Below, in pieces: positions 1 through 64,000 of a stretch of DNA of 64,000 bases. Every line of letters starts with the position of its first letter. Within the stretch, counting starts at the first letter, position 1. Both the position numbers and the translations under genes were made by a program. The DNA comes from Fervidobacterium pennivorans. GTDB lineage: Bacteria > Thermotogota > Thermotogae > Thermotogales > Fervidobacteriaceae. The notes beneath the pieces are model-generated. The model did no database searches, had not been told where the DNA came from, and saw only the letters and a list, made by a program, of their open reading frames with translations. The stretch covers positions 1,696,001 through 1,760,000 of the forward strand of contig NZ_CP011393.1 in assembly GCF_001644665.1 (NCBI RefSeq), written 5' to 3'.

Positions 1-1
1 G

Positions 2-646
2 CTTACTGAACTCAAGATGACCGAACAACAATTAGACGAATACTTGGTACAGCTCGGAATGGGCAAGCTCGAAGATTACAGGCAAAAACTCTATTTCCAA
101 CGAAAATATTCACTATCACTTGCTAACGCTTACACTTACTATCTTAAAAACCTCGCGGTTACAGATGAAGAGATAAAGTCTTACTACGAAAAAAACAAGG
201 ACAAATACACAGTTCCGGCTCAATATGATTTACTTGTTTTCAAAACGAACGACAAATCGACAGCGGATACGTTAAGATTAGATGTTGTGAAAGGTCTTTC
301 GAACGACGAAATATTGAAAAAATACAACCTGTCCCCTGTTGTCAACGGATATGTTAACATTAACGACACATCGAAAATTCCACAATCACTCTGGATATTT
401 ATCACCAGTGCTGTTAAAGGTACTACGTTACCAGTCCAGCAAGTGGGGAACGAATACTACGTTGTGAAGGTAAGAGACATAAAAGTTGGTAGCACGAAAA
501 CTCTTAGTGAAGTTAGTGAGGAAATAAAAAACACCTTGATTGCATCAAAGCAAGAGGAAGCATCGAAAAAACTTTTGGAGGATTTCGAAAAATTTAGAAA
601 AGATTCGAAGATAGAAATAAGGTACAAAAGTCCTATTGTGAAATGA
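2..646 (+). CDS. SurA/PrsA-like peptidyl-prolyl isomerase or chaperone, C-terminal part
   Basis: The reading frame is open to the left edge of the window, so the N-terminus, including any signal peptide, is missing. The visible 214 residues begin in a helical chaperone segment, followed by VTDEEIKSYYEKNKDKY, a segment typical of the linker before the parvulin domain in SurA, PrsA and PpiD proteins. After that comes a degenerate parvulin-like region and a C-terminal helix (TLSEVSEEIKNTL). Such proteins help fold exported or outer-membrane proteins in the periplasm. That would suit a diderm cell with an Omp85 protein, which is also present here at 14.7 kb. Isomerase activity cannot be judged because the catalytic parvulin residues are not clear. 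The family call is fairly firm and the exact type is not. Confidence 0.7.
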   Translation, partial: LTELKMTEQQLDEYLVQLGMGKLEDYRQKLYFQRKYSLSLANAYTYYLKNLAVTDEEIKSYYEKNKDKYTVPAQYDLLVFKTNDKSTADTLRLDVVKGLSNDEILKKYNLSPVVNGYVNINDTSKIPQSLWIFITSAVKGTTLPVQQVGNEYYVVKVRDIKVGSTKTLSEVSEEIKNTLIASKQEEASKKLLEDFEKFRKDSKIEIRYKSPIVK

Positions 647-682
647 AAAAAGCTTTTGTTGTAACGAAGTTAGGTGTAAAGC

Positions 683-1738
683 ATGGCAAAAACGGAATCA
701 AAAACCTTGGGAGTTATAGAAAGAAACTTACTAAATAGAGTAAAAAATGCTTTAGTTAGTGTTTTGCTTATATTTTTAATTGGAACCTTGTACTACTGGC
801 TGTTTGAAGGTTACTCACTTACAGATGCTATTTTCTTTGTTGGAATAACCATATCGACAGTTGGTTATGGAATGCATGAGCAACTTTCAGCGTTTGGTAA
901 GTTTTTTACTGTGATGCTTATATTTGCTGGTTTATCAGTTGTTTTGTATAACGTGTCGTATGTAACAGCTCTGCTAGTTGAGGGTGAATTAATCAAACTG
1001 ATGAAACAAAAAAGAGTGGAAAGAAAGGTGTCAAAGATGAAGGACCATGTAATTGTTGTTGGAGCTGGAAACATAGGAACAAAGGTTATAAATCAGTTGT
1101 TAAGGTTGAACGAACCGGTTGTTGCAATAGACAGCCTTGTGACTGAAGAAGAGCTTAGGGAAAAAATAACCGACAGTTCAAAAACAAATAACGTAGTTTT
1201 TGTAAAGGGCGATGCAACGAGCGAAGAAGTATTATTAAGGGCTGGTATCAAGCAAGCGAGGGCTCTTGTTACCACTTTACCAAACGATGCACTCAACATC
1301 TTTGTTACCCTGACTGCTAAGAACTTGAATCCAAACATATACGTCGTTTCGAATATATCGAATATATCGAATCTAACAAAATTCATTTACGCAGGGGTAG
1401 ACCATCCTATTGCAACAGCAGAAATAGCGGGGTTAAAGATTGTCGAAGCGCTGACTTTCCTCAAAAAGCGTGAAAATATTATAGATGTGCTAAACATATC
1501 AGACAAAGCCTTTCAGGTTGAAATAATTGATATAAAAAACACAAAACTTGCTGGTAAAAAGATAGAAGAATTGAAACTTAAGGAAAAGTACAGTGTTTAC
1601 ATCATTGGCTTGTTAAAAGACAAAGCTCTGGTCTTAGGTCCCTCAAAGAATGAGGTTTTGACAGATGATAGCAAAGCGGTCCTATTTGGTGAAGTAAACG
1701 GTCTTTCAAAGTTCAGAGAAGATTTTTTAAACACGTAA
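683..1738 (+). CDS. two-TM potassium channel with RCK (TrkA-N/TrkA-C) domains
   Basis: The protein has 351 residues. A first membrane helix spans about residues 22-41. A pore loop follows with the filter TVGYG at 59-63, then a second helix at about 71-98. An RCK/TrkA-N Rossmann domain begins with VVGAGNIG at about 125-132, and a TrkA-C-like domain covers roughly the last 75 residues. This is the layout of MthK-type ligand-gated K+ channels, in which nucleotide or ion binding to the RCK ring opens the pore. The residue after the filter is Met (GYGM), where most K+ channels have Asp. The gene stands between a foldase gene and mtnA with short gaps. K+ permeation is inferred from the filter. Confidence 0.88.
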   Translation: MAKTESKTLGVIERNLLNRVKNALVSVLLIFLIGTLYYWLFEGYSLTDAIFFVGITISTVGYGMHEQLSAFGKFFTVMLIFAGLSVVLYNVSYVTALLVEGELIKLMKQKRVERKVSKMKDHVIVVGAGNIGTKVINQLLRLNEPVVAIDSLVTEEELREKITDSSKTNNVVFVKGDATSEEVLLRAGIKQARALVTTLPNDALNIFVTLTAKNLNPNIYVVSNISNISNLTKFIYAGVDHPIATAEIAGLKIVEALTFLKKRENIIDVLNISDKAFQVEIIDIKNTKLAGKKIEELKLKEKYSVYIIGLLKDKALVLGPSKNEVLTDDSKAVLFGEVNGLSKFREDFLNT

Positions 1739-1791
1739 CAAAGTAAAAGTTATGAAAAATCACAAAAAGTACGGTTGGGAGGGAGCAAACG

Positions 1792-4180
<2,389 letters not shown>

Positions 4181-4237
4181 GTGGGGAATATAAAATGCAA
4201 AATGAACGATAGTGTAACAAGGGATGGGAGAATTTTG

Positions 4238-6127
4238 ATGCGTGATTTCAACACACTCTTCGGTGAGGATAGAGCTTTGATAGAAAAAATTAGAAAGATG
4301 AATTACGAAGAGCTTCATTCATTTGCTCAAGAGATTAGAAAATACATCATTGATGTGACCTCCGTCAACGGAGGTCACTTGGCTTCCAATTTAGGAACCG
4401 TCGAATTAACCCTCGCGCTTTATAGAGTCTTCGCCCCCTATGAAGATTACGTAATCTGGGATACAGGCCATCAAACCTACACTCACAAATTATTGACAGG
4501 TAGATGGGATGCTTTTAAAACGCTTCGGACCTTTGGCGGACTATCAGGATTTACGAACGTGTTTGAAGCGAAGGTGGATAGATTCGGTGCAGGGCATGTT
4601 GGAACCTCGATAGCAGCTGCATTAGGTATAGAAAAAGCATTAAAGTTGCAGAACAGAAAGGCTAACGTTGTAGTGGTCATAGGTGATGGTGCACTAACAA
4701 GTGGACAAGCTTTAGAAGCACTCAACCAAGTTAAAGCGCAGGATTCTAAGATAAAGATAATACTTAACAGCAATGGGATGAGCATTTCTAAAAATGTCGG
4801 CGGACTATCCCAACTACTTGAGACTCTCAGAACGAGCAAGATTTATATAACAGTAAAAGAGAAACTGAAAAAAGGGCTCAACGAAGCTGTTGAGTTTGAA
4901 TTGAAAAAGATTAGAGAGGCCTTAAAAGTTGCACTCATAGGTGAGGACTTCTTTGAGTCTATAGGTTTAAAGCATTTTGGACCTGTTGATGGACATGACC
5001 TGAGGTCTTTAGAAGAAGCTCTAAAACAAGTTAAAGACTATCCATATCCAACGGTACTCACTGTGTTTACGATAAAGGGTAAAGGTTATTATTTCTCCGA
5101 GCAGAATCCTACAAAGTTTCATGGTGTGGATAAATTTGATCCAGATTCAGGCTTTTTTGAGAAGCCTGAGGGAACTTATTCCTACAGCGAAGTCTTTGGA
5201 ACAACATTGACAAAAATTGCTTCGCAGGATGATAGAATTGTTGCATTAACTGCCGCAATGCCTGATGGAACAGGCCTTAGTAAATTCGCAAAGCAATTTC
5301 CACAAAGATTTGTTGACCTGGGTATAACCGAACAATCTGTGGTCACCTATGCTGGTGGCTTGGCAACTATGGGCTTCAAACCTGTGGTAGCAATATATTC
5401 TACATTCTTGCAAAGAGCCTACGACCAGATAATCCACGACATCGCACTCCAGAATTTGGATGTGCTATTCGCCATCGACAGGGCAGGCTTAGTGGGAACA
5501 GATGGTCCAACACACCATGGAGTGTTTGATATAGCCTATCTTAGACCCATACCAAATATGAAGATATTAACACCGCTTGATGGTCAAGACCTTGCTGTTA
5601 TGTTGTGGACGGTCCTGAAGGAAAGGGATAAGTACAGAGGTCCCATTGCCATAAGATACCCACGGGATGTGGAATTTGGCAATTTGGAGGAAATTTGTGG
5701 TAAAATAGAAACCGTAGAGCCTTTTAAATGGCAGTTACTTGTGGAAGGAAAGGAAGCAGCTTTATTAGCGGTCGGCGTGCTTGCAAAGAAATACTTGGAT
5801 ATTGCGAAAGCAAACCGTTGGACTTTGATTGGAGTAAGAAGTGTAAAACCAATAGATGAAGAGATGCTTGAAAAAGTATTCGAAACTCATAAATACGTTT
5901 TTACTATAGAAGAAGGTGCGGTGCTTGGTGGATTTGGAGAGAGTGTTGCTGCGAAATACCTAAGAGATTATGCGGACAAATACGACTGCAAAGTAGAGGT
6001 TGTTGGTATACGGGACGAATTTATACCGCATGGCACAAGGGATGAACTTATAAAGTACGTCGGACTTGACAGCAACAATATTGAGCAAATGATTAAAAAA
6101 TACGTTATGAAAGGAGTGAGGTTATGA
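4238..6127 (+). CDS. dxs: 1-deoxy-D-xylulose-5-phosphate synthase
   Basis: Dxs condenses pyruvate and glyceraldehyde-3-phosphate using thiamine diphosphate. It is the first step of the MEP isoprenoid pathway and also supplies thiamine and pyridoxal synthesis. Visible motifs are GHQTYTHKLLTGR, the cofactor motif GDGALTSGQALEALNQ, KHFGPVDGHD and DRAGLVGTDGPTHHG in the transketolase domain, then a C-terminal transketolase-C domain. The frame opens at a GTG directly after serS. The ATG at 4238 is preferred because GGGATGGGAG lies 7 bases before it and the protein then starts MRDFNTLFGED, giving 629 residues, the normal size. The gene overlaps the next by 4 bases (ATGA). Confidence 0.95.
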   Translation: MRDFNTLFGEDRALIEKIRKMNYEELHSFAQEIRKYIIDVTSVNGGHLASNLGTVELTLALYRVFAPYEDYVIWDTGHQTYTHKLLTGRWDAFKTLRTFGGLSGFTNVFEAKVDRFGAGHVGTSIAAALGIEKALKLQNRKANVVVVIGDGALTSGQALEALNQVKAQDSKIKIILNSNGMSISKNVGGLSQLLETLRTSKIYITVKEKLKKGLNEAVEFELKKIREALKVALIGEDFFESIGLKHFGPVDGHDLRSLEEALKQVKDYPYPTVLTVFTIKGKGYYFSEQNPTKFHGVDKFDPDSGFFEKPEGTYSYSEVFGTTLTKIASQDDRIVALTAAMPDGTGLSKFAKQFPQRFVDLGITEQSVVTYAGGLATMGFKPVVAIYSTFLQRAYDQIIHDIALQNLDVLFAIDRAGLVGTDGPTHHGVFDIAYLRPIPNMKILTPLDGQDLAVMLWTVLKERDKYRGPIAIRYPRDVEFGNLEEICGKIETVEPFKWQLLVEGKEAALLAVGVLAKKYLDIAKANRWTLIGVRSVKPIDEEMLEKVFETHKYVFTIEEGAVLGGFGESVAAKYLRDYADKYDCKVEVVGIRDEFIPHGTRDELIKYVGLDSNNIEQMIKKYVMKGVRL

Positions 6128-6453
6128 AGTTTCAAACAGAATACGGTGAGGTTGAAATTACCGTTAACGCTATAAGAAAGCTTGTTTATCTTGCAGTCCT
6201 TGAAACTTATGGACCTATAAGCATAGGTTCCGACAATTGGTTTTCAAGATGGTTTTCCTCCGAGGAAGGTAAGATAAAGGTTGAAGAGGACGAATACGGA
6301 CATTTAAAAATTGATATATTCGTTGAAGTAGAATTCGGTACAAAGGTCACAGAAGTTGGCAAGAATATAGAAGAGAACGTTGTCCACAAACTCCGCGCAT
6401 TCGCGAACTGTGAAAATCCAGAAGTAAACGTGCACATTATTGGTGTGCGCTGA
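6124..6453 (+). CDS. Asp23/Gls24 (YloU-like) family protein
   Basis: This is a small 109-residue cytoplasmic protein with the Asp23 family opening (YGEVEITVNAIRKLVYLAVLETYG) split by charged stretches, then the conserved alternating strand-helix region with VEFGTKV and a helix ending ENVVHKLRAF. In Firmicutes YloU sits directly before YloV/FakA, and the same pair occurs here, so the two products are probably functionally linked. Its exact biochemical role is unknown, although Asp23 proteins are membrane-associated envelope-stress proteins in Staphylococcus. It overlaps dxs by 4 bases and lies 14 bases before the DAK2 gene. Confidence 0.85.
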   Translation: MKFQTEYGEVEITVNAIRKLVYLAVLETYGPISIGSDNWFSRWFSSEEGKIKVEEDEYGHLKIDIFVEVEFGTKVTEVGKNIEENVVHKLRAFANCENPEVNVHIIGVR

Positions 6454-6467
6454 AATGAGGTGATAGC

Positions 6468-8084
6468 TTGCTGACCACAATAAATGGTTCAGATATGAAA
6501 GGCATCTTCATGAAAGGTGCCGAGAATTTGCTTGCCCATAGGGATGAGATAAATGCACTGAATGTTTTCCCTGTTCCTGACGGGGATACAGGTTCGAATA
6601 TGAGTTCTACAATGCTCGAAGCGTGTAAGTACCTTGAAAACCTTACTGATGAAAAACTAAGCAAAGTCCTTGATGCCATAAAACGAGGCACTCTGATGGG
6701 GGCAAGGGGGAATTCTGGAGTTATCCTCTCCCAAATATTCAGAGGCTTTTGTGATACACTTTCGAAAAAAAGCAAGCTCACAGTTGCAGACTTTGTAAAG
6801 GGCATAAAAGGGGCTAAAGAGACCTCTTACAAGGCGGTTTTAAGACCTGTTGAGGGGACGATTTTGACAGTAATTCGCGTACTGGACGAACATTCCAAAG
6901 AACTTTCCAACCTCGAAAGCTTTGAAGCGCTCTTCGAGAAGATGGAAGAGATTGCACTTGATACTGTGAAAAAAACTCCATCATTGTTGCCAAAACTAAA
7001 AGAGGCGAATGTTGTTGATGCTGGCGCGAAAGGTCTATATTACATCATTCAGGGATTCAAAATGTACGCCTTGGGTGATACATCAATAAACCTGGAAGGT
7101 GTTGAGACAAGACCTTCCGAAGAAATAACCATAGCATACGAAGAACTAACCTATCAATATTGTACAGAACTCATCGTCAGAGCCAAAAGACCAATAACTA
7201 ACGGTACGCAAAAGCAATTGGAAAATTACCTAAATACAATAGGTGATTCCGTTGTCTTCTTTGTACAGGATGATATCATCAAACTCCACGTTCATACAAA
7301 CAATCCAGGTCAAGTTATTGAAGAGTTCCTGAAGCACGGTGAGCTACTAAAGGTTAAAATCGACAACATGAAAGAACAGCATGAACACGTTGTTGGAGAA
7401 GCTTACGCAAAAAAGGAAAGAAAAAAGATAGCCTACGTTGCCGTCTCACCCGGTGAAGGGATTTCCAAAGTGCTTAAAGACCTCGGGGTTGACGAAATCA
7501 TCTCTGGTGGGCAGTCGATGAATCCAAGCATGGCTGATATACTTGATGCTATAAGACGTGCCAATGCAGAGAACGTAATTGTCTTTCCAAACAATTCGAA
7601 CATAATATTGGCAGCAGAACAAGCAGCAAAAACTGCGGAACAAGAAGGAATAAAGGTTTACGTTGTAAAAACAACCAACGTTCAACAGAGCATTTCAGCA
7701 ATGATTTACAGGGTAGGAGAAGAAATTGAGGAAATAATAACCAGCATAGAGGAGACAATAAGAAAGACAATAGCTATATCAATTACGGTTGCCGTAAGAG
7801 ATTCAAAATACGCAGGTGAAAAGATTAAGAAGGATGAATACTTAGGTTTTTTGAACAAAGAACTTGTTGCACACCACAAGAATTTGGTTAATGTGCTTGA
7901 TAAGATTTACCAAAGATGCAAACTCGAGGAACACGAGATTCTTACAGTATTCGTTGGCTCAAGCGCAACCCCTATTGAGCAAAGTATTGTTGAAAAATAC
8001 ACCAAAAAGAAATACCCGAACGTGCAGATAGAATTCATCGAAGGAGGTCAGCCACACTACCCGTTCCTTATGATGGTCGAGTAA
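6468..8084 (+). CDS. DAK2/DhaL-domain protein, FakA (YloV)-like fatty acid kinase
   Basis: The protein has 538 residues. The N-terminal DhaL-like nucleotide-binding domain (about 1-195) shows NVFPVPDGDTGSNMSSTM, the Asp triad that holds Mg-ATP, and GARGNSGVILSQI. A middle linker domain follows, and then a C-terminal DegV-like domain. FakA proteins phosphorylate fatty acids presented by a separate FakB (DegV) protein. No fakB gene is seen in this window. Translation starts at TTG, preceded by GAGGTGATAG. The preceding Asp23 gene matches the conserved YloU-YloV pair. Kinase activity is inferred from the family. Confidence 0.88.
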   Translation: MLTTINGSDMKGIFMKGAENLLAHRDEINALNVFPVPDGDTGSNMSSTMLEACKYLENLTDEKLSKVLDAIKRGTLMGARGNSGVILSQIFRGFCDTLSKKSKLTVADFVKGIKGAKETSYKAVLRPVEGTILTVIRVLDEHSKELSNLESFEALFEKMEEIALDTVKKTPSLLPKLKEANVVDAGAKGLYYIIQGFKMYALGDTSINLEGVETRPSEEITIAYEELTYQYCTELIVRAKRPITNGTQKQLENYLNTIGDSVVFFVQDDIIKLHVHTNNPGQVIEEFLKHGELLKVKIDNMKEQHEHVVGEAYAKKERKKIAYVAVSPGEGISKVLKDLGVDEIISGGQSMNPSMADILDAIRRANAENVIVFPNNSNIILAAEQAAKTAEQEGIKVYVVKTTNVQQSISAMIYRVGEEIEEIITSIEETIRKTIAISITVAVRDSKYAGEKIKKDEYLGFLNKELVAHHKNLVNVLDKIYQRCKLEEHEILTVFVGSSATPIEQSIVEKYTKKKYPNVQIEFIEGGQPHYPFLMMVE

Positions 8085-8123
8085 AATTGAGTTGTTTACA
8101 GTTCTTGCATTAGAGGTGAAGAT

Positions 8124-8573
8124 ATGAGGGAATTAATGACAGTTAAAAGTGTCGATGAGCATTATGTATATCTTTCTTTAAACGTTGACAAAGTAGCATG
8201 TGCTTCATGTGGGTTATCAGGTTCTTGCTCAATACAAAACGAGAGCTCTAAGAAGGGAGTTTTCAAGATAGATAAAAGGAGTGTGAGGCAAGACTTGCTT
8301 CCTCTCGTGCCAGGTGATTTGGTGGTTGTTGATTTCAAATACAACCCAGCAATTCTATCGCTAATTGTTTACGGTATACCTTTAGCAGGCTTTATTCTTG
8401 GAACCCTTATTGGTTACCTATTAAAATTTTCGGACATTGTTTCTTTCATACTTGCGTTGGCTCTTACCGGGGGAGGAGCATTTTTGACAAGAATTTACGA
8501 CAGAAAATACAAAATAGAGATAATAGATGTTAGAAGAAACACGGTCACGATAAACACAGGACAACTTTCATAG
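8124..8573 (+). CDS. RseC/MucC-family (SoxR-reducing) membrane protein
   Basis: The 149-residue protein has an N-terminal beta-rich part carrying a Cys cluster (CASCGLSGSC, residues about 24-33) and two hydrophobic helices at about 77-97 and 101-117. This is the layout of the RseC/MucC positive regulators of sigma-E and of the RsxC-associated SoxR reducing system. The Cys cluster suggests a redox or Fe-S role. The gene is preceded by GAGGTGAAG and follows the FakA-like gene by about 40 bases. No Rnf/Rsx genes are in the window, so its partners here are unknown. Confidence 0.75.
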   Translation: MRELMTVKSVDEHYVYLSLNVDKVACASCGLSGSCSIQNESSKKGVFKIDKRSVRQDLLPLVPGDLVVVDFKYNPAILSLIVYGIPLAGFILGTLIGYLLKFSDIVSFILALALTGGGAFLTRIYDRKYKIEIIDVRRNTVTINTGQLS

Positions 8574-8629
8574 CAAAAACCGATGTAAGTGCTGCAATCT
8601 TTTTTTTTGCAAACGTAGGGGGGAAGGGT

Positions 8630-9388
8630 ATGGTATACCACTTCAAAAAAGGAACCGGTAATAACGGTTGGATTGTTATAATACATGGCCTTGGCGAGCA
8701 CATAGGTAGGTATGAGAAACTCATTAACATGCTTGTGGAAAACAATTTCGGTGTCATCGGATTTGATTTACCTGGTCATGGTAAAAGCTCCGGTAAACGT
8801 GGGCATACATCTATTGAAGAAGTCATAGACTTAATCGATGAAATCACAAAAACAGTTAACTCCTTTATCCTTTTTGGGCACAGTTTGGGTGGGCTCATCG
8901 CTGTACGTTACACAGAAGAACGACCAAACAAAGTTTCCAAACTTGTTGTATCGTCTCCTGCACTACAGCTTGAACCGAAACCAAGCCAGATAATGATGCT
9001 AAAAATGTTCTCTGTTTTAGCGCCTTCGTTAACTGTGAAGAATGGTATAAACCCGGACCTTTTATCGAGAAATAAAGATGCAGTTCATAGATATGTTACA
9101 GATCCGCTTGTTCATGACAAAATCTCGATTAAGCTTGGCAAAAGTATGTTGCAAAATGTCCAATTAGCGCATGAGAGAGCTCCGAGAATCAAATGTCCCG
9201 TAGTCGTTCTAATAGGTACAGAAGACAAAGTAACGCCTCCTCAAGGAGCACGTAAATTTTACGAAGAGCTTGATACACAAAAGGTAATTGAAGAGTTTGA
9301 AGGTGGTTACCACGAACTTTTTGAAGACCCAGAACATGGCGAGGAATTCCATAACAGAATCCTATATTACATAAAAGATTGGGTATAA
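8630..9388 (+). CDS. alpha/beta hydrolase, monoacylglycerol lipase-like
   Basis: The protein is 252 residues with no signal peptide. The oxyanion-hole motif HGLGEH sits near residue 24, the nucleophile elbow GHSLGG near residue 83, the acid in GTEDKVTPP and the catalytic His in GGYHELFED near the C-terminus. HGLGEHIGRYE and DLPGHGKSSG are characteristic of the lysophospholipase/monoacylglycerol lipase branch (Hydrolase_4). It probably cleaves small lipid or ester substrates in the cytoplasm, and a heat-stable esterase is expected. The start ATG follows a purine-rich GGGGGGAAGGG. Confidence 0.87.
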   Translation: MVYHFKKGTGNNGWIVIIHGLGEHIGRYEKLINMLVENNFGVIGFDLPGHGKSSGKRGHTSIEEVIDLIDEITKTVNSFILFGHSLGGLIAVRYTEERPNKVSKLVVSSPALQLEPKPSQIMMLKMFSVLAPSLTVKNGINPDLLSRNKDAVHRYVTDPLVHDKISIKLGKSMLQNVQLAHERAPRIKCPVVVLIGTEDKVTPPQGARKFYEELDTQKVIEEFEGGYHELFEDPEHGEEFHNRILYYIKDWV

Positions 9389-9440
9389 GTCTGTTTAATA
9401 ATAAGAAAGAAAAAGTATATAGCTGAAAGGGTGAGCAAGA

Positions 9441-9917
9441 ATGGGAGTTTACAAAACAAGGTTCGGTGAGCTGGAAATAAAAGATAACGAAATCATAACC
9501 TTTCCAAATGGAATACCAGGTTTTGAGGAACTCAGAAAATTTGCCATTTTGAATATCCCAGAAACACGACCAATTCAATGGCTTGTCAGTTTAGAGGATA
9601 AGAACGTATCTTTCCCGCTCATAGACCCTTGGTTGGTTTTGGAGACATACGAGGTAGATCTATCAAAACAAGACTTAGATATTTTACAGGTTGAAGACCC
9701 TTCGGACATAGTTGTGTGGAGTATAGTTACTATCCCTGTCGGTAAACCGGAGTTAGCGACGGTAAACTTAAAAGCTCCAGTTGTGGTGAACATAAAAAAT
9801 GGAATAGGCATTCAGGTTATACTTGAAAAGTATGAACTAAAACATCCCATAGTTTCCGAAAAAGAGCCAGAGAGTCAATCTGATGATAGAAAAAGTAAAG
9901 AAGAGAGTGGTGCTTGA
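9441..9917 (+). CDS. fliW: flagellar assembly factor FliW
   Basis: FliW binds flagellin and CsrA. When flagellin is secreted, FliW is freed and inhibits CsrA, which relieves repression of flagellin translation. The 158 residues include the family signature [17 protein letters not shown] and a central IVTIP segment. A charged Ser/Glu-rich tail (about 18 residues) extends beyond the usual end. The stop codon is one base before the csrA start, which is the conserved fliW-csrA pair. The start ATG follows AAAGGGTGAGC. Confidence 0.95.
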
Positions 9918-9918
9918 T

Positions 9919-10164
9919 ATGCTTGTGCTATCAAGGAGAGTTGGAGAGAGTATAATAATCGGTGATAATATACAAGTGAAAGTGCTGAAAATAGATGGTA
10001 ATGCTGTTAAAATAGGCATAATCGCACCAACTGATGTAAGGATTTACCGAGAAGAGGTCTACAAAACGGTAGCTCAAAGCAACAAAATGGCTACTGATTC
10101 TGCTTCACAAATAGAAACGGTAAAGAAGCTAAAGGAGGTTATCGGCGGTGATAAAGATAGATGA
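9919..10164 (+). CDS. csrA: carbon storage regulator CsrA
   Basis: CsrA is an RNA-binding homodimer that recognises GGA motifs in mRNA leaders, in this context mainly flagellin mRNA. The 81-residue product starts [16 protein letters not shown], the near-universal CsrA N-terminus. An upstream in-frame ATG inside fliW is rejected for that reason. The family binding segment is present as [17 protein letters not shown]. It is tightly coupled to fliW upstream and overlaps gatC by 17 bases. Confidence 0.96.
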
Positions 10165-10432
10165 TAAACTTATTGACCATCTTTCTAAGCTTGCACGTTT
10201 AACGTTTGAAGAGACGGAGAGACTAAAATCTGACCTTCAGAAAATCATTGACTATTTTGAAATACTTTCCGAAGTTGACACCGAAGGTATCGAACCGATG
10301 TACACACCTATAGAGGAACCATGCAAGCTTAGAGAGTCGGAGCCAAAATCACATGAGAATGTTGAAGGTATTATTGAAAACTTTCCTGAAAAGGAAGGCC
10401 GATTCATCAAAGTTCCAAGTATCTACGGTTGA
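10148..10432 (+). CDS. gatC: Asp-tRNA(Asn)/Glu-tRNA(Gln) amidotransferase subunit C
   Basis: GatC is the small scaffold subunit of GatCAB, which amidates mischarged Glu-tRNA(Gln) or Asp-tRNA(Asn). The 94 residues show the usual pattern: [43 protein letters not shown] and a C-terminal FIKVPSIYG. The start is GTG, overlapping the end of csrA, with AAAGGAGG at about 10130-10137. gatA and gatB are not in the window, so the complex is encoded at separate loci. Confidence 0.95.
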
Positions 10433-10778
10433 TGTACTAACGAACTGGAAAAAGGCGGAAGATCTCGCCGCCGAATACCTAAGACGCAACGGCTATAAGA
10501 TACTTGAAAGAAACTATCACACACCGTTTGGTGAGATAGACATAATTGCAAAGCACGGTAAAACTTACGTGTTTGTTGAAGTAAAATCTGGTACAGGTAT
10601 TCGAATAAACCCTTCCGAGCGTGTTGATGTGAAGAAGTACGAAAGAATAAACCGCAGTGCGGAATATTATCTGAGAAGTAAGCGGTATTCAAAAGCCCGG
10701 ATAGATGTTATTGAGATTGTAAGCAACGAGAAATTAGAAATAAGACACTACAAGAACATAGGGTGGGATTTTATATGA
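10353..10778 (+). CDS. YraN/UPF0102 family predicted endonuclease-like protein
   Basis: This is a restriction-endonuclease-fold protein. The core GEIDIIAKHGKTYVFVEVK carries the E-D-ExK residues of the family active site, preceded by AEDLAAEYLRRNGYKILERN. Its function is unproven, but a role in DNA or RNA processing is often suggested. The start is uncertain: family homology begins around residue 31 (NWKKAED), yet no ATG, GTG or TTG occurs in frame between TTG 10374 and that point. Translation therefore starts at one of several codons at 10353-10374, inside gatC. The stop overlaps the smpB start (ATGA). Confidence 0.85.
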   Translation: MRMLKVLLKTFLKRKADSSKFQVSTVDVLTNWKKAEDLAAEYLRRNGYKILERNYHTPFGEIDIIAKHGKTYVFVEVKSGTGIRINPSERVDVKKYERINRSAEYYLRSKRYSKARIDVIEIVSNEKLEIRHYKNIGWDFI

Positions 10779-11218
10779 AGATAATAGCAACCAATAAAAA
10801 AGCATACACAGATTACATTATAGATGAAACATATGAAGCTGGCATTGTGCTTGTTGGAACAGAAGTAAAGTCTTTGAGGGAACATGGTGCAAGTTTCAAA
10901 GATTCATTTTGCAGGATAAAAGACGGAGAGATATATTTGTTGAATTTACATATACCACCGTATCGTTTTGGAAATATCTACAACCATGATCCTGAAAGAC
11001 CCAGGAAATTGCTCTTACATAGGAAGCAGATAGACAGAATCTGGGGAAAAATTAGACAAGAAGGATACACGGTGGTTCCGACAAAAATCTATTTCAACGA
11101 CAGAGGAATAGTCAAAGTAGAAATTGCGGTTGCAAAAGGTAAGAAGGGTCATGACAAACGTGAGGAAATCAAAAAGAAAGAAATTGACAGGAGAATAAAA
11201 GAATATTTGAAAAGATAA
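10775..11218 (+). CDS. smpB: SsrA-binding protein SmpB
   Basis: SmpB binds tmRNA and brings it to stalled ribosomes for trans-translation. The 147 residues contain YEAGIVLVGTEVKSLREH, the IPPYRFGN loop, DPERPRKLLLH and a basic C-terminal tail (KKKEIDRRIKEYLKR) that fits the mRNA channel. The ATG start gives a 4-base overlap with yraN and follows GGGTGGG. A GTG four codons upstream was rejected. The ssrA gene was not found in this window. Confidence 0.96.
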   Translation: MKIIATNKKAYTDYIIDETYEAGIVLVGTEVKSLREHGASFKDSFCRIKDGEIYLLNLHIPPYRFGNIYNHDPERPRKLLLHRKQIDRIWGKIRQEGYTVVPTKIYFNDRGIVKVEIAVAKGKKGHDKREEIKKKEIDRRIKEYLKR

Positions 11219-11242
11219 AAACTTTCAAAGGGAGTGATAAAT

Positions 11243-11992
11243 ATGGATGTAAGAAAGGCTGTTATTGAAAAGCTGGAAGAATTCAAAGAAAATTACAAAC
11301 CAGAAACCGTTGAGATAAATTTAAAGAACATCTCACTAAACGAGTATATCGACCACACAAATCTTAAACCTACTGCTACAACAGCAGAGATAGAAACGCT
11401 TTGTAAAGAAGCTCTTGACTACAAATTCAAAGGTGTTTGTGTTAACCCATCGTTTGTTCCTTTAGTAGCACAAAGGCTGAAAGATAGTCAAGTTCTCACA
11501 GTTACGGTTATCGGTTTTCCACTGGGAGCCACCAGCACTTACGCTAAGGTAGAGGAAACAAAATGGGCTGTTGAAAACGGAGCTCAAGAAGTAGATATGG
11601 TAATCCATATAGGTAAACTGAAAGAGGGAGATTACGAATACGTCTACAACGATATAAAGTCTGTTGTTGAGGTTGCGAAAGTTCCTGTCAAAGTCATTAT
11701 CGAAACATGCTTTTTAACTGATGAAGAGAAAATTGCTGCATGCATACTCTCAAGACTTGCCGGCGCCGCTTTTGTGAAGACATCCACCGGTTTCGGGACG
11801 GGTGGTGCAAAATTTGAGGATGTCCAGCTCATGCGATGGGCAGTTGAGGGGAAAATCGAAGTCAAAGCATCTGGTGGAGTACGCACATACGAAGATGCAA
11901 TAAAAATGCTTACTGCAGGAGCTACAAGAATTGGAACGAGCTCAGGTGTTGCAATAGTTACAAATAAGGTTCCTGGGCAAGGAGGATATTGA
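11243..11992 (+). CDS. deoC: deoxyribose-phosphate aldolase
   Basis: DeoC splits 2-deoxyribose-5-phosphate into acetaldehyde and glyceraldehyde-3-phosphate in deoxynucleoside breakdown. The Schiff-base Lys is in FVKTSTGFGTGGA, the proton-relay Lys in VKASGGVRT, and the N-terminal DHTNLKPTAT motif is present. The length is 249 residues. The ATG at 11243 is chosen over a GTG three codons upstream because AAGGGAGTG then has the right spacing. The insertion sequence starts about 30 bases after the stop. Confidence 0.95.
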   Translation: MDVRKAVIEKLEEFKENYKPETVEINLKNISLNEYIDHTNLKPTATTAEIETLCKEALDYKFKGVCVNPSFVPLVAQRLKDSQVLTVTVIGFPLGATSTYAKVEETKWAVENGAQEVDMVIHIGKLKEGDYEYVYNDIKSVVEVAKVPVKVIIETCFLTDEEKIAACILSRLAGAAFVKTSTGFGTGGAKFEDVQLMRWAVEGKIEVKASGGVRTYEDAIKMLTAGATRIGTSSGVAIVTNKVPGQGGY

Positions 11993-12019
11993 TACATTCA
12001 GTTTGTTTTTGTAATAAAC

Positions 12020-13078
12020 GATAGTGTTAACTTGTAGTGATGAAAGAGTGTAATTGTGAAAGAATGCGATTGATATTGCCATTGTGCGTTTTCCAAAGAT
12101 TCTTCACTACACAAAATCCTTGAATATATTTCGCTAAGTTCTTCGTATTCTTCAGCCCTCGCTTGAGTCGGAAAAAGTCTTTCAACAATGAAAACTTAGA
12201 TTCACATTGATTGTTTTTACCGAGCGGTACCACTACGTGATTGATATTTCTGAACAACAGCTTTACTGCACTTTCATATGCACCAAGTCCATCAGTAATA
12301 AGTTCAATGTTTTTAGGTTTTGAATTACCAAAGAACTTCTCGAGCAATACTTTGACTTGTCCCATATCACGATACTTTGAGACATGCCAACAAAGAATTA
12401 AGTTAGTTTCGTGATCAACTAATAGCCAAACATAGTACTTTTGTTCTTTGAACACAAGAACAGTTTCATCAGCATGAACTGAGAAAACATTTTCGATGGT
12501 AAATGTTGGAAAAAGTACAGAGAATAAAGTACACAATTTAATAACCCATTTGTATATGGTGACATGAGATACTTTGATATTAAGAGAATGAGCAAGAGAG
12601 CGATAAGACATATTGTGTTTCATATACAAAACGAAAGCTTTTAAGATGAAGTAGATAGGAAAACGGAAATATTTAAATTTCTCAGGAATAAGGGTGACTG
12701 GTTCGGGGAGGTTAAAAGGTACTCTATCTTTGGTACGACAAGTTCTACAACGGAAGACGACGAAAGAGCGACGGACTTTGTAAATTTCCATAGATTTACC
12801 ACAAGAAGGGCATTTGGGATAAGGGAAAGAGAAGTTTTTGCGTTTGTGAGAATGGGAGAGTTTGAAAGAATGATGGCAGAGTTTGCAAAGGAATTGTTGG
12901 TTACCGTATTTGTCATGACCGTTTTTGTATAAGCTGGTGGAACCGCATTTTGGACAAGAGAGCGTTGAGTTGTTCATATCGGGATACCTCCTTTGTCGAG
13001 AGTTGGTTGGGGGGTGTCCCCTCTTTATAAGGATAATGCGGTTTTTGGAAAGTTTCAATACTTTTAGTTAACATTATC
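12020..13078 (-). mobile_element. IS6-like insertion sequence with terminal inverted repeats
   Basis: A roughly 1.06 kb element holds one transposase gene on the - strand. The left end (12020-12041) and the reverse complement of the right end (13057-13078) match at 16 of 22 positions, both containing GAT-A-x-TGTTAACT. The flanking 8 bases (TAATAAAC on the left, AATACTGC on the right) do not match, so no clean target duplication is visible. The element lies between deoC and the DRTGG gene. The family is inferred from the transposase. Confidence 0.75.
12027..12977 (-). CDS. zinc-ribbon DDE transposase, IS6/IS240-like
   Basis: The 316-residue transposase has two N-terminal zinc-ribbon-like parts (CPKCGSTSLYKNG ... 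CKLC, then CPSCGKSME ... CRTC). A helix-turn-helix region follows (YRSLAHSLNIKVSHVTIYKWV), and then the DDE core: first Asp in SVHADETVLVF, second Asp in LITDGLGAYES, and the Glu in NNQCESKFSLLKDF. This spacing resembles IS6/IS26-type enzymes. The start at 12977 is chosen because AAAGGAGGT lies just upstream. The frame runs 27 codons further, but those are untypical. The gene appears intact. Confidence 0.85.
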   Translation of the reverse strand: MNNSTLSCPKCGSTSLYKNGHDKYGNQQFLCKLCHHSFKLSHSHKRKNFSFPYPKCPSCGKSMEIYKVRRSFVVFRCRTCRTKDRVPFNLPEPVTLIPEKFKYFRFPIYFILKAFVLYMKHNMSYRSLAHSLNIKVSHVTIYKWVIKLCTLFSVLFPTFTIENVFSVHADETVLVFKEQKYYVWLLVDHETNLILCWHVSKYRDMGQVKVLLEKFFGNSKPKNIELITDGLGAYESAVKLLFRNINHVVVPLGKNNQCESKFSLLKDFFRLKRGLKNTKNLAKYIQGFCVVKNLWKTHNGNINRILSQLHSFITTS

Positions 13079-13102
13079 AATACTGCAAGGGGAGGGGCTT
13101 TT

Positions 13103-13432
13103 GTGAAAATTTCTGAAATAGCAAAAAACATAGGTTTGAAAGAGGTTGTGTTCTGCAACGATTACGAAATCGAACATTGTTATGTTGGTGATTTATTAAG
13201 TGTTGTTATGCGTTCCGCTCAGCAAAATAGCATTTGGCTTACTGTCCAAAGTCACGTCAATATAATTGCAGTTGCTGCATTAACAGGAATAAGGGCTATT
13301 GTGCTGTGTGAAGGACTTGATTATCCGCAAGATACTATCGAAAAAGCAAAAGAGGAAGGTATAAACCTGTACATCTCTCCAGAGAGTTCTTATTACGTCG
13401 CCGGTAAGATCTACGAATTAGGAATTCGTTGA
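13103..13432 (+). CDS. DRTGG-domain protein
   Basis: The 109-residue single-domain protein resembles the DRTGG domain found between CBS and other regulatory domains and near HPr-kinase-like proteins. Conserved features are VGDLLSVVMRSAQQNSIWLTVQSHVNIIAVAALTG and a C-terminal YISPESSYYVAGKIYEL. It starts at GTG after GGGGAGGGG. It heads a short operon with a PHP phosphoesterase and a stand-alone HATPase. In other anaerobes such trios sit near [FeFe]-hydrogenase genes, but no hydrogenase is visible here. Its ligand and role are unknown. Confidence 0.78.
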   Translation: MKISEIAKNIGLKEVVFCNDYEIEHCYVGDLLSVVMRSAQQNSIWLTVQSHVNIIAVAALTGIRAIVLCEGLDYPQDTIEKAKEEGINLYISPESSYYVAGKIYELGIR

Positions 13433-13468
13433 TTTCAGCTTTTTTTGATTATAAGTAGTTGATGATAC

Positions 13469-14161
13469 ATGTACAGAGCAGATCTTCACGTTCATTCTTG
13501 TTTGTCTCCTTGTGCAGAACTTACGATGGTGCCTTCAGTGGTCTGCAAGTCAGAAGTAGAAATTCTATCTATCACTGACCATAACTCCGCACGTAACGTT
13601 GCGGCATTTGTTTCTTTATGTAGTAACAAAATTATCGTTCCTGGCATTGAAATTCATTCACAAGAAGACGTTCACATACTTGGTTACTTCGCAGATATTG
13701 AAGATGCGTTAGCTGTTTCAGAAACTGTCGAACAAATGTTGCCAAAGTTCGAATATGACCCAGAAAAATATGGTTACGAACTAGTTTTGAATGAGCAGGA
13801 AGAATTTATAGAATCCCTGGATTATTACCTTGGTTTTCCTGTAAATATGACCATCGAAGACATTTTGGAGTTGATTAAGAAGTACAATGGTCTTCCAGTC
13901 TTTGCACACGTTGATAGAAGATTTGGTGTCATCCAGCAACTTGGAATGGTGCCACACAATGTCAAACACGTTGAGGTAAAGAAAAAAGAACTTGCATTTG
14001 AATTACGAAGCAAAGGATTCATAGTCTTAACTTCATCAGATGCGCATACACCTGACGAAGTAGGCTCAAGGAAAATATATTTCGAAGAACAACCAAAAAG
14101 TGCGGCGGATGTAATAAAACTAATTCAAGAAGGGAGGTTTAAAACAATTTGGGACTTATAA
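13469..14161 (+). CDS. PHP-domain metal-dependent phosphoesterase
   Basis: The 230-residue PHP protein shows its metal-binding sets in order: DLHVHSCLSPCAE (HxH) at residues 5-17, DHNSARN near 38, EIHSQEDVHILGYF, FAHVDRR and a final SSDAHTPDEVG. These residues hold two or three divalent metals that hydrolyse phosphoesters. The substrate is unknown, although some PHP proteins act on nucleotides or histidinol phosphate. It lies between the DRTGG and HATPase genes and overlaps the latter by 13 bases, so the three probably act together. Confidence 0.87.
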   Translation: MYRADLHVHSCLSPCAELTMVPSVVCKSEVEILSITDHNSARNVAAFVSLCSNKIIVPGIEIHSQEDVHILGYFADIEDALAVSETVEQMLPKFEYDPEKYGYELVLNEQEEFIESLDYYLGFPVNMTIEDILELIKKYNGLPVFAHVDRRFGVIQQLGMVPHNVKHVEVKKKELAFELRSKGFIVLTSSDAHTPDEVGSRKIYFEEQPKSAADVIKLIQEGRFKTIWDL

Positions 14162-14688
14162 CCCTATCAGACCATGTACATGATATAGCGGAAAATTCAA
14201 TAAATGCGAAAGCAAAGAATGTGAAACTGGTGATTGAAGAAACAGATGATACCTTTTATTTTTCGGTAGAAGATGATGCAGGTGGGATTAGACCGGATAT
14301 CCTTGAGAAAATTTTTGATCCATTTGTAACAACAAGAAAAAAAGAGATTAGAAGGGTAGGACTTGGACTTCCTTTCTTAAAACAGTCTGCCGAAGCAACT
14401 GGTGGGTATGTAAAGGTAAATTCAGAATATGGCAAGGGTACAAAAACAGAAGCTTTGTTTTATAAATCCCACATTGATTGCCAACCAGTCGGAAACCTTG
14501 TCGATACATTTCTTGTCCTTCTGCTGAATCAAAATATAAATTGGTTTATCAAACGGTGTTATAATGATAATTGCTACGAAATTTCTTCCGAAACGATCCG
14601 AGAATACCTAGGAGTTTTAGACACGCCAGAGAAAATAAAAACATTATCAGAACTGCTTGAAGAGCTTGAAAGTTCAATAAAAAATTAA
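14149..14688 (+). CDS. stand-alone HATPase_c (histidine-kinase-like ATPase) protein
   Basis: The 179-residue protein has a GHKL ATPase domain: the N box as HDIAENSINAKAKNV, the G1 box as DDAGGI, the F-box-like FDPFVTTRK and the G2 box as GLGLPFL. There is no DHp dimerisation/phospho-acceptor domain and no sensor domain, so it is not a full histidine kinase. It may phosphorylate a partner or act as an anti-sigma-like protein. About 60 residues after the ATPase domain are unassigned. It starts at TTG after AAGGGAGG, inside the end of the PHP gene. Confidence 0.83.
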   Translation: MGLITLSDHVHDIAENSINAKAKNVKLVIEETDDTFYFSVEDDAGGIRPDILEKIFDPFVTTRKKEIRRVGLGLPFLKQSAEATGGYVKVNSEYGKGTKTEALFYKSHIDCQPVGNLVDTFLVLLLNQNINWFIKRCYNDNCYEISSETIREYLGVLDTPEKIKTLSELLEELESSIKN

Positions 14689-14717
14689 TAAGAAATTACA
14701 CAAAGGGAGGAAAAAAG

Positions 14718-16928
14718 ATGAGAAAAACATCCGTTTTACCTATCTTAACGGCACTTTTTGTTTTCATCAGTTCAATTTTGTTCGGTTTTGTGTTGAGAGA
14801 TGTACAGTTCGAAGGATTAAAGACTATTAGCAAAAACGAGTTAGTTTCTGTTTACGGTGCTTACATAGGTAAGGATGTGAACATGTACGCAATAGAAGAT
14901 ATAATCTCTCAGCTTGAGGAATTTGGATATTTCAAAGACATTCAATATGTTCTGGAAGACGTTCCAGGAAAGGAAAATGAAAAAGTCTTGGTCATAAAAG
15001 TTGTAGAGAACGAACCTGTTTCACAAGTTTCCTTAGAAATCGCTGGTCCCGGGCTTATAGCTAAGGAAACATTGCAAAGCTCGATAACTTTACAGGAAGG
15101 TAAGGCTTTCAGTTTTGTGAAGTTCTGGGAAAGTATAAGCAACATTGCAAAAATCTACTCTGATAACGGGTACATCGCTGCCACACCAAAATCTCAGGAT
15201 AAAACCTTTGCTTTTGTTTACATCTCGGGTCGCGTAGATGGTAACTCTGTTCTGTTCAAGGTAACCGAATATGTGCTTTACGACTTAGAATTCGAGGTTT
15301 TAAGCGACGACGAGCAATTTAAAGTAGAATTCAAAAACATCGAAAAAGAGTTGAGCTTACCTAAGTATAAAGACTACGAATCAAAAAATCCGCTTCTGAA
15401 AATCTTTGACAGTCCAAAGAATTACGTTCCCAATTTACAGAAGTTGCAGGAGTTCTTCCAAAGTATTTCTAGGTATGTGTACTTTAAGATAGTTGACATA
15501 TCTACTTCGGAGGTAGATTTGAACATTCCAGCGAAAAAACTTGTTGTTACCGTAACTGATAACACAGTTGTATCACAACCGGTCCATCTGAAAGGTATAA
15601 AAACAAAAGGCAACACAATTTTTTCAGAAAAAGAGCTCGTTGGTGAAACGAAAGAGGGCACTTATACAAACTTCGACATCCTAAAAGCTGTACAAAACAC
15701 AAAAAACAAATACGACAAAGCTGGTTATTACATTAATCTAAACTTGGAAATTGGTAGCGATGGATATCTATACATAATCGTGAGTGAAACCAAAATCAGA
15801 AATGTTAAAATAACTGGTAACGAACGAACGAAAACTTATGTGTTCGATGATTTAATAGCTGTCAAACCTGGCGATTATCTAAACCGTAACCAGTTACAAG
15901 TCACGTATATTGAACTTAAAAAGAGTAACTTCTTCAAGGATGTGAATTTAAACTTTGAACCAGTGGATAAAGACAGCGTTGACATTGTTGTAAACGTCTT
16001 GGAAAAAGACAAGAAATTTGACTTCCAGGGAGGAATAACATGGGGACCAGTGAAAAATAAACCTTGGTATGAAGGTTTTGCAGGTATAATATCGCTATCT
16101 TCTACAAATCCATTCGGTTACGGCGAGAATTTTTCAGTATCGTTGCAGAAAGCACTTTCTACCACAGATCTATCGCTTAACTTTGGCATAAGAAAACCTT
16201 TTGAAATGCCGTTAAGCATTTCTTCTTCAATCTCATTTAATCAGGAAACACAAGAGGGAACAACAACAACAAAATGGAGTACTTCAGCTGGAATAAGCAC
16301 TCTAAAACTGCCTATCGGCCAATTTTCTTTGACAGCGAATTATTCCGAAACCACGACATCGTCTACAACAACGCTCACAACAAAAACTATGGCTCTCACA
16401 GGAAGCTACGTTTATGAAACTTTAGATAACCTTTACGTTCCGATGAAAGGTTATTCATTCACCCTCAGTGGAACGAAATATTTCCCGCTTTCAGAACAAG
16501 GTTCTGACGCTATAAGTTACTTCGCAGAAGCAACATACCACTTACCATTATCCGAAACTGTTTCGTTAGCAAGCCGTATTTATAATGCCCAGGTCATCCA
16601 AACATCGGGAGCTCCTGTTAACTTCAGTCTTGCTGGTCCATATCAAGTGAGAGGTGTAAAGAGCGAAGAAAAGGGAACTGTACTTGTTTTAAACAACAAC
16701 GAAATCAGATTTAAAGAACCGGAGCAAATATTCTATTTCTCTATATTCTACGACCTTGGATTCATAGGTCAATCTTACACATTCGACAACCTTATATCTT
16801 CAGCAGGTATAGAACTGGGCTTAGTGTTACCTATGTTCGGCTTGGTACGTTTTGGCACAGGTTTGCAGATTCTACCGGCGTTTTCTCCAAACTTCAACAC
16901 GTATTTCATTCTTGGTCAGACATTCTAA
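14718..16928 (+). CDS. bamA: BamA/Omp85 outer membrane protein assembly factor
   Basis: The protein has 736 residues. An N-terminal signal peptide spans about 1-24. POTRA-like repeats follow, starting at VLRDVQFEGLKTISKNEL and recurring at HLKGIKTKGNTIFSEKEL and IRNVKITGNERTKTYVFDD. The last ~300 residues form a beta barrel. The conserved loop-6 motif appears as YQVRGVKSEE, and the chain ends in Phe (ILGQTF), as expected for outer-membrane barrels. It would insert proteins into the outer envelope (toga). The region between the first two POTRAs (about residues 100-290) is hard to assign. The start follows AAAGGGAGG. Confidence 0.9.
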   Translation: MRKTSVLPILTALFVFISSILFGFVLRDVQFEGLKTISKNELVSVYGAYIGKDVNMYAIEDIISQLEEFGYFKDIQYVLEDVPGKENEKVLVIKVVENEPVSQVSLEIAGPGLIAKETLQSSITLQEGKAFSFVKFWESISNIAKIYSDNGYIAATPKSQDKTFAFVYISGRVDGNSVLFKVTEYVLYDLEFEVLSDDEQFKVEFKNIEKELSLPKYKDYESKNPLLKIFDSPKNYVPNLQKLQEFFQSISRYVYFKIVDISTSEVDLNIPAKKLVVTVTDNTVVSQPVHLKGIKTKGNTIFSEKELVGETKEGTYTNFDILKAVQNTKNKYDKAGYYINLNLEIGSDGYLYIIVSETKIRNVKITGNERTKTYVFDDLIAVKPGDYLNRNQLQVTYIELKKSNFFKDVNLNFEPVDKDSVDIVVNVLEKDKKFDFQGGITWGPVKNKPWYEGFAGIISLSSTNPFGYGENFSVSLQKALSTTDLSLNFGIRKPFEMPLSISSSISFNQETQEGTTTTKWSTSAGISTLKLPIGQFSLTANYSETTTSSTTTLTTKTMALTGSYVYETLDNLYVPMKGYSFTLSGTKYFPLSEQGSDAISYFAEATYHLPLSETVSLASRIYNAQVIQTSGAPVNFSLAGPYQVRGVKSEEKGTVLVLNNNEIRFKEPEQIFYFSIFYDLGFIGQSYTFDNLISSAGIELGLVLPMFGLVRFGTGLQILPAFSPNFNTYFILGQTF

Positions 16929-16964
16929 GGACCTTATCGAATGAAAATTTGGAGGTTTATGAAA

Positions 16965-17591
16965 ATGCACAGCATTGACAAGCTACTTGAAAATCTCGAA
17001 TCAATAAGAGACGAAGCAAGACCTCTTGTTGAATCAAGATGGGAGGAATTTGAAAAACTAAGGCGTGAAGGAACCGAGGAAGATTTATTCTCAGAGTTAT
17101 GCTTTTGCATCCTAACAGCTAACTGGAGTGCACAAGGTGGCATAAAAGCGCAAAAAATTATCGGACGTGGTTTTGTATATATGTCAAAAGAAGAATTGGC
17201 GAGCAAACTGCGTGAAGTTGGCCACAGGTATCCTGAAGCTAGAGCCGAATACATAATATCAAACAGGTGGATTATAGGTAAACTAAAAGAGTTAATCGAA
17301 CAAGACGATCCTCGTGAATACATCGTAAAAAATGTCAAAGGACTTGGTTGGAAAGAAAGTTCACATTTTTTACGCAATACTGCATTCACAAATTACGCTA
17401 TCTTAGACAAGCACGTTCTAAGAATTATGAACAAATACGGTCTCATCGAGGAGATACCCAAAGGATGGACGAAAAAACGCTACTTAGATTACGAAGAAAG
17501 GCTTAGAAAGGTCGCAGATATGTTTGGAGAGCATTTAGGGAAGTTTGACCTCTACCTGTGGTATATGATAAAAAAGACTGTGGACAAGTAA
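16965..17591 (+). CDS. ogg: 8-oxoguanine DNA glycosylase/AP lyase (Ogg2 type)
   Basis: This is a base-excision repair enzyme that removes 8-oxoguanine and nicks the abasic site. The helix-hairpin-helix region includes NVKGLGWKESSHFLRNTAF with the catalytic Lys, and the catalytic Asp is in AILDKHVLRIM. The whole protein is 208 residues, the compact Ogg2 size, without the N-terminal domain of eukaryotic OGG1. The ATG at 16965 is preferred over 16941 and 16959 because GGAGG at 16951-16955 then has 9 bases of spacing. It follows bamA closely. Confidence 0.9.
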   Translation: MHSIDKLLENLESIRDEARPLVESRWEEFEKLRREGTEEDLFSELCFCILTANWSAQGGIKAQKIIGRGFVYMSKEELASKLREVGHRYPEARAEYIISNRWIIGKLKELIEQDDPREYIVKNVKGLGWKESSHFLRNTAFTNYAILDKHVLRIMNKYGLIEEIPKGWTKKRYLDYEERLRKVADMFGEHLGKFDLYLWYMIKKTVDK

Positions 17592-17625
17592 ACAATACTG
17601 TCTAATTAAAGAAGGGGGAATTTCG

Positions 17626-18537
17626 ATGAAACTAATTGAGAGCGTTCCAAATTTCAGCGAGGGTAGAAGGGAAGAAATTGTAAGACAGATTATTGAAGAA
17701 GCAAGTAAATATCCAAGAGTAAAAGTACTCGACTGGTCGATGGACAAAGACCATAATAGGTCTGTTGTTACGCTCGTCGGTGAGCCCGAGCAAGTTCTTA
17801 ACGCACTTTTCGATATGACAAAGAAAGCAGCCGAACTCATAGACCTGCGTTACCACAAAGGCGAACATCCAAGGATGGGAGCCACGGATGTTATTCCTCT
17901 TGTTCCACTAATTGGAACAACTATGCAAGAATGTGTGGAGTGGTCTAAGCAACTTGGCAAAAGAATAGGCGAAGAACTTGGGATCCCCGTTTATCTATAC
18001 GAACGCAGTGCAACAAGACCAGAGAGGGAGAACCTTTCTGAAATTAGAAAAGGCGAATTTGAAGGTTTCTTTGAAAAAATCAAAGACCCAAAATGGAAAC
18101 CAGATTTCGGACCAGTTCGAGTTCATGAAACGGCAGGTGTTACTGCTGTTGGAGCAAGGGAATTCCTAATTGCGTTCAACGTAAATCTTGGAACAAACAA
18201 CATAGAGATTGCCGACAAAATAGCAAAGGCAGTAAGACACATCAGCGGTGGATACAGATACGTTAAAGCGATGGGTGTGGAATTGAAAGAAAAGGGTATC
18301 GTACAGGTATCTATGAATTTAACAAATTACAAAAAATCACCAATCTTCAGAGTCTTCGAGACTATAAAACGTGAAGCAGCAAGGTACGGAGTCCCAGTTG
18401 TTGGAAGTGAAATTATAGGCATGGTCCCTTTACAAGCTATTGTTGACACATTCGCATGGTATTTGCAAATTGACGATTTTGGAACAAACAGGGTTATAGA
18501 AGAAAGGCTACTTGACGAATTAACAAAAGAAGAATAA
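17626..18537 (+). CDS. ftcD: glutamate formimidoyltransferase
   Basis: The enzyme transfers the formimino group from formimidoyl-glutamate to tetrahydrofolate in histidine breakdown, or runs in the related one-carbon direction. The 303 residues match the transferase-only form, without the cyclodeaminase domain. Diagnostic segments are ESVPNFSEGRR at the start, DHNRSVVTLVGEP, HKGEHPRMGATDVIPLVP and INLGTNN-like FNVNLGTNNIEIA. No other hut genes are present nearby. The start follows GAAGGGGGAA. A strong hairpin terminator lies about 45 bases after the stop. Confidence 0.92.
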   Translation: MKLIESVPNFSEGRREEIVRQIIEEASKYPRVKVLDWSMDKDHNRSVVTLVGEPEQVLNALFDMTKKAAELIDLRYHKGEHPRMGATDVIPLVPLIGTTMQECVEWSKQLGKRIGEELGIPVYLYERSATRPERENLSEIRKGEFEGFFEKIKDPKWKPDFGPVRVHETAGVTAVGAREFLIAFNVNLGTNNIEIADKIAKAVRHISGGYRYVKAMGVELKEKGIVQVSMNLTNYKKSPIFRVFETIKREAARYGVPVVGSEIIGMVPLQAIVDTFAWYLQIDDFGTNRVIEERLLDELTKEE

Positions 18538-18583
18538 AAGCACTAAACTGCGTTAATTCACAATCTCTAAAACCATATTTTTA

Positions 18584-18616
18584 ACGGGAGATGCACTTGC
18601 ATCTCCCGTTTGTTTT
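18584..18616 (+). terminator. rho-independent terminator after ftcD
   Basis: A perfect 11-bp stem (ACGGGAGATGC / GCATCTCCCGT) with a 4-base loop is followed by TTGTTTTG. It lies about 45 bases after the ftcD stop and before the aldo/keto reductase. Confidence 0.88.
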
Positions 18617-18705
18617 GTGATATAATATCACTGAAAGGTTCGTGATTCGAACTTTTTTCTTTGTATAATCTTAGTTTTTGCACAAAAGAGATGGAGGTGA
18701 GAATT

Positions 18706-19659
18706 ATGGAGTACAGAAAAGTAGGCAAGTGGGGTTTGAGAATCAGCGAGGTTTCACTTGGAACATGGCTAACATTTGGTAGTCAACTGGATCTTAAAGC
18801 AACACGAGAAGTAGTTAGATACGCGGTCTCAAGCGGAATAAATTTTATCGACACCGCCGAAGCGTATGCAAATGGAATTGCTGAATCTATACTTGGGATA
18901 ATACTAAAAGAGTACAAAAGAGAAGATTTAGTTGTTTCCACAAAAATTTTCTGGGGTGGAGATGGTCCAAATGACAAAGGACTTTCCAGAAAGCATCTAC
19001 TAGAAGGTATTTGGAATTCTTTGAAGAGATTGCAGCTGGATTACGTAGATATAGTGTACTGCCACAGACCGGATCCAGAAGTTCCAATGGAAGAGGTTGT
19101 CTGGACAATGGATCAGATTTTGCGAAGTGGTCTTGCGTTTTACTGGGGCACAAGCGAATGGAGTGCTGAAGAAATAGAGAAAGCACATCAGGTTGCAAAA
19201 GAACTTAATTGCATACCACCAGTTGTTGAACAACCTCAGTACAACCTTATATTCAAAGATAGAGTCGAGAAAGAATACGCCCCAATTTACGAAAAATACG
19301 GAATGGGACTGACCACGTGGAGCCCACTTGCTTCAGGTGTACTTACCGGTAAGTATTTGGAGGGTATCCCGCAAGGTTCAAGACTTGACAGGTGGCCATG
19401 GCTAAAACAAGTCATGGAGGAACGCGGCATTTTTGGTGAAGAAACAACGAATAAGATTAAGAGACTCAAACAAATCGCTGACAACCTCGGTGTTACAATG
19501 TCTCAGCTCTCCATAGCTTGGTGTCTCAAAAATCCGCACGTAAGTAGTGTGATACTCGGTGTGAGCTCACTTGAGCAACTTAAAGAAAATATAAAAGCTG
19601 TAGAAGTTAAAGATAAGATAACTGATGAAATTTACAGAGAACTCTCGTCACTATTTTAA
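18706..19659 (+). CDS. aldo/keto reductase (K+ channel beta-subunit-like subgroup)
   Basis: This NAD(P)H-dependent TIM-barrel oxidoreductase has the catalytic tetrad visible: Asp and Tyr in FIDTAEAYANG, Lys in VVSTKIFWGG and His in VYCHRPDP. It also has the C-terminal cofactor segment SSVILGVSSLEQLKEN. The length is 317 residues. The LGLGTW-like opening is SLGTWLTFG. The start ATG at 18706 follows GGAGGTGAG, and a TTG 15 codons upstream is rejected. The gene stands alone between two terminators. TATAAT at 18664-18669 could be its -10 but no good -35 is seen. The substrate is unknown. Confidence 0.9.
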   Translation: MEYRKVGKWGLRISEVSLGTWLTFGSQLDLKATREVVRYAVSSGINFIDTAEAYANGIAESILGIILKEYKREDLVVSTKIFWGGDGPNDKGLSRKHLLEGIWNSLKRLQLDYVDIVYCHRPDPEVPMEEVVWTMDQILRSGLAFYWGTSEWSAEEIEKAHQVAKELNCIPPVVEQPQYNLIFKDRVEKEYAPIYEKYGMGLTTWSPLASGVLTGKYLEGIPQGSRLDRWPWLKQVMEERGIFGEETTNKIKRLKQIADNLGVTMSQLSIAWCLKNPHVSSVILGVSSLEQLKENIKAVEVKDKITDEIYRELSSLF

Positions 19660-19689
19660 TCACGAAAAATGATTAATCAAAGCAGTAAG

Positions 19690-19714
19690 GCCGCGCTAAT
19701 GCGCGGCTTTTTTA
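19690..19714 (+). terminator. rho-independent terminator of the aldo/keto reductase gene
   Basis: A perfect 7-bp GC stem (GCCGCGC / GCGCGGC) with loop TAAT is followed by seven T residues. The U-tract is on the + side only. The convergent mannosidase gene ends right after it. Confidence 0.9.
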
Positions 19715-22700
19715 TTCAATCACCAAGGTATAAATCTTGAAAGGTTCATACTCAATCTTGACACTCCCACCACACACTTCCAAATCCTTTTTCGCGTTTT
19801 CCAAAATATCTGTTAGGTATGCTTTAGAGAAAAGAAACTTCGGAACTACTTCTAATTCACCTGATGAGCCAACTTGCTCGCATATCCTTACAATTTTCTT
19901 CTCGCCTATTTTTCTGTAAGAAAGCACTTTGAAGTTATCTGACTTAATATCTAACAAATTCTTCGGTTGACTTAGCAAACCTTCAAACACAATTATTCGC
20001 TTATTGAATTTGTCCGCTCTCTGGACGATATCCTTGACATCGCAAGCTCCATGAAGATATATAGCGTAGGAAAATTCTTGTTTTCCTTCATCATCGTAAA
20101 AATCGGGATATATTCCTGCCTTTAGGACCGTTAGCTCTATATTCGAACCTTCAACCGAATGACCGTATTTACCATCGTTTATTATCGATACACCAAAGTC
20201 GTACTGTGAAATATCTACCCATCTGTGCGCCAACACCTCAAAACGTGCTTTTTCAAAGTTCGTATTCCTATGCGTAGCCCTTTCAATGTATCCTCCATCG
20301 ATATCAAATTTGGCAATTCTGGAAAGTACGTTTGTTAGGAATTTCACTTTCAGTACAGTCCTTCTTTGGTGCCAATCCACAAGCGTTCGTATAACGACCT
20401 CTTCGTTATCATTTCCAATGATAAAGAATTGCTCAACTACTGAACCTCCAACGCTGTACGTTGCTTTCAAAACTTTCCTCAGCTCATTATCCTCAACTAC
20501 AAAAACGTCGTCTGCTTTCAAAATCTTTTCAGAAAAACGAGAACGATAATCTATATCCCAGTTGTCCCAGTAAGCCGGAACATCCTTGTACAAAGCCATC
20601 AAATTGCCTTTCCCCTTAAATGCGGATTTTCTTAGATGTTTGTTGTAAATTTGCAAAGAACCGTCGTTGAATATATCAACCTTCAGATGCATATTTTCTA
20701 CATGATAGCCCCTTTCGTTCCTTGAAATCATGAACGTCGTGTTGTTAGATGGAATTGATTCATTAGGATTTCTGACATTATCAAGGTTATCAACATTCAG
20801 CGTTGCAAATCCCAAAGGTTCAATAAACACGTCGTCACCAATCAGCTTGTAAAAATACTTACCGTCGTACGTACAAACCTTTCTTAAAGGCTTACCGTTG
20901 AAATCGAGCTCCAGACTCCTTTCTAATTCAAATTCAATTCCTTGCTCAAAAGAAGAGGTATTGAAAAGTGTAATGTATCCACTGGATGATGCTTTATTTC
21001 CAGAAACTATGCTTTCCTGAAGTTCTTTACAGCGTGAGATAATATAACTCAGCTCGTTATTAGTTGTCTCGTAGACCTCGTGTATTGCAGAACCTGGGAG
21101 AATGTCGTGAAACTCATTCCGAAGCAGTATTTTCCATAGCTTGTCAATCTCTTGTTGCAACTCACCATCGTATAAAGCATTCAAGATCTCAGTAATTCTT
21201 AAGTATTCTTCAGCAATTTTGTGCAAACGTTTTGTCCTGCTTTGTGAAGTCAGCGTACCACGATGGAGTTCCAAATAAAGTTCATTGTCCCATGTTGGCA
21301 AATTCTCGGCAGAAAAATCTTCTTTCAGTTTTTCAAAGAAATTCTCCGTTGTCGAGTACTCTACATCTGGTATCCCAGGAATCTCCTTCAGAGCATAGTA
21401 ATTCTCACACATTTCTTCCGTAGGTCCACCACCACCATCACCGTAACCAAACGTTAAGAAGACCTTGTCGGTCAGTTCCTTCTGGCGAAAATTCTGCCAA
21501 GTGTTTATGATTGACTTTGCACTAATTCTTCCATTATAACCTTCCTCTAAGTTCTTGTAATTGTAATAGACTACCTCAGTCCCATCAATCCCACGCCATT
21601 TGCATATGTCGTAAGGGAAATCATTCGATTCATTCCAATTGAGTTTTGTCGTCACAAAAAATTCTATTCCTGATTCTTTCAAAACCTGGGGTAACACCCA
21701 TGAAAATCCAAATACATCAGGCAACCAAGCCACTTTTGAAAACCTTCCAAAATGCTCTTCAAAGAACTTCTGACCGTAGTAGAACTGTCTGATAAGAGAC
21801 TCTACGCTTGGGATATTGCAATCCGACTCAACCCACATACCTCCAACTGGTTCCCACTGACCCTTGTTTACTAAATCCTTTATTTGCTCAAAAAGTTCTG
21901 GATAACTTTCCTTCAAGTCTTCATACATCTGAGCAGACGACTGAATAAATACAAAATCTTTGTATCTTTTCGCCAGTTGAACAGCATTTGCAAATGTTCT
22001 GACGATCTTTCGTTTAGTTTCCTCAACAGGCCAAAGCCAAGCATAATCGATATGTGCGTGCCCAGCTAAGTAAACCTTTCCTATCATGGGAAATCTTATC
22101 GATGCATTCAAAAGCTTTGAAATTAACTCTTTGTAAGCATTTAACAGAGATTCCCTAACGTCTTTTCGCCACATTCGGTACAACGTTGGAATTATAGGTG
22201 GTTCCCAAACGCTAGAGACTATGTGTTTAGCTGACTCATTTCTATTTAGTCCGTGTAAGTAGTTTTCCGTGTCACGAGGAATCTCTATGGTATGTAGACA
22301 TTTGTCTAACGAGTCTATTAAGAACGTAGCCAGACCTTCATCCGCACTTTCTTGTACTACTTCGACAACGTTTCTAAAAAATCTTACTGCTCCTAACATA
22401 TCGGCATCGTAGAAAATTAAAAAGCCCTCACTAAATACGGGTTCCGATTTGGTTCCGAAAAGCCCCCTTGGCATTGTTTCAACAATTATTTCGTGCTTCT
22501 CACCATCGCAAAATTGAGTTAGGTTTACTTCTCTGTGGTATTCGTTTATCTCTCCAAAAGGTTTTCCATCAATTCTAACAAGAGATTCTCCACCAAACCA
22601 ACCACGCAAGTAACACACATGGGAATTCTCTGATGGTTTTATCTGAAATTCCGTTGAGAAAACTGCAGGATAGCTCATATCATTCCACTCATAAGGAAGA

Positions 22701-22819
22701 TTTATTGATTTCGTGTTGTGTTTCCAACTCAGTTCTTCAACCTTGACCACACAATACGGCATCAGCTCATCAAGTAGTTTGTAAAATCTTGAGCATTCGA
22801 TTTGTCTTTTTCTGTACAT
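19712..22819 (-). CDS. alpha-mannosidase, glycoside hydrolase family 38
   Basis: The 1035-residue enzyme has a GH38 N-terminal catalytic domain at about 230-500. The zinc-binding GHAHIDYAWLWP and the nucleophile Asp in AWLPDVFGFSW are both visible, and GGMWVESDCNIPS is also typical. A three-helix middle domain and C-terminal beta domains follow. There is no signal peptide, so it acts in the cytoplasm on imported mannosides. It is divergent from the nanE operon across a 270-base gap, which suggests joint control. The start follows AAGGGGAGC. The length is normal and the gene is intact. Confidence 0.93.
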   Translation of the reverse strand: MYRKRQIECSRFYKLLDELMPYCVVKVEELSWKHNTKSINLPYEWNDMSYPAVFSTEFQIKPSENSHVCYLRGWFGGESLVRIDGKPFGEINEYHREVNLTQFCDGEKHEIIVETMPRGLFGTKSEPVFSEGFLIFYDADMLGAVRFFRNVVEVVQESADEGLATFLIDSLDKCLHTIEIPRDTENYLHGLNRNESAKHIVSSVWEPPIIPTLYRMWRKDVRESLLNAYKELISKLLNASIRFPMIGKVYLAGHAHIDYAWLWPVEETKRKIVRTFANAVQLAKRYKDFVFIQSSAQMYEDLKESYPELFEQIKDLVNKGQWEPVGGMWVESDCNIPSVESLIRQFYYGQKFFEEHFGRFSKVAWLPDVFGFSWVLPQVLKESGIEFFVTTKLNWNESNDFPYDICKWRGIDGTEVVYYNYKNLEEGYNGRISAKSIINTWQNFRQKELTDKVFLTFGYGDGGGGPTEEMCENYYALKEIPGIPDVEYSTTENFFEKLKEDFSAENLPTWDNELYLELHRGTLTSQSRTKRLHKIAEEYLRITEILNALYDGELQQEIDKLWKILLRNEFHDILPGSAIHEVYETTNNELSYIISRCKELQESIVSGNKASSSGYITLFNTSSFEQGIEFELERSLELDFNGKPLRKVCTYDGKYFYKLIGDDVFIEPLGFATLNVDNLDNVRNPNESIPSNNTTFMISRNERGYHVENMHLKVDIFNDGSLQIYNKHLRKSAFKGKGNLMALYKDVPAYWDNWDIDYRSRFSEKILKADDVFVVEDNELRKVLKATYSVGGSVVEQFFIIGNDNEEVVIRTLVDWHQRRTVLKVKFLTNVLSRIAKFDIDGGYIERATHRNTNFEKARFEVLAHRWVDISQYDFGVSIINDGKYGHSVEGSNIELTVLKAGIYPDFYDDEGKQEFSYAIYLHGACDVKDIVQRADKFNKRIIVFEGLLSQPKNLLDIKSDNFKVLSYRKIGEKKIVRICEQVGSSGELEVVPKFLFSKAYLTDILENAKKDLEVCGGSVKIEYEPFKIYTLVIE

Positions 22820-22880
22820 AGCAATCGCTCCCCTTTCTTCAACAATTAAATCAGCTTCACTTTATCAAAATTATATACTT

Positions 22881-22899
22881 TTGGAAGAATAATTTCCCA
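22881..22899. promoter_or_regulatory. imperfect inverted repeat near the mannosidase promoter
   Basis: TTGGAA-GAATAA-TTTCCCA is an imperfect palindrome similar to the perfect one at 23008-23024, although the half-site spacing differs by two bases. On the - strand a TATAAT lies beside it (about 22872-22877) and could be the -10 of the mannosidase promoter. A shared regulator is only suggested. Confidence 0.3.
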
Positions 22900-23004
22900 T
22901 AGCATGATTGGAAAGAAAAAAGAGATAACTTTAGACAAAGATTGATTTCAATTCTTTTATTCTTTTTTCACAGATTCCCACCTATTTTCTCAGAAAAAAC
23001 AGAT

Positions 23005-23033
23005 TTTTTGGAAATGATTTCCAATGATAAAAT
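23005..23033 (+). promoter_or_regulatory. nanE operon promoter with embedded palindromic operator
   Basis: A perfect palindrome, TTGGAAAT-G-ATTTCCAA (23008-23024), lies between a weak -35 (TTTTTG, 23005-23010) and a -10 (TAAAAT, 23028-23033) separated by 17 bases. A repressor bound there would block RNA polymerase. GAAA-N3-TTTC symmetry fits RpiR-type operators in general, and the RpiR gene at the end of this operon is the natural candidate. Promoter and regulator are inferred. Confidence 0.5.
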
Positions 23034-23092
23034 TTTTTTGGAGAATATTTCAATTTTGTCTTCGCAATTGCTCAAACGAAAGGGTGGTGCAG

Positions 23093-23779
23093 TTGGCAAA
23101 AATACAACGTGGGATTATCTTGAGTGTTCAATTGGAACCTACAGATCCCATTACGGACCCATGCTTTGTCCTAAGCATGGCGAAAATTGCTGAAAGCGTA
23201 GGAGCGGTAGCTATAAGAACCAATGGTAGGGAGCACGTCAAAATTTTGAAGGGAAAAATAAATATTCCCATTATAGGCTTGGTTAAGAACAGGGCGTATG
23301 AAGCATATATAACTCCAACTTTTGAGGACGTCAAAGAAGTAGTAAGCGCTGGTTGTGATGTAGTAGCTATAGATTGCACCCGTCGCAAGCGCCCTGTTTC
23401 TGTAGAAGATTTATTCAGCATGGTGAGAACTAGGTTTCCCCATGTAGAGATTATAGCTGATATAGCAGATGAATTTGATGCAGAACGAGTTCTACCTTTA
23501 AAGCCGGACTATCTGGCAACAACCCTCAGCGGATATACGGACTATACAAAAAACGTTAAACTGCCAAATATAGAGCTTGTAAAAAGGTTATCTTCGTTTT
23601 CTCCAGTTCCTGTAATTGCTGAAGGTGGTTATTCAAATGAAGAAGAGATTACACAAGCACTTATTGCTGGTGCGTACGCAGTTGTTGTTGGAACAGCAAT
23701 AACAAGACCATGGATAATGTTGTCCAAACTCGTCGAAACATTCAGGAGTACCAATGGCTCGAGGAGTGAAAAGAGATGA
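23093..23779 (+). CDS. nanE: N-acetylmannosamine-6-phosphate 2-epimerase
   Basis: NanE converts ManNAc-6-P to GlcNAc-6-P. The TIM barrel shows the family segments AKIQRGIILSVQLEP, IIGLVKNR with the catalytic Lys, AYITPTFEDVKEVVSAG, DVVAIDCTRRKRP, the AEGGY segment with the catalytic Glu, and VVVGTAITRPW. The start is taken at TTG 23093, after AAAGGGTGG; GTGs at 23084 and 23087 lie inside that ribosome site. The 228 residues are normal. It heads the operon and overlaps the next gene by 4 bases. No nanA (sialate lyase) is present, so ManNAc itself or a ManNAc-containing glycan may be the source. Confidence 0.92.
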   Translation: MAKIQRGIILSVQLEPTDPITDPCFVLSMAKIAESVGAVAIRTNGREHVKILKGKINIPIIGLVKNRAYEAYITPTFEDVKEVVSAGCDVVAIDCTRRKRPVSVEDLFSMVRTRFPHVEIIADIADEFDAERVLPLKPDYLATTLSGYTDYTKNVKLPNIELVKRLSSFSPVPVIAEGGYSNEEEITQALIAGAYAVVVGTAITRPWIMLSKLVETFRSTNGSRSEKR

Positions 23780-25077
23780 CACTTGAATATGATGTTACCG
23801 TGTTTGGTGCAGGCCTCGCAGGTGTAAGTGCAGCAGTAACGGCTCAGCGACTTGGGAAAAAGGTAATCTTAATCGAACAAAGCTCAGTCGTTGGTGGCAA
23901 TGCAACTGCAGGACTTGTTAATCCATTCATGAGGTTCTGGCTTGATAACCAGTTGCTGTGTGGAGATTTCTTCGAAGAGTTAATTACAGATCTAAGAAAA
24001 CGAGATGGAATAATCGAAAATTGTTTTGACTCTGAGGTACTGCGATTAGTATTGATGGAAAAACTGCAAAGTGTGGATATCCTTTTCAGAGCGATACCTA
24101 TATCGGTAAGAGACAGCAAGGATGAAAAGTCCGGACTAAAAAGAATTGAAAAAGTTGTGGTTAAAACAGCGTTAGGAAACGAGTATGAAATTCATTCTAA
24201 GCTTTTTGTTGATGCGACAGGTGATGGTAGTTTTTCTTACCTTGCAGGCTGTTCATACGATTCTGGAGATGAGACAACACATGAAAACCAAGGGACAACT
24301 CTCATGTTCACATTAGCGAACGTAGACTTTGAGAAAGTACGTGAATATGTGAGAAGAGAGCCCGAAAACTTTTTCAAATGGGTTTCACCAAACTCGAAAG
24401 TTTTGTCCGTAGGAGGATACTTTAAGGAGGTGAGAAAAGCAAAGGAAGATGGACTCAACTATCCGGTTGACTATTTCTTCTTCAACCAACTACCTGGAAC
24501 TGGTAGAGTAACAGTTAACACGACTCACGTATGGGTCAAAACAACTGATGATTTTGAAATCTCGAAAGCACTAAAGGATCTTCACAAACAGGTTGAAACA
24601 GTGTACACATTTGCAAAAAGATATGTGCCCGGATTTGAAAACTGTTACGTTGAAAAGATAGCCACTTATCTTGGCGTCAGGGAGAGTCGCCGTATTCGGG
24701 GTTTATATACCTTCTCCGAAGACGATGTTATTAGAAAAAGCAGATTTGAGGATGGGGTTGTTAAAGCTGTTTATGGCATCGATGTTCACAAAAAGATTCA
24801 AACCAGCAACTCAAAAAACACCTCTGAAGTTCCCAGATACGAAGACTATTACGAGATACCATTAAGATCACTGATTTCCAAAGATTTCGTGAACCTGGGT
24901 ATAGTTGGTCGAAATTTCTCGGGAACATTTTTAGGTCAATCCGCAGCTCGAATAATGGCAACATGCACGGACATGGGTGAAGCAATCGGACGTGCGGCTG
25001 GTATGGTAAATACTAGTTTTCATGAAATTGTAAGGTCAAGAATGCTAGACAATGAAAAAGGGAGGGGTTCGGAATGA
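23776..25077 (+). CDS. FAD-dependent oxidoreductase (FAD_oxidored family)
   Basis: The 433-residue flavoprotein has a Rossmann dinucleotide motif (VFGAGLAGVSAAVTAQ, residues 8-23), the GGNATAGLVNP segment that follows it in this family, and a second FAD contact in FVDATGDGSFSYLAG. The C-terminal part has NLGIVGRNFSGTFLGQSAARIMATC. Proteins of this family sit in many sugar operons, but their substrates are mostly unknown. Its 4-base overlaps with nanE and with the binding-protein gene tie it to the amino-sugar operon. Oxidation of a sugar or glycan product is a guess. Confidence 0.85.
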   Translation: MTLEYDVTVFGAGLAGVSAAVTAQRLGKKVILIEQSSVVGGNATAGLVNPFMRFWLDNQLLCGDFFEELITDLRKRDGIIENCFDSEVLRLVLMEKLQSVDILFRAIPISVRDSKDEKSGLKRIEKVVVKTALGNEYEIHSKLFVDATGDGSFSYLAGCSYDSGDETTHENQGTTLMFTLANVDFEKVREYVRREPENFFKWVSPNSKVLSVGGYFKEVRKAKEDGLNYPVDYFFFNQLPGTGRVTVNTTHVWVKTTDDFEISKALKDLHKQVETVYTFAKRYVPGFENCYVEKIATYLGVRESRRIRGLYTFSEDDVIRKSRFEDGVVKAVYGIDVHKKIQTSNSKNTSEVPRYEDYYEIPLRSLISKDFVNLGIVGRNFSGTFLGQSAARIMATCTDMGEAIGRAAGMVNTSFHEIVRSRMLDNEKGRGSE

Positions 25078-26321
25078 AAAAGGTATTTTTGGTGCTGTTG
25101 GTTCTTATCGCTGCAATTGGTTTTGCTAAAACTATCACGTTGGAATTCTGGACACTTTCTTTAAGTCCAACGTTTGACGAATACTTAAAAGCGATGATTG
25201 CTGATTTTGAAAAAAACAATCCTGGTATTAAAATCAATTGGCTTGATATACCTTATGCTTCAGCAGTTCAAAAGTTAACAGCGGCTATTGCGGCTGGGCA
25301 AGGTCCTGATGTTGTGAACTTGAACACAACTTGGGCTGTTGACTTTGCAATTCAAGGTGCAATATTGCCCATAGATAATTTAATTCCTCCAGTCACCATT
25401 AAACAATACTGGGAAAAGCTTTGGAACGCAACAGTAGTAAATGGTAAAGCTTATGCGTTTCCGTGGTATGCATCCATCCCGATATTAATGTACAATAAAG
25501 ACTTGTTCAAAAAGGCAGGGCTCGATCCAAATAAACCTCCAAAGACTTGGGATGAAGTTTTGGAGTATTCGAGAATTATAAGGGCTAAATTGGATATATA
25601 CGGTTTCGAGCCAAATATAATCGCTATTGATGAACTTCTCTTGGAAGGTGTTCCTATAGTAACACCAGACGGCAAAAAGGCAGCTTTCAACACCCCAGAA
25701 GCGGTTGCCCGACTGGAATGGTTCCAAAAAGCATACAGAGAGAATTTGATGCCAAGGTCGCTTGGCGGTTATGGTGAAGGTAGAGAGTTCTATCAGCAAG
25801 GTAAGATAGTTATGTATCCAGCAGGGTTGACAATGCTAAAACACATAGAAGTTAATAGTCCGAATATATTCAAGGTTACGGATGTGGCACCACACCCCGT
25901 TGGAAAAGCTGGGATAATAAAGGTCTCATTGATGAACCTTGTGATTCCCGTTACTTGCAAATATCCAAAGGAAGCGGCAAAATTTGCTGCTCATGTAACT
26001 TCACCGAAATGGCAGATAGAGTTTAGTAAGTATGCTACAGTATCACCTTCAACCGTGCAAGGCTTGGAAACAAGTGAATATTTCAGACAAAGAGTTAAAG
26101 CAGGCGACCTTAACGCTAAAGCTATGTACATGGCAAGTCTTTCCATGAAAAATGCAGTAGATCTTAATGCTCCAAGTGTTATAGGTGTTCCAGCTAGTAA
26201 ACTCCCAGATGTCAGAAAGGTTCTTCAGGACTATTGGATGAAGGCAATTAAAGGCGAACTTACAGCAAAAGAAGCGCTGAGCTTGGCCGAAAAAGAAGTC
26301 AATGCAATATTAGCAAAATAA
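25074..26321 (+). CDS. MalE-type ABC sugar-binding protein
   Basis: The protein is 415 residues with a signal peptide (about 1-19, ending IGFAK). The mature part begins TITLEFWTLSLSPTFDEYLK, typical of extracellular solute-binding family 1, and continues with AAIAAGQGPDVVNLNTTW. It would bind a sugar outside the inner membrane and deliver it to the two permeases downstream. No ATPase gene follows, so a shared MsmX/UgpC-type ATPase elsewhere is needed. A strong hairpin separates it from the permease genes. Confidence 0.92.
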   Translation: MKKVFLVLLVLIAAIGFAKTITLEFWTLSLSPTFDEYLKAMIADFEKNNPGIKINWLDIPYASAVQKLTAAIAAGQGPDVVNLNTTWAVDFAIQGAILPIDNLIPPVTIKQYWEKLWNATVVNGKAYAFPWYASIPILMYNKDLFKKAGLDPNKPPKTWDEVLEYSRIIRAKLDIYGFEPNIIAIDELLLEGVPIVTPDGKKAAFNTPEAVARLEWFQKAYRENLMPRSLGGYGEGREFYQQGKIVMYPAGLTMLKHIEVNSPNIFKVTDVAPHPVGKAGIIKVSLMNLVIPVTCKYPKEAAKFAAHVTSPKWQIEFSKYATVSPSTVQGLETSEYFRQRVKAGDLNAKAMYMASLSMKNAVDLNAPSVIGVPASKLPDVRKVLQDYWMKAIKGELTAKEALSLAEKEVNAILAK

Positions 26322-26341
26322 ACGCAATCTCATGGCAATTT

Positions 26342-26365
26342 AGTGTGGGGGGTGCCCCCCACATT
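26342..26365 (+). promoter_or_regulatory. strong hairpin between binding-protein and permease genes
   Basis: A 9-bp inverted repeat (TGTGGGGGG / CCCCCCACA) has a 2-base centre and lies just after the binding-protein stop. It lacks a good T-run, so it looks like an RNase barrier or partial attenuator rather than a full terminator. It could give more binding protein than permease. Confidence 0.65.
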
Positions 26366-26391
26366 TGCTAAGTTTATGTGGGGTGATAAAT

Positions 26392-27258
26392 TTGCGAGCA
26401 AGGAAGAGACAAACGATTATAATTGCTGTACTTTTTCTCTTCGTGCCTTTGACTCTTTTGTGTATATTTACCTATTATCCAATAATAAGAGGAATAATAC
26501 TATCTTTTAGCGACTATAATATGTTTACTAAGAAGACAACCTGGGTAGGTTTGAGAAACTATAAAGAAATATTTCAAAACAAATACTTTTACGAAGCACT
26601 TCGAAATATCTTTAAATACCTGATCGTGGTTCCTCTTATACAGTTTACCGCAATACTTACAGCTGTACTTGTAAATCAAGACATTCCTGGAATCAAATTC
26701 TTTCGAACTCTTTTCTATGTTCCGGTGATAACTGGGTCAGTTATTGTTAGTATGACTTGGCGCTGGATCTACAACGTTGATGGCTTATTAAACAGTTTTC
26801 TGCTGTCCACAGGTGTAATAAAAGAACCAATTATGTGGTTAACTGACGAACGGTTCGCACTCTATAGTGTTATGTTTGTAACGTTTTGGAGGGGTATTGG
26901 TTACTACATGGTCATTTACCTCGCAGGTCTTCAAAATATACCAAGTGAGCTGTACGAAGCAGCAAGAATAGACGGAGCAAATGCTAGGCAGATTCTAGCA
27001 AGAATCACATTACCGCTTCTCAGACCTACCATGTTGTTCTGCTTCACGATTTCCAGCTTGGCTGCTCTTAAGGTATTTGAAGAAGTGTTCCTAATGACTC
27101 AAGGTGGTTCCGGAACAACAACGATGATGTATTTGATTTACGATTACGCTTTTGTCAGATTTAAATTTGGACTTTCGACCGCAACCTCCGTGGTTTTCGC
27201 AGGTATTCTAATAGTATTCACAGCTATCAATTTCAAATTCTTTGGACCAAAGAGGTGA
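26392..27258 (+). CDS. ABC sugar permease, MalF type
   Basis: The 288-residue inner-membrane protein has six expected helices. The cytoplasmic EAA loop that docks the ATPase is present as ELYEAARIDGANARQILARITLP. The start is taken at TTG 26392, giving MRARKRQTIIIAVLF after GTGGGGTGAT. A TTG nine codons upstream lacks a ribosome site. It forms the membrane pore with the next gene product. Confidence 0.92.
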   Translation: MRARKRQTIIIAVLFLFVPLTLLCIFTYYPIIRGIILSFSDYNMFTKKTTWVGLRNYKEIFQNKYFYEALRNIFKYLIVVPLIQFTAILTAVLVNQDIPGIKFFRTLFYVPVITGSVIVSMTWRWIYNVDGLLNSFLLSTGVIKEPIMWLTDERFALYSVMFVTFWRGIGYYMVIYLAGLQNIPSELYEAARIDGANARQILARITLPLLRPTMLFCFTISSLAALKVFEEVFLMTQGGSGTTTMMYLIYDYAFVRFKFGLSTATSVVFAGILIVFTAINFKFFGPKR

Positions 27259-27265
27259 TATAACC

Positions 27266-28093
27266 ATGACAATGAAAAAAATAATTAGAGTAATTCTTAG
27301 TTATATCATTCTGATAGCTTTAGGTATATTTTTCACCTTCCCATTCATTTGGGTACTATCAACGTCATTTAAAGGTCCAGGTGAGAATCTGTTTACTTGG
27401 CCGCCAAAATTTATACCGCAAAATCCAACGTTAGAAAACTACGTAACCGTATTTCGGAAAGTTCCGATGATAAGATACTTTCTGAATACGATAATCATAA
27501 CCTCCTTGGGTGTGATTTTTCAAGTCATTTTAGCAGCACTCGCTGCTTATCCCCTAGCACGACTTGAGTGGAAGGGGAAAGACCTTGTCTTTAAGTTCAT
27601 CCTTCTTCCCCTTTTAATACCTATGGAAGGCGCTCTAATCGTTAACTTTATTACTATATTGAAAATGGGGTTGTATGACAGGTACTTGGCCGTTGTTCTT
27701 CCAAGTGCTGTATCAATTTTTGGTATATTTCTAATGCGACAACATTATCTGTCAGTACCAGCAGAACTTGAGGATGCTGCAAGAATTGATGGGTGTAATG
27801 AATTCCAAGTCTTTTGGAAGATAACATTTCCATTAGTTAGACCAGCAACTGCTGCCCTTGCAATATTTGCTTTCACTGCATATTGGAACTCCCTGCTCTG
27901 GCCACTCATCGTTCTCAGAACACCTACGAAGTATCCTATCCAAGTAGGATTGTCTCAGCTGAGTAGTACGTTCGAACCCAACTTCAGAACTGCATCAGCT
28001 GCGATGGTCATTGCAATGATACCTATTTTAACATTCTTCTACCTTACTCAGAGATACTTCATAGAAGGTTACAAGGGCGCAATAATTGAGTAA
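27266..28093 (+). CDS. ABC sugar permease, MalG type
   Basis: The 275-residue partner permease has the EAA loop as ELEDAARIDGCNEFQVFWKITFP and a typical periplasmic start, FTFPFIWVLSTSFKGPGEN. The ATG at 27266 follows GAGGTGAT at 27252-27259. It is co-transcribed with the MalF-type gene. The sugar carried is unknown; the neighbours point to amino-sugar or mannose-containing oligosaccharides. Confidence 0.92.
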   Translation: MTMKKIIRVILSYIILIALGIFFTFPFIWVLSTSFKGPGENLFTWPPKFIPQNPTLENYVTVFRKVPMIRYFLNTIIITSLGVIFQVILAALAAYPLARLEWKGKDLVFKFILLPLLIPMEGALIVNFITILKMGLYDRYLAVVLPSAVSIFGIFLMRQHYLSVPAELEDAARIDGCNEFQVFWKITFPLVRPATAALAIFAFTAYWNSLLWPLIVLRTPTKYPIQVGLSQLSSTFEPNFRTASAAMVIAMIPILTFFYLTQRYFIEGYKGAIIE

Positions 28094-28134
28094 TAAAACA
28101 CCTAACTCAGTTAAGGTAGGGGGAGTGAACAGGT

Positions 28135-31038
28135 ATGAAGTGGGCTTATAAGGTATTTGTATACTTGTTGCTTTGGTTAATTCCCGGGATAATTTTAGCT
28201 ATTCCTTCTATCGGGATCCTCTACTCACCAACAACAGAAAGTTATTACACCAAACCTACTTACGACAATATAATCCGTGGAGTGCTTAGTGTATTAGACT
28301 ACGGTAAGCTCGAATACGAGGTCATCAATACAAGCAAAGTTACAAGTATACCAGATAACATAAAGGTCCTTATAGACCCTTCAAATGGTGCCATTTCAGA
28401 TAGCGAAATTAACCTTGTCGAATCTTACCTTATGAAAGGCGGAAAACTCATAGCCTGTTACGAAAGCGGTCTCAAAGATGCGCAGGCTAAAAACAGGAGT
28501 AACTTCGCATACTCAAAATTCTTAGGTGTTAAGTTCGTTTCTTGGGATAGCGGAAAGTACTTCGTCATGAAGCCTACGCAAACAGGGGTCTCTGTTTTTA
28601 AAACGGACAAGAATATACCTTTGTCGAGAGGCTTCACTTTTGTCATAGATCTGACACAAAATGCAACACCTCTGGCTATTTGGTATACAAAAGATGGAAA
28701 GATTTCAAACGAAAAGTATCCGGCTGCTGCGGTTCTTTCACCTTTTGGTGTTTATTTTGGCGAGAACATATTCCTTCAAACCTCGACCAACGATGAACTT
28801 AAATCTTTGGTACTCAATACCATCGGTTACTTACTTGAAGAACCTATATCAAACGTTAATCCTGTGTTTTATCTTAAAGCCTCATTGGACGAAAAAATTG
28901 CGACATTTGAAACCAGGCTATTGGAAAGTAGAAAAAAGATTCCAAAAACGCAACTATACAAGATGCAGGAAATGCTTTGGGAGATAAAAGATGCATCAAA
29001 AAAAGCATCTGATTTATCAGAGTTGAAAAAGCTCCAAAAGATGGTCGATTTGCTTGAGATACAACTCTTACCACAGTACAATGTCCAGTTAAGAGGTATC
29101 TGGTTTGATAGTTACGCAATCAGAGATTGTGAAACACCGGAAAAGTTGCGCAAACAGATTCGAGAACTCCACGAGCTTGGATTCAACGCTATCTTTCCTG
29201 AAGTTATCTACAAAGGAATGACAATTTCTCCGAAGATTTCCAGATTTCCTCAAGACCCAGCTTTTCAGGACTAGAAAGAAGACCCATTGCAGGTTATAGT
29301 TGACGAAGCCAAGAAACTAGGGATGGAGGTTCATGCGTGGTGTTGGATCTACGCTGTTGCGTCCGGAGGTATCAAAACTCCGTTCATGGATGCTCATCCA
29401 GAGTGGATTGAGAAGGACAAATATGGTAGTATCTTTTCAAAAAACAACACCGCATGGTTATCGCATGCAAATCCAGAAGTAAGAGACTACCTTATTAACA
29501 CTTTGCTGGAAGTGATACAAAAATACGACGTAGACGGTATAAATCTGGATTACATACGGTACGATGGTGATGAATTTGGATACGACGAATTCGCTGTGAA
29601 AAGGTTTAAAGAAGAGACAGGAATAGATCCATTTACCATTGAGAAGTACAGTAAAGAAAGCGTTATATGGCAAATGTGGCGTGAGGAGAACGTAAATACA
29701 TTTGTGAGAGAATTCTACAGTAAAGCTAAGAAAATTAAAAACAACTTAGTCATCAGTGCGGCAGTATACCCAACACTTAGTGGTGCTCGCATGGAGAAAA
29801 AACAAAACTGGGAATACTGGGTAAAGAGTGGATATTTAGATCTTCTCATCCCAATGGATTACAGAAATTCGGCCGAAGATCTCAAGATACTCTTTGATAT
29901 GCAGTCTGAGTATAAAAAAGATGTTTACCTTTGCCCTGGTTTGCAACTGATATCTTTGGACGAACCTAAGAAAGTCATCGATCAAATCGCCTTAACAAAC
30001 AACTACTTCAAATCCGGATTTGTTCTGTTTTCTGTCTCTCACATAAAGAAATTTTCAAATGACTATGAGTATTTCAGAGTGGTTATGTCAAAGCACGCCG
30101 TAACCCCATTCAAAGGTATAGATGTACTACTTGATTCATTTGCTGATACTTTGATGGATGATATTAGTATATTCACCGAAAACGACTCACTCAAAGAGGA
30201 CATTAATTTCATCTTTTCAGAATTTGAAAAGATCAAGAAAAGCAGTAATTACGCCGACCTGGTCGAAAAAATATCAAATGGCATCTTCACAATATCGGAC
30301 AACGTAAAGGATCCAACTCTGGCTCTAAGCGCTATAGATTCCCTAAGCTGGATGCTCGAAATCACATACCCGGCTGCGAATAAATTAAAGCCAAAAAGTT
30401 CATTCATTCCCCAAAAACCTAAAGAAATGGTAGTAGTGGAAAACATTGTTCCAATACCGAAATTAGAAGTCAAACAAGGTAAAGCAACCCTTAGTAGAAA
30501 TCTCGAAGAGTGGAAAGATGCTGAGACAAGCGGTCAATTCCTTATGTACGATACCGGCCAGAGAGCGGATGTATCAAGTTATGCTAAGATCATGTACGAT
30601 GATGAAAACCTGTACGTGCTTTTTGTTTGTAAAGAACCTGATTTTAGCTCAGTTAAAGTTGTTTCTGGTCCACGCGACACCCGCACTTACTTGGGGGATT
30701 CTGTAGAAGTGTTCATTCTCAAGGACGAAAGAACTAATTCCTACTACCACTTTGTCGTTGGTTTCGACGGTACCATCTATGACGAACTGGGATACGATAG
30801 TAAATGGAACGGTGATATTGTGGCAACAACTTGGAGAGAAATTGATGCGTGGTATGTGGAAATAAAAATTAACATGAATTATTTGGGAATTTCTTTGAAA
30901 GATACTTCCGAACTAAAGGCAAACTTCTGCAGAAACCGCTGGAAAGGCAATATTCCCTTTTATTATACTTGGAGTGTTACTTATGGTTCATTCCACACAC
31001 CTGAAAGATTTGGGAAACTTATATTTCAAAGAAAGTAA
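28135..31038 (+). pseudogene. secreted GHL10 glycoside-hydrolase-like protein, broken by an in-frame TAG
   Basis: One reading frame of 968 codons is interrupted only by TAG at 29272-29274 (codon 380). The first half has a signal peptide (about 1-22), a Rossmann-like GATase1-type region, a helical linker and the start of a TIM barrel (RGIWFDSYAIRD, LGFNAIFPEV). The second half continues in the same frame with DEAKKLGMEVHAWCW, VDGINLDYIRYDGDEFG and a C-terminal CBM9-like beta domain. Homologues have DPL just after the break point, and it is found here too. A TGG-to-TAG change is the simplest cause. It may be a recent null allele, a sequencing error or readthrough. Each half alone would lack part of the barrel. 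Confidence 0.8.
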
Positions 31039-31069
31039 TGACTCCAAAATCTTTACTTAATAACTTTAG

Positions 31070-31148
31070 AAAGGAGGTGTTCGGTACACGTCCCAGTTTG
31101 TAAAACTTAAAACATAGACTAACGTGGGGGCCGTGTACTGCTCTATAA
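31070..31148 (+). promoter_or_regulatory. Shine-Dalgarno displaced by a hairpin before the DUF4127 gene
   Basis: A near-perfect ribosome site, AAAGGAGGTG (31070-31079), lies 70 bases before the DUF4127 ATG, and no start codon follows it at normal distance. A 9-bp stem, CGGTACACG (31082-31090) with CGTGTACTG (31132-31140), has one G-U pair and an inner CCCA/TGGG extension. It fills the gap. Folding leaves 10 unpaired bases between ribosome site and ATG, as in the hairpin-assisted starts known from phage T4 gene 38. Confidence 0.6.
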
Positions 31149-32651
31149 ATGAGAGTATTATTTCTTCCACTAGATGAAAGATTTTGCACTAAAGACTACT
31201 TCATTCACCTTTGCTCGTCTGTTGGTATAGATGTAATTTTTCCCGAGCATTTTGGGTTAAAAAAAACACCGGCAGACGTTGAATATTTAGCTAACTGGTT
31301 GGTACAAAACTCTCTTGGTTGCGATTTTGCAGTGCTATCTTTGGATATGCTCTTGCATGGCGGACTGGTCCCATCGAGGTTGGATTATACCCAAGAAGAG
31401 ACATTAATTAAACGCTTGAATGTTCTGTCACTTGTGAAAAAACAAAACAGCAATCTAAAAATATACGCAACGAAGACTGTTACAAGAATACCTACGTACA
31501 ACTCTATGGAAGAAGAACCAGACTACTGGGTTTACTTTGGTAAAGCTCTATATGAGTATTCCACAAGCCTTGCCAGTGGGCATAATATTAAAGAGCACAA
31601 TATTCCTCAGTGGATAATTCAGGACTTTTTGTGGAGACGAAGGAGGAACTTACAGACCACCAAGGAAGCTATCAACCTTGTGAAAGCAGGTGTTATAGAC
31701 TTCTTAAGCATAATGCTTGATGACAACTCCGAAGGTAGTCTTGTCTACAAAGAAGCGTGTGAACTCGAACAGCTGGTTGCACAATTGGGCTTAAACGAGA
31801 AGGTACAAATAAGAAACGGTGCAGACGAAGCTTCGTTAAGTCTAATTTCAAAATGTCTCTGCGATCATTTCCGCCTTCAGCCAAGGTTTAAAGTCATCTA
31901 TCGAAAGCCAGAACATGCTTATCTTGTGCCCCCGTATCATAGCGATGAACTGGACACGTCTACCAAAAGCCACATTTTAGGAGCTGGTGGACATCCTGTC
32001 GACTTAGAATCTGAGTTTGATATTTTGCTTTACGTGAACAATTTTGAACCAGACGAACCAAAAGAAGCACCTTTTCAGAATAAATCGATTCAGAATTTAA
32101 AACGCACTGAACACGCTGAATTAATAGAATGGATCGACCTTGCTTACGAACAAAACAAGATAATAGCAATTGCAGATGTAAGATACGCGAATGGTTCGGA
32201 TAATTCTTTAGTTGAAAGGATATTGGAAAAACCAATAAATTGGGAACTTACAACTTACTACGGCTGGAACACAGCAGGTAACACGCTTGGCTCAACGTGT
32301 GCACATTCAGTATTGTTGTATCTCAGCAAAAAGGGTTTACTTCAAATAGACAGAGAGAAACTGGAGAAATATCAGTCAATACTTCTATTAGAACACTGGG
32401 GCTACCAAGCTAATGTCCGAAAGATGCTCTATGAGGAGCTCAGAAGACGTAACCAAGATATAAATTCATGTCTTTCAATGATTAAAGATGAAGAATGGGC
32501 TAAGAGGTTCGTCGAGAAAAATCTCGAAGTGTACATGGACAGAATAAACCAATCTTTAAAAAAGAACTGGAAATACTCAGTCTTTTTCCCATGGCACCGT
32601 CCTTTTGAAATAGGCATAGTGCTTATCGATACTAAGCAGGTGGTTGGTTAG
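31149..32651 (+). CDS. DUF4127 family protein
   Basis: The 500-residue cytoplasmic protein has the family opening MRVLFLPLDERFCTKDY and motifs LSLDMLLHGGLVPSR, IYATKTVTRIPTYNS, LDDNSEGS, RNGADEASLSL, YGWNTAGNTLGST and the late HRPFEIGIVL-like end. The function of this family is not known, although it is repeatedly placed in sugar-catabolic operons. The many conserved Asp, His and Asn residues suggest an enzyme. It lies between the GHL10 gene and the sugar kinase. Its own ATG has no close ribosome site. Confidence 0.85.
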   Translation: MRVLFLPLDERFCTKDYFIHLCSSVGIDVIFPEHFGLKKTPADVEYLANWLVQNSLGCDFAVLSLDMLLHGGLVPSRLDYTQEETLIKRLNVLSLVKKQNSNLKIYATKTVTRIPTYNSMEEEPDYWVYFGKALYEYSTSLASGHNIKEHNIPQWIIQDFLWRRRRNLQTTKEAINLVKAGVIDFLSIMLDDNSEGSLVYKEACELEQLVAQLGLNEKVQIRNGADEASLSLISKCLCDHFRLQPRFKVIYRKPEHAYLVPPYHSDELDTSTKSHILGAGGHPVDLESEFDILLYVNNFEPDEPKEAPFQNKSIQNLKRTEHAELIEWIDLAYEQNKIIAIADVRYANGSDNSLVERILEKPINWELTTYYGWNTAGNTLGSTCAHSVLLYLSKKGLLQIDREKLEKYQSILLLEHWGYQANVRKMLYEELRRRNQDINSCLSMIKDEEWAKRFVEKNLEVYMDRINQSLKKNWKYSVFFPWHRPFEIGIVLIDTKQVVG

Positions 32652-32679
32652 ATGTTGACAAGGAAGGGGACATTAGTAA

Positions 32680-33576
32680 ATGGAAAAGAAAATCATTGCA
32701 GTTGATATTGGTGGAACTACCGTTAAAGGCGCAGTATTTTCCAAAAATAAAATACAAAAAAAGGTTGTTAAGAACACATCTAGGGTAGATCCGCTAAACA
32801 CGACAATAAAGATCATTGAACAGTTAATGGAAAATGACAAAGAAATATCAGCCATCGGTATTGCAACAGCAGGAAGAGTTAACTCATTAACGGGAGAAAT
32901 CTTATATGCTACACCCAACTTGAAGAACTGGGCAGGTAGAAACATAAAAAAAGAGCTGGAAACTCTCTTTGGCATCCCGACATATGTTATAAACGATGCC
33001 AAAGCAGCTACATTAGCTGAAGCTTACACTCGTAAAGTGCACTCACTTGTCTTTTTAACCATAGGAACGGGATTAGGCGGGGGGGTCTTTATTGATGGTA
33101 AATTGGTAAATGGAACTTTGTGGGAAGCTGGGGAAATTGGGCATACCATACTTTATCCAAATGGTCGAAAATGTAACTGTGGCAAGAGAGGTTGCGCAGA
33201 GCAGTACATATCTATGAAAGTTCTCCACAGGTACGCAAAAATCCCCTTAGCTGAAAGGAATCAGTTGCTTGCCGGTTTCATAAACAACGAAGAAAAAGTG
33301 TTAGCTGCAGTTGAAAAATTGTGCGGTAACCTGGCGATGTTGATTGATAAAATATTTCTCATCATAGACCCAGAAATTGTAGTCGTTGGCGGAGGATTTT
33401 CAGAGCTTGGAGAAATGGCCTTGCATATACTTAGGAACAAGCTGATAGAGTATTCGTCTAAATCTCTTTATCATCCAACTCAGGTCGAACTCAGCATCTT
33501 TCAAAACGACGCTGGGCTTATTGGTGCTTCTCTTTTCGCTGCAACGCAGTATGAGGAGGTAGTATATCATGGTTGA
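32680..33576 (+). CDS. ROK-family sugar kinase, probable N-acetylmannosamine or hexosamine kinase
   Basis: The 298-residue ROK kinase has the phosphate loop DIGGTTVKG at the N-terminus, GTGLGGGVFIDG for ATP binding, the sugar-contact EAGEIGHTIL and the structural zinc motif CNCGKRGCAEQY. In an operon headed by nanE, the simplest role is phosphorylating ManNAc to ManNAc-6-P. Glucose or GlcNAc cannot be excluded from sequence. Its end overlaps the RpiR gene by 8 bases. Confidence 0.88.
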   Translation: MEKKIIAVDIGGTTVKGAVFSKNKIQKKVVKNTSRVDPLNTTIKIIEQLMENDKEISAIGIATAGRVNSLTGEILYATPNLKNWAGRNIKKELETLFGIPTYVINDAKAATLAEAYTRKVHSLVFLTIGTGLGGGVFIDGKLVNGTLWEAGEIGHTILYPNGRKCNCGKRGCAEQYISMKVLHRYAKIPLAERNQLLAGFINNEEKVLAAVEKLCGNLAMLIDKIFLIIDPEIVVVGGGFSELGEMALHILRNKLIEYSSKSLYHPTQVELSIFQNDAGLIGASLFAATQYEEVVYHG

Positions 33577-34405
33577 AGATATCTTGACGCGTTTAAGTTA
33601 CCAACCCGGTGCTCTGACTAAAAAGGAAAAAATAATAGCACAGTACGTCATAGAGAACGGTGAAGAGGTTGTGCATATGAGCATCACAGAACTTTCTGAT
33701 TTATTGAACGTTGGTGAAGGCACTATCGTTAGATTTTGTCAAAAACTCGGTTTTGAAGGATTTCATTCTTTCAAAATATTTCTTGCAAAAAGTTTACCAA
33801 ATAACAAAAACGAGGCAGAATCCTTTTCTTCTGAGGACCTGCTTTTGCAAATAAAAACGAATCACATTAATACTATTGTACAAACGTACGAATTACTCAG
33901 TTCGTCCAAGGAAGTCCTAAGCAAGTGTGCCGAAATAATTTCGCAATGCAAAAAGCTTTACACAGTAGGTGTTGGTGCATCTGGAGCAACAGCATTGGAT
34001 GCATACTACAAATTTATGAGAATAGGTATTGATACGTTCTTTTCCCAAGACACCCACTTAGTAGCTATGGCACTTGCCACCTCCACTTCGAATGATGTCC
34101 TTCTTGCCTTTTCTCAAAGCGGGTCAACATCTGTGATCGTAGATCTGGCGAAAATGGCAAAGGACAATAATACAAAAATTGTTGCCGTAACGGGACATAA
34201 GAGATCTCCTCTTGCAGAAGTCGCTGATTATGTTTTACTTACGCCTATTCGCGAAGCACCATTTGAAAGCGGTGCGATAAGATCGAAAATTTCTCAGCTA
34301 CATGTCTTAGAAGCTCTATTTGAAATGACTAAGCGGAATATAAAAGAAAGGGCAAACCACTATATACAACAAACTGCTCGCGCTGTTGAAAGGTGGATTT
34401 ACTAG
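33569..34405 (+). CDS. RpiR/MurR-family transcriptional regulator with SIS domain
   Basis: The 278-residue regulator has an N-terminal HTH_6 domain (about 1-77, with SITELSDLLNVGEGTIVRFCQKLGFEGFHSFK) and a C-terminal SIS domain (about 108-245, with GVGASGATALDAYYKFMRIG and AFSQSGSTSVIVDLAK). SIS domains of this family bind phosphosugars, so ManNAc-6-P or GlcNAc-6-P is a likely effector. It is the last gene of the nanE operon and probably binds the palindrome at 23008-23024. Confidence 0.9.
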   Translation: MVEDILTRLSYQPGALTKKEKIIAQYVIENGEEVVHMSITELSDLLNVGEGTIVRFCQKLGFEGFHSFKIFLAKSLPNNKNEAESFSSEDLLLQIKTNHINTIVQTYELLSSSKEVLSKCAEIISQCKKLYTVGVGASGATALDAYYKFMRIGIDTFFSQDTHLVAMALATSTSNDVLLAFSQSGSTSVIVDLAKMAKDNNTKIVAVTGHKRSPLAEVADYVLLTPIREAPFESGAIRSKISQLHVLEALFEMTKRNIKERANHYIQQTARAVERWIY

Positions 34406-35073
34406 CAGATTTACACATGCAGAGTATTTCCGAGGTTCTAAGTATCGTTTGTAGAAAACAAGTGAAAAATGTGCAAAACTAAAGAAATTTGTGATAACTG
34501 ATTTTCTTGCAGTTTGTTTGCTAAAGGAAGATCTTATGAGCATTTTCTTATGATATGGTCTCTTGATAAAATGATATAGCAAATGGACATTATAGCACAC
34601 ATTTGCTACTAATGACATATCAAATTGGACGTGACGAAATGTAGTGTCTTCATTCTTTTAGCATTGGTATTATCTGCACTTACAAAACATGCTGAAACAA
34701 ATTTTTATTTTAAACTAGGCACAAAGAAAAGTAGTTAATTAGATAATGTTTTAAGGTAAAAGCAATAGGCATATCAATAACTTAAAAACAGATTTTTAAC
34801 TGTTGATTCTAAGCAAAATGAGATCATCTTAGCGTATCAGACGATGCTGATAGTAAACGCCACATGATTAAGGTAATAATAAGCACTTTGTATGTAGTTT
34901 GAATAGCTCGACATAGTACAGCGTTTTGATCCGTAACGAATGAGAGAAGTATAACTGATTTCTTATGAAGCTACACCGGTCCAAAGAGTTCCAACTGTTT
35001 TGTGTTCTCGATTAATAAGCGACGCTTTATTGTGAAGCGTAAGAATATAACAATAAGAAAGGGGGTAGCGAGG
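34406..35073. other. 668-base AT-rich intergenic region
   Basis: No convincing gene is seen. An inverted repeat, AGCAAATG (34578-34585) and CATTTGCT (34600-34607), could be an operator or hairpin. A 35-codon frame from GTG 34631 to 34738 encodes a signal-peptide-like stretch (CSVFILLALVLSAL) and then stops; it may be the relic of a secreted-protein gene. A small hairpin, ACGCTT / AAGCGT (35022-35040), lies in the leader of the SpoIID gene. Confidence 0.5.
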
Positions 35074-36522
35074 ATGAAACCGTGTGTAAAGGTTTTATTT
35101 TTGTTTGCGATTCTTGTACAGGTAGTTTCGTTTGCTTCAACGTCTCAAACACGTATTTCGGTACTCTTAAGCGTCGAACTCGACTCATCCGGGGCTTCAA
35201 AAGGTTATCTTTTTAGCGTGGTAAAGTTCGAGTGTCTCAGTTCTGTCAAAGTAAACGATAGCGCGTTCTCAGCTGGGGACATAATTGAAATAACAACAAA
35301 CCAAGGAGGTCTCATAGTAAATGGTAACGCTGTAGGAGTTGATACATTAGTTCTAAAAGGTACTGTGAAGTTACTATCAGCAAAGCGAGCGCTCGGAGTA
35401 CCACAGTACTCAGACACAATATATGTTAAATTTGTCAATGGAAAGATTGCGTTAATTAACGAACTGGAATTAGAGAATTATGTAGAGTTAGTTGTTCCAA
35501 GCGAGGTACCATCATGGTTTGAGAAGGAGGCGATTAAAGCTCAAGCTGTTTTGGCAAGAAGCAGAGCGGTGGCAGACGTTTTGAGCGGGCCGAAAGAAAA
35601 GTTCTTCGGAGCTCACTGTGATGACAGTACAAATAGCCAGGTTTTCAACAATCAGATAGTTAGCAATATAATTAAGGTTGCAGTTTCCGAAACGACTGGT
35701 GAAATTTTAGTTATCGACGGTAAACCAATGGATACGATAGTGTATTTTTCAACATCTGCTGGATTCACTTCAAACAGTGAGGAAGTTTGGAGCGACGCAA
35801 AGGGCAAATTCCCAGGTGAACCGATACCTTATCTAAGATCAAAGCCACAGTTCTCAAAATTTATTGTAAATGAAGTAAACGAAGTATTTTGGGATAAATT
35901 CTTCAGATCTTTCTGGGGCCTTGAAAAAGAACTTTGCGATTTTTATGACCGAGAGTCTCCATGGTTTCGATGGAAAGTAACTATGACCAGAGAGGAACTC
36001 GAGGTTTCAATTAGTAAAGGTCTTGTTGCAAGGGAAAAGGCCGACCTTACCTTAGGGTTCGATGCCATTAGAACAGTTGAAGGAAGGCTAATAGACGTAA
36101 ATGATCCAAACTTCTCCATAGGAGAGCTGAAAGACTTACAGGTCATGAAACGAGGGCAAGGTGGCATCGTTATGACTCTCAGAATTATAGCAGAAAGCGG
36201 AATCTACGATGTCGACAAAGAATATAACATACGTTTCGTTATAAGACCTACAAAAGCAATAACCGGTATGCCAAAAGACATAAACCTTGAAAGGCACGAC
36301 GGAAGTCTTGTTTCCAACTATTCCATTCTCCCCAGCGGGTATTTCACGTTTGTAATAGAGAAATTCGAAGGAAAGATAAAGCAGATCACATTTTACGGTG
36401 GTGGAAACGGCCATGGTGTTGGTATGAGTCAGTACGGCGCAAATTATCTCGCTAAAAATGGCAAGAACTATCAAGAGATCATTCGTACATTCTACGAAGG
36501 TGAAATAGAAAAAGCGTTTTAA
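35074..36522 (+). CDS. secreted SpoIID/LytB-domain protein, probable peptidoglycan lytic transglycosylase
   Basis: The 482-residue protein has a signal peptide (about 1-24, VLFLFAILVQVVSFAS). SpoIID motifs are VELVVPSEVPSWFEKEAIKAQAVLARSRA near residue 136-164 (in short pieces), a central YFSTSAGFTS segment, and the end GGGNGHGVGMSQYGA. SpoIID of Bacillus and Clostridium is a lytic transglycosylase cutting denuded glycan strands to 1,6-anhydro ends. The ATG at 35074 follows AAAGGGGGT; an upstream in-frame ATG at 35002 is rejected. It directly precedes transporter and amino-sugar genes, which fits a role in releasing muropeptides. Confidence 0.87.
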   Translation: MKPCVKVLFLFAILVQVVSFASTSQTRISVLLSVELDSSGASKGYLFSVVKFECLSSVKVNDSAFSAGDIIEITTNQGGLIVNGNAVGVDTLVLKGTVKLLSAKRALGVPQYSDTIYVKFVNGKIALINELELENYVELVVPSEVPSWFEKEAIKAQAVLARSRAVADVLSGPKEKFFGAHCDDSTNSQVFNNQIVSNIIKVAVSETTGEILVIDGKPMDTIVYFSTSAGFTSNSEEVWSDAKGKFPGEPIPYLRSKPQFSKFIVNEVNEVFWDKFFRSFWGLEKELCDFYDRESPWFRWKVTMTREELEVSISKGLVAREKADLTLGFDAIRTVEGRLIDVNDPNFSIGELKDLQVMKRGQGGIVMTLRIIAESGIYDVDKEYNIRFVIRPTKAITGMPKDINLERHDGSLVSNYSILPSGYFTFVIEKFEGKIKQITFYGGGNGHGVGMSQYGANYLAKNGKNYQEIIRTFYEGEIEKAF

Positions 36523-36828
36523 GTTCAAAAGCTTTTCTTGAAAAGTAAGATTTCACAACAGTTTGTAAGGGGCTTCGGCCCCATTTTTTTACGGCGTGCA
36601 CCTTTTATTTTCTGCTAGTTAGTTCTTCTTGTAATCAAAATTTTAAGAAATTTGGAAAAAATAGGAGACTTGAAGGTATAAATGGCAGAAAGTCCGCATT
36701 TTTCGATTTCAGGAATAGAAATAGTGAAAATTTGGAGATTGTATAATCTGGTCAAAATATGATAGTATGTTATAACAAATTGTGCCGTACGAGTTATATG
36801 CCATATCATTTTTAAAGGGGTGAGAAGT
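36523..36828. other. 306-base intergenic region before the first oligopeptide-type transporter
   Basis: It contains the SpoIID terminator, then about 240 AT-rich bases. TATAAT occurs at about 36743-36748, but no good -35 pairs with it. No gene is seen. The promoter of the following operon is presumably here. Confidence 0.5.
36569..36590 (+). terminator. rho-independent terminator after the SpoIID gene
   Basis: A stem GGGGC / GCCCC closed by the stable TTCG tetraloop is followed by ATTTTTTT, about 45 bases after the stop. Confidence 0.9.
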
Positions 36829-38418
36829 ATGAAAAGGTTTTATGCGATTCTGACACTGTTGGTACTGATGGTAACTATTTCACTTGGTGCAGAACTTTCC
36901 ATGATAATTTCTGTCACAGGTCCATTCCAGAGGAACTTTAACCCGTATTTTGCAGGTGCTACCGGCTACGTTGCAGCAGGTTTCATTTACGAAACATTGA
37001 TATATGCGAACACAAAAACAGGAGATTTTGTACCTTGGCTGGCATCAGAGTTTAAATGGGGTGCTGGCTACAAAGAAATTACTTTCAAATTGCGCAGAGG
37101 AGTCAAGTGGTCAGACGGAACATCTTTTACAGCAGATGACGTGATATTCACATTCGAAACGCTGAAAAAATTCCCTGCACTTGATGTTCCGGGGGTTTGG
37201 AAAGGTGGACTGGCTGAGGTTGTGAAAGTCGACGACTATACCGTGAAATTAAAACTCTCAACAGTAAACACACTCTATTTGTATAGCGTTGCGGGAGTTT
37301 ACATACTTCCAAAGCACATTTGGAGCAAAGTTGAAGATCCGTCAAAGTTCACCAATGAAAATCCTGTTGGAACAGGAGCTTATCTACTCGATAACTTTTC
37401 CACACAGGTTATAACGTTGAAGAAGAACCCAAACTACTGGAATGCTGCAAACGTAAAAGTTGATTCGATAAGAATACCCGCGTTTAGCGGCAACGAAAGT
37501 GCACAGTTGGCGGTTGCAAACGGTGAAATCGACTGGGCTGGTATTAACTTCCCACAGATCGAGAAACTTGTTCAGCAGAGGAAAGAACTGAACTATTGGT
37601 TTGCAGAGGGTAATCCAGTGTTCTTGTTCTTTAATCTTGCAAAAGACCCATTCAAGGATGCGACCTTGAGGAAAGCATTTGCATATGCAATTAATACTGA
37701 CATGTTGATCAAAATCGGAATGACCGGTTATGCTGCCCCAGTGAATCCGGTTGTTATTAAGTCTGGATACGAGTATCTGATAAGCGAAGATTTGAAGAAT
37801 TTGTGGTGGAAGTATGACCCAAAGACTGCAGAGAAGCTTTTTGCTCAGGCCGGTTTCAAGAGAGGAAAAGATGGAATTCTTGCGAAGGGTAATATTAAGC
37901 TTAGTTACGAATTATTAGTTCCAGCAGGATGGACAGACTGGATCGCCGTTTGTGAGTTGCTATCACAACAAATGGCGAACTACGGAGTTGAGCTAAAAGT
38001 TACACCTATAGATTACGGTGAATATTTGCAAAGAATTCGGAACAAGAACTTCGACGTAGTTCTGAGCTGGTCAAATTACGGCGCTACTCCGTACAATTTC
38101 TACGATAACCATCTGAACTCTGCAAATGCATACGTTGGTAGTAACAGAGGTGGATGGATAGATAAGACAACCGACGAACTTTTGGCGAAGATAAAGGAAA
38201 CAGCAGACGTATCTGCAAGGAAGGTTATCATGTCAAGGTTACAAAGAATCCTTCTTGAAAACGTACCAGCTGTTCCTTTGTATTACAATCCAGTTTGGTT
38301 CATTTACTCGACGAAGAACTTTACAGGCTGGCCAAATGAAAAAAAGCCTTACGTAGAACCAAGAATTACCGGTATGGATAAAATTTACCTCATCATGAAC
38401 TTGGAACCTGTTAAATAA
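36829..38418 (+). CDS. family 5 (oligopeptide-type) ABC solute-binding protein, first set
   Basis: The 529-residue protein has a signal peptide (about 1-20, ISLGAELS). Family 5 motifs are GAGYKEITFKLRRGVKWSDG, FTADDVIFTFE, NPVGTGAYLLDNF and VANGEIDWAGI. Such proteins bind peptides, but in Thermotoga several bind oligosaccharides instead. Beside namZ, nagZ and murQ, a muropeptide or chito-type ligand is plausible. The ATG at 36829 follows AAAGGGGTGAG. A long hairpin separates it from the permeases. Confidence 0.92.
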   Translation: MKRFYAILTLLVLMVTISLGAELSMIISVTGPFQRNFNPYFAGATGYVAAGFIYETLIYANTKTGDFVPWLASEFKWGAGYKEITFKLRRGVKWSDGTSFTADDVIFTFETLKKFPALDVPGVWKGGLAEVVKVDDYTVKLKLSTVNTLYLYSVAGVYILPKHIWSKVEDPSKFTNENPVGTGAYLLDNFSTQVITLKKNPNYWNAANVKVDSIRIPAFSGNESAQLAVANGEIDWAGINFPQIEKLVQQRKELNYWFAEGNPVFLFFNLAKDPFKDATLRKAFAYAINTDMLIKIGMTGYAAPVNPVVIKSGYEYLISEDLKNLWWKYDPKTAEKLFAQAGFKRGKDGILAKGNIKLSYELLVPAGWTDWIAVCELLSQQMANYGVELKVTPIDYGEYLQRIRNKNFDVVLSWSNYGATPYNFYDNHLNSANAYVGSNRGGWIDKTTDELLAKIKETADVSARKVIMSRLQRILLENVPAVPLYYNPVWFIYSTKNFTGWPNEKKPYVEPRITGMDKIYLIMNLEPVK

Positions 38419-38467
38419 TAAAATGAGTTGATAATTTTTGAAATTCTAAAAGGAGTTTCATCAAATT

Positions 38468-38546
38468 AACAGCAACGCACGATAATTACTTCCTGTTGTT
38501 GACTCAGGGATTTTGTAAGAAACACGACAGTGCGTTGCTGTTTTTA
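38468..38546 (+). promoter_or_regulatory. long hairpin with T-run between binding-protein and permease genes
   Basis: A perfect 13-bp stem (AACAGCAACGCAC / GTGCGTTGCTGTT) encloses 49 bases and is followed by TTTTT. It resembles an attenuator or partial terminator. The long loop also holds a short CCTG/CAGG repeat. It probably reduces permease expression relative to the binding protein. Confidence 0.7.
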
Positions 38547-38575
38547 TAAAGAAATCTTGTCTTGAGGTAAGGAAG

Positions 38576-39559
38576 GTGAGAGGTTTGAAGTACGTTGCCA
38601 ACAGATTGTTTTTCTTTGTTATAACTCTTTTCTTCGCTCTCACGATTAATTTTATTCTTCCCAGGCTTATGCCAGGTGACCCTGCAGAAAGGATCCTTTC
38701 ACGCTTTGGTCCAAACGTGGACGAAAAAGCTATAGAGGCAATGAGAATAGCCCTTGGTGTAGAAAAAGATAAAAATTTATTATCACAGTTCGTTGATTAC
38801 TTAAAAAACACGATCACAGGGAACTTCGGTATATCTTATCTTCACTATCCCGTCCCGGTGTCACAGGTTCTGAGAAATTCGATTCCATGGACTCTAGGGC
38901 TAGTCGGAACCTCAACAATTTTGAGCTTCTTGCTTGGAACTTTTCTTGGTATATATGCAGGATGGAATAGAGATAAACTGAGTGGCTCTGCGTTACTGGT
39001 ATTTTCACTTTCGTTAAGAGCAATTCCATACTTCTGGTTAGCGATGATAATATTGTACATTTTCGGCTATAAACTTGGATGGTTCCCGTTATCGAATGCT
39101 TACTCTACAACAGAGATTCTAACAGGTTTCAGTTTAGTCTTAAGTGTAATATACCACGCGATACTGCCTAGTATAACACTTATCGTTGCATCCCTTGGAA
39201 GCTGGATACTGACAATGAGAAACAACATGGTGTCTGTTCTTTCAGAAGATTTCATCACCCTAGCGGAAGCAAAAGGTTTGGACGAGAGATATATAATGGT
39301 GCACTACGCGGCAAGAAATGCAATATTGCCGAGTATTACTGCATTTGGTATATCACTCGGTTTCGTCGTCAGTGGAGCCCTATTAACAGAGATAGTGTAT
39401 TCATATCCAGGTGTAGGTTATCAACTTTACAGAGCTGTCCTTAGCCAGGATTTCCCGTTAATACAGGCTATATTCTTCTTTATTTCTCTCTCTGTGCTTT
39501 TAGCGAACCTCATCATGGACTTTGTCTATGCCTTTTTGGATCCACGTGTTAGGGGGTAG
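38576..39559 (+). CDS. oligopeptide-type ABC permease, OppB/DppB family, first set
   Basis: The inner-membrane permease is 327 residues, with an N-terminal helix, the PRLMPGDPAERIL motif and the EAA loop LAEAKGLDERYIMVHYAARNA. The last residues FVYAFLDPRVRG are the standard DppB end. The start is GTG 38576 or TTG 38585, each with a reasonable ribosome site. It pairs with the next gene to form the pore. Confidence 0.92.
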   Translation: MRGLKYVANRLFFFVITLFFALTINFILPRLMPGDPAERILSRFGPNVDEKAIEAMRIALGVEKDKNLLSQFVDYLKNTITGNFGISYLHYPVPVSQVLRNSIPWTLGLVGTSTILSFLLGTFLGIYAGWNRDKLSGSALLVFSLSLRAIPYFWLAMIILYIFGYKLGWFPLSNAYSTTEILTGFSLVLSVIYHAILPSITLIVASLGSWILTMRNNMVSVLSEDFITLAEAKGLDERYIMVHYAARNAILPSITAFGISLGFVVSGALLTEIVYSYPGVGYQLYRAVLSQDFPLIQAIFFFISLSVLLANLIMDFVYAFLDPRVRG

Positions 39560-39564
39560 TTACC

Positions 39565-40371
39565 GTGAAGTGGAAAATAGGGATTGCTATTATTCTCACG
39601 TTCATACTTATGGGAATCTTCGCACCTTTTCTTACAAAGTACGAGCCAAATAAAACGGTTGGAATGCCATACCAACCACCAACCCGGGAGCATCCGCTGG
39701 GAACTGACAGAATGGGGCGTGATATACTCTCTCAGGTCTTCTACGGTGCTCGCCTTTCTCTCACGATAGGCATTTCTACAGGTTTGATAATGACAACAAT
39801 AGCAACTACCGTCGGTATGATAGCGGGTTATTACGGTGGTATTGTAGATAGAATCTTGTCAACTCTAACTGATATATTTCTTGTTATCCCAGGATTGCCG
39901 TTAATGATCGTAATAAGTTCGTACATGCGCGTGAGAGGACCTCTGATGGTGATTTTGGTCATAGCGTTCACAAGCTGGGGTTCTGGTGCAAGGATTATCA
40001 GGTCTCAAATGTTATCGCTCAAGAATAGGGAGTTCGCTCTTGCTTCGAAGGTTATCGGCGAGAATGATTTCTACACAATATTCGTTGAATTGCTTCCGAA
40101 CATGCTTTCGCTCGTTGCCTCTATTTTTTTCAGTTCCGTTCTTTATGCGATAATCGGCGAAGCTTCTTTGTCTTTCTTGGGCCTCAGTGATGTGAGTAAA
40201 ATTACGTGGGGGACGATGTTATATTGGGCGCAGAATGCAAATGCGTTGTTAAACGGCATGTGGTATTGGGTTCTTGCCCCTGGGCTTTGCATACTACTCC
40301 TTGGTACAGCGTTCGCACTTATCAGTTTTTCGATAGATGAAATCACAAATCCAAGGCTAAGGGCCAGATAA
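39565..40371 (+). CDS. oligopeptide-type ABC permease, OppC/DppC family, first set
   Basis: The 268-residue permease has the family markers HPLGTDRMGRDILSQVFYGAR near the N-terminus, the pore-region pattern TTVGMIAGYYGG and ASLSFLGLSD near the end, and it finishes DEITNPRLRAR. It starts at GTG, 5 bases after the DppB stop, after AGGGGGTAG. It forms the membrane channel with the preceding permease. Confidence 0.92.
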   Translation: MKWKIGIAIILTFILMGIFAPFLTKYEPNKTVGMPYQPPTREHPLGTDRMGRDILSQVFYGARLSLTIGISTGLIMTTIATTVGMIAGYYGGIVDRILSTLTDIFLVIPGLPLMIVISSYMRVRGPLMVILVIAFTSWGSGARIIRSQMLSLKNREFALASKVIGENDFYTIFVELLPNMLSLVASIFFSSVLYAIIGEASLSFLGLSDVSKITWGTMLYWAQNANALLNGMWYWVLAPGLCILLLGTAFALISFSIDEITNPRLRAR

Positions 40372-40407
40372 GGTGGAAAGAATAAAGAATTGAGTAGAGG
40401 TGATACT

Positions 40408-41361
40408 GTGTTTGAAATAAAAGAGCTCAACGCTGGATATGAGTTCAGGAATAGGTTCGTACACGCTGTTAGAAATGTCTCACTTACTGTCGAAGAAGGG
40501 GACTTCTATGGGATCGCAGGCGAGTCAGGTTGCGGAAAATCTACGTTAGTGCTGGCCGCACTGAAATTGCTAAAAAAACCTGGAAAAATACTGTCCGGTC
40601 AGGTTTTGCTGGATGGTGTAGACGTTCTGTCTTTACCGGACGAAACGTTAAGAAAAATACGATGGAAGAGGCTTTCACTGGTTACACAGAGTTCTATGAA
40701 TTCGCTGAACCCTGTCAAAAGGATAAAAGACCAAATGGCGGATGTGCTAATTAGGAACCATGGTTTTTCGAAAAGTGATGCATATAACTTGGTAAAAGAG
40801 AAATTGCAGTTGGTTGGGATTACCGCTGACCGCATGGAAAGTTATCCGCACCAGTTGTCTGGTGGCATGAGGCAACGTGTAGTTATTGCCATGGCACTGC
40901 TCTTATCACCGAGCGTTGTTGTAATGGATGAGCCGACAACAGCTCTCGATGTTGTGGTGCAAAGGTCTATACTTCAGCAAATCGAAGAGCTTAGAAAAAA
41001 GGAAAATTTTTCAACAATTTTTATCACACATGATATATCTCTATTATTCGAGCTTGCGAGTAAGATATCAATCATGTACGCAGGAGAACTTGTCGAGATC
41101 GGCCTTGCCAGAGATGTTTACACAAGACCGATGCATCCCTACACAAAAGGGCTTATCGAAGCATTACCAAGCATTTCAAAAGATTTGGATTCCTACAAGA
41201 GCATACCTGGTCGACCTGTCGACCTAGCAATACCAATACAAGGATGCCCATTCAAGGAACGATGTCCTTACGCTTTCGAACGTTGTGCAGTTGAAAAACC
41301 GCAGATGAGATACATTGAACTCGACGGAAATGGCAGGTGGGTTTCGTGTCATCTGTACTGA
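40408..41361 (+). CDS. oligopeptide-type ABC transporter ATPase, OppD/DppD family, first set
   Basis: The cytoplasmic ATPase has 317 residues, with Walker A GESGCGKST, ABC signature LSGGMRQRV, Walker B VVMDEPTTALD and the His switch ITHD. The C-terminal oligopeptide-transporter domain with four Cys (CPFKERCPYAFERC ... C) probably binds an Fe-S cluster, as in DppD. The start is GTG 40408 after GAGGTGAT; the TTG six codons upstream is less likely. The end overlaps the next gene. Confidence 0.93.
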   Translation: MFEIKELNAGYEFRNRFVHAVRNVSLTVEEGDFYGIAGESGCGKSTLVLAALKLLKKPGKILSGQVLLDGVDVLSLPDETLRKIRWKRLSLVTQSSMNSLNPVKRIKDQMADVLIRNHGFSKSDAYNLVKEKLQLVGITADRMESYPHQLSGGMRQRVVIAMALLLSPSVVVMDEPTTALDVVVQRSILQQIEELRKKENFSTIFITHDISLLFELASKISIMYAGELVEIGLARDVYTRPMHPYTKGLIEALPSISKDLDSYKSIPGRPVDLAIPIQGCPFKERCPYAFERCAVEKPQMRYIELDGNGRWVSCHLY

Positions 41362-42293
41362 AGGTAGAAAACCTAAAGAAAGAATTTTCAATTAGAAAGG
41401 GATTTAATATACTTACAGTAAAAGCACTTAGAGGTGTCGATCTGGACCTTAAAGAAAATGAGATAGTCTCAATAGTTGGGGAAAGTGGATGTGGCAAGAC
41501 CACCCTACTAAGAGTTTTGGCAAGGATATATGAACCAACAGCTGGAAAGATTTTCCTATTTGGTAGAGAATTACCTAAAAAGCTTGGAAGGAAAGAGGAA
41601 CTCGAATTCAGAAAGAACGTACAAATGGTTTTTCAAGATCCCTTTGCCTCTCTCAACCCCACAAAAACCATTGCACATATGTTGGAAAGGCCTCTGAAGA
41701 TTCATAAGATACAAAATAAGCAGCAAGTTATCGAGGATGTACTCCACGAAGTTGAACTGACACCTGTTGAGAGCTACCTGGAAAAGTATCCACATGAGCT
41801 TTCTGGGGGGCAAAGGCAACGCGTTGTGTTTGCGCGAGCTATTATAACTAAACCGAGAATAATCTTGGCAGACGAACCAACTTCTATGTTAGATGTCTCC
41901 ATAAAGTCAGGTATTTTAAATCTGATGTTGAAACTTAGGAATGACTATAAGATAGCATTCCTACATGTTACGCATGACCTAGCCGCAGCAAAATATGTAT
42001 CCGATAGGATAATGGTTATGTACGCAGGTATCGTCGTTGAAGAAGGCAATGCAAAAGAAGTCGTGAATAACCCACTGCATCCTTACACAAAATTGTTGAA
42101 AGAGGCGGCACCCGACCCTGAAAAAGTTTCGGCCACTAATTTTATCGATGCAGGTGAACCTCCGAGTTTGATAAATCCCCCGCCTGGATGTCCTTTCGCG
42201 CCACGATGTAAGTTCGCCAGACCTGAATGTAGCAAAGAGGTAGATTTTGTGGAAGTTGAAGGAAGAAAAGTTAGGTGTGTACTTTATAGATAG
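41346..42293 (+). CDS. oligopeptide-type ABC transporter ATPase, OppF/DppF family, first set
   Basis: The 315-residue second ATPase has GESGCGKTTLLRV (Walker A), LSGGQRQRV (signature), LADEPTSMLD (Walker B) and VTHD (switch). The C-terminal CPFAPRCKFARPEC Cys cluster follows. It starts at GTG 41346, inside the end of the DppD gene, after AGGTGG. Its TAG directly abuts the stop of the convergent kinase gene. Confidence 0.92.
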   Translation: MSSVLKVENLKKEFSIRKGFNILTVKALRGVDLDLKENEIVSIVGESGCGKTTLLRVLARIYEPTAGKIFLFGRELPKKLGRKEELEFRKNVQMVFQDPFASLNPTKTIAHMLERPLKIHKIQNKQQVIEDVLHEVELTPVESYLEKYPHELSGGQRQRVVFARAIITKPRIILADEPTSMLDVSIKSGILNLMLKLRNDYKIAFLHVTHDLAAAKYVSDRIMVMYAGIVVEEGNAKEVVNNPLHPYTKLLKEAAPDPEKVSATNFIDAGEPPSLINPPPGCPFAPRCKFARPECSKEVDFVEVEGRKVRCVLYR

Positions 42294-43169
42294 TTAATGA
42301 GGTTCTTCCGCAAAGAACTTCACGTTGAGTCCCAGCTCAACGTGAAGTTTTTTATCAACAACCTCGGTATTGAAATCTTCGAGCTTTTGCTGAAAAGTGT
42401 TTTTGAAATACTCATTCTTGAACATTCCACCGAAGAGGTATATATCCTTAATGTTCTCTTTCTTAGCAAGTTGACGTACTTTTAACGTAAAACGGTTTAC
42501 CTGGGACTCGATAACGTGTTTTGTAAGATCAGTCAACGGTATCGAAGATGCAAACGATGCGATTTTCGATTTGAAGTCCTTTCTCAGTTGTAGATTCGTC
42601 AATTCATATGGTGACGAAAAACCGTAGAAAAACTTTAGGCTATCAAAAACAGGGTCGTAGTCGTGTATACCGTCGATATAATCACAGTATCGTTCTATTA
42701 TTTCCAAGACAATTCTAAAAGCTCCCGCTTCGTCTCCGAATAGATGGCCCCATCCACCTACACGTGTTCCTCTATTCGAAATAGCAATGCTGCCTGTGCC
42801 GCAAATGACAATTATCCCCGGCTTTTCTCTCAACAACAAAAGTCTAAGCGCTTCTATATCGGATAATACAATAACATGCACTTTGAAAAGGGCTTTCACA
42901 AGATTTTCGAAATTTTTCTTTCTCTTCTCATTGCCCGCCCCTGATACCGAGCATATAACTGTGCTTATATCATTCTGCGTTTCAAAAAAATGATTAATTC
43001 GATTTTTTATTTCATTCAAAACAATCAACTGTTGCTTAATTGTAGTTGCAGTTAAGTTAAGACCATATTCAACAATGGATTCGTAAACAATTTTGTTGTT
43101 TTGACTTTCCAGTAAGCAAAACTTTGTGGTCGTTCCCCCACCGTCTATTGACAAGACCAGCTTTGACAT
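42294..43169 (-). CDS. BadF/BadG/BcrA ATPase-family amino-sugar kinase (MurK/NagK-like)
   Basis: The 291-residue ASKHA-fold kinase has the phosphate loop DGGGTTTKFCLLE at the N-terminus, VCSVSGAGNEKR, IVICGTGSIAISNRG and GGWGHLFGDEAGAFRI. This set is typical of N-acetylglucosamine kinases and of the Clostridium acetobutylicum MurK, which phosphorylates MurNAc and GlcNAc. As the last gene after namZ, nagZ, murQ and gntR, it should turn free MurNAc or GlcNAc into 6-phosphates. The ATG is at 43169 after AAAGAGG. The 3' end carries a hairpin that also serves the opposite strand. Confidence 0.86.
   Translation of the reverse strand: MSKLVLSIDGGGTTTKFCLLESQNNKIVYESIVEYGLNLTATTIKQQLIVLNEIKNRINHFFETQNDISTVICSVSGAGNEKRKKNFENLVKALFKVHVIVLSDIEALRLLLLREKPGIIVICGTGSIAISNRGTRVGGWGHLFGDEAGAFRIVLEIIERYCDYIDGIHDYDPVFDSLKFFYGFSSPYELTNLQLRKDFKSKIASFASSIPLTDLTKHVIESQVNRFTLKVRQLAKKENIKDIYLFGGMFKNEYFKNTFQQKLEDFNTEVVDKKLHVELGLNVKFFAEEPH
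42316..42353 (+). terminator. terminator of the first transporter operon, inside the coding end of the convergent kinase gene
   Basis: A perfect 14-bp stem (AACTTCACGTTGAG / CTCAACGTGAAGTT) with loop TCCCAG is followed on the + strand by six T residues. It lies 22 bases after the OppF-type stop, and read on the - strand it encodes the kinase residues KLHVELGLNVKFF. Confidence 0.88.
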
Positions 43170-43190
43170 TACTATCAAACCTCTTTTTCT

Positions 43191-43910
43191 TCATTTCCGG
43201 ATAACTCTGAATTTGTATTCGTCTCCTCTGTATACTGACAGAACATATTCAACACATTTGCCAGTCTCGGTGTACGTGTATCTTTTTCTCAGTATCGCAC
43301 ACTCACCATGCTTGATGTTCAAAAGTTGTGCTTCCTCTTTTGAAACCTTAGTAACTTCAAGGATCTCTTCTGCGTAAGAAAGCATGATTGAAAGTTCGTC
43401 TTGCAAAAAATGGTAAAGCGAAGAAGTTTCCATGTCTTTGTGGAGAATATTGAGTATCCTGAGATCTACAGAAGGGTTTAGATACGCCGATTCTATCGCT
43501 ATAGGTTTGCCATCGATGTACCTGACACGTTTTAACAGAACTACCAAGGTTCCAGCTGGTAAACCGAACTGCTCTTGAGCTTCCAGAGGAACACTCACGA
43601 GCTTGTTTTCCAAAACTTTCGAGCTTACTTTCTTTCCTTTCATCTCGTCCGTGAAACCCGTCAGCCTGGTCAATTCTTCTTCACTCTCTACTCTCTTGAT
43701 AAAAGTACCACTGCCTTTGGAACGAACAATCAAACCTTCGCGTCTGAGCTGTTCTAACGCATTCCTTACCGTGATTCTACTTGCCTTGAACTCTTTGCAC
43801 AACTCCATTTCAGGAGGTAGTTTTCCATCTTTATAATACCCGTTAAGAATCCTTGTTCTTAACTCGGAATAAATCTTGTAATACAAAGGAAGCGCAGGGT
43901 TGTTTATCAA
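43191..43910 (-). CDS. GntR-family regulator, HutC/UTRA subgroup (NagR-like)
   Basis: The 239-residue protein has a winged helix at the N-terminus (LPPEMELCKEFKASRITVRNALEQLRREGLI, then the wing SKGSGTF) and a UTRA effector domain (about 90-235). UTRA domains of NagR and DasR bind GlcN-6-P or GlcNAc-6-P, which would suit this cluster. It takes the place of MurR, the usual regulator of MurNAc genes in Bacillus. It overlaps murQ by 4 bases. Its operator was not identified in the intergenic regions. Confidence 0.9.
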   Translation of the reverse strand: MINNPALPLYYKIYSELRTRILNGYYKDGKLPPEMELCKEFKASRITVRNALEQLRREGLIVRSKGSGTFIKRVESEEELTRLTGFTDEMKGKKVSSKVLENKLVSVPLEAQEQFGLPAGTLVVLLKRVRYIDGKPIAIESAYLNPSVDLRILNILHKDMETSSLYHFLQDELSIMLSYAEEILEVTKVSKEEAQLLNIKHGECAILRKRYTYTETGKCVEYVLSVYRGDEYKFRVIRK

Positions 43911-44872
43911 GATCTCTCCTCCTTTTTAATATTTTGAGCTTCTTCTACTTGGCTTGTGCTTATGTGTCTCATCACATGTGTAATACTACCGTAGTTTTCC
44001 AAAAGAACTTCACATTCGTTTTTGGATTTTCCAGTTAATATCATTAAGATAGCTACTTTCGTATTATTATCGGCAATTTTCAGATGTTCAGAAGCAGTTC
44101 TGTAATCCACACCCGTTACTTTCATAATTATTCGGATCGCCCTTTCTTTCAGCTTTTCATTGAGAACAAGAACGTCAACCATCTGATTTTTGTAAACTTT
44201 CCCAAGCTTAACCATCGTTGTCGTACTAATCATATTCAAAACCATCTTCTGCGATGTTCCAGCCTTCATCCTTGTACTGCCGGCTATTACCTCTGGGCCT
44301 GTTTTAATTGAAATCACGATGTCCGCATACTCCGCTAAGGCTGGTTTTGAAACGTTGCAAATTAAAACCGTTCTGGCGCCATGTTCTCTTGCAACATCGA
44401 GCACACCTCCGACGTAAGGTGTTCTTCCACTTGCTGTAATACCTATGACTACATCTCTACTCGATATAGTAACTTTTCGAGCATCCTCCCTACCAAGTTC
44501 GAAGTTGTCCTCAACAGCTTCGACTGATCTTTTCAAAGCTTCCTCGCCTCCAGCAATTAATGGAACAAATACATCAGGTGGCATTCCGAAGGTGGGAACC
44601 ACTTCAACTGCGTCGAGGTAGCCTATCCGACCGCTTGTTCCCGCACCCGCGTATATTACTCTTCCCTTATCCTTTATCGCTTCAACGCAAAAGTCGACGA
44701 CTTTCGCAATTTTATCAAGAACCTCCGAAACAGCCAATGCAACCTTCCTGTCCTCATCGTTTATTATCCTCAATATGCTGAGTGTGTCAAGTTGGTCTAT
44801 GTTCTCTGTCAAAGGATTTGGTTTCTCTGTTTCCAGTTCTTCAAAGGATGACTTTTTTGAAAAATTTATCAT
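43907..44872 (-). CDS. murQ: N-acetylmuramic acid 6-phosphate etherase
   Basis: MurQ removes D-lactate from MurNAc-6-P to give GlcNAc-6-P, the key step of MurNAc recycling. The SIS domain carries YAGAGTSGRIGYLDAVEVVPTFG with the catalytic Glu, then VIGITASGRTPYVGGVLDVAR and AGSTRMKAGTSQKMVLNMIST. The C-terminal helical part includes TGVDYRTASEHL. The length is 321 residues. The ATG overlaps the nagZ stop and the TGA overlaps the gntR start, so the three genes form one message. No PTS transporter (MurP) is present. Confidence 0.95.
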   Translation of the reverse strand: MINFSKKSSFEELETEKPNPLTENIDQLDTLSILRIINDEDRKVALAVSEVLDKIAKVVDFCVEAIKDKGRVIYAGAGTSGRIGYLDAVEVVPTFGMPPDVFVPLIAGGEEALKRSVEAVEDNFELGREDARKVTISSRDVVIGITASGRTPYVGGVLDVAREHGARTVLICNVSKPALAEYADIVISIKTGPEVIAGSTRMKAGTSQKMVLNMISTTTMVKLGKVYKNQMVDVLVLNEKLKERAIRIIMKVTGVDYRTASEHLKIADNNTKVAILMILTGKSKNECEVLLENYGSITHVMRHISTSQVEEAQNIKKEERS

Positions 44873-46371
44873 AAAAGCACCTCTCTTTCTTTAAAAGGTA
44901 GAATTCCTGTAGCTTTTACTTTACCAGTTAAAACTTTCAGAAGAGCTTCTTGCTGTACCACAAGGTTTCCGTACGTAGCTATCGAATTTCTAACAAGCAG
45001 TGCATCGTAAGGATTTCTCAGAGCAACCAAAAGAACGTTGGCATATTTCTCCAGTTCCATAATAAAGTGTTTTAGAACGTCGCTTCGATAGGCATCGTAA
45101 GTGAATAACAAAATATGTTTTCCTTTCATCTCCTCTAAACTTGGCAAATTTTTCTCAGAGAACCACGAATACCTTACAGTAAAGTGTTTTGCCAGTTCCA
45201 GAACAATCTTCGGTACATTGTCATCCGGATTATCGCTGACAGGCGAGAACGGTGGGTTGACCATTGTAAGTATAGCATCTACCTCATTCAAAGGAATCTC
45301 CAAATTCTCTTGTCGAACGAATGTAACCGACCTTTCTGCAACTGTTTTCATTAAACTTTGATGTTCCTCGCAATTTACAATCTCAATTGATGGACGGTTT
45401 ATATTCTGGACAGACTCTATAACTCTTATAACCTTTTCAAGTGTTTTAGATAATTTTGTCCTTAATGTCTGGTCACGATTTACAATTTCTTTGAAACCTT
45501 TAAACGCACGCAGCTGTAACTCTGGTTCATGGCAGATGGCCAACACATCGTTTCCAGCATCAAATGCCAACTTTACCCTATCTTCAACAGAGAATTTGCT
45601 CACACCACCCATCAACAAATCGTCAGACACTATAAGGCCCTGAAAGTTTAGCACCTTTCTGGCAATTCCTTGTACAACCTCTTTTGACAACGATGCAGGA
45701 AGTGCGTCACTTTGGATCGAACGTACGTAAACGTGCGACGGCATTAGTGCATCAGCGTTTAATCTTTTAAAAGGTAATAAGTCGAAGCTGAAAAGTTCAT
45801 CGTACGACTTGTCGAGAACTGGTAAATCGTAATGAGGGTCGACAGAAACACTACCAAGCCCTGGAAAGTGTTTTAAGCAGGTCACGACATTTGCATTTCT
45901 TGAACCTTCTAAGAATGCTGAGGCAAAAGCTATTACAGTACTGGCATCGTCCCCGAAAGACCTCGTACCTATCACAGGATTGAACGGATCGGTGTTGATA
46001 TCGACAACCGGTGCCAAGTTAAAATCGATACCTACCGCCTTTAATTCTAAGGACATTGCATTTACTGCACGCTCAACTAATTGAGGATCACCGGTTGCAG
46101 CACAAGCCATGGCACTTGGCAACGTTGAAAAACCGTCCTTGAGTCTGAGAACACTACCACCTTCCTGGTCTACGGCAAAAACAGGACGGTAACCGAGAAA
46201 ATTTGAAATATCCTCCGTTAATTTCTTTACTTGTTCCGGCGTTGAGATATTTCTTGAAAAAAGAATAACAAATCCAGGTCTAATTTCATTCAGGAGCTTT
46301 TTTGTTTCTTTGGTTAGCTCTTTTCCGTATATTCCTATCATAAAAACCTTGCCTGCGTCTGCTTCCAACAT
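44869..46371 (-). CDS. nagZ: beta-N-acetylglucosaminidase NagZ, glycoside hydrolase family 3
   Basis: NagZ removes terminal GlcNAc from GlcNAc-MurNAc fragments. The GH3 barrel has AVDQEGGSVLRL, CLKHFPGLGSVSVDPHYDLP with the Asp/His dyad of NagZ enzymes, and the nucleophile in LIVSDDLLMGGV. A C-terminal domain of about 170 residues follows, as in two-domain Bacillus NagZ. There is no signal peptide: the chain starts MLEADAGKVFMIGIYG, so the enzyme is cytoplasmic. The ATG at 46371 is chosen after GGTGG; the frame opens at a GTG seven codons earlier. It lies between namZ and murQ. Confidence 0.92.
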   Translation of the reverse strand: MLEADAGKVFMIGIYGKELTKETKKLLNEIRPGFVILFSRNISTPEQVKKLTEDISNFLGYRPVFAVDQEGGSVLRLKDGFSTLPSAMACAATGDPQLVERAVNAMSLELKAVGIDFNLAPVVDINTDPFNPVIGTRSFGDDASTVIAFASAFLEGSRNANVVTCLKHFPGLGSVSVDPHYDLPVLDKSYDELFSFDLLPFKRLNADALMPSHVYVRSIQSDALPASLSKEVVQGIARKVLNFQGLIVSDDLLMGGVSKFSVEDRVKLAFDAGNDVLAICHEPELQLRAFKGFKEIVNRDQTLRTKLSKTLEKVIRVIESVQNINRPSIEIVNCEEHQSLMKTVAERSVTFVRQENLEIPLNEVDAILTMVNPPFSPVSDNPDDNVPKIVLELAKHFTVRYSWFSEKNLPSLEEMKGKHILLFTYDAYRSDVLKHFIMELEKYANVLLVALRNPYDALLVRNSIATYGNLVVQQEALLKVLTGKVKATGILPFKEREVLL

Positions 46372-46418
46372 AGTTTTCCACCCACTACTCACGAGATTAA
46401 TTTGTTCTTTTCCTTGTA

Positions 46419-47513
46419 CTAATCTTCGTTTTTGTAGAGGAGCACATCAGATATGAATTCAAAATAGTCATTCAAATTAAAATTCAGTAACTGATCCTTG
46501 CTTTCCATAAAATTCTCGACACCAGCAAGCATGTCTATCCTCTTATTGTTCACCTCAAATTGTTCGTAGCCTTGCAAGTATTCAAGAATAGCAACTGCTA
46601 CTTCGAAAAAATTATCTTCCGGACTGGGAACAAATTCCAAACCGTTACAAACTTGATACGCATACTCTCGGAACTGCGGAATGAATTGCCTTTTTCTAAA
46701 GAGCATATTCGGAAACTTACCCTTAAGATAAGTGTACATTTCATCTTCGTCCAACCAAGGAGCACCGATGAATTCAAAAGGTTTAGTTGTACCCCTACCA
46801 ACACTGAGGTTGGTAGCCTCAAAAAGACACAACCCAGCATAACAAATAAGTGAAGAAAAAGTTGGTAAGTTTGGGGACGGAACATTCCAAAAAGTATCAA
46901 TTTTTGAAAAGTCTTCTCCGCTCCAGCCGACACATTTGATAATATCGATTTCCACGTCAAGTCCAAAGAACTTTTTATAGTACAGTGCCAATTCACCTGT
47001 TGAAAGACCATATCTAACTGGCAGCTCATAAGCGCCTACAATAGAATTAAGTGTTTGTGGAATCCTTGGACCGAAAAACCTCCTGCCAAGCGGATTAAAT
47101 CTATCGAGCACTACTAATTTCTTTCTACACTTTGCACACGCCTTAACAACCTCAGCCAGCGCATAGATGAAAGTGTAGTATCGTAAACCTACGTCTTGAA
47201 TGTCGTAAATAACCACATCTACATCGTGTAACAAATCACAGTCCAAGGTGAACCTGGAACCGTAAATACTTGTGACCGGGATCCTGTAGCGAGGATGTAT
47301 GAAATCCTCTATCTTTTGCCCATCAGCATTTAAGAACAATCCGTGCTCTGGAGTAAAAATTCTAACAACTTTTATTGCAGAGCGCATCAGTATGTCAAGC
47401 AAATGTTCCCCTTTTTGATTTACTGATGAGTAGTTAATTACGAGCGCTATATTGGATGCTTTGAGTTTTTCAATGTCTAATACATCGATACCGTTTAAAA
47501 CTCTTTTCTTCAT
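46419..47513 (-). CDS. namZ: exo-beta-N-acetylmuramidase NamZ (DUF1343, YbbC-like, GH171)
   Basis: NamZ cleaves MurNAc from the non-reducing ends of peptidoglycan glycans, as shown for Bacillus subtilis YbbC. The 364 residues contain FTPEHGLFLNADGQ, VVIYDIQDVGLRYYTFI, VVLDRFNPLGRRFFGP, RYGLSTGELALYY and ATNLSVGRGTTKPFEFIGAPW, all diagnostic. The ATG at 47513 follows GGGTGATG. No signal peptide is visible, whereas B. subtilis YbbC is secreted. It is first in the nagZ-murQ operon and divergent from the second transporter. Confidence 0.9.
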   Translation of the reverse strand: MKKRVLNGIDVLDIEKLKASNIALVINYSSVNQKGEHLLDILMRSAIKVVRIFTPEHGLFLNADGQKIEDFIHPRYRIPVTSIYGSRFTLDCDLLHDVDVVIYDIQDVGLRYYTFIYALAEVVKACAKCRKKLVVLDRFNPLGRRFFGPRIPQTLNSIVGAYELPVRYGLSTGELALYYKKFFGLDVEIDIIKCVGWSGEDFSKIDTFWNVPSPNLPTFSSLICYAGLCLFEATNLSVGRGTTKPFEFIGAPWLDEDEMYTYLKGKFPNMLFRKRQFIPQFREYAYQVCNGLEFVPSPEDNFFEVAVAILEYLQGYEQFEVNNKRIDMLAGVENFMESKDQLLNFNLNDYFEFISDVLLYKNED

Positions 47514-47670
47514 GACATCACCCATTCGAAAGGACTTATTTAAGAAGCTATATAAATGATATAACAAAGAAGCATATGTACAATATGTTGTTTTTATGAT
47601 ATTACAGCAAATATTGGCAAATAATATTCCTTAAGTGATCTATTCTACAGCTTTCTCATTTTTTCTGATT

Positions 47671-47698
47671 TTGCAAAAAACAAACAAAGTTCTATAAT
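47671..47698 (+). promoter_or_regulatory. likely promoter of the second transporter operon
   Basis: TTGCAA (47671-47676) and TATAAT (47693-47698) are separated by 16 bases and lie 34 bases before the binding-protein start. The 218-base gap to divergent namZ also holds repeated AT-rich motifs that could bind a regulator. Confidence 0.6.
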
Positions 47699-47731
47699 TT
47701 TGGTGGACACTTCCAAGGGGGTGAGTAGAGT

Positions 47732-49504
47732 ATGAGAAAGTTGCTTGTATGGTTTTTGGTAGTTCTATCGGTTGTATTACTTGCCACAGAATTCTTCACC
47801 GAAGACAAGATGCTATGCAGTTCCTCACAACCGAAGACCGGAGGAACACTTAGATTGGCTTTAGCTTCAACACCAGAGTCCTTCCTTCTGTATGGTTCGC
47901 TGGATAGCTCAGCGTACACTGTTATAATGGGACCTCTTATGTCGCCACTTGTCGAGTACCACCCAATAACAAACGAGATTAGACCCGGGCTTGCCAAGTC
48001 TTGGACAGTCTCCAGTGATGGTAAGCAGGTTTGGTTCTACTTAAGGGATGCGTTATGGTCTGACGGAAAACCAATCACAGCAGACGATCTCATATTCACC
48101 ATGCAGTATTTTGTGATGAACAAATATGCGCGTGGTAACTCAGTTGACAGATTTACGATCCCCGACGAAAAAGGTGTAAACAAGCCAATCACATGGACAA
48201 AGATAAACAACAAGGTTGTCAGAGCTGAACTCCCATCACCATACGGTGCGTTTTTAACAGTTTTGACAGCTGTTTACATCTATCCAAAGCATAAACTCGA
48301 ACCTCTGATTGATAAGAACGATTTAGCTTCTGTGAACAAACTCTGGCTAACTAACGTTTCGCCGTCTGAAATCGTTGTAAACGGTCCTTACAAGTTGTCG
48401 CAGGTAATTGTGGACCAAAAAATTGTTTTGGAAAGGAATCCGTATTTCTGGAAGAAGGATCCATATGGTAACCAGCTACCGTACTTCGACAAGCTCGAGT
48501 ACTTAATCATTAAAGACCCAGAAATTAGGCTTGCTAAGTTTATAGCCGGCGAAATTGACTACATGGCCATATCTGCCGCAGACTACCCAAGACTCAAGCA
48601 AATTGAGGTTGCAGGGAATGCTCCTTATGTGACATTCGCTTCTAAACCAGTCGGTTCTACACCAAGCCCTGTACATATCTCGTTCAATTTTGACACAGCA
48701 AACCCCAAACTGAGAGAGATATTTAGGAAGCTTGAATTCAGAGAGGCTATGGAATATGCTCTGAACAGGAACAGAATAATTGAGGAAGTTTACAACGGGC
48801 TTGCTATTCCAGGCGGTGGTCTCATGCTGCCAACTAACAAGGCGTTCTACAACCCAAAAGTGGAACAGCTCATGAGACCGTTTGATTTGAAAAAAGCAGC
48901 CAGCATTCTTGACTCACTTGGACTTGTCGACAAGAACAAAGATGGCCTTAGAGACTTTCCAGATGGCACAACTTTCGAATTCACAATTTTGGTGCAGAAT
49001 CAACCAAAGGATTATCAACAAATCGCGTACATATTTAGCGAAGAACTGAAGAAAATAGGTGTGAAAACAAATCTCCAGATACTTGATTCCTCGGTCGTTG
49101 GGCAGATGTTTGGAGCTGGTAACTTTGAATGCGGTATCAGGGCTTTCGGAAATCAACCAGATCCGCAGTTAAGAAAGGCTATATGGCAACCTGGCCAGCA
49201 ACTGTACTACTGGCACTATTCTACAATGAACAGAAACACAAATCCTCCATCACCTGTTTTCTCGGAGATGTTTGATTGGGAGAAGCGGATTTGGGAAATC
49301 TTTGAAAAAGCCCAGATAGAAATGAATCCGAAGAAGCGAAAGGCGCTCTACGATGAATGGCAGGAATTATACTACAAATACTTGCCGGTCATATTCGTCG
49401 CGAGACAGATGAACTTCTTTGGTGCTCATAAATCTCTTGGAAACGTTGTTCAGTCACCCGAAGGACTACCTACTTTCACTGTCTGGACAACCTTCAGAAA
49501 ATGA
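47732..49504 (+). CDS. family 5 (oligopeptide-type) ABC solute-binding protein, second set
   Basis: The 590-residue protein has a signal peptide (about 1-23). Mature motifs are TGGTLRLALASTPESF, GKQVWFYLRDALWSDGKPITADDLIF, INGPYKLSQ-like VVNGPYKLSQ and AMEYALNRNRIIEEVYNGLA. It is 60 residues longer than the binding protein of the first set, so the two likely take different ligands. Linked to AmiE-like, AnmK and NagA genes, it may bind anhydro-muropeptides. A hairpin with T-run follows. Confidence 0.92.
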   Translation: MRKLLVWFLVVLSVVLLATEFFTEDKMLCSSSQPKTGGTLRLALASTPESFLLYGSLDSSAYTVIMGPLMSPLVEYHPITNEIRPGLAKSWTVSSDGKQVWFYLRDALWSDGKPITADDLIFTMQYFVMNKYARGNSVDRFTIPDEKGVNKPITWTKINNKVVRAELPSPYGAFLTVLTAVYIYPKHKLEPLIDKNDLASVNKLWLTNVSPSEIVVNGPYKLSQVIVDQKIVLERNPYFWKKDPYGNQLPYFDKLEYLIIKDPEIRLAKFIAGEIDYMAISAADYPRLKQIEVAGNAPYVTFASKPVGSTPSPVHISFNFDTANPKLREIFRKLEFREAMEYALNRNRIIEEVYNGLAIPGGGLMLPTNKAFYNPKVEQLMRPFDLKKAASILDSLGLVDKNKDGLRDFPDGTTFEFTILVQNQPKDYQQIAYIFSEELKKIGVKTNLQILDSSVVGQMFGAGNFECGIRAFGNQPDPQLRKAIWQPGQQLYYWHYSTMNRNTNPPSPVFSEMFDWEKRIWEIFEKAQIEMNPKKRKALYDEWQELYYKYLPVIFVARQMNFFGAHKSLGNVVQSPEGLPTFTVWTTFRK

Positions 49505-49528
49505 TTACTCCTTGACAAAAATCATCAC

Positions 49529-49561
49529 AAGCGAGTGGGAGCTTTGCTCCCCTCGCTTTTT
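49529..49561 (+). promoter_or_regulatory. terminator-like hairpin between binding-protein and permease genes
   Basis: AAGCGAG and CTCGCTT (49529-49558), with an inner GGGAGC/GCTCCC and one bulged T, form a 13-bp stem with loop TTT, followed by a T-run. It sits 25 bases after the binding-protein stop and would terminate part of the transcripts before the permease genes. Confidence 0.75.
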
Positions 49562-49585
49562 AAAATTCCACACGGGGGGAACAAG

Positions 49586-50563
49586 ATGGAGAACCTGGTT
49601 AGCTTTATCGTACGAAGGATATTGATAATGATACCAATGATGGTTATAGTGTCGATAATATGTTTCACGATCACCGAGCTCCAACCTGGAGATTTCCTTT
49701 CACAGTATCTCGATAACCCAAGAATTTCACCTGAACAGATCGAAGCTTTAAAGCGTGAACTCGGGCTTGATAAACCAGCGTATTACAGGTACTTTTTGTG
49801 GGTCAGGAACATCGTTACAAAGCTCGATTTTGGTTATAGTTTTTCCTATCAGCGACCTGTCTTTGAGTTAATTTGGGAGAGAATGGGTTGGACTGTAGGA
49901 ATATCGCTAATGACCATTCTTCTTCAATGGCTTATCGCTATACCCCTTGGTATCTTTTCAGCATTTCGTCCTTACAGCTTCTGGGATTACACATTCGCTG
50001 TCATAGCCTTCATAGGTATATCAATACCGGAATTCTTTTTAGCCTTGATTTTGATGTACTTCGCTTTAAATGCAGGATATACGTACATAGGGGGCCTATT
50101 TTCTCCTGAATTTATCGGAGCACCCTGGTCGCTTGCCAAATTTATAGACTTGTTAAAGCATCTTTGGATACCGCTGATAGTGATAGGTGTGAGTGGTGTA
50201 GGTGGGTTATACCGCATCATGAGAGCGAACTTGCTGGACACCATCGGTTCACCTTTCATAACAGCACTAAGGGCAAGAGGTTTGGACGAAGCTGTGATAA
50301 AAAGACACGCAGTTAAGAACGCACTTAATCCATTGGTAAGTATTGCGGGTATGGAGCTGCCAAATGTTTTTAGTGGCACTATCATAGCCTCAATCGTCTT
50401 AAACCTTCCAACAATAGGTCCATTTTTTTACAACGCGCTTTTGAATCACGACCAATACTTGGTTATGTCGTTTCTGATGTTTATAGCGTTCATAACACAG
50501 ATAGGCAATTTGTTGGCTGATATAGCTTTGGCGCTCCTGGATCCAAGAATAAGGATAGCGTAA
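49586..50563 (+). CDS. oligopeptide-type ABC permease, OppB/DppB family, second set
   Basis: The 325-residue permease has an N-terminal helix (VRRILIMIPMMVIVSIICF), a central pore domain and the EAA loop LRARGLDEAVIKRHAVKNALNP. It ends ALLDPRIRIA, as usual for DppB. The ATG at 49586 is chosen after GGGGGGAAC; the longer frame from 49535 runs through the hairpin. Its normal partner gene lies beyond an IS110 insertion. Confidence 0.92.
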   Translation: MENLVSFIVRRILIMIPMMVIVSIICFTITELQPGDFLSQYLDNPRISPEQIEALKRELGLDKPAYYRYFLWVRNIVTKLDFGYSFSYQRPVFELIWERMGWTVGISLMTILLQWLIAIPLGIFSAFRPYSFWDYTFAVIAFIGISIPEFFLALILMYFALNAGYTYIGGLFSPEFIGAPWSLAKFIDLLKHLWIPLIVIGVSGVGGLYRIMRANLLDTIGSPFITALRARGLDEAVIKRHAVKNALNPLVSIAGMELPNVFSGTIIASIVLNLPTIGPFFYNALLNHDQYLVMSFLMFIAFITQIGNLLADIALALLDPRIRIA

Positions 50564-50686
50564 GATTTCCGGTAATAAGTCAAGAGGAGAAAAAATAGAA
50601 AAATAAAAAACCTAGTCAACACTTTGACTTTCAATAACTTAATATTTCACTTTCATTCTTCACATACTTGATTTCGTTCTTTTTAC

Positions 50687-51835
50687 CTATTTCATCGGTA
50701 CATACGGTACGTTGTTCTTTAGTAAATAATACACTAAATTTACTAATTTCCTTGCAGTTAATATTAGCGCTCTCATGTGTTTGTGTGTTGTTGCTTCTGC
50801 GTACTTTTTGCGATAATATTCTTTGTATACAGGATCGTATGTCTTTACTCCGTTCGCTGCCATTACTAGGTATGTTCTTAGATACTTGTTCCCTTTTTTC
50901 GTTAGTTGGTTGTTTTCTGATTTGTAATTTCCACTTTGATTGATTGTCCATACAAGCCCTGCGTATGATGCTAACGCTGAGGCTTTTTCGAAACGATTGA
51001 TGTCTCCTATTTCGGCTATAATTCCAGCTGCAGTTATTTCTCCTATCCCTTTGACTGTTGTTAGTGTGTTCGAAATTACTTTAAGTAATTTACTTATTTC
51101 TTTCTTTACTAGTTCGATTTGTTTTTCATAGTGCTGTATCAAATCGATAGTGGAAACAATAGATATTCTCAGAGTGTTTGAAGGATTAACAGACAACCTC
51201 AAGGCATCTTTAGCAAGAGTTTGGAGTTTTTCTGCTAAGACTTGTGAAGAGACATTGTGTCTGGAAATTTTCGCAATATATTCAAATAACTCTTCAATTG
51301 GCATGTTTGCGATTTCTTCGATTGTATAATCTTTAAGCAGGCATTCGAAAGTCTTATTTAGTTTAAAGTCAAGTTTAGGGAAATAAAGAGAAACATACGA
51401 ATAGAGCCTAAGTTTCAATCGAGCGATATCTTCGTTGAACTTTAAATAAAGTCTGGTGAGATTACGAAGCTCAGAGATGATATATGAGTTATTGACAAAA
51501 GGGACTAAAGACTCAGGAAATTTAGAAGCGATAGAGAAAATAAGTTCAGCATCGATTTTGTCAGTTTTAGGACGATTGAGAATTTTGCGATAGAGCTTAA
51601 TGTTATCAGTTTTAACCCAAAAGACAGGTACGTTGTTTTGAAAGAAGAAGTTAGCGACATTAAAAGAAAAAACACCAGTTGATTCAAGGACAAGAGAAAA
51701 ATCGGAAGAAGAAGCAAAAGCTTTGTTAAAAAGTTCAACAATACCTTGAGGAGAGTTCTCAACAGTCCCACTACCGATGAAATCAGAAAAGAAAGAAAGA
51801 TAGTTCTTTGAGACATCAATAGCTAAAATAGCCAA
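50687..51835 (-). CDS. IS110-family DEDD transposase/recombinase
   Basis: The 382-residue enzyme has an N-terminal RuvC-like DEDD domain (AILAIDVSK at the start, ESTGVFSFNVANFF, then NRPKTDKIDAELI). The C-terminal transposase_20 domain has TTVKGIGEITAAGIIAEIGD, SALASYAGLVWTINQSG and LTKKGNKYLRTYLVMAA with the conserved Ser region. Enzymes of this family recombine DNA guided by an element-encoded bridge RNA. The TTG at 51835 follows GGAGGTGATTCC; the upstream GTG lies within that ribosome site. The gene is intact. Confidence 0.93.
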   Translation of the reverse strand: MAILAIDVSKNYLSFFSDFIGSGTVENSPQGIVELFNKAFASSSDFSLVLESTGVFSFNVANFFFQNNVPVFWVKTDNIKLYRKILNRPKTDKIDAELIFSIASKFPESLVPFVNNSYIISELRNLTRLYLKFNEDIARLKLRLYSYVSLYFPKLDFKLNKTFECLLKDYTIEEIANMPIEELFEYIAKISRHNVSSQVLAEKLQTLAKDALRLSVNPSNTLRISIVSTIDLIQHYEKQIELVKKEISKLLKVISNTLTTVKGIGEITAAGIIAEIGDINRFEKASALASYAGLVWTINQSGNYKSENNQLTKKGNKYLRTYLVMAANGVKTYDPVYKEYYRKKYAEATTHKHMRALILTARKLVNLVYYLLKNNVPYVPMK

Positions 51836-51854
51836 AGGAATCACCTCCGGATTG

Positions 51855-51929
51855 AGTACAGCCTTACAACCTCGCGGTACATAAGAAAACGAGGCAAAAC
51901 ATTTTCCGGCAAGTAAAAAGCTGTACTCT
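51855..51929 (-). ncRNA. candidate IS110 bridge RNA (structured leader)
   Basis: Just upstream of the transposase, GAGTACAGC and GCTGTACTC form a perfect 9-bp stem (51855-51863 with 51921-51929). It encloses another perfect stem, CCTCG/CGAGG (51871-51875 with 51891-51895), and unpaired loops. The position, between the left end and the recombinase gene, is that of the bridge RNA of the IS110/IS621 group. The RNA's true ends, and its target- and donor-binding loops, are not determined. Confidence 0.5.
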
Positions 51930-52073
51930 AGTTAGGCAATCTTATTTAAGAGAACAAAGTCTCAAGGAGGGGCAACCTGAAACTATTTTACCAGAGGTGT
52001 TAAAAAATATGCATTCAATTTTCAAAGACCAATTTTAATTTTTACCGAACTTATTATACGAGGGGTGGAAGTA

Positions 52074-53153
52074 ATGATTTCGAAGAGGATCATAAGACAA
52101 TTTAAAAAACATAAACTTGGCGTCTTTGGTTTTTGGGTGGTGGTGATACTTTATGTGGTAATGATATTCAGCGATTTCATAGCACCATATAGCTACCAAA
52201 CAACACACTCGAAATTTTCCTACGCTCCTCCCTCAAAGATACATTTTTATCACGAAGGCAAGTTTGTAGGTCCATTCGTTTATGGAGTAAAAAAAGAACG
52301 CGATCCTGTGACGTTCCTCCTGAAATTTGAGGAAGACAAGACTCAGATGTATAGGATTAAACTCTTTGTAAGAGGGGAAGAATACAGCTTTTTTGGTATA
52401 AAAAGCAACATACATCTCTTTGGTTTGGAAGCAGATCCCCAGGAAGCGATGCTCCTTCTCTTTGGCGCAGACAGATTCGGACGTGACCTTTTTTCCCGCA
52501 CACTTATAGGTTCGAAGGTTTCTCTCACTGCGTGTTTACTTGGAACTTTTATCAGTTTGGTTATCGGTGCAATAATTGGTGCAATTTCTGGGTACTACGG
52601 CGGATGGGTCGATATTATCATACAAAGGATAATTGAGGTATTACGGTCCTTCCCACGAATTCCACTGTGGCTCGCACTTTCTGTTATATTGCCACCAAAT
52701 TGGCCTAGTACATGGGTTTATTTCGGAATAATAATCGTTTTGTCGTTTATAGGATGGATGGGTGTTGCGAGAGTAGTTCGCGGGATGACACTTAGTTTAA
52801 AAGAAAAGGAGTTCGTAGTAGCTGCAAAGGTATGCGGTGTTAAAGACTTTAAGATTATAACAAAGCACATAATACCTAACTTATCCAGTTATTTGATAGT
52901 TGTCGCAACCCTGTCAATTCCAGGAATGATACTTGGTGAAAGTACCATAAGCTTCCTCGGGCTTGGAATTAAAGAACCAATGACGAGCTGGGGTCTTCTT
53001 TTAAAGGATGCACAATCACTGTCAGAAATAGCGATTCACCCCTGGTTAATCATTCCAGGAGCTTTCATAATGATTTCCGTACTCGCATTCAACTTCATGG
53101 GTGACGGTTTAAGGGATGCTATTGATCCCTACAGAACCGTCGAAAAGGTGTAA
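52074..53153 (+). CDS. oligopeptide-type ABC permease, OppC/DppC family, second set
   Basis: The 359-residue permease is longer than the 268-residue DppC of the first set. The extra length is a periplasmic insertion of about 80 residues (about 45-125, from YAPPSKIHFYHEGKF to LFGLEADPQEAM) between the first helix and LFGADRFGRDLFSRTLIGSK. The EAA loop is VAAKVCGVKDFKIITKHIIPN and the end DAIDPYRTVEKV. The ATG at 52074 follows GAGGGGTGG. The IS110 element immediately upstream may reduce or alter its transcription. Confidence 0.9.
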   Translation: MISKRIIRQFKKHKLGVFGFWVVVILYVVMIFSDFIAPYSYQTTHSKFSYAPPSKIHFYHEGKFVGPFVYGVKKERDPVTFLLKFEEDKTQMYRIKLFVRGEEYSFFGIKSNIHLFGLEADPQEAMLLLFGADRFGRDLFSRTLIGSKVSLTACLLGTFISLVIGAIIGAISGYYGGWVDIIIQRIIEVLRSFPRIPLWLALSVILPPNWPSTWVYFGIIIVLSFIGWMGVARVVRGMTLSLKEKEFVVAAKVCGVKDFKIITKHIIPNLSSYLIVVATLSIPGMILGESTISFLGLGIKEPMTSWGLLLKDAQSLSEIAIHPWLIIPGAFIMISVLAFNFMGDGLRDAIDPYRTVEKV

Positions 53154-53165
53154 GAGGTGTTCAGC

Positions 53166-54164
53166 ATGGAGACTATCAACCAAAAAGCGGAAATGCTGGA
53201 AAATGTGCTTGAAGTTGAAAACTTAAAAGTTCATTTTCGAACCCCTGAGGTTATTGTGAGAGCGGTCAATGGAATATCTTTCACGCTCAAAAAGCAAGAA
53301 ACGCTGGCCCTAGTTGGAGAATCTGGTTGTGGGAAAAGCGTTACCGCTCAGGCGATAATGGGTTTACTAAAATCTCCGCCTGCGATAATTTCCGGAGAAA
53401 TCAAATTTAGATCTAAACCAATCACCGAGACGATGTTAATCAGCAGTATACGGGGTAAAAATATAACAATGGTTTTCCAAGAACCTATGTCGTCTTTCGA
53501 TCCTCTTTACACGATTGGATATCAAATCGCTGAAGTAGTCGAAAAACATCTTGGTATAAAGAAGAAGGACTCAAAAGAGCTTATTATTTCAATGCTGAGG
53601 AGGGTACATATCCCTGATGCAGAACGTCGTTACAATGAATATCCTCATCAAATGAGCGGAGGAATGCTTCAAAGAATAATGATAGCCTTGGCGCTTATAA
53701 CAAACCCGGAGATCCTAATTGCAGACGAGCCAACCACAGCTTTAGATGTAACCATACAGGCGCAGGTACTAAAACTGATGAACGAACTGAAACAAGAGAT
53801 GAAAATGTCCACGATATTTATTACGCACGACCTTGGAATTGTTGCGGAGATCGCAGACCGAGTGATTGTCATGTATGCTGGTAGGGTTGTGGAGCAAGGA
53901 AGCGTCTACGACATATTTGAATCTCCGTTACATCCTTACACAAAAGGGTTGCTTGAGTCAAAAATCAAATCTGCCATAAGAGGTAGGGAATTACCTTACA
54001 TCCCCGGATTTGTTCCGTCTTCAACGCAGATACCCGAAGGTTGTCCATTCCACCCAAGATGCAAATATGCAATGGATATTTGCAGAAAACAAGAACCTGG
54101 TACTTTCGAGCTGGGTTCTCATGTTGTTAGTTGTCATCTTTATGCTGAAGAAAACAGAGCTTAA
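53166..54164 (+). CDS. oligopeptide-type ABC transporter ATPase, OppD/DppD family, second set
   Basis: The 332-residue ATPase has Walker A GESGCGKSVTAQAIMG, signature MSGGMLQRIMIAL, Walker B LIADEPTTALDVT and switch ITHD. The C-terminal Cys set is CPFHPRCKYAMDIC, then a last Cys in VSCHL. The signature has Leu in place of the usual Arg (GGMLQR). The ATG at 53166 follows AAGAGGTG; the frame opens three codons earlier. Confidence 0.92.
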   Translation: METINQKAEMLENVLEVENLKVHFRTPEVIVRAVNGISFTLKKQETLALVGESGCGKSVTAQAIMGLLKSPPAIISGEIKFRSKPITETMLISSIRGKNITMVFQEPMSSFDPLYTIGYQIAEVVEKHLGIKKKDSKELIISMLRRVHIPDAERRYNEYPHQMSGGMLQRIMIALALITNPEILIADEPTTALDVTIQAQVLKLMNELKQEMKMSTIFITHDLGIVAEIADRVIVMYAGRVVEQGSVYDIFESPLHPYTKGLLESKIKSAIRGRELPYIPGFVPSSTQIPEGCPFHPRCKYAMDICRKQEPGTFELGSHVVSCHLYAEENRA

Positions 54165-54194
54165 AGCTTGCAGAGCTTCGCGAGGTGAAAACAA

Positions 54195-55193
54195 ATGAAT
54201 TTTGATAGTCCTCAAAACAAAATAATTGATTTGGTGAATCTCAAGAAGTATTTCCCAATAAGAGCGGGCGTTTTTTTACAAATAAAGGGTTGGGTAAAAG
54301 CTCTTGAAAATGTTTCTCTGTCAATTCAAAAAGATACAGTGATTGGAGTTGTGGGTGAATCAGGGTGTGGTAAGACAACTTTAGCAAAGCTGATCGTTAA
54401 AATCCATGAACCTACTGAGGGGAAGATTCTGTTCTTCAAAGACGAAAAAGAATACGATGTTACACGCAAACTTGGAGATGTGAGTTCCGCTTTCAGAAGA
54501 GACATTCAGATGATATACCAAAATCCGTTTGATTCACTTGATCCGAGAATGAGCATATATGAAGTCATCGCAGAACCACTGCGAGCACATCGCATTTTTG
54601 AAAACAGGAAAGAAGAGCAAGAGTACGTAAAAGAACTTATGCAAAAAGTAGGTTTAAACCCGGATATGTTGAGTCGATATCCTCACGAATTCTCAGGCGG
54701 TCAAAGACAGAGAATAGCCATCGCACGTGCTATTGCTTTAAAACCAAGACTGATAGTTTGCGATGAACCGACCTCCGCGCTGGATGTATCGGTTCAAAAC
54801 CAGATAATCAATTTACTTGCCAGCCTGAGGTCCGAGTATCATATGAGCTACCTGTTCATCTCACATAACTTAGACGTTGTAAGATATTTGAGTGATCGGA
54901 TTTACATTATGTACCTTGGGAATGTGGTTGAAGAGGGAAACTCAGACGAAGTATTTTCAAGACCTCTTCATCCCTACACCATCTCTTTGATGCAAGCTAT
55001 TCCAGACTGGAATCCAAAAGCTCGGAAATTTCATAAATTGACACTCGAGGGAGAGCCACCAAGTCCAATAAATCCACCTTCCGGTTGTCCGTTCCATCCA
55101 CGTTGTCCATACGCTCAAGACGTATGCAAAAAAGAAAAACCTCAACTAACAGGAGTCGAACACAAAGTGGCTTGTCATTTTCCACAAGGATAG
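54195..55193 (+). CDS. oligopeptide-type ABC transporter ATPase, OppF/DppF family, second set
   Basis: The 332-residue ATPase has GESGCGKTTLAKL (Walker A), FSGGQRQRIAIARA (signature), VCDEPTSALDVSVQ (Walker B) and ISHN at the switch, as common in OppF. The C-terminal Cys cluster is CPFHPRCPYAQDVC. It starts with ATG after CGAGGTGAA. It is followed by the amino-sugar and muropeptide genes in the same direction, so the transporter and its catabolic enzymes are likely co-expressed. Confidence 0.92.
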   Translation: MNFDSPQNKIIDLVNLKKYFPIRAGVFLQIKGWVKALENVSLSIQKDTVIGVVGESGCGKTTLAKLIVKIHEPTEGKILFFKDEKEYDVTRKLGDVSSAFRRDIQMIYQNPFDSLDPRMSIYEVIAEPLRAHRIFENRKEEQEYVKELMQKVGLNPDMLSRYPHEFSGGQRQRIAIARAIALKPRLIVCDEPTSALDVSVQNQIINLLASLRSEYHMSYLFISHNLDVVRYLSDRIYIMYLGNVVEEGNSDEVFSRPLHPYTISLMQAIPDWNPKARKFHKLTLEGEPPSPINPPSGCPFHPRCPYAQDVCKKEKPQLTGVEHKVACHFPQG

Positions 55194-55230
55194 AACTTGA
55201 AAACAGTTATAGTCAGAAGGAGTGTTAGAA

Positions 55231-56238
55231 ATGAGTAAAACGAATTTTTGGAAGAGGGTTGACGAGATTATATACTCAGGTATTGACGAGAAAGTGTTTC
55301 CAGGTGCAGTTCTGTTAGTAGGAGATCTTAACGGTGTCATTTACGAAAAGGCTTACGGCACGTTAGATGAAGAAACTCCAGTGGAACTTTCAACCTTGTA
55401 CGATTTGGCAAGCATTACAAAAGTCATAGCAACGACGACCGCTGTCATGAAACTTCTCGAAGAAGGTCGCCTTACATTAAGCGATAGTGTGGGACTTTTT
55501 CTCGATGTGCCTGAGGAAAAGGAAAAGGTCACGATATTTGAATTACTAACGCACACTTCAGGTATTCAGCCTTACAGTGACCTGTGGAGAATATTAAGAG
55601 GAGAGCAATTAAAGAATGAAGTGATACGCATACAGCCAACTTGTCGCGGTAAGATGCAGTACTCATGCTTGAACTTTATTACATTGATGGCCATCGTTGA
55701 ACAGATAACCAGTCAAAGTTTTGATACCTATGTACTAAGTTTGCTCAACCTACCGAATACTTTGTTCAGACCTCGGGAAGTAGAGAGATGTGCCCCCACA
55801 AGTGTGAGAGACGGAAAAAGGTTAAGGGGCGAACCCGACGATGAGTTGGCTTATTACATAGGCGGTGTTAGTGGAAATGCTGGTTTATTTTCAACCGCAA
55901 GGGACATACACACATACGTTCTTCGACTCCTCAAAGGTGAGTATGTTACAAAAAACGTTTTAAAACTTTTCACTGAAACACTTGTCCAAGATCCATCCGA
56001 TCCGAATACCAAAAGACACTTGGGATGGATGGCCCCAGTTAAAGGAGGAAGCTCAGGGGATTTTGGCAACGAGCGAATGTTTGGGCATACTGGCTTCACA
56101 GGTACCAGCCTCTGGATAACTCCAGAAGGTCTTCATGTAATCTTGTTAACAAACAAATGTTTTTACGATCGCTGGGACCAGCGTATACAAAGAATAAGGA
56201 TGCTTGTACATAACGTTATCTTTGCAAATTTGTTGTGA
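55231..56238 (+). CDS. class C beta-lactamase-fold serine hydrolase, AmiE (YbbE)-like
   Basis: The 335-residue hydrolase has a beta-lactamase-like fold: nucleophile motif SITK in YDLASITKVIATT, second motif YSCLN, third motif HTG in MFGHTGFTG. In Bacillus YbbE/AmiE, encoded beside YbbC (NamZ) and NagZ, cleaves the MurNAc-L-Ala bond of muropeptides; that role fits here. There is no signal peptide (MSKTNFWKRVDEIIYSG), so it is probably cytoplasmic. Other members are esterases or DD-peptidases, so the substrate is inferred from context. The ATG follows AAGGAGTG. Confidence 0.82.
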   Translation: MSKTNFWKRVDEIIYSGIDEKVFPGAVLLVGDLNGVIYEKAYGTLDEETPVELSTLYDLASITKVIATTTAVMKLLEEGRLTLSDSVGLFLDVPEEKEKVTIFELLTHTSGIQPYSDLWRILRGEQLKNEVIRIQPTCRGKMQYSCLNFITLMAIVEQITSQSFDTYVLSLLNLPNTLFRPREVERCAPTSVRDGKRLRGEPDDELAYYIGGVSGNAGLFSTARDIHTYVLRLLKGEYVTKNVLKLFTETLVQDPSDPNTKRHLGWMAPVKGGSSGDFGNERMFGHTGFTGTSLWITPEGLHVILLTNKCFYDRWDQRIQRIRMLVHNVIFANLL

Positions 56239-56257
56239 GATTGCTGGGGGTGAATGG

Positions 56258-57394
56258 TTGGAAAAATTGGTCAAATTGTGGGATTGGAGTAAATTCTTGC
56301 AAGATTTAGAAAAACCAGAACACACAATTTTGGGTCTGATGTCCGGAACATCTGCTGATGGACTGGATATCGCCAACGTTACTTTTAAGTACGAGGATAA
56401 TAACTTAACGTTTCAAATCAAGAAGGCGGTCACCGTTTCGTACGAAAAAGAATTTCAAAAGAGAATTTTGGAATCATACGACAAAAGATTGGCGGATGTT
56501 GAGTACGTTACCCGCATCAATTTTGAGTTGGCTAGACTTCATGCACGTATGGTGAAAGACTTAAATTTGAACTTTGATTTTATCGCATACCACGGTCAGA
56601 CTGTGTACCACTTACCTTCGGAAGGTGCGACTCTTCAGTTAGGCGAAGCCGACGTGCTTGCCGTAGAGCTGGGTAAACCTGTGGTATTTGATTTTAGAAA
56701 GAAAGACGTGGCACTTGGTGGCCAAGGTGCGCCCATAAGCGCTTATTTCGATTCTTTGTTTTTAATAAGAGACGAACAGACTGCGGTCCTCAACGTTGGT
56801 GGGATTTCTAACATAACAACGCTTAACAGTGATGGAAACCTAATAGCTTTCGATACCGGACCGGGGAATTGTCTGGTGGACTTGGTCTGTCAAAAATATT
56901 TTAATGTGAAGTACGATGTGAACGGTGAAATATCAGGTCAAGGTAACCTTGACGAGAATTTACTCAAAATCTTTATGGAACAAGACAGAGTTTACGCGGA
57001 AAAGAAGCCCCCGAAAACAACGGGTCGTGAAGTTTACAACGACGAATTCTTAAATAACGCACTTGCCAAAGCAGGGAAAATTGATTACTTGGACTTACTA
57101 AGAACACTTGTAAGGTTTACCGCACAAAGCATCGAAAAAAACATTAGATTACATGCACTTCAAGTAAAAAGATTGGTTGTTGTTGGAGGAGGTGCTTACA
57201 ATAGGACGCTAACAAATGATTTAAGAGACTTAGGTTTCGAAATCATCGTTCCAGATGAAACGCTGATCAACTTTAGAGAAGCAATCGCTATTGCACTACT
57301 TGGCGAACTCTTCTTGAGGGGACTTGCACACTATAGTACGGTCACCGGAGCTATCAAACCTTCGGTTCTTGGTAAGTTAGCACTTCCAGTTTAA
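56258..57394 (+). CDS. anmK: anhydro-N-acetylmuramic acid kinase
   Basis: AnmK opens and phosphorylates 1,6-anhydro-MurNAc to MurNAc-6-P, the substrate of MurQ. The motifs are ILGLMSGTSADGLDIANV, AYHGQTVYHLP, VVFDFRKKDVALGGQGAP with the catalytic Asp, LNVGGISNIT, FDTGPGN and VVGGGAYNRTL. The frame is open further upstream, inside the previous gene. The TTG at 56258 is chosen since GGGGGTGA precedes it by 7 bases. This gives 378 residues, the normal size. It lies between the AmiE-like and SIS genes. Confidence 0.94.
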   Translation: MEKLVKLWDWSKFLQDLEKPEHTILGLMSGTSADGLDIANVTFKYEDNNLTFQIKKAVTVSYEKEFQKRILESYDKRLADVEYVTRINFELARLHARMVKDLNLNFDFIAYHGQTVYHLPSEGATLQLGEADVLAVELGKPVVFDFRKKDVALGGQGAPISAYFDSLFLIRDEQTAVLNVGGISNITTLNSDGNLIAFDTGPGNCLVDLVCQKYFNVKYDVNGEISGQGNLDENLLKIFMEQDRVYAEKKPPKTTGREVYNDEFLNNALAKAGKIDYLDLLRTLVRFTAQSIEKNIRLHALQVKRLVVVGGGAYNRTLTNDLRDLGFEIIVPDETLINFREAIAIALLGELFLRGLAHYSTVTGAIKPSVLGKLALPV

Positions 57395-57420
57395 ATTTGA
57401 AACTTCGGAGGGATTTAAGC

Positions 57421-58356
57421 ATGTCGAGTTTCAAGACTTACGATGAAATAACGAAAGTAGGCAAGCTCTTTGAAATCGTCGATGAGTTAACACCCCCACA
57501 GTTTGAAAGTGGAAAAAGATACATATTCATAGGCTGTGGTAGTTCGTATAACGCCGGACTAATAGTATCGGAAGTTATGACCAGGTACGGTTTCACTGCA
57601 AAAGCCATAACAGCCGGTGAGGTATTGATCAAAGAAATGGTCGAAGAGTTAGTTAGTAATTTTGACCATGCCATTTTGATTTCCCGAACAGGTTTTACAA
57701 CCGAGACAGTAAAGGTTGCTGAAATGCTGAAGGGAAGGATTCGAACGCTTGGAGTCACATGCGATAAGAACACGCCGTTAGCTGCTGCTTGTGACTCAAC
57801 GTACGAACTGGATTTCGCTCATGAAGAATCCGTAATCATGACCGCAAGTTTTTCGGCAATACTTAGGCTCTTTTTGAACGCTATTAAGCAAATTGACGTC
57901 AACCCTGAAGAATATCTTAAGAAATTCGATGAAAAGACCTCCGAGCAGATAGTTTCTAACAAGAGCCATTTTGTGTTCTTGGGTTATCGAGAACGTTACT
58001 ATATGGCCAGAGAGAGTGCTTTGAAGGTCCAAGAGCTATCGCTTGATCACACCGAATTTCACGAAACACTCGAGTATCGTCACGGTCCGATCGCACTACT
58101 TTCCGAAAAATCCCACGTTGTGATTTTCTCCGAATTCCGAAATCCAAGTCCACTTGAAGAAGATTTAGCTAATGACATCATCAACCGTGGGGCGAGTGCT
58201 GAAATTATAACCTCATGCACGGACGAATCGCTTTTTGAAGTACAGGTTCTAAATTTATACAGCCAAATTCTAGGATACAAACGGGCCATACACAAAGGTC
58301 TGAACCCTGACAAACCTCACGGACTCACAAAGTTTGTCTCACTTGAAGACTTATGA
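57421..58356 (+). CDS. SIS-domain sugar isomerase, glucosamine-6-phosphate deaminase (NagB-II) type
   Basis: The 311-residue protein has two SIS domains, the layout of the isomerase half of GlmS. Motifs are FIGCGSSYNAGLIVSEVM, ISRTGFTTETVKVAEML, GVTCDKNTPLAAACD and LEYRHGPIALLS with the catalytic His region. NagB-II enzymes (as in Thermotoga, beside nagA) convert GlcN-6-P to Fru-6-P and ammonia. The same pairing with nagA is seen here. The ATG at 57421 follows GGAGGGAT; an upstream start at 57397 is rejected. Confidence 0.88.
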   Translation: MSSFKTYDEITKVGKLFEIVDELTPPQFESGKRYIFIGCGSSYNAGLIVSEVMTRYGFTAKAITAGEVLIKEMVEELVSNFDHAILISRTGFTTETVKVAEMLKGRIRTLGVTCDKNTPLAAACDSTYELDFAHEESVIMTASFSAILRLFLNAIKQIDVNPEEYLKKFDEKTSEQIVSNKSHFVFLGYRERYYMARESALKVQELSLDHTEFHETLEYRHGPIALLSEKSHVVIFSEFRNPSPLEEDLANDIINRGASAEIITSCTDESLFEVQVLNLYSQILGYKRAIHKGLNPDKPHGLTKFVSLEDL

Positions 58357-58390
58357 ATAAATCAAAAATTCGATGAAAAGGAGTGAACAT

Positions 58391-59446
58391 ATGATAATTG
58401 AAAACGTGCTGATAGTAGATCCGTTGGACGGTGAATACGTAGGCAGTGTGGAGTTTGAAGACGTAATTTTAGACGTTAAGAAATCAAATAAATCAACTTA
58501 TGATAATATCCTCATGCCAGCGTTTGTTGATCCACATATACATGGGATAAAAGGTATCGACACGATGACGGCTTCACAAGAAGATTTCAAAAAGTTCAAA
58601 GAATTCGAAGCTCTGGAAGGAGTTTGGTATTTTCAACCAACAACAGTTACATGCCCTTTAACCAAATTGAGTGAAATTAACCTTCCTTCGGACTTGAAAC
58701 TGCACATAGAAGGCCCGTTCATAGCCAGTAAAAGAAAAGGCGCACACAACGAAGCGTATATTCAACCGCCACCAAGGGATGTTCATGAACTTGAAAGATA
58801 TCTTCCTTTATCCTACATTGGAATGATAACCGTTGCTCCGGAATACGACACCTTTATGGAATTTGCCAGAAGCTGTGAAGTGAAAGGCATCAGAATATCG
58901 TTGGGGCATTCCGATGCGACTTTTGAGCAGGTCAAATCGGCGTTTGAGAATGGTTTCAAAAGGATCACACACTTTCCAAATGCACTCAGCCCGCTACATC
59001 ACAGAGAACTCGGTGTGACAGGTGCAGGATTGTTGTTGGATTTCACACTAGAGATTATAGCAGACGGCATTCATTGTTCACCAGATTTTGTGAGATTGGT
59101 TTACAAAATCAAAGGTGCACAGCGAATAATACTTGTAACAGATAGCATAAGTGCAGCCGGACTAAAGGATGGCAGTTACATGCTTGGAGACCTGCATGTA
59201 AGAGTTGAGAACGGTATAGCTAAACTCCACGACGGAACGTTGGCTGGAAGCACTTTGAGATTTTCTGAGGCTATAAAGAACTTTGTGAAGTTCACGGATT
59301 GTTCGCTAAAAGAATTAGCCATGGTCAGTTCATACAACGCCTGCAAAGACCTGAATTTGAACGGTGGCAGGATAAAAAAAGGACACCCCGCAAAGCTAAT
59401 CCTACTTGATAAAGATTTGAACATCAAGAAGGTCTGGAATTTCTGA
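58391..59446 (+). CDS. nagA: N-acetylglucosamine-6-phosphate deacetylase
   Basis: NagA removes acetate from GlcNAc-6-P. The amidohydrolase barrel shows PAFVDPHIHGIKG, LHIEGPFIASKRKGAHN, GHSDATFEQV, THFPNALSPLHHRELG and VTDSISAAG with the catalytic Asp. The length is 351 residues, slightly shorter than E. coli NagA. The ATG at 58391 follows AAGGAGTGA. It is the last gene of the operon and the common exit for MurQ, NanE and GlcNAc-kinase products. Confidence 0.94.
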   Translation: MIIENVLIVDPLDGEYVGSVEFEDVILDVKKSNKSTYDNILMPAFVDPHIHGIKGIDTMTASQEDFKKFKEFEALEGVWYFQPTTVTCPLTKLSEINLPSDLKLHIEGPFIASKRKGAHNEAYIQPPPRDVHELERYLPLSYIGMITVAPEYDTFMEFARSCEVKGIRISLGHSDATFEQVKSAFENGFKRITHFPNALSPLHHRELGVTGAGLLLDFTLEIIADGIHCSPDFVRLVYKIKGAQRIILVTDSISAAGLKDGSYMLGDLHVRVENGIAKLHDGTLAGSTLRFSEAIKNFVKFTDCSLKELAMVSSYNACKDLNLNGGRIKKGHPAKLILLDKDLNIKKVWNF

Positions 59447-59516
59447 GTGGTGTGAGTTATAATTTATTGTAGACTTGGTAAATAAATTGGAAAAACAGCA
59501 AACGGGGGGAATTTCG

Positions 59517-59723
59517 ATGCCAGCAGGATGTCCATCTTTGGAAAAGAACCTCAAAAATTGTACCTGCACATACCTTTCGTGTGATAAACGAGGAAAGTGT
59601 TGCGAGTGCGTGGCATACCACAGAAGCCTCGGAGAAATCCCGGGTTGCTTTTTCACCAAAGAAGGAGAGCGCACTTGGGATAGGTCTATAGAAAACTTCA
59701 TCAGGGATAGGGGAAGAAAATAA
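59517..59723 (+). CDS. small Cys-rich protein, DUF6485-like
   Basis: The 68-residue protein has eight Cys residues in the pattern CPSLEKNLKNCTCTYLSC, then CCECVAYH and a last C near GEIPGC. It probably binds a metal or Fe-S centre. The function is unknown. The ATG at 59517 follows a long CGGGGGGAA site, and the frame opens 14 codons earlier without one. A TATAAT at 59458-59463 may be a -10. Its stop overlaps the MoxR ATG (TAATG). Confidence 0.75.
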   Translation: MPAGCPSLEKNLKNCTCTYLSCDKRGKCCECVAYHRSLGEIPGCFFTKEGERTWDRSIENFIRDRGRK

Positions 59724-60667
59724 TGGAGAAAACTCAAAAGAAGTTGCACGAAAGAGTTATCGAAAACGTTGAGAAAGTTATCAAGGGCAAAAGTGAGCAG
59801 ATAAAAATCGTGCTCGCTGCCATGTATGCGGGCGGTCACGTTCTGTTGGAAGACGTTCCCGGTGTTGGTAAAACCATACTTGCCCGGTCACTTGCAATAT
59901 CTCTTGGCCTTAACTTTAAGCGCGTACAATTCACACCAGATTTACTTCCCACGGATTTGACAGGTTTGTCAATTTACGACAGGAAGACGGAAACGTTTGT
60001 TTTTAGAGAAGGCCCTGTATTTACCGATATTCTTTTAGCTGATGAAATCAACCGTGCTACACCAAGAACGCAATCGGCACTATTAGAGGCTATGGCGGAA
60101 AGGCAGGTCACGGTGGATGGTGTAACACATAAATTGTCAAACAACTTCTTCGTAATAGCGACACAAAATCCAATAGAATACGAAGGAACTTTTCCGCTTC
60201 CGGAAGCCCAGCTAGATAGATTTACAATAAGAATAAGTCTTGGGTATCCTGACAAAGAAAGCGAGATGGAAATCCTTGAATCTCAAAAAGTGAGGCATCC
60301 CATTGATGAATTGAAAGCGGTTGGAACATCAGAAGAATTTTCGAACGAGAAACTTAGAGTTAGAGAAGTCAAGATAAGTCAAGAAGTCAAGGAATACATC
60401 GTAAATATCGTCGATGCAACAAGGCGTCATGAATCGCTTAAGTATGGTTCGAGTCCGAGAGGAAGCCTTGCATTAATGCATGTCAGCATGGCGTGGGCGT
60501 ATATCAACGGAAGGGACTTCGTGCTTCCAGATGATGTGAAGAAAGTAGCCCCATATGTTTTGATTCATAGAATTATTCAAAACACGGAATCGAAGATTCT
60601 AAGAGAAGCAAAAGAAGACATTCTAAACGACATTCTTGAAAAAGTACCGGTTGTTGTGGAAAAATAA
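59723..60667 (+). CDS. MoxR-family AAA+ ATPase
   Basis: The 314-residue AAA+ protein has Walker A EDVPGVGKTILARS (near residue 43), LPTDLTGLSIYD, Walker B LLADEINRATPRTQSALLEAM and IATQNPIEYEGTFPLPEAQLDRF for the sensor 1 region. MoxR ATPases act as chaperones for metal-enzyme or envelope complexes with DUF58 proteins. The partner genes here lie on the opposite strand. The ATG overlaps the stop of the preceding Cys-rich gene. Confidence 0.93.
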   Translation: MEKTQKKLHERVIENVEKVIKGKSEQIKIVLAAMYAGGHVLLEDVPGVGKTILARSLAISLGLNFKRVQFTPDLLPTDLTGLSIYDRKTETFVFREGPVFTDILLADEINRATPRTQSALLEAMAERQVTVDGVTHKLSNNFFVIATQNPIEYEGTFPLPEAQLDRFTIRISLGYPDKESEMEILESQKVRHPIDELKAVGTSEEFSNEKLRVREVKISQEVKEYIVNIVDATRRHESLKYGSSPRGSLALMHVSMAWAYINGRDFVLPDDVKKVAPYVLIHRIIQNTESKILREAKEDILNDILEKVPVVVEK

Positions 60668-60668
60668 A

Positions 60669-62129
60669 TCATTTGTCTTGCTTTGAAAGTATTCGTTGAA
60701 ACAATTTATCTGCGTGTTCAACAAGCTTGATGAAGTCCGACTTTATGTTCTCTATATCTTTTTGCGTTACCTCTATCTTAAACGCATACTCCACATCGAC
60801 GTACTTGACAGTTAAATCCCTGAGTTCTGGAATATCAAACTTATCCAAAAGTTCATAAGGCGTTAAATGGTCGAGACCTTTGAAGAGATTTTGCCTAACA
60901 AAATGGTATGCATGGTGCACAAACTCGGCCCCAGAAAGAGTGAGAATTTCGTCGTACGAAAGATGGGTTTGATAGACTACTGGTTGATTTACAAGCGTAT
61001 TCTCGGTTTGTTCTTCCTCGGTAGTTTTTTGAATTAGGAAATCGTAGTACAGCTTTCCAAGAAGTAATACGGCAAAAAGGCCTGAAACAGTTGCCAAAAT
61101 CTGGAAAATGAAAAGAGCGTGATCAAAATTGGTTTTAGGTGAGGTTGCTGATGTTCTTACTTCTTCTGGGATAACTACACTCGTTGCATGACCTTGTTGG
61201 TAAGACGAATTACCAGCCATAGATTCAGATTCCAATGTGCCTTGTGACTTTAGATTGCCGATGATATCAAAAATCGTGGGGGCAAGCACAAACATGAAAA
61301 AGAGCAAAACAACCACAGTAACCCAAAAACTGGAAATTATCGACCTTCTTTGGTCTTTCGGAGCCTTCATTGTGATAGTTAAAACATAGAGCAAACCTAT
61401 CGTTATAGCTACCATCGACAAAGTTTCTAACAACTTGAATAATCTCTCTCTTGCTAAATTTTCTATTTTCTCAACGAAACTTGGATTGTTGCCCTCAGCA
61501 GTTTCAGATACTTGATTGGAAAGATTCTTACTACCGTTAACTGGAACTCTTATGGTGTACTCTTCTTTTTGCTGGGCAGAATTCTCAGATACAGCACCTT
61601 CTCTCGATTGCACTACCTTGACTATGTCAAATCTCACATCAGGGAGTGGTAGTAAAAGGAATACAACGAATATAACTATAATGAGACTCACCTTTTTCGC
61701 ACGCAATTTGTCCTCGAAAATGTTCTTGAATTGCGGAAGGTCTGCAAAATTAAGTAGCACGAAGGAAATGACGAAGATGAAAGACAGATAATGGTTAAAA
61801 AATGCCAGCGCTGAAAAATAAAGTGCTGTCGTCAACCATCTGTTTTGAATCCGCTCTTTAATGCTTAAAGCCAAAAGAACTATCACGAATAGATATTTTA
61901 TGGAATCTGTTTTAAAAAAAGAAAGTGCGTACAGTGCTGAAAGAGCAAGAAAAATTCGAGAGATTATTTTAGATTTCAATAGAGCGTAAATAGCAAGCAA
62001 CATGGTGAGGACCCAAAAATGCAAGTCCCCAAACAGTTCAGCACTTGGCATAGTTAACGAAAGGATTATCGAGGCCAAAATTAATATATTTCTTAGTGTT
62101 TCATTCATCTTCTTGTACTTTCCCATCAT
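60669..62129 (-). CDS. membrane protein with DUF4129-like C-terminus
   Basis: The 486-residue protein has an N-terminal block of about six to seven hydrophobic helices, a charged periplasmic or linker region, and two more helices near 225-295 and 335-365. A C-terminal soluble part of about 110 residues (AEFVHHAYHFVRQNLF ... HLTPYELLDKF) resembles DUF4129. This is a degenerate form of the transglutaminase-like membrane partner of MoxR/DUF58; no transglutaminase Cys is seen. It follows the DUF58 gene by 22 bases. ATG 62129 or 62126 are both possible. Confidence 0.75.
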   Translation of the reverse strand: MMGKYKKMNETLRNILILASIILSLTMPSAELFGDLHFWVLTMLLAIYALLKSKIISRIFLALSALYALSFFKTDSIKYLFVIVLLALSIKERIQNRWLTTALYFSALAFFNHYLSFIFVISFVLLNFADLPQFKNIFEDKLRAKKVSLIIVIFVVFLLLPLPDVRFDIVKVVQSREGAVSENSAQQKEEYTIRVPVNGSKNLSNQVSETAEGNNPSFVEKIENLARERLFKLLETLSMVAITIGLLYVLTITMKAPKDQRRSIISSFWVTVVVLLFFMFVLAPTIFDIIGNLKSQGTLESESMAGNSSYQQGHATSVVIPEEVRTSATSPKTNFDHALFIFQILATVSGLFAVLLLGKLYYDFLIQKTTEEEQTENTLVNQPVVYQTHLSYDEILTLSGAEFVHHAYHFVRQNLFKGLDHLTPYELLDKFDIPELRDLTVKYVDVEYAFKIEVTQKDIENIKSDFIKLVEHADKLFQRILSKQDK

Positions 62130-62151
62130 TTCACCTCAGTTAAGTTCTGAA

Positions 62152-63435
62152 CTAAATCTGTGCACTGTCCGTGAGTTTCAATAAGCCTTCCATAAAGCTC
62201 GTATTTTCATGCCACACTTGAACGATAACATTTTCTTCCCGCAAGACCTTCGCGTACTGGTACAATTCCCTTATTTCAATCGGAACGTCAAAATACGACT
62301 TGAACTTCTTACTCGTTGCCTCTCTGTATCCATATGGCATAATCAAAACGATAACTCTTCCGCACCTTGTCCTTAATCTCAGCAGGCGGTCAACCTCAGA
62401 CTTTGTTAAGAACATACCTATTAACAAGACCGTATCCGTTGGTTGAACAACATCTATGACGTGCTCTAAGAGTTCAGAAGTGTACTGTTCATTTTCGAGT
62501 GTTCCTTCGACTTCCGCCAAGTAATCGAAGTAAAGTACGTAATCTGCAAATGAAAGGTCGTACGTCCCCTTTGCATGAGATATCAGCAAATTAGTTTTTT
62601 CGTGCCTGTCAGAGAAGTACTTAAGTAGTCCTGCAGTCGCTTTTATTGCTTCTTCTTGGTACTTTTTGTGTATGAACTCCCAAGCCGCTTTTGAATATAT
62701 GCCAGCAGGAAGATTTAAATCGAGCAGGATGAAATTTCTTGTAGTCCCTGCGTATTCGTATTCTTTAACCATCAATTCTCCCATCTTGGCACTTTGCTTC
62801 CAGTGGATCCTGTTTAGCGGCTCGCGCTCGTACTCTCGCACGTTTCTGATGTACGAGATATCTTCAACAAGCTTGTGTTTACTCTTCACAACAGGGAGCA
62901 TTTCCAAAATCCTTTCCACTTCAGCTTCAGCGTGTTCAAGTCTTGGAAAGACCTTGACTTTGAAAGGCATCGGTTCTGTGATCATAATCTGAAATAGCCG
63001 TGTGAAACTCTCGATTTTTATCGTGTAATAGCCCAAATCTTTCGTTCCACGTGTTCCAAAGAACGTGTCAAATGCAAGTGAAACGCGTTCATTAGAATTT
63101 ATGACAAGACGCACAGGAGCTTTCTTAACAACTGCTGGCGGAACAACTTCTACGGTCAGTGCCTTTTTACTTTCGGAAGAGATTGTTATCACTACATCAA
63201 ATCGTTCATTGATAAACACACGCGTTCTTCCAGTAACGTTGGTTTTCAGGGCTTTGGAATGGAATTTTAGGGCCAAATAATCAAAAATCAGCCAACCTGA
63301 TAAAATATCAAGTAACCACACGTATTTGTTGTAAACAAAAGCGCTCAGAAAAATGGAAAGAATGATTATAACATAAAACGCCGGACTCACCTTTGACCAT
63401 GTTCTTCGATTTTCCTTCTTTTCCGTGCTTTTCAT
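62152..63435 (-). CDS. DUF58-family protein
   Basis: The 427-residue protein has two membrane helices at about 17-35 and 39-55, then a beta-rich part. The DUF58 signature REPLNRIHWKQSAKMGELMVKE lies near residue 210, and a vWA-like domain follows. DUF58 proteins work with MoxR ATPases. The ATG at 63435 is chosen, although GTG 63444 is also possible. It forms an operon with the DUF4129-like gene and is opposed to the MoxR gene. Confidence 0.88.
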   Translation of the reverse strand: MKSTEKKENRRTWSKVSPAFYVIIILSIFLSAFVYNKYVWLLDILSGWLIFDYLALKFHSKALKTNVTGRTRVFINERFDVVITISSESKKALTVEVVPPAVVKKAPVRLVINSNERVSLAFDTFFGTRGTKDLGYYTIKIESFTRLFQIMITEPMPFKVKVFPRLEHAEAEVERILEMLPVVKSKHKLVEDISYIRNVREYEREPLNRIHWKQSAKMGELMVKEYEYAGTTRNFILLDLNLPAGIYSKAAWEFIHKKYQEEAIKATAGLLKYFSDRHEKTNLLISHAKGTYDLSFADYVLYFDYLAEVEGTLENEQYTSELLEHVIDVVQPTDTVLLIGMFLTKSEVDRLLRLRTRCGRVIVLIMPYGYREATSKKFKSYFDVPIEIRELYQYAKVLREENVIVQVWHENTSFMEGLLKLTDSAQI

Positions 63436-63600
63436 ATCCTCCACAACCTCGCGTCAAGCTATTATTTGTACATTTCTAATGATATTAAACCACGATTTTT
63501 TGAAAAGTTCAAACCGACATAATAAATAAGTTTTCGCCACAGATGGGAGTATAATAGTGATAAAGAATAGTTTGCGCAAATCACATTTCAACGTTGCGTG

Positions 63601-63620
63601 GTGACTCATATATTAGTCAC
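63601..63620. promoter_or_regulatory. palindrome in the leader of the WD40 gene
   Basis: GTGACT-CATATATT-AGTCAC is a perfect 6-bp inverted repeat just before the ribosome site AAAGGAAGTGA. TATAAT at 63550-63555 could be a -10. It may be an operator or a small leader hairpin. Confidence 0.35.
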
Positions 63621-63635
63621 AAAGGAAGTGAAAGT

Positions 63636-64000
63636 TTGAAAGCTATTCTCTTCTATATCGGATTATTCAGTGTCTTATTCTTTGAAATGTTCCAGAATGT
63701 AGTTTTTACATTAGACTTTACTCTTTACGGTCACAGCTCTGCGGTTTGGGATTTGAAAATCGATAACGACAAGCTTTATTCAGTTGGTGCAGATGGAACA
63801 CTAAAAGTGTGGAACAAAGAGCTCCTGCCACTACAGAGTATCACAACTCACGGTAGTTGGGCAAGGTGCGTTGCCGTTAACGACAAATACGTTGCTGTAG
63901 GAGGCTATAAGCCTGATAACATGATCAAGGTTTACGACAAACATACGATGAAGCTACTCCACACTCTGAAAGGGCACGCTGGATCGGTCTTTTCTCTCAA
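63636..64000 (+). CDS. WD40-repeat protein, N-terminal part (runs off the window)
   Basis: Translation starts at TTG, after AAAGGAAGTGA. A signal peptide or membrane anchor is likely in the first 25 residues (AILFYIGLFSVLFFEMF). WD40-type blades then follow: LYGHSSAVWDLKI ... LKVWN, a second blade, and LLHTLKGHAGSVFSL at the window edge. Such beta propellers serve as protein-binding platforms. The protein continues past 64000, so its length and other domains are unknown. Confidence 0.85.
   Translation, partial: MKAILFYIGLFSVLFFEMFQNVVFTLDFTLYGHSSAVWDLKIDNDKLYSVGADGTLKVWNKELLPLQSITTHGSWARCVAVNDKYVAVGGYKPDNMIKVYDKHTMKLLHTLKGHAGSVFSL

Follow-up and report, generated by a model that had tools for sequence, protein, structure and literature searches.

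A candidate hairpin-split ribosome binding site in the leader of a DUF4127 gene of Fervidobacterium pennivorans

Bacteriophage T4 provides the best-described cases in which an RNA hairpin bridges a Shine-Dalgarno (SD) sequence and a distant initiation codon. The hairpin of T4 gene 38 shortens the SD-AUG distance from 22 to 5 nt (PMC3014915), and that of T4 gene 25 shortens it from 27 to 11 nt (Nivinskas 1999, Malys and Nivinskas 2009, reviewed in PMC3014915). For both genes, destabilizing mutations were found experimentally to reduce initiation (PMC3014915). We analyzed a 64,000-nucleotide stretch of the F. pennivorans genome (referred to here as the window) containing a DUF4127 gene whose leader, judging from sequence comparison, is probably a split ribosome binding site of the T4 gene 25/38 type. 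The genome is a single contig of 2,061,852 bases with ~39% G+C. Its host is a member of the Thermotogales and an apparent thermophile, and Thermosipho MAGs belong to the same family.

The DUF4127 gene has a GHL10 glycosidase-like gene upstream and ROK and RpiR-type genes downstream. We conclude that ATG 31149 is the correct start: the Pfam DUF4127 match begins at residue 3 of its product, homologues share this initiation codon and begin MR(V/I)xFLPxDERFC, and the codon directly 5' of the ATG (31149-31151) is an in-frame TAA (31146-31148). The features of the leader are collected in Table 1.

Table 1. Positions in the window of the DUF4127 gene and of the elements of its leader
Feature	Position	Strand	Remarks
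Distal SD TTAGAAAGGAGGTG (core GGAGG 31073-31077)	31066..31079	+	Complementary over 14 nt to the 3' end of this genome's 16S rRNA; GGAGGTGTT common to congener G004
Outer helix, 5' arm CGGTACACG	31082..31090	+	Partner 31132-31140; compensatory changes relative to G004
Inner helix, 5' arm TCCC	31091..31094	+	Partner 31127-31130; of the four pairs, two are C-G in the window but U-A in G004
Apical part of hairpin	31095..31126	+	Sequence and fold unlike those of the congener
Inner helix, 3' arm GGGG	31127..31130	+	Followed by bulged C 31131
Outer helix, 3' arm CGTGTACTG	31132..31140	+	Partner 31082-31090
8-nt spacer CTCTATAA	31141..31148	+	Includes in-frame TAA 31146-31148; SD-like sequence absent
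DUF4127 gene (PF13552)	31149..32651	+	ATG start, 500 aa; Pfam E 1.5e-132; start kept in relatives

The 16S 3' end of the window genome reads ...GGATCACCTCCTTTCTAA, and the distal SD, which includes AAAGGAGGTG at 31070-31079, surpasses the SD of every other called gene (14 nt; the longest other is 13 nt). A genome search located TTAGAAAGGAGGTG once outside rRNA and elsewhere only in the two 16S genes. Measured linearly, 71 nt separate the end of GGAGG from the ATG in the window and 68 nt in the congener G004; the mode of this distance in the window genome is 7-9 nt. The original prediction had described an SD without a start codon and a start codon without an SD, and we confirmed both elements at their places: no start codon with a real frame occurs at usable spacing from the distal SD, and ATG 31149 has no usable SD nearby. 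The AGGTG present in G004 belongs to the 3' arm of the hairpin and is paired; its end is 14 nt away from the ATG.

Between the SD and the ATG, at 31082-31140, we found the predicted hairpin, composed of a 9-bp outer helix that includes one G-U pair and an inner helix of 4 bp, or of 5 bp with a 2-nt bulge in an alternative register. It is confined to the SD-AUG interval and leaves both the SD and the AUG outside the stem. Folding it out reduces the path from GGAGG to ATG in the window from 71 to 12 nt, so the two elements are brought close as had been proposed, at a spacing slightly above the predicted figure of about 10 bases. Considered by itself, the window hairpin is modestly better than chance, which is suggestive only. 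Dinucleotide shuffling of the interval gave as good an outer helix in 63 of 20,000 trials, chance should supply ~1-3 outer stems of that quality among the 1,209 orphan-SD/start pairs of the genome, and the stability of the whole-leader fold was not unusual (z = -1.63). We accept the window hairpin as real because G004 has a hairpin at the same place.

The DUF4127 gene is present in three of the nine genomes of the genus. One of these, G008, is 99.84% identical to the window over 15 kb and contributes no independent information; the covariation analysis comprises two independent leader sequences, those of the window and G004. The proteins of G004 and the window are 78% (GHL10) and 74% (DUF4127) identical vs. 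a DNA identity of ~91% elsewhere in the two genomes (median of sampled segments), and we therefore conclude that the alleles of this cluster have been separated longer than the typical genes of their hosts. The G004 leader runs from GGGAGGTGTTT through the 5' arm TGTACGCACCTTGC, 27 nt, and the 3' arm GCAAGGTGCGTACA to TTTTGCAA and the ATG, its arms forming a perfect 14-bp stem. None of 20,000 dinucleotide shuffles matched this stem, and 1,000,000 mononucleotide shuffles in the allowed geometry produced no 14-bp and two 13-bp Watson-Crick stems.

The arms of the two alleles were aligned by hand to the structure, with one bulged C of the window omitted. Compensatory changes in relatives, which had been suggested as a check on the hairpin, were present: five of the 13 structurally aligned pairs differ on both sides and still pair, one differs on one side, six are unchanged, and one basal pair is broken. 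Sliding the partner arms abolished pairing in this comparison. The formal column shuffle (20/500) is a weak control, as the alignment has two rows only, and the comparison draws its strength from the G004 stem, which occupies the equivalent position and is significant in its own right. The flanks of the hairpin are kept while the arm sequences are not, with GGAGG 4 or 5 nt from the stem and the stem 8 nt from the ATG in both alleles. When the stem is folded out, the remaining path is 12 nt in the window and 13 nt in G004, in the tail of the genome's spacing distribution.

We propose that the 30S subunit would be anchored through its 16S tail at the exceptionally strong distal SD (31066-31079) and would accommodate the intervening RNA hairpin, not melt it. 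The SD-to-AUG path would thereby be cut from 71 to ~12 nt, and AUG 31149 would reach the P site. That ribosomes use the folded path, and that translation drops when the stem is broken, is what we infer from this arrangement. The gene 38 logic invoked in the original prediction is supported by the covariation, the conserved geometry, and the absence of another SD. The likeness to the T4 sites is an anatomical one; every structural trait that can be read from sequence is present except that the remainder, 12-13 nt, is rather long. This remainder exceeds the genome mode of 7-9 nt even with the width of the helix not yet counted, and it counts against a split site. The same is true of the SD itself, which is predicted to be partly paired with codons 4-8 when the folds include the coding start.

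Codons 4-8 of DUF4127 (TTTCTTCC.., within 31149-31190) can pair with the distal SD in the predicted folds of both alleles, possibly as an alternative conformer. The hairpin as a whole is predicted to be stable at 65-80 C. In ViennaRNA calculations, whose parameters are extrapolations for 1 M salt, the window outer helix was predicted to be closed at 0.98 (70 C) and 0.92 (80 C) in the isolated interval and at 0.92 and 0.83 in a 117-nt mRNA context. The stem of G004 is the stronger of the two, its predicted closure at these temperatures being 0.98 and 0.93 in isolation, or 0.96 and 0.91 in context. The suggestion that the bridge is temperature sensitive was not supported, with the outer helix predicted closed at 0.83-0.92 at 80 C, and the bridging hairpin is predicted to be >80% formed up to that temperature. 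The SD is predicted to become freer with heat in context as the weak codons 4-8 pairing loosens, as almost any weak helix would.

The distal SD could have another use. The hairpin might be a regulatory or RNA-stability structure, bound by a protein or ligand or stabilizing a processed mRNA, with the distal SD acting as a standby or loading site and the ATG initiating independently of an SD on the A/U-rich spacer. Both spacers, CTCTATAA and TTTTGCAA, are rich in A/U and contain no SD, and the pairing of the SD with codons 4-8 in both species makes a switch conceivable. However, the hairpin has no Rfam family match, its loop is unconserved, and a structure of this kind does not need what both alleles have, a strong SD 4-5 nt before the stem base and an ATG 8 nt after the stem; we regard this explanation as unlikely. 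The split site might instead be a controllable bridge, and thus a switch in a sugar-catabolic operon. The conformer with the bridge formed and the SD free would permit initiation, which would be prevented by pairing of the SD with codons 4-8 or by opening of the bridge by a protein or upstream translation. We consider such control quite unlikely.

The sugar-catabolic cluster has its own RpiR and ROK genes, and a regulator, for example the RpiR-family protein encoded nearby (33569-34405), could in principle recognize the inverted repeat as its DNA operator, but the arm sequences differ between the alleles with pairing kept, which is unexpected for a protein site. The spacing of the arms differs as well (41 nt between the 9-bp arms vs. 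27 nt between the 14-bp arms), and the 121-bp leader has one genomic copy, leaving an operator very unlikely. The distal SD might serve an N-terminally extended DUF4127 or a short leader peptide. In favor of this, the GTG within GGAGGTG of G004 begins a 527-aa open frame that runs on into the gene, and there is a TTG 4 nt downstream of GGAGG. In the window, however, the GTG frame ends after 8 codons, an in-frame TAA precedes the ATG, and no start codon has usable spacing; since homologues also begin at the ATG, we find this reading extremely improbable. A chance hairpin in an intergenic leader would agree with the 1-3 equal outer stems expected genome-wide and with the whole-leader z of -1.6, but the homologous 14-bp hairpin of G004 and the paired changes make coincidence hard to credit.

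The hairpin is absent from Thermosipho and other Thermotogota, in which the DUF4127 start and the GHL10 stop are no more than a few bases apart and the end of the GHL10 gene provides an ordinary SD, e.g., GGAGAGTGAGGGTATG. In the window, G008, and G004, the SD at the end of GHL10 is gone and a 110-130 nt leader with the putative split site is found instead. Since the hairpin-less relatives have a normal SD at the upstream stop, we conclude that the split arrangement replaced an ordinary SD. When 45 genomes of the order were searched with patterns describing this architecture, only the three DUF4127 genes were recovered, and neither a near-complete scan of the window genome nor ~0.8 Mb of G004 contained a second hairpin-split gene. 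A scan of the genome collection for further alleles gave only relatives without the leader, and viral contigs gave none.

Our first genome scan, by loose MFE, returned 725 hits vs. 680 expected and was uninformative because it counted internal starts downstream of ordinary SDs. In a stricter orphan-SD scan, DUF4127 ranked first among mixed-sequence ATG cases. The orphan-SD hits that scored above it were TTG or GTG candidates with low-complexity, homopurine, or homopolymeric stems, and were rejected, as was the one other good-looking case in the part of G004 scanned (241484), where the codon is internal to a gene that has its normal start further upstream. Rfam gave no match at gathering score across the whole window and chance-level matches only at a relaxed threshold. 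We found no intrinsic terminator in the region, and a promoter search there gave one weak site, no more than chance. An origin of the leader from a repeat or mobile element was rejected, the 121-bp leader being single copy in its own genome.

We also noted several features of the surrounding DNA. Window segments 24471-34404 and 57259-61967 adjoin in G004 (1-9945 and 10147-14924 of the compared stretch), where their DNA is 67-74% identical to the window. Together they appear to be an accessory catabolic cluster whose alleles are old; in the window, ~23 kb of other DNA separates them. Within the GHL10 glycosidase-like gene (28135-31038), an in-frame TAG at 29272-29274 replaces the TGG (Trp) of G008 and G004, and the two listed GHL10 ORFs are therefore one broken gene; the TAG is a one-base nonsense change in the window strain or a sequencing error. 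At 12009-13095 lies a ~1.07 kb repeat, probably an insertion sequence; the parts of G004 examined contain at least 13 copies of it, most of them ~98% identical. The ~1.44 kb at 50562-52000 is 100% identical in G006 (two copies) and G004, has many partial copies at the contig ends of G007, and is probably a recent mobile element.

If the split-site reading is correct, cellular ribosomes accommodate hairpins between the SD and the AUG on a bacterial chromosome. The example would stand out because it covaries, because the segment excised is much larger than in T4, because no other SD in its genome is as strong, and because its host is apparently thermophilic. Start-site predictors that use linear SD spacing alone could then misjudge such genes. 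The natural alleles with swapped base pairs make the stem hypothesis directly testable.

RNA thermometers of the ROSE and fourU types likewise have a structured 5' leader near the SD; unlike them, the main DUF4127 hairpin contains neither the SD nor the AUG and, by prediction, remains folded at growth temperature. In E. coli thrS, as proposed here, a hairpin in the binding site stays folded while the ribosome accommodates it (PMC3936740). The thrS hairpin sets apart an upstream single-stranded domain and has been modelled within standby modules upstream of the SD (PMC3936740), whereas that of DUF4127 lies between the SD and the AUG. A hairpin in that position joins the two elements in T4 gene 38 also, but the T4 hairpin is shorter and its final spacing optimal, while DUF4127 is left with 12-13 nt. 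T4 gene 25 shares with DUF4127 an intercistronic junction, a strong SD too far from the AUG, a path shortened to similar length (11 vs. 12 nt), and occurrence in one clade with absence from more distant relatives. It differs in that DUF4127 is a bacterial chromosomal gene of the Thermotogales with a much larger predicted hairpin and a near-perfect 14-nt SD. The DUF4127 leader is a real, conserved, single-gene feature, and the mechanism it resembles has its best-documented examples in phage T4.
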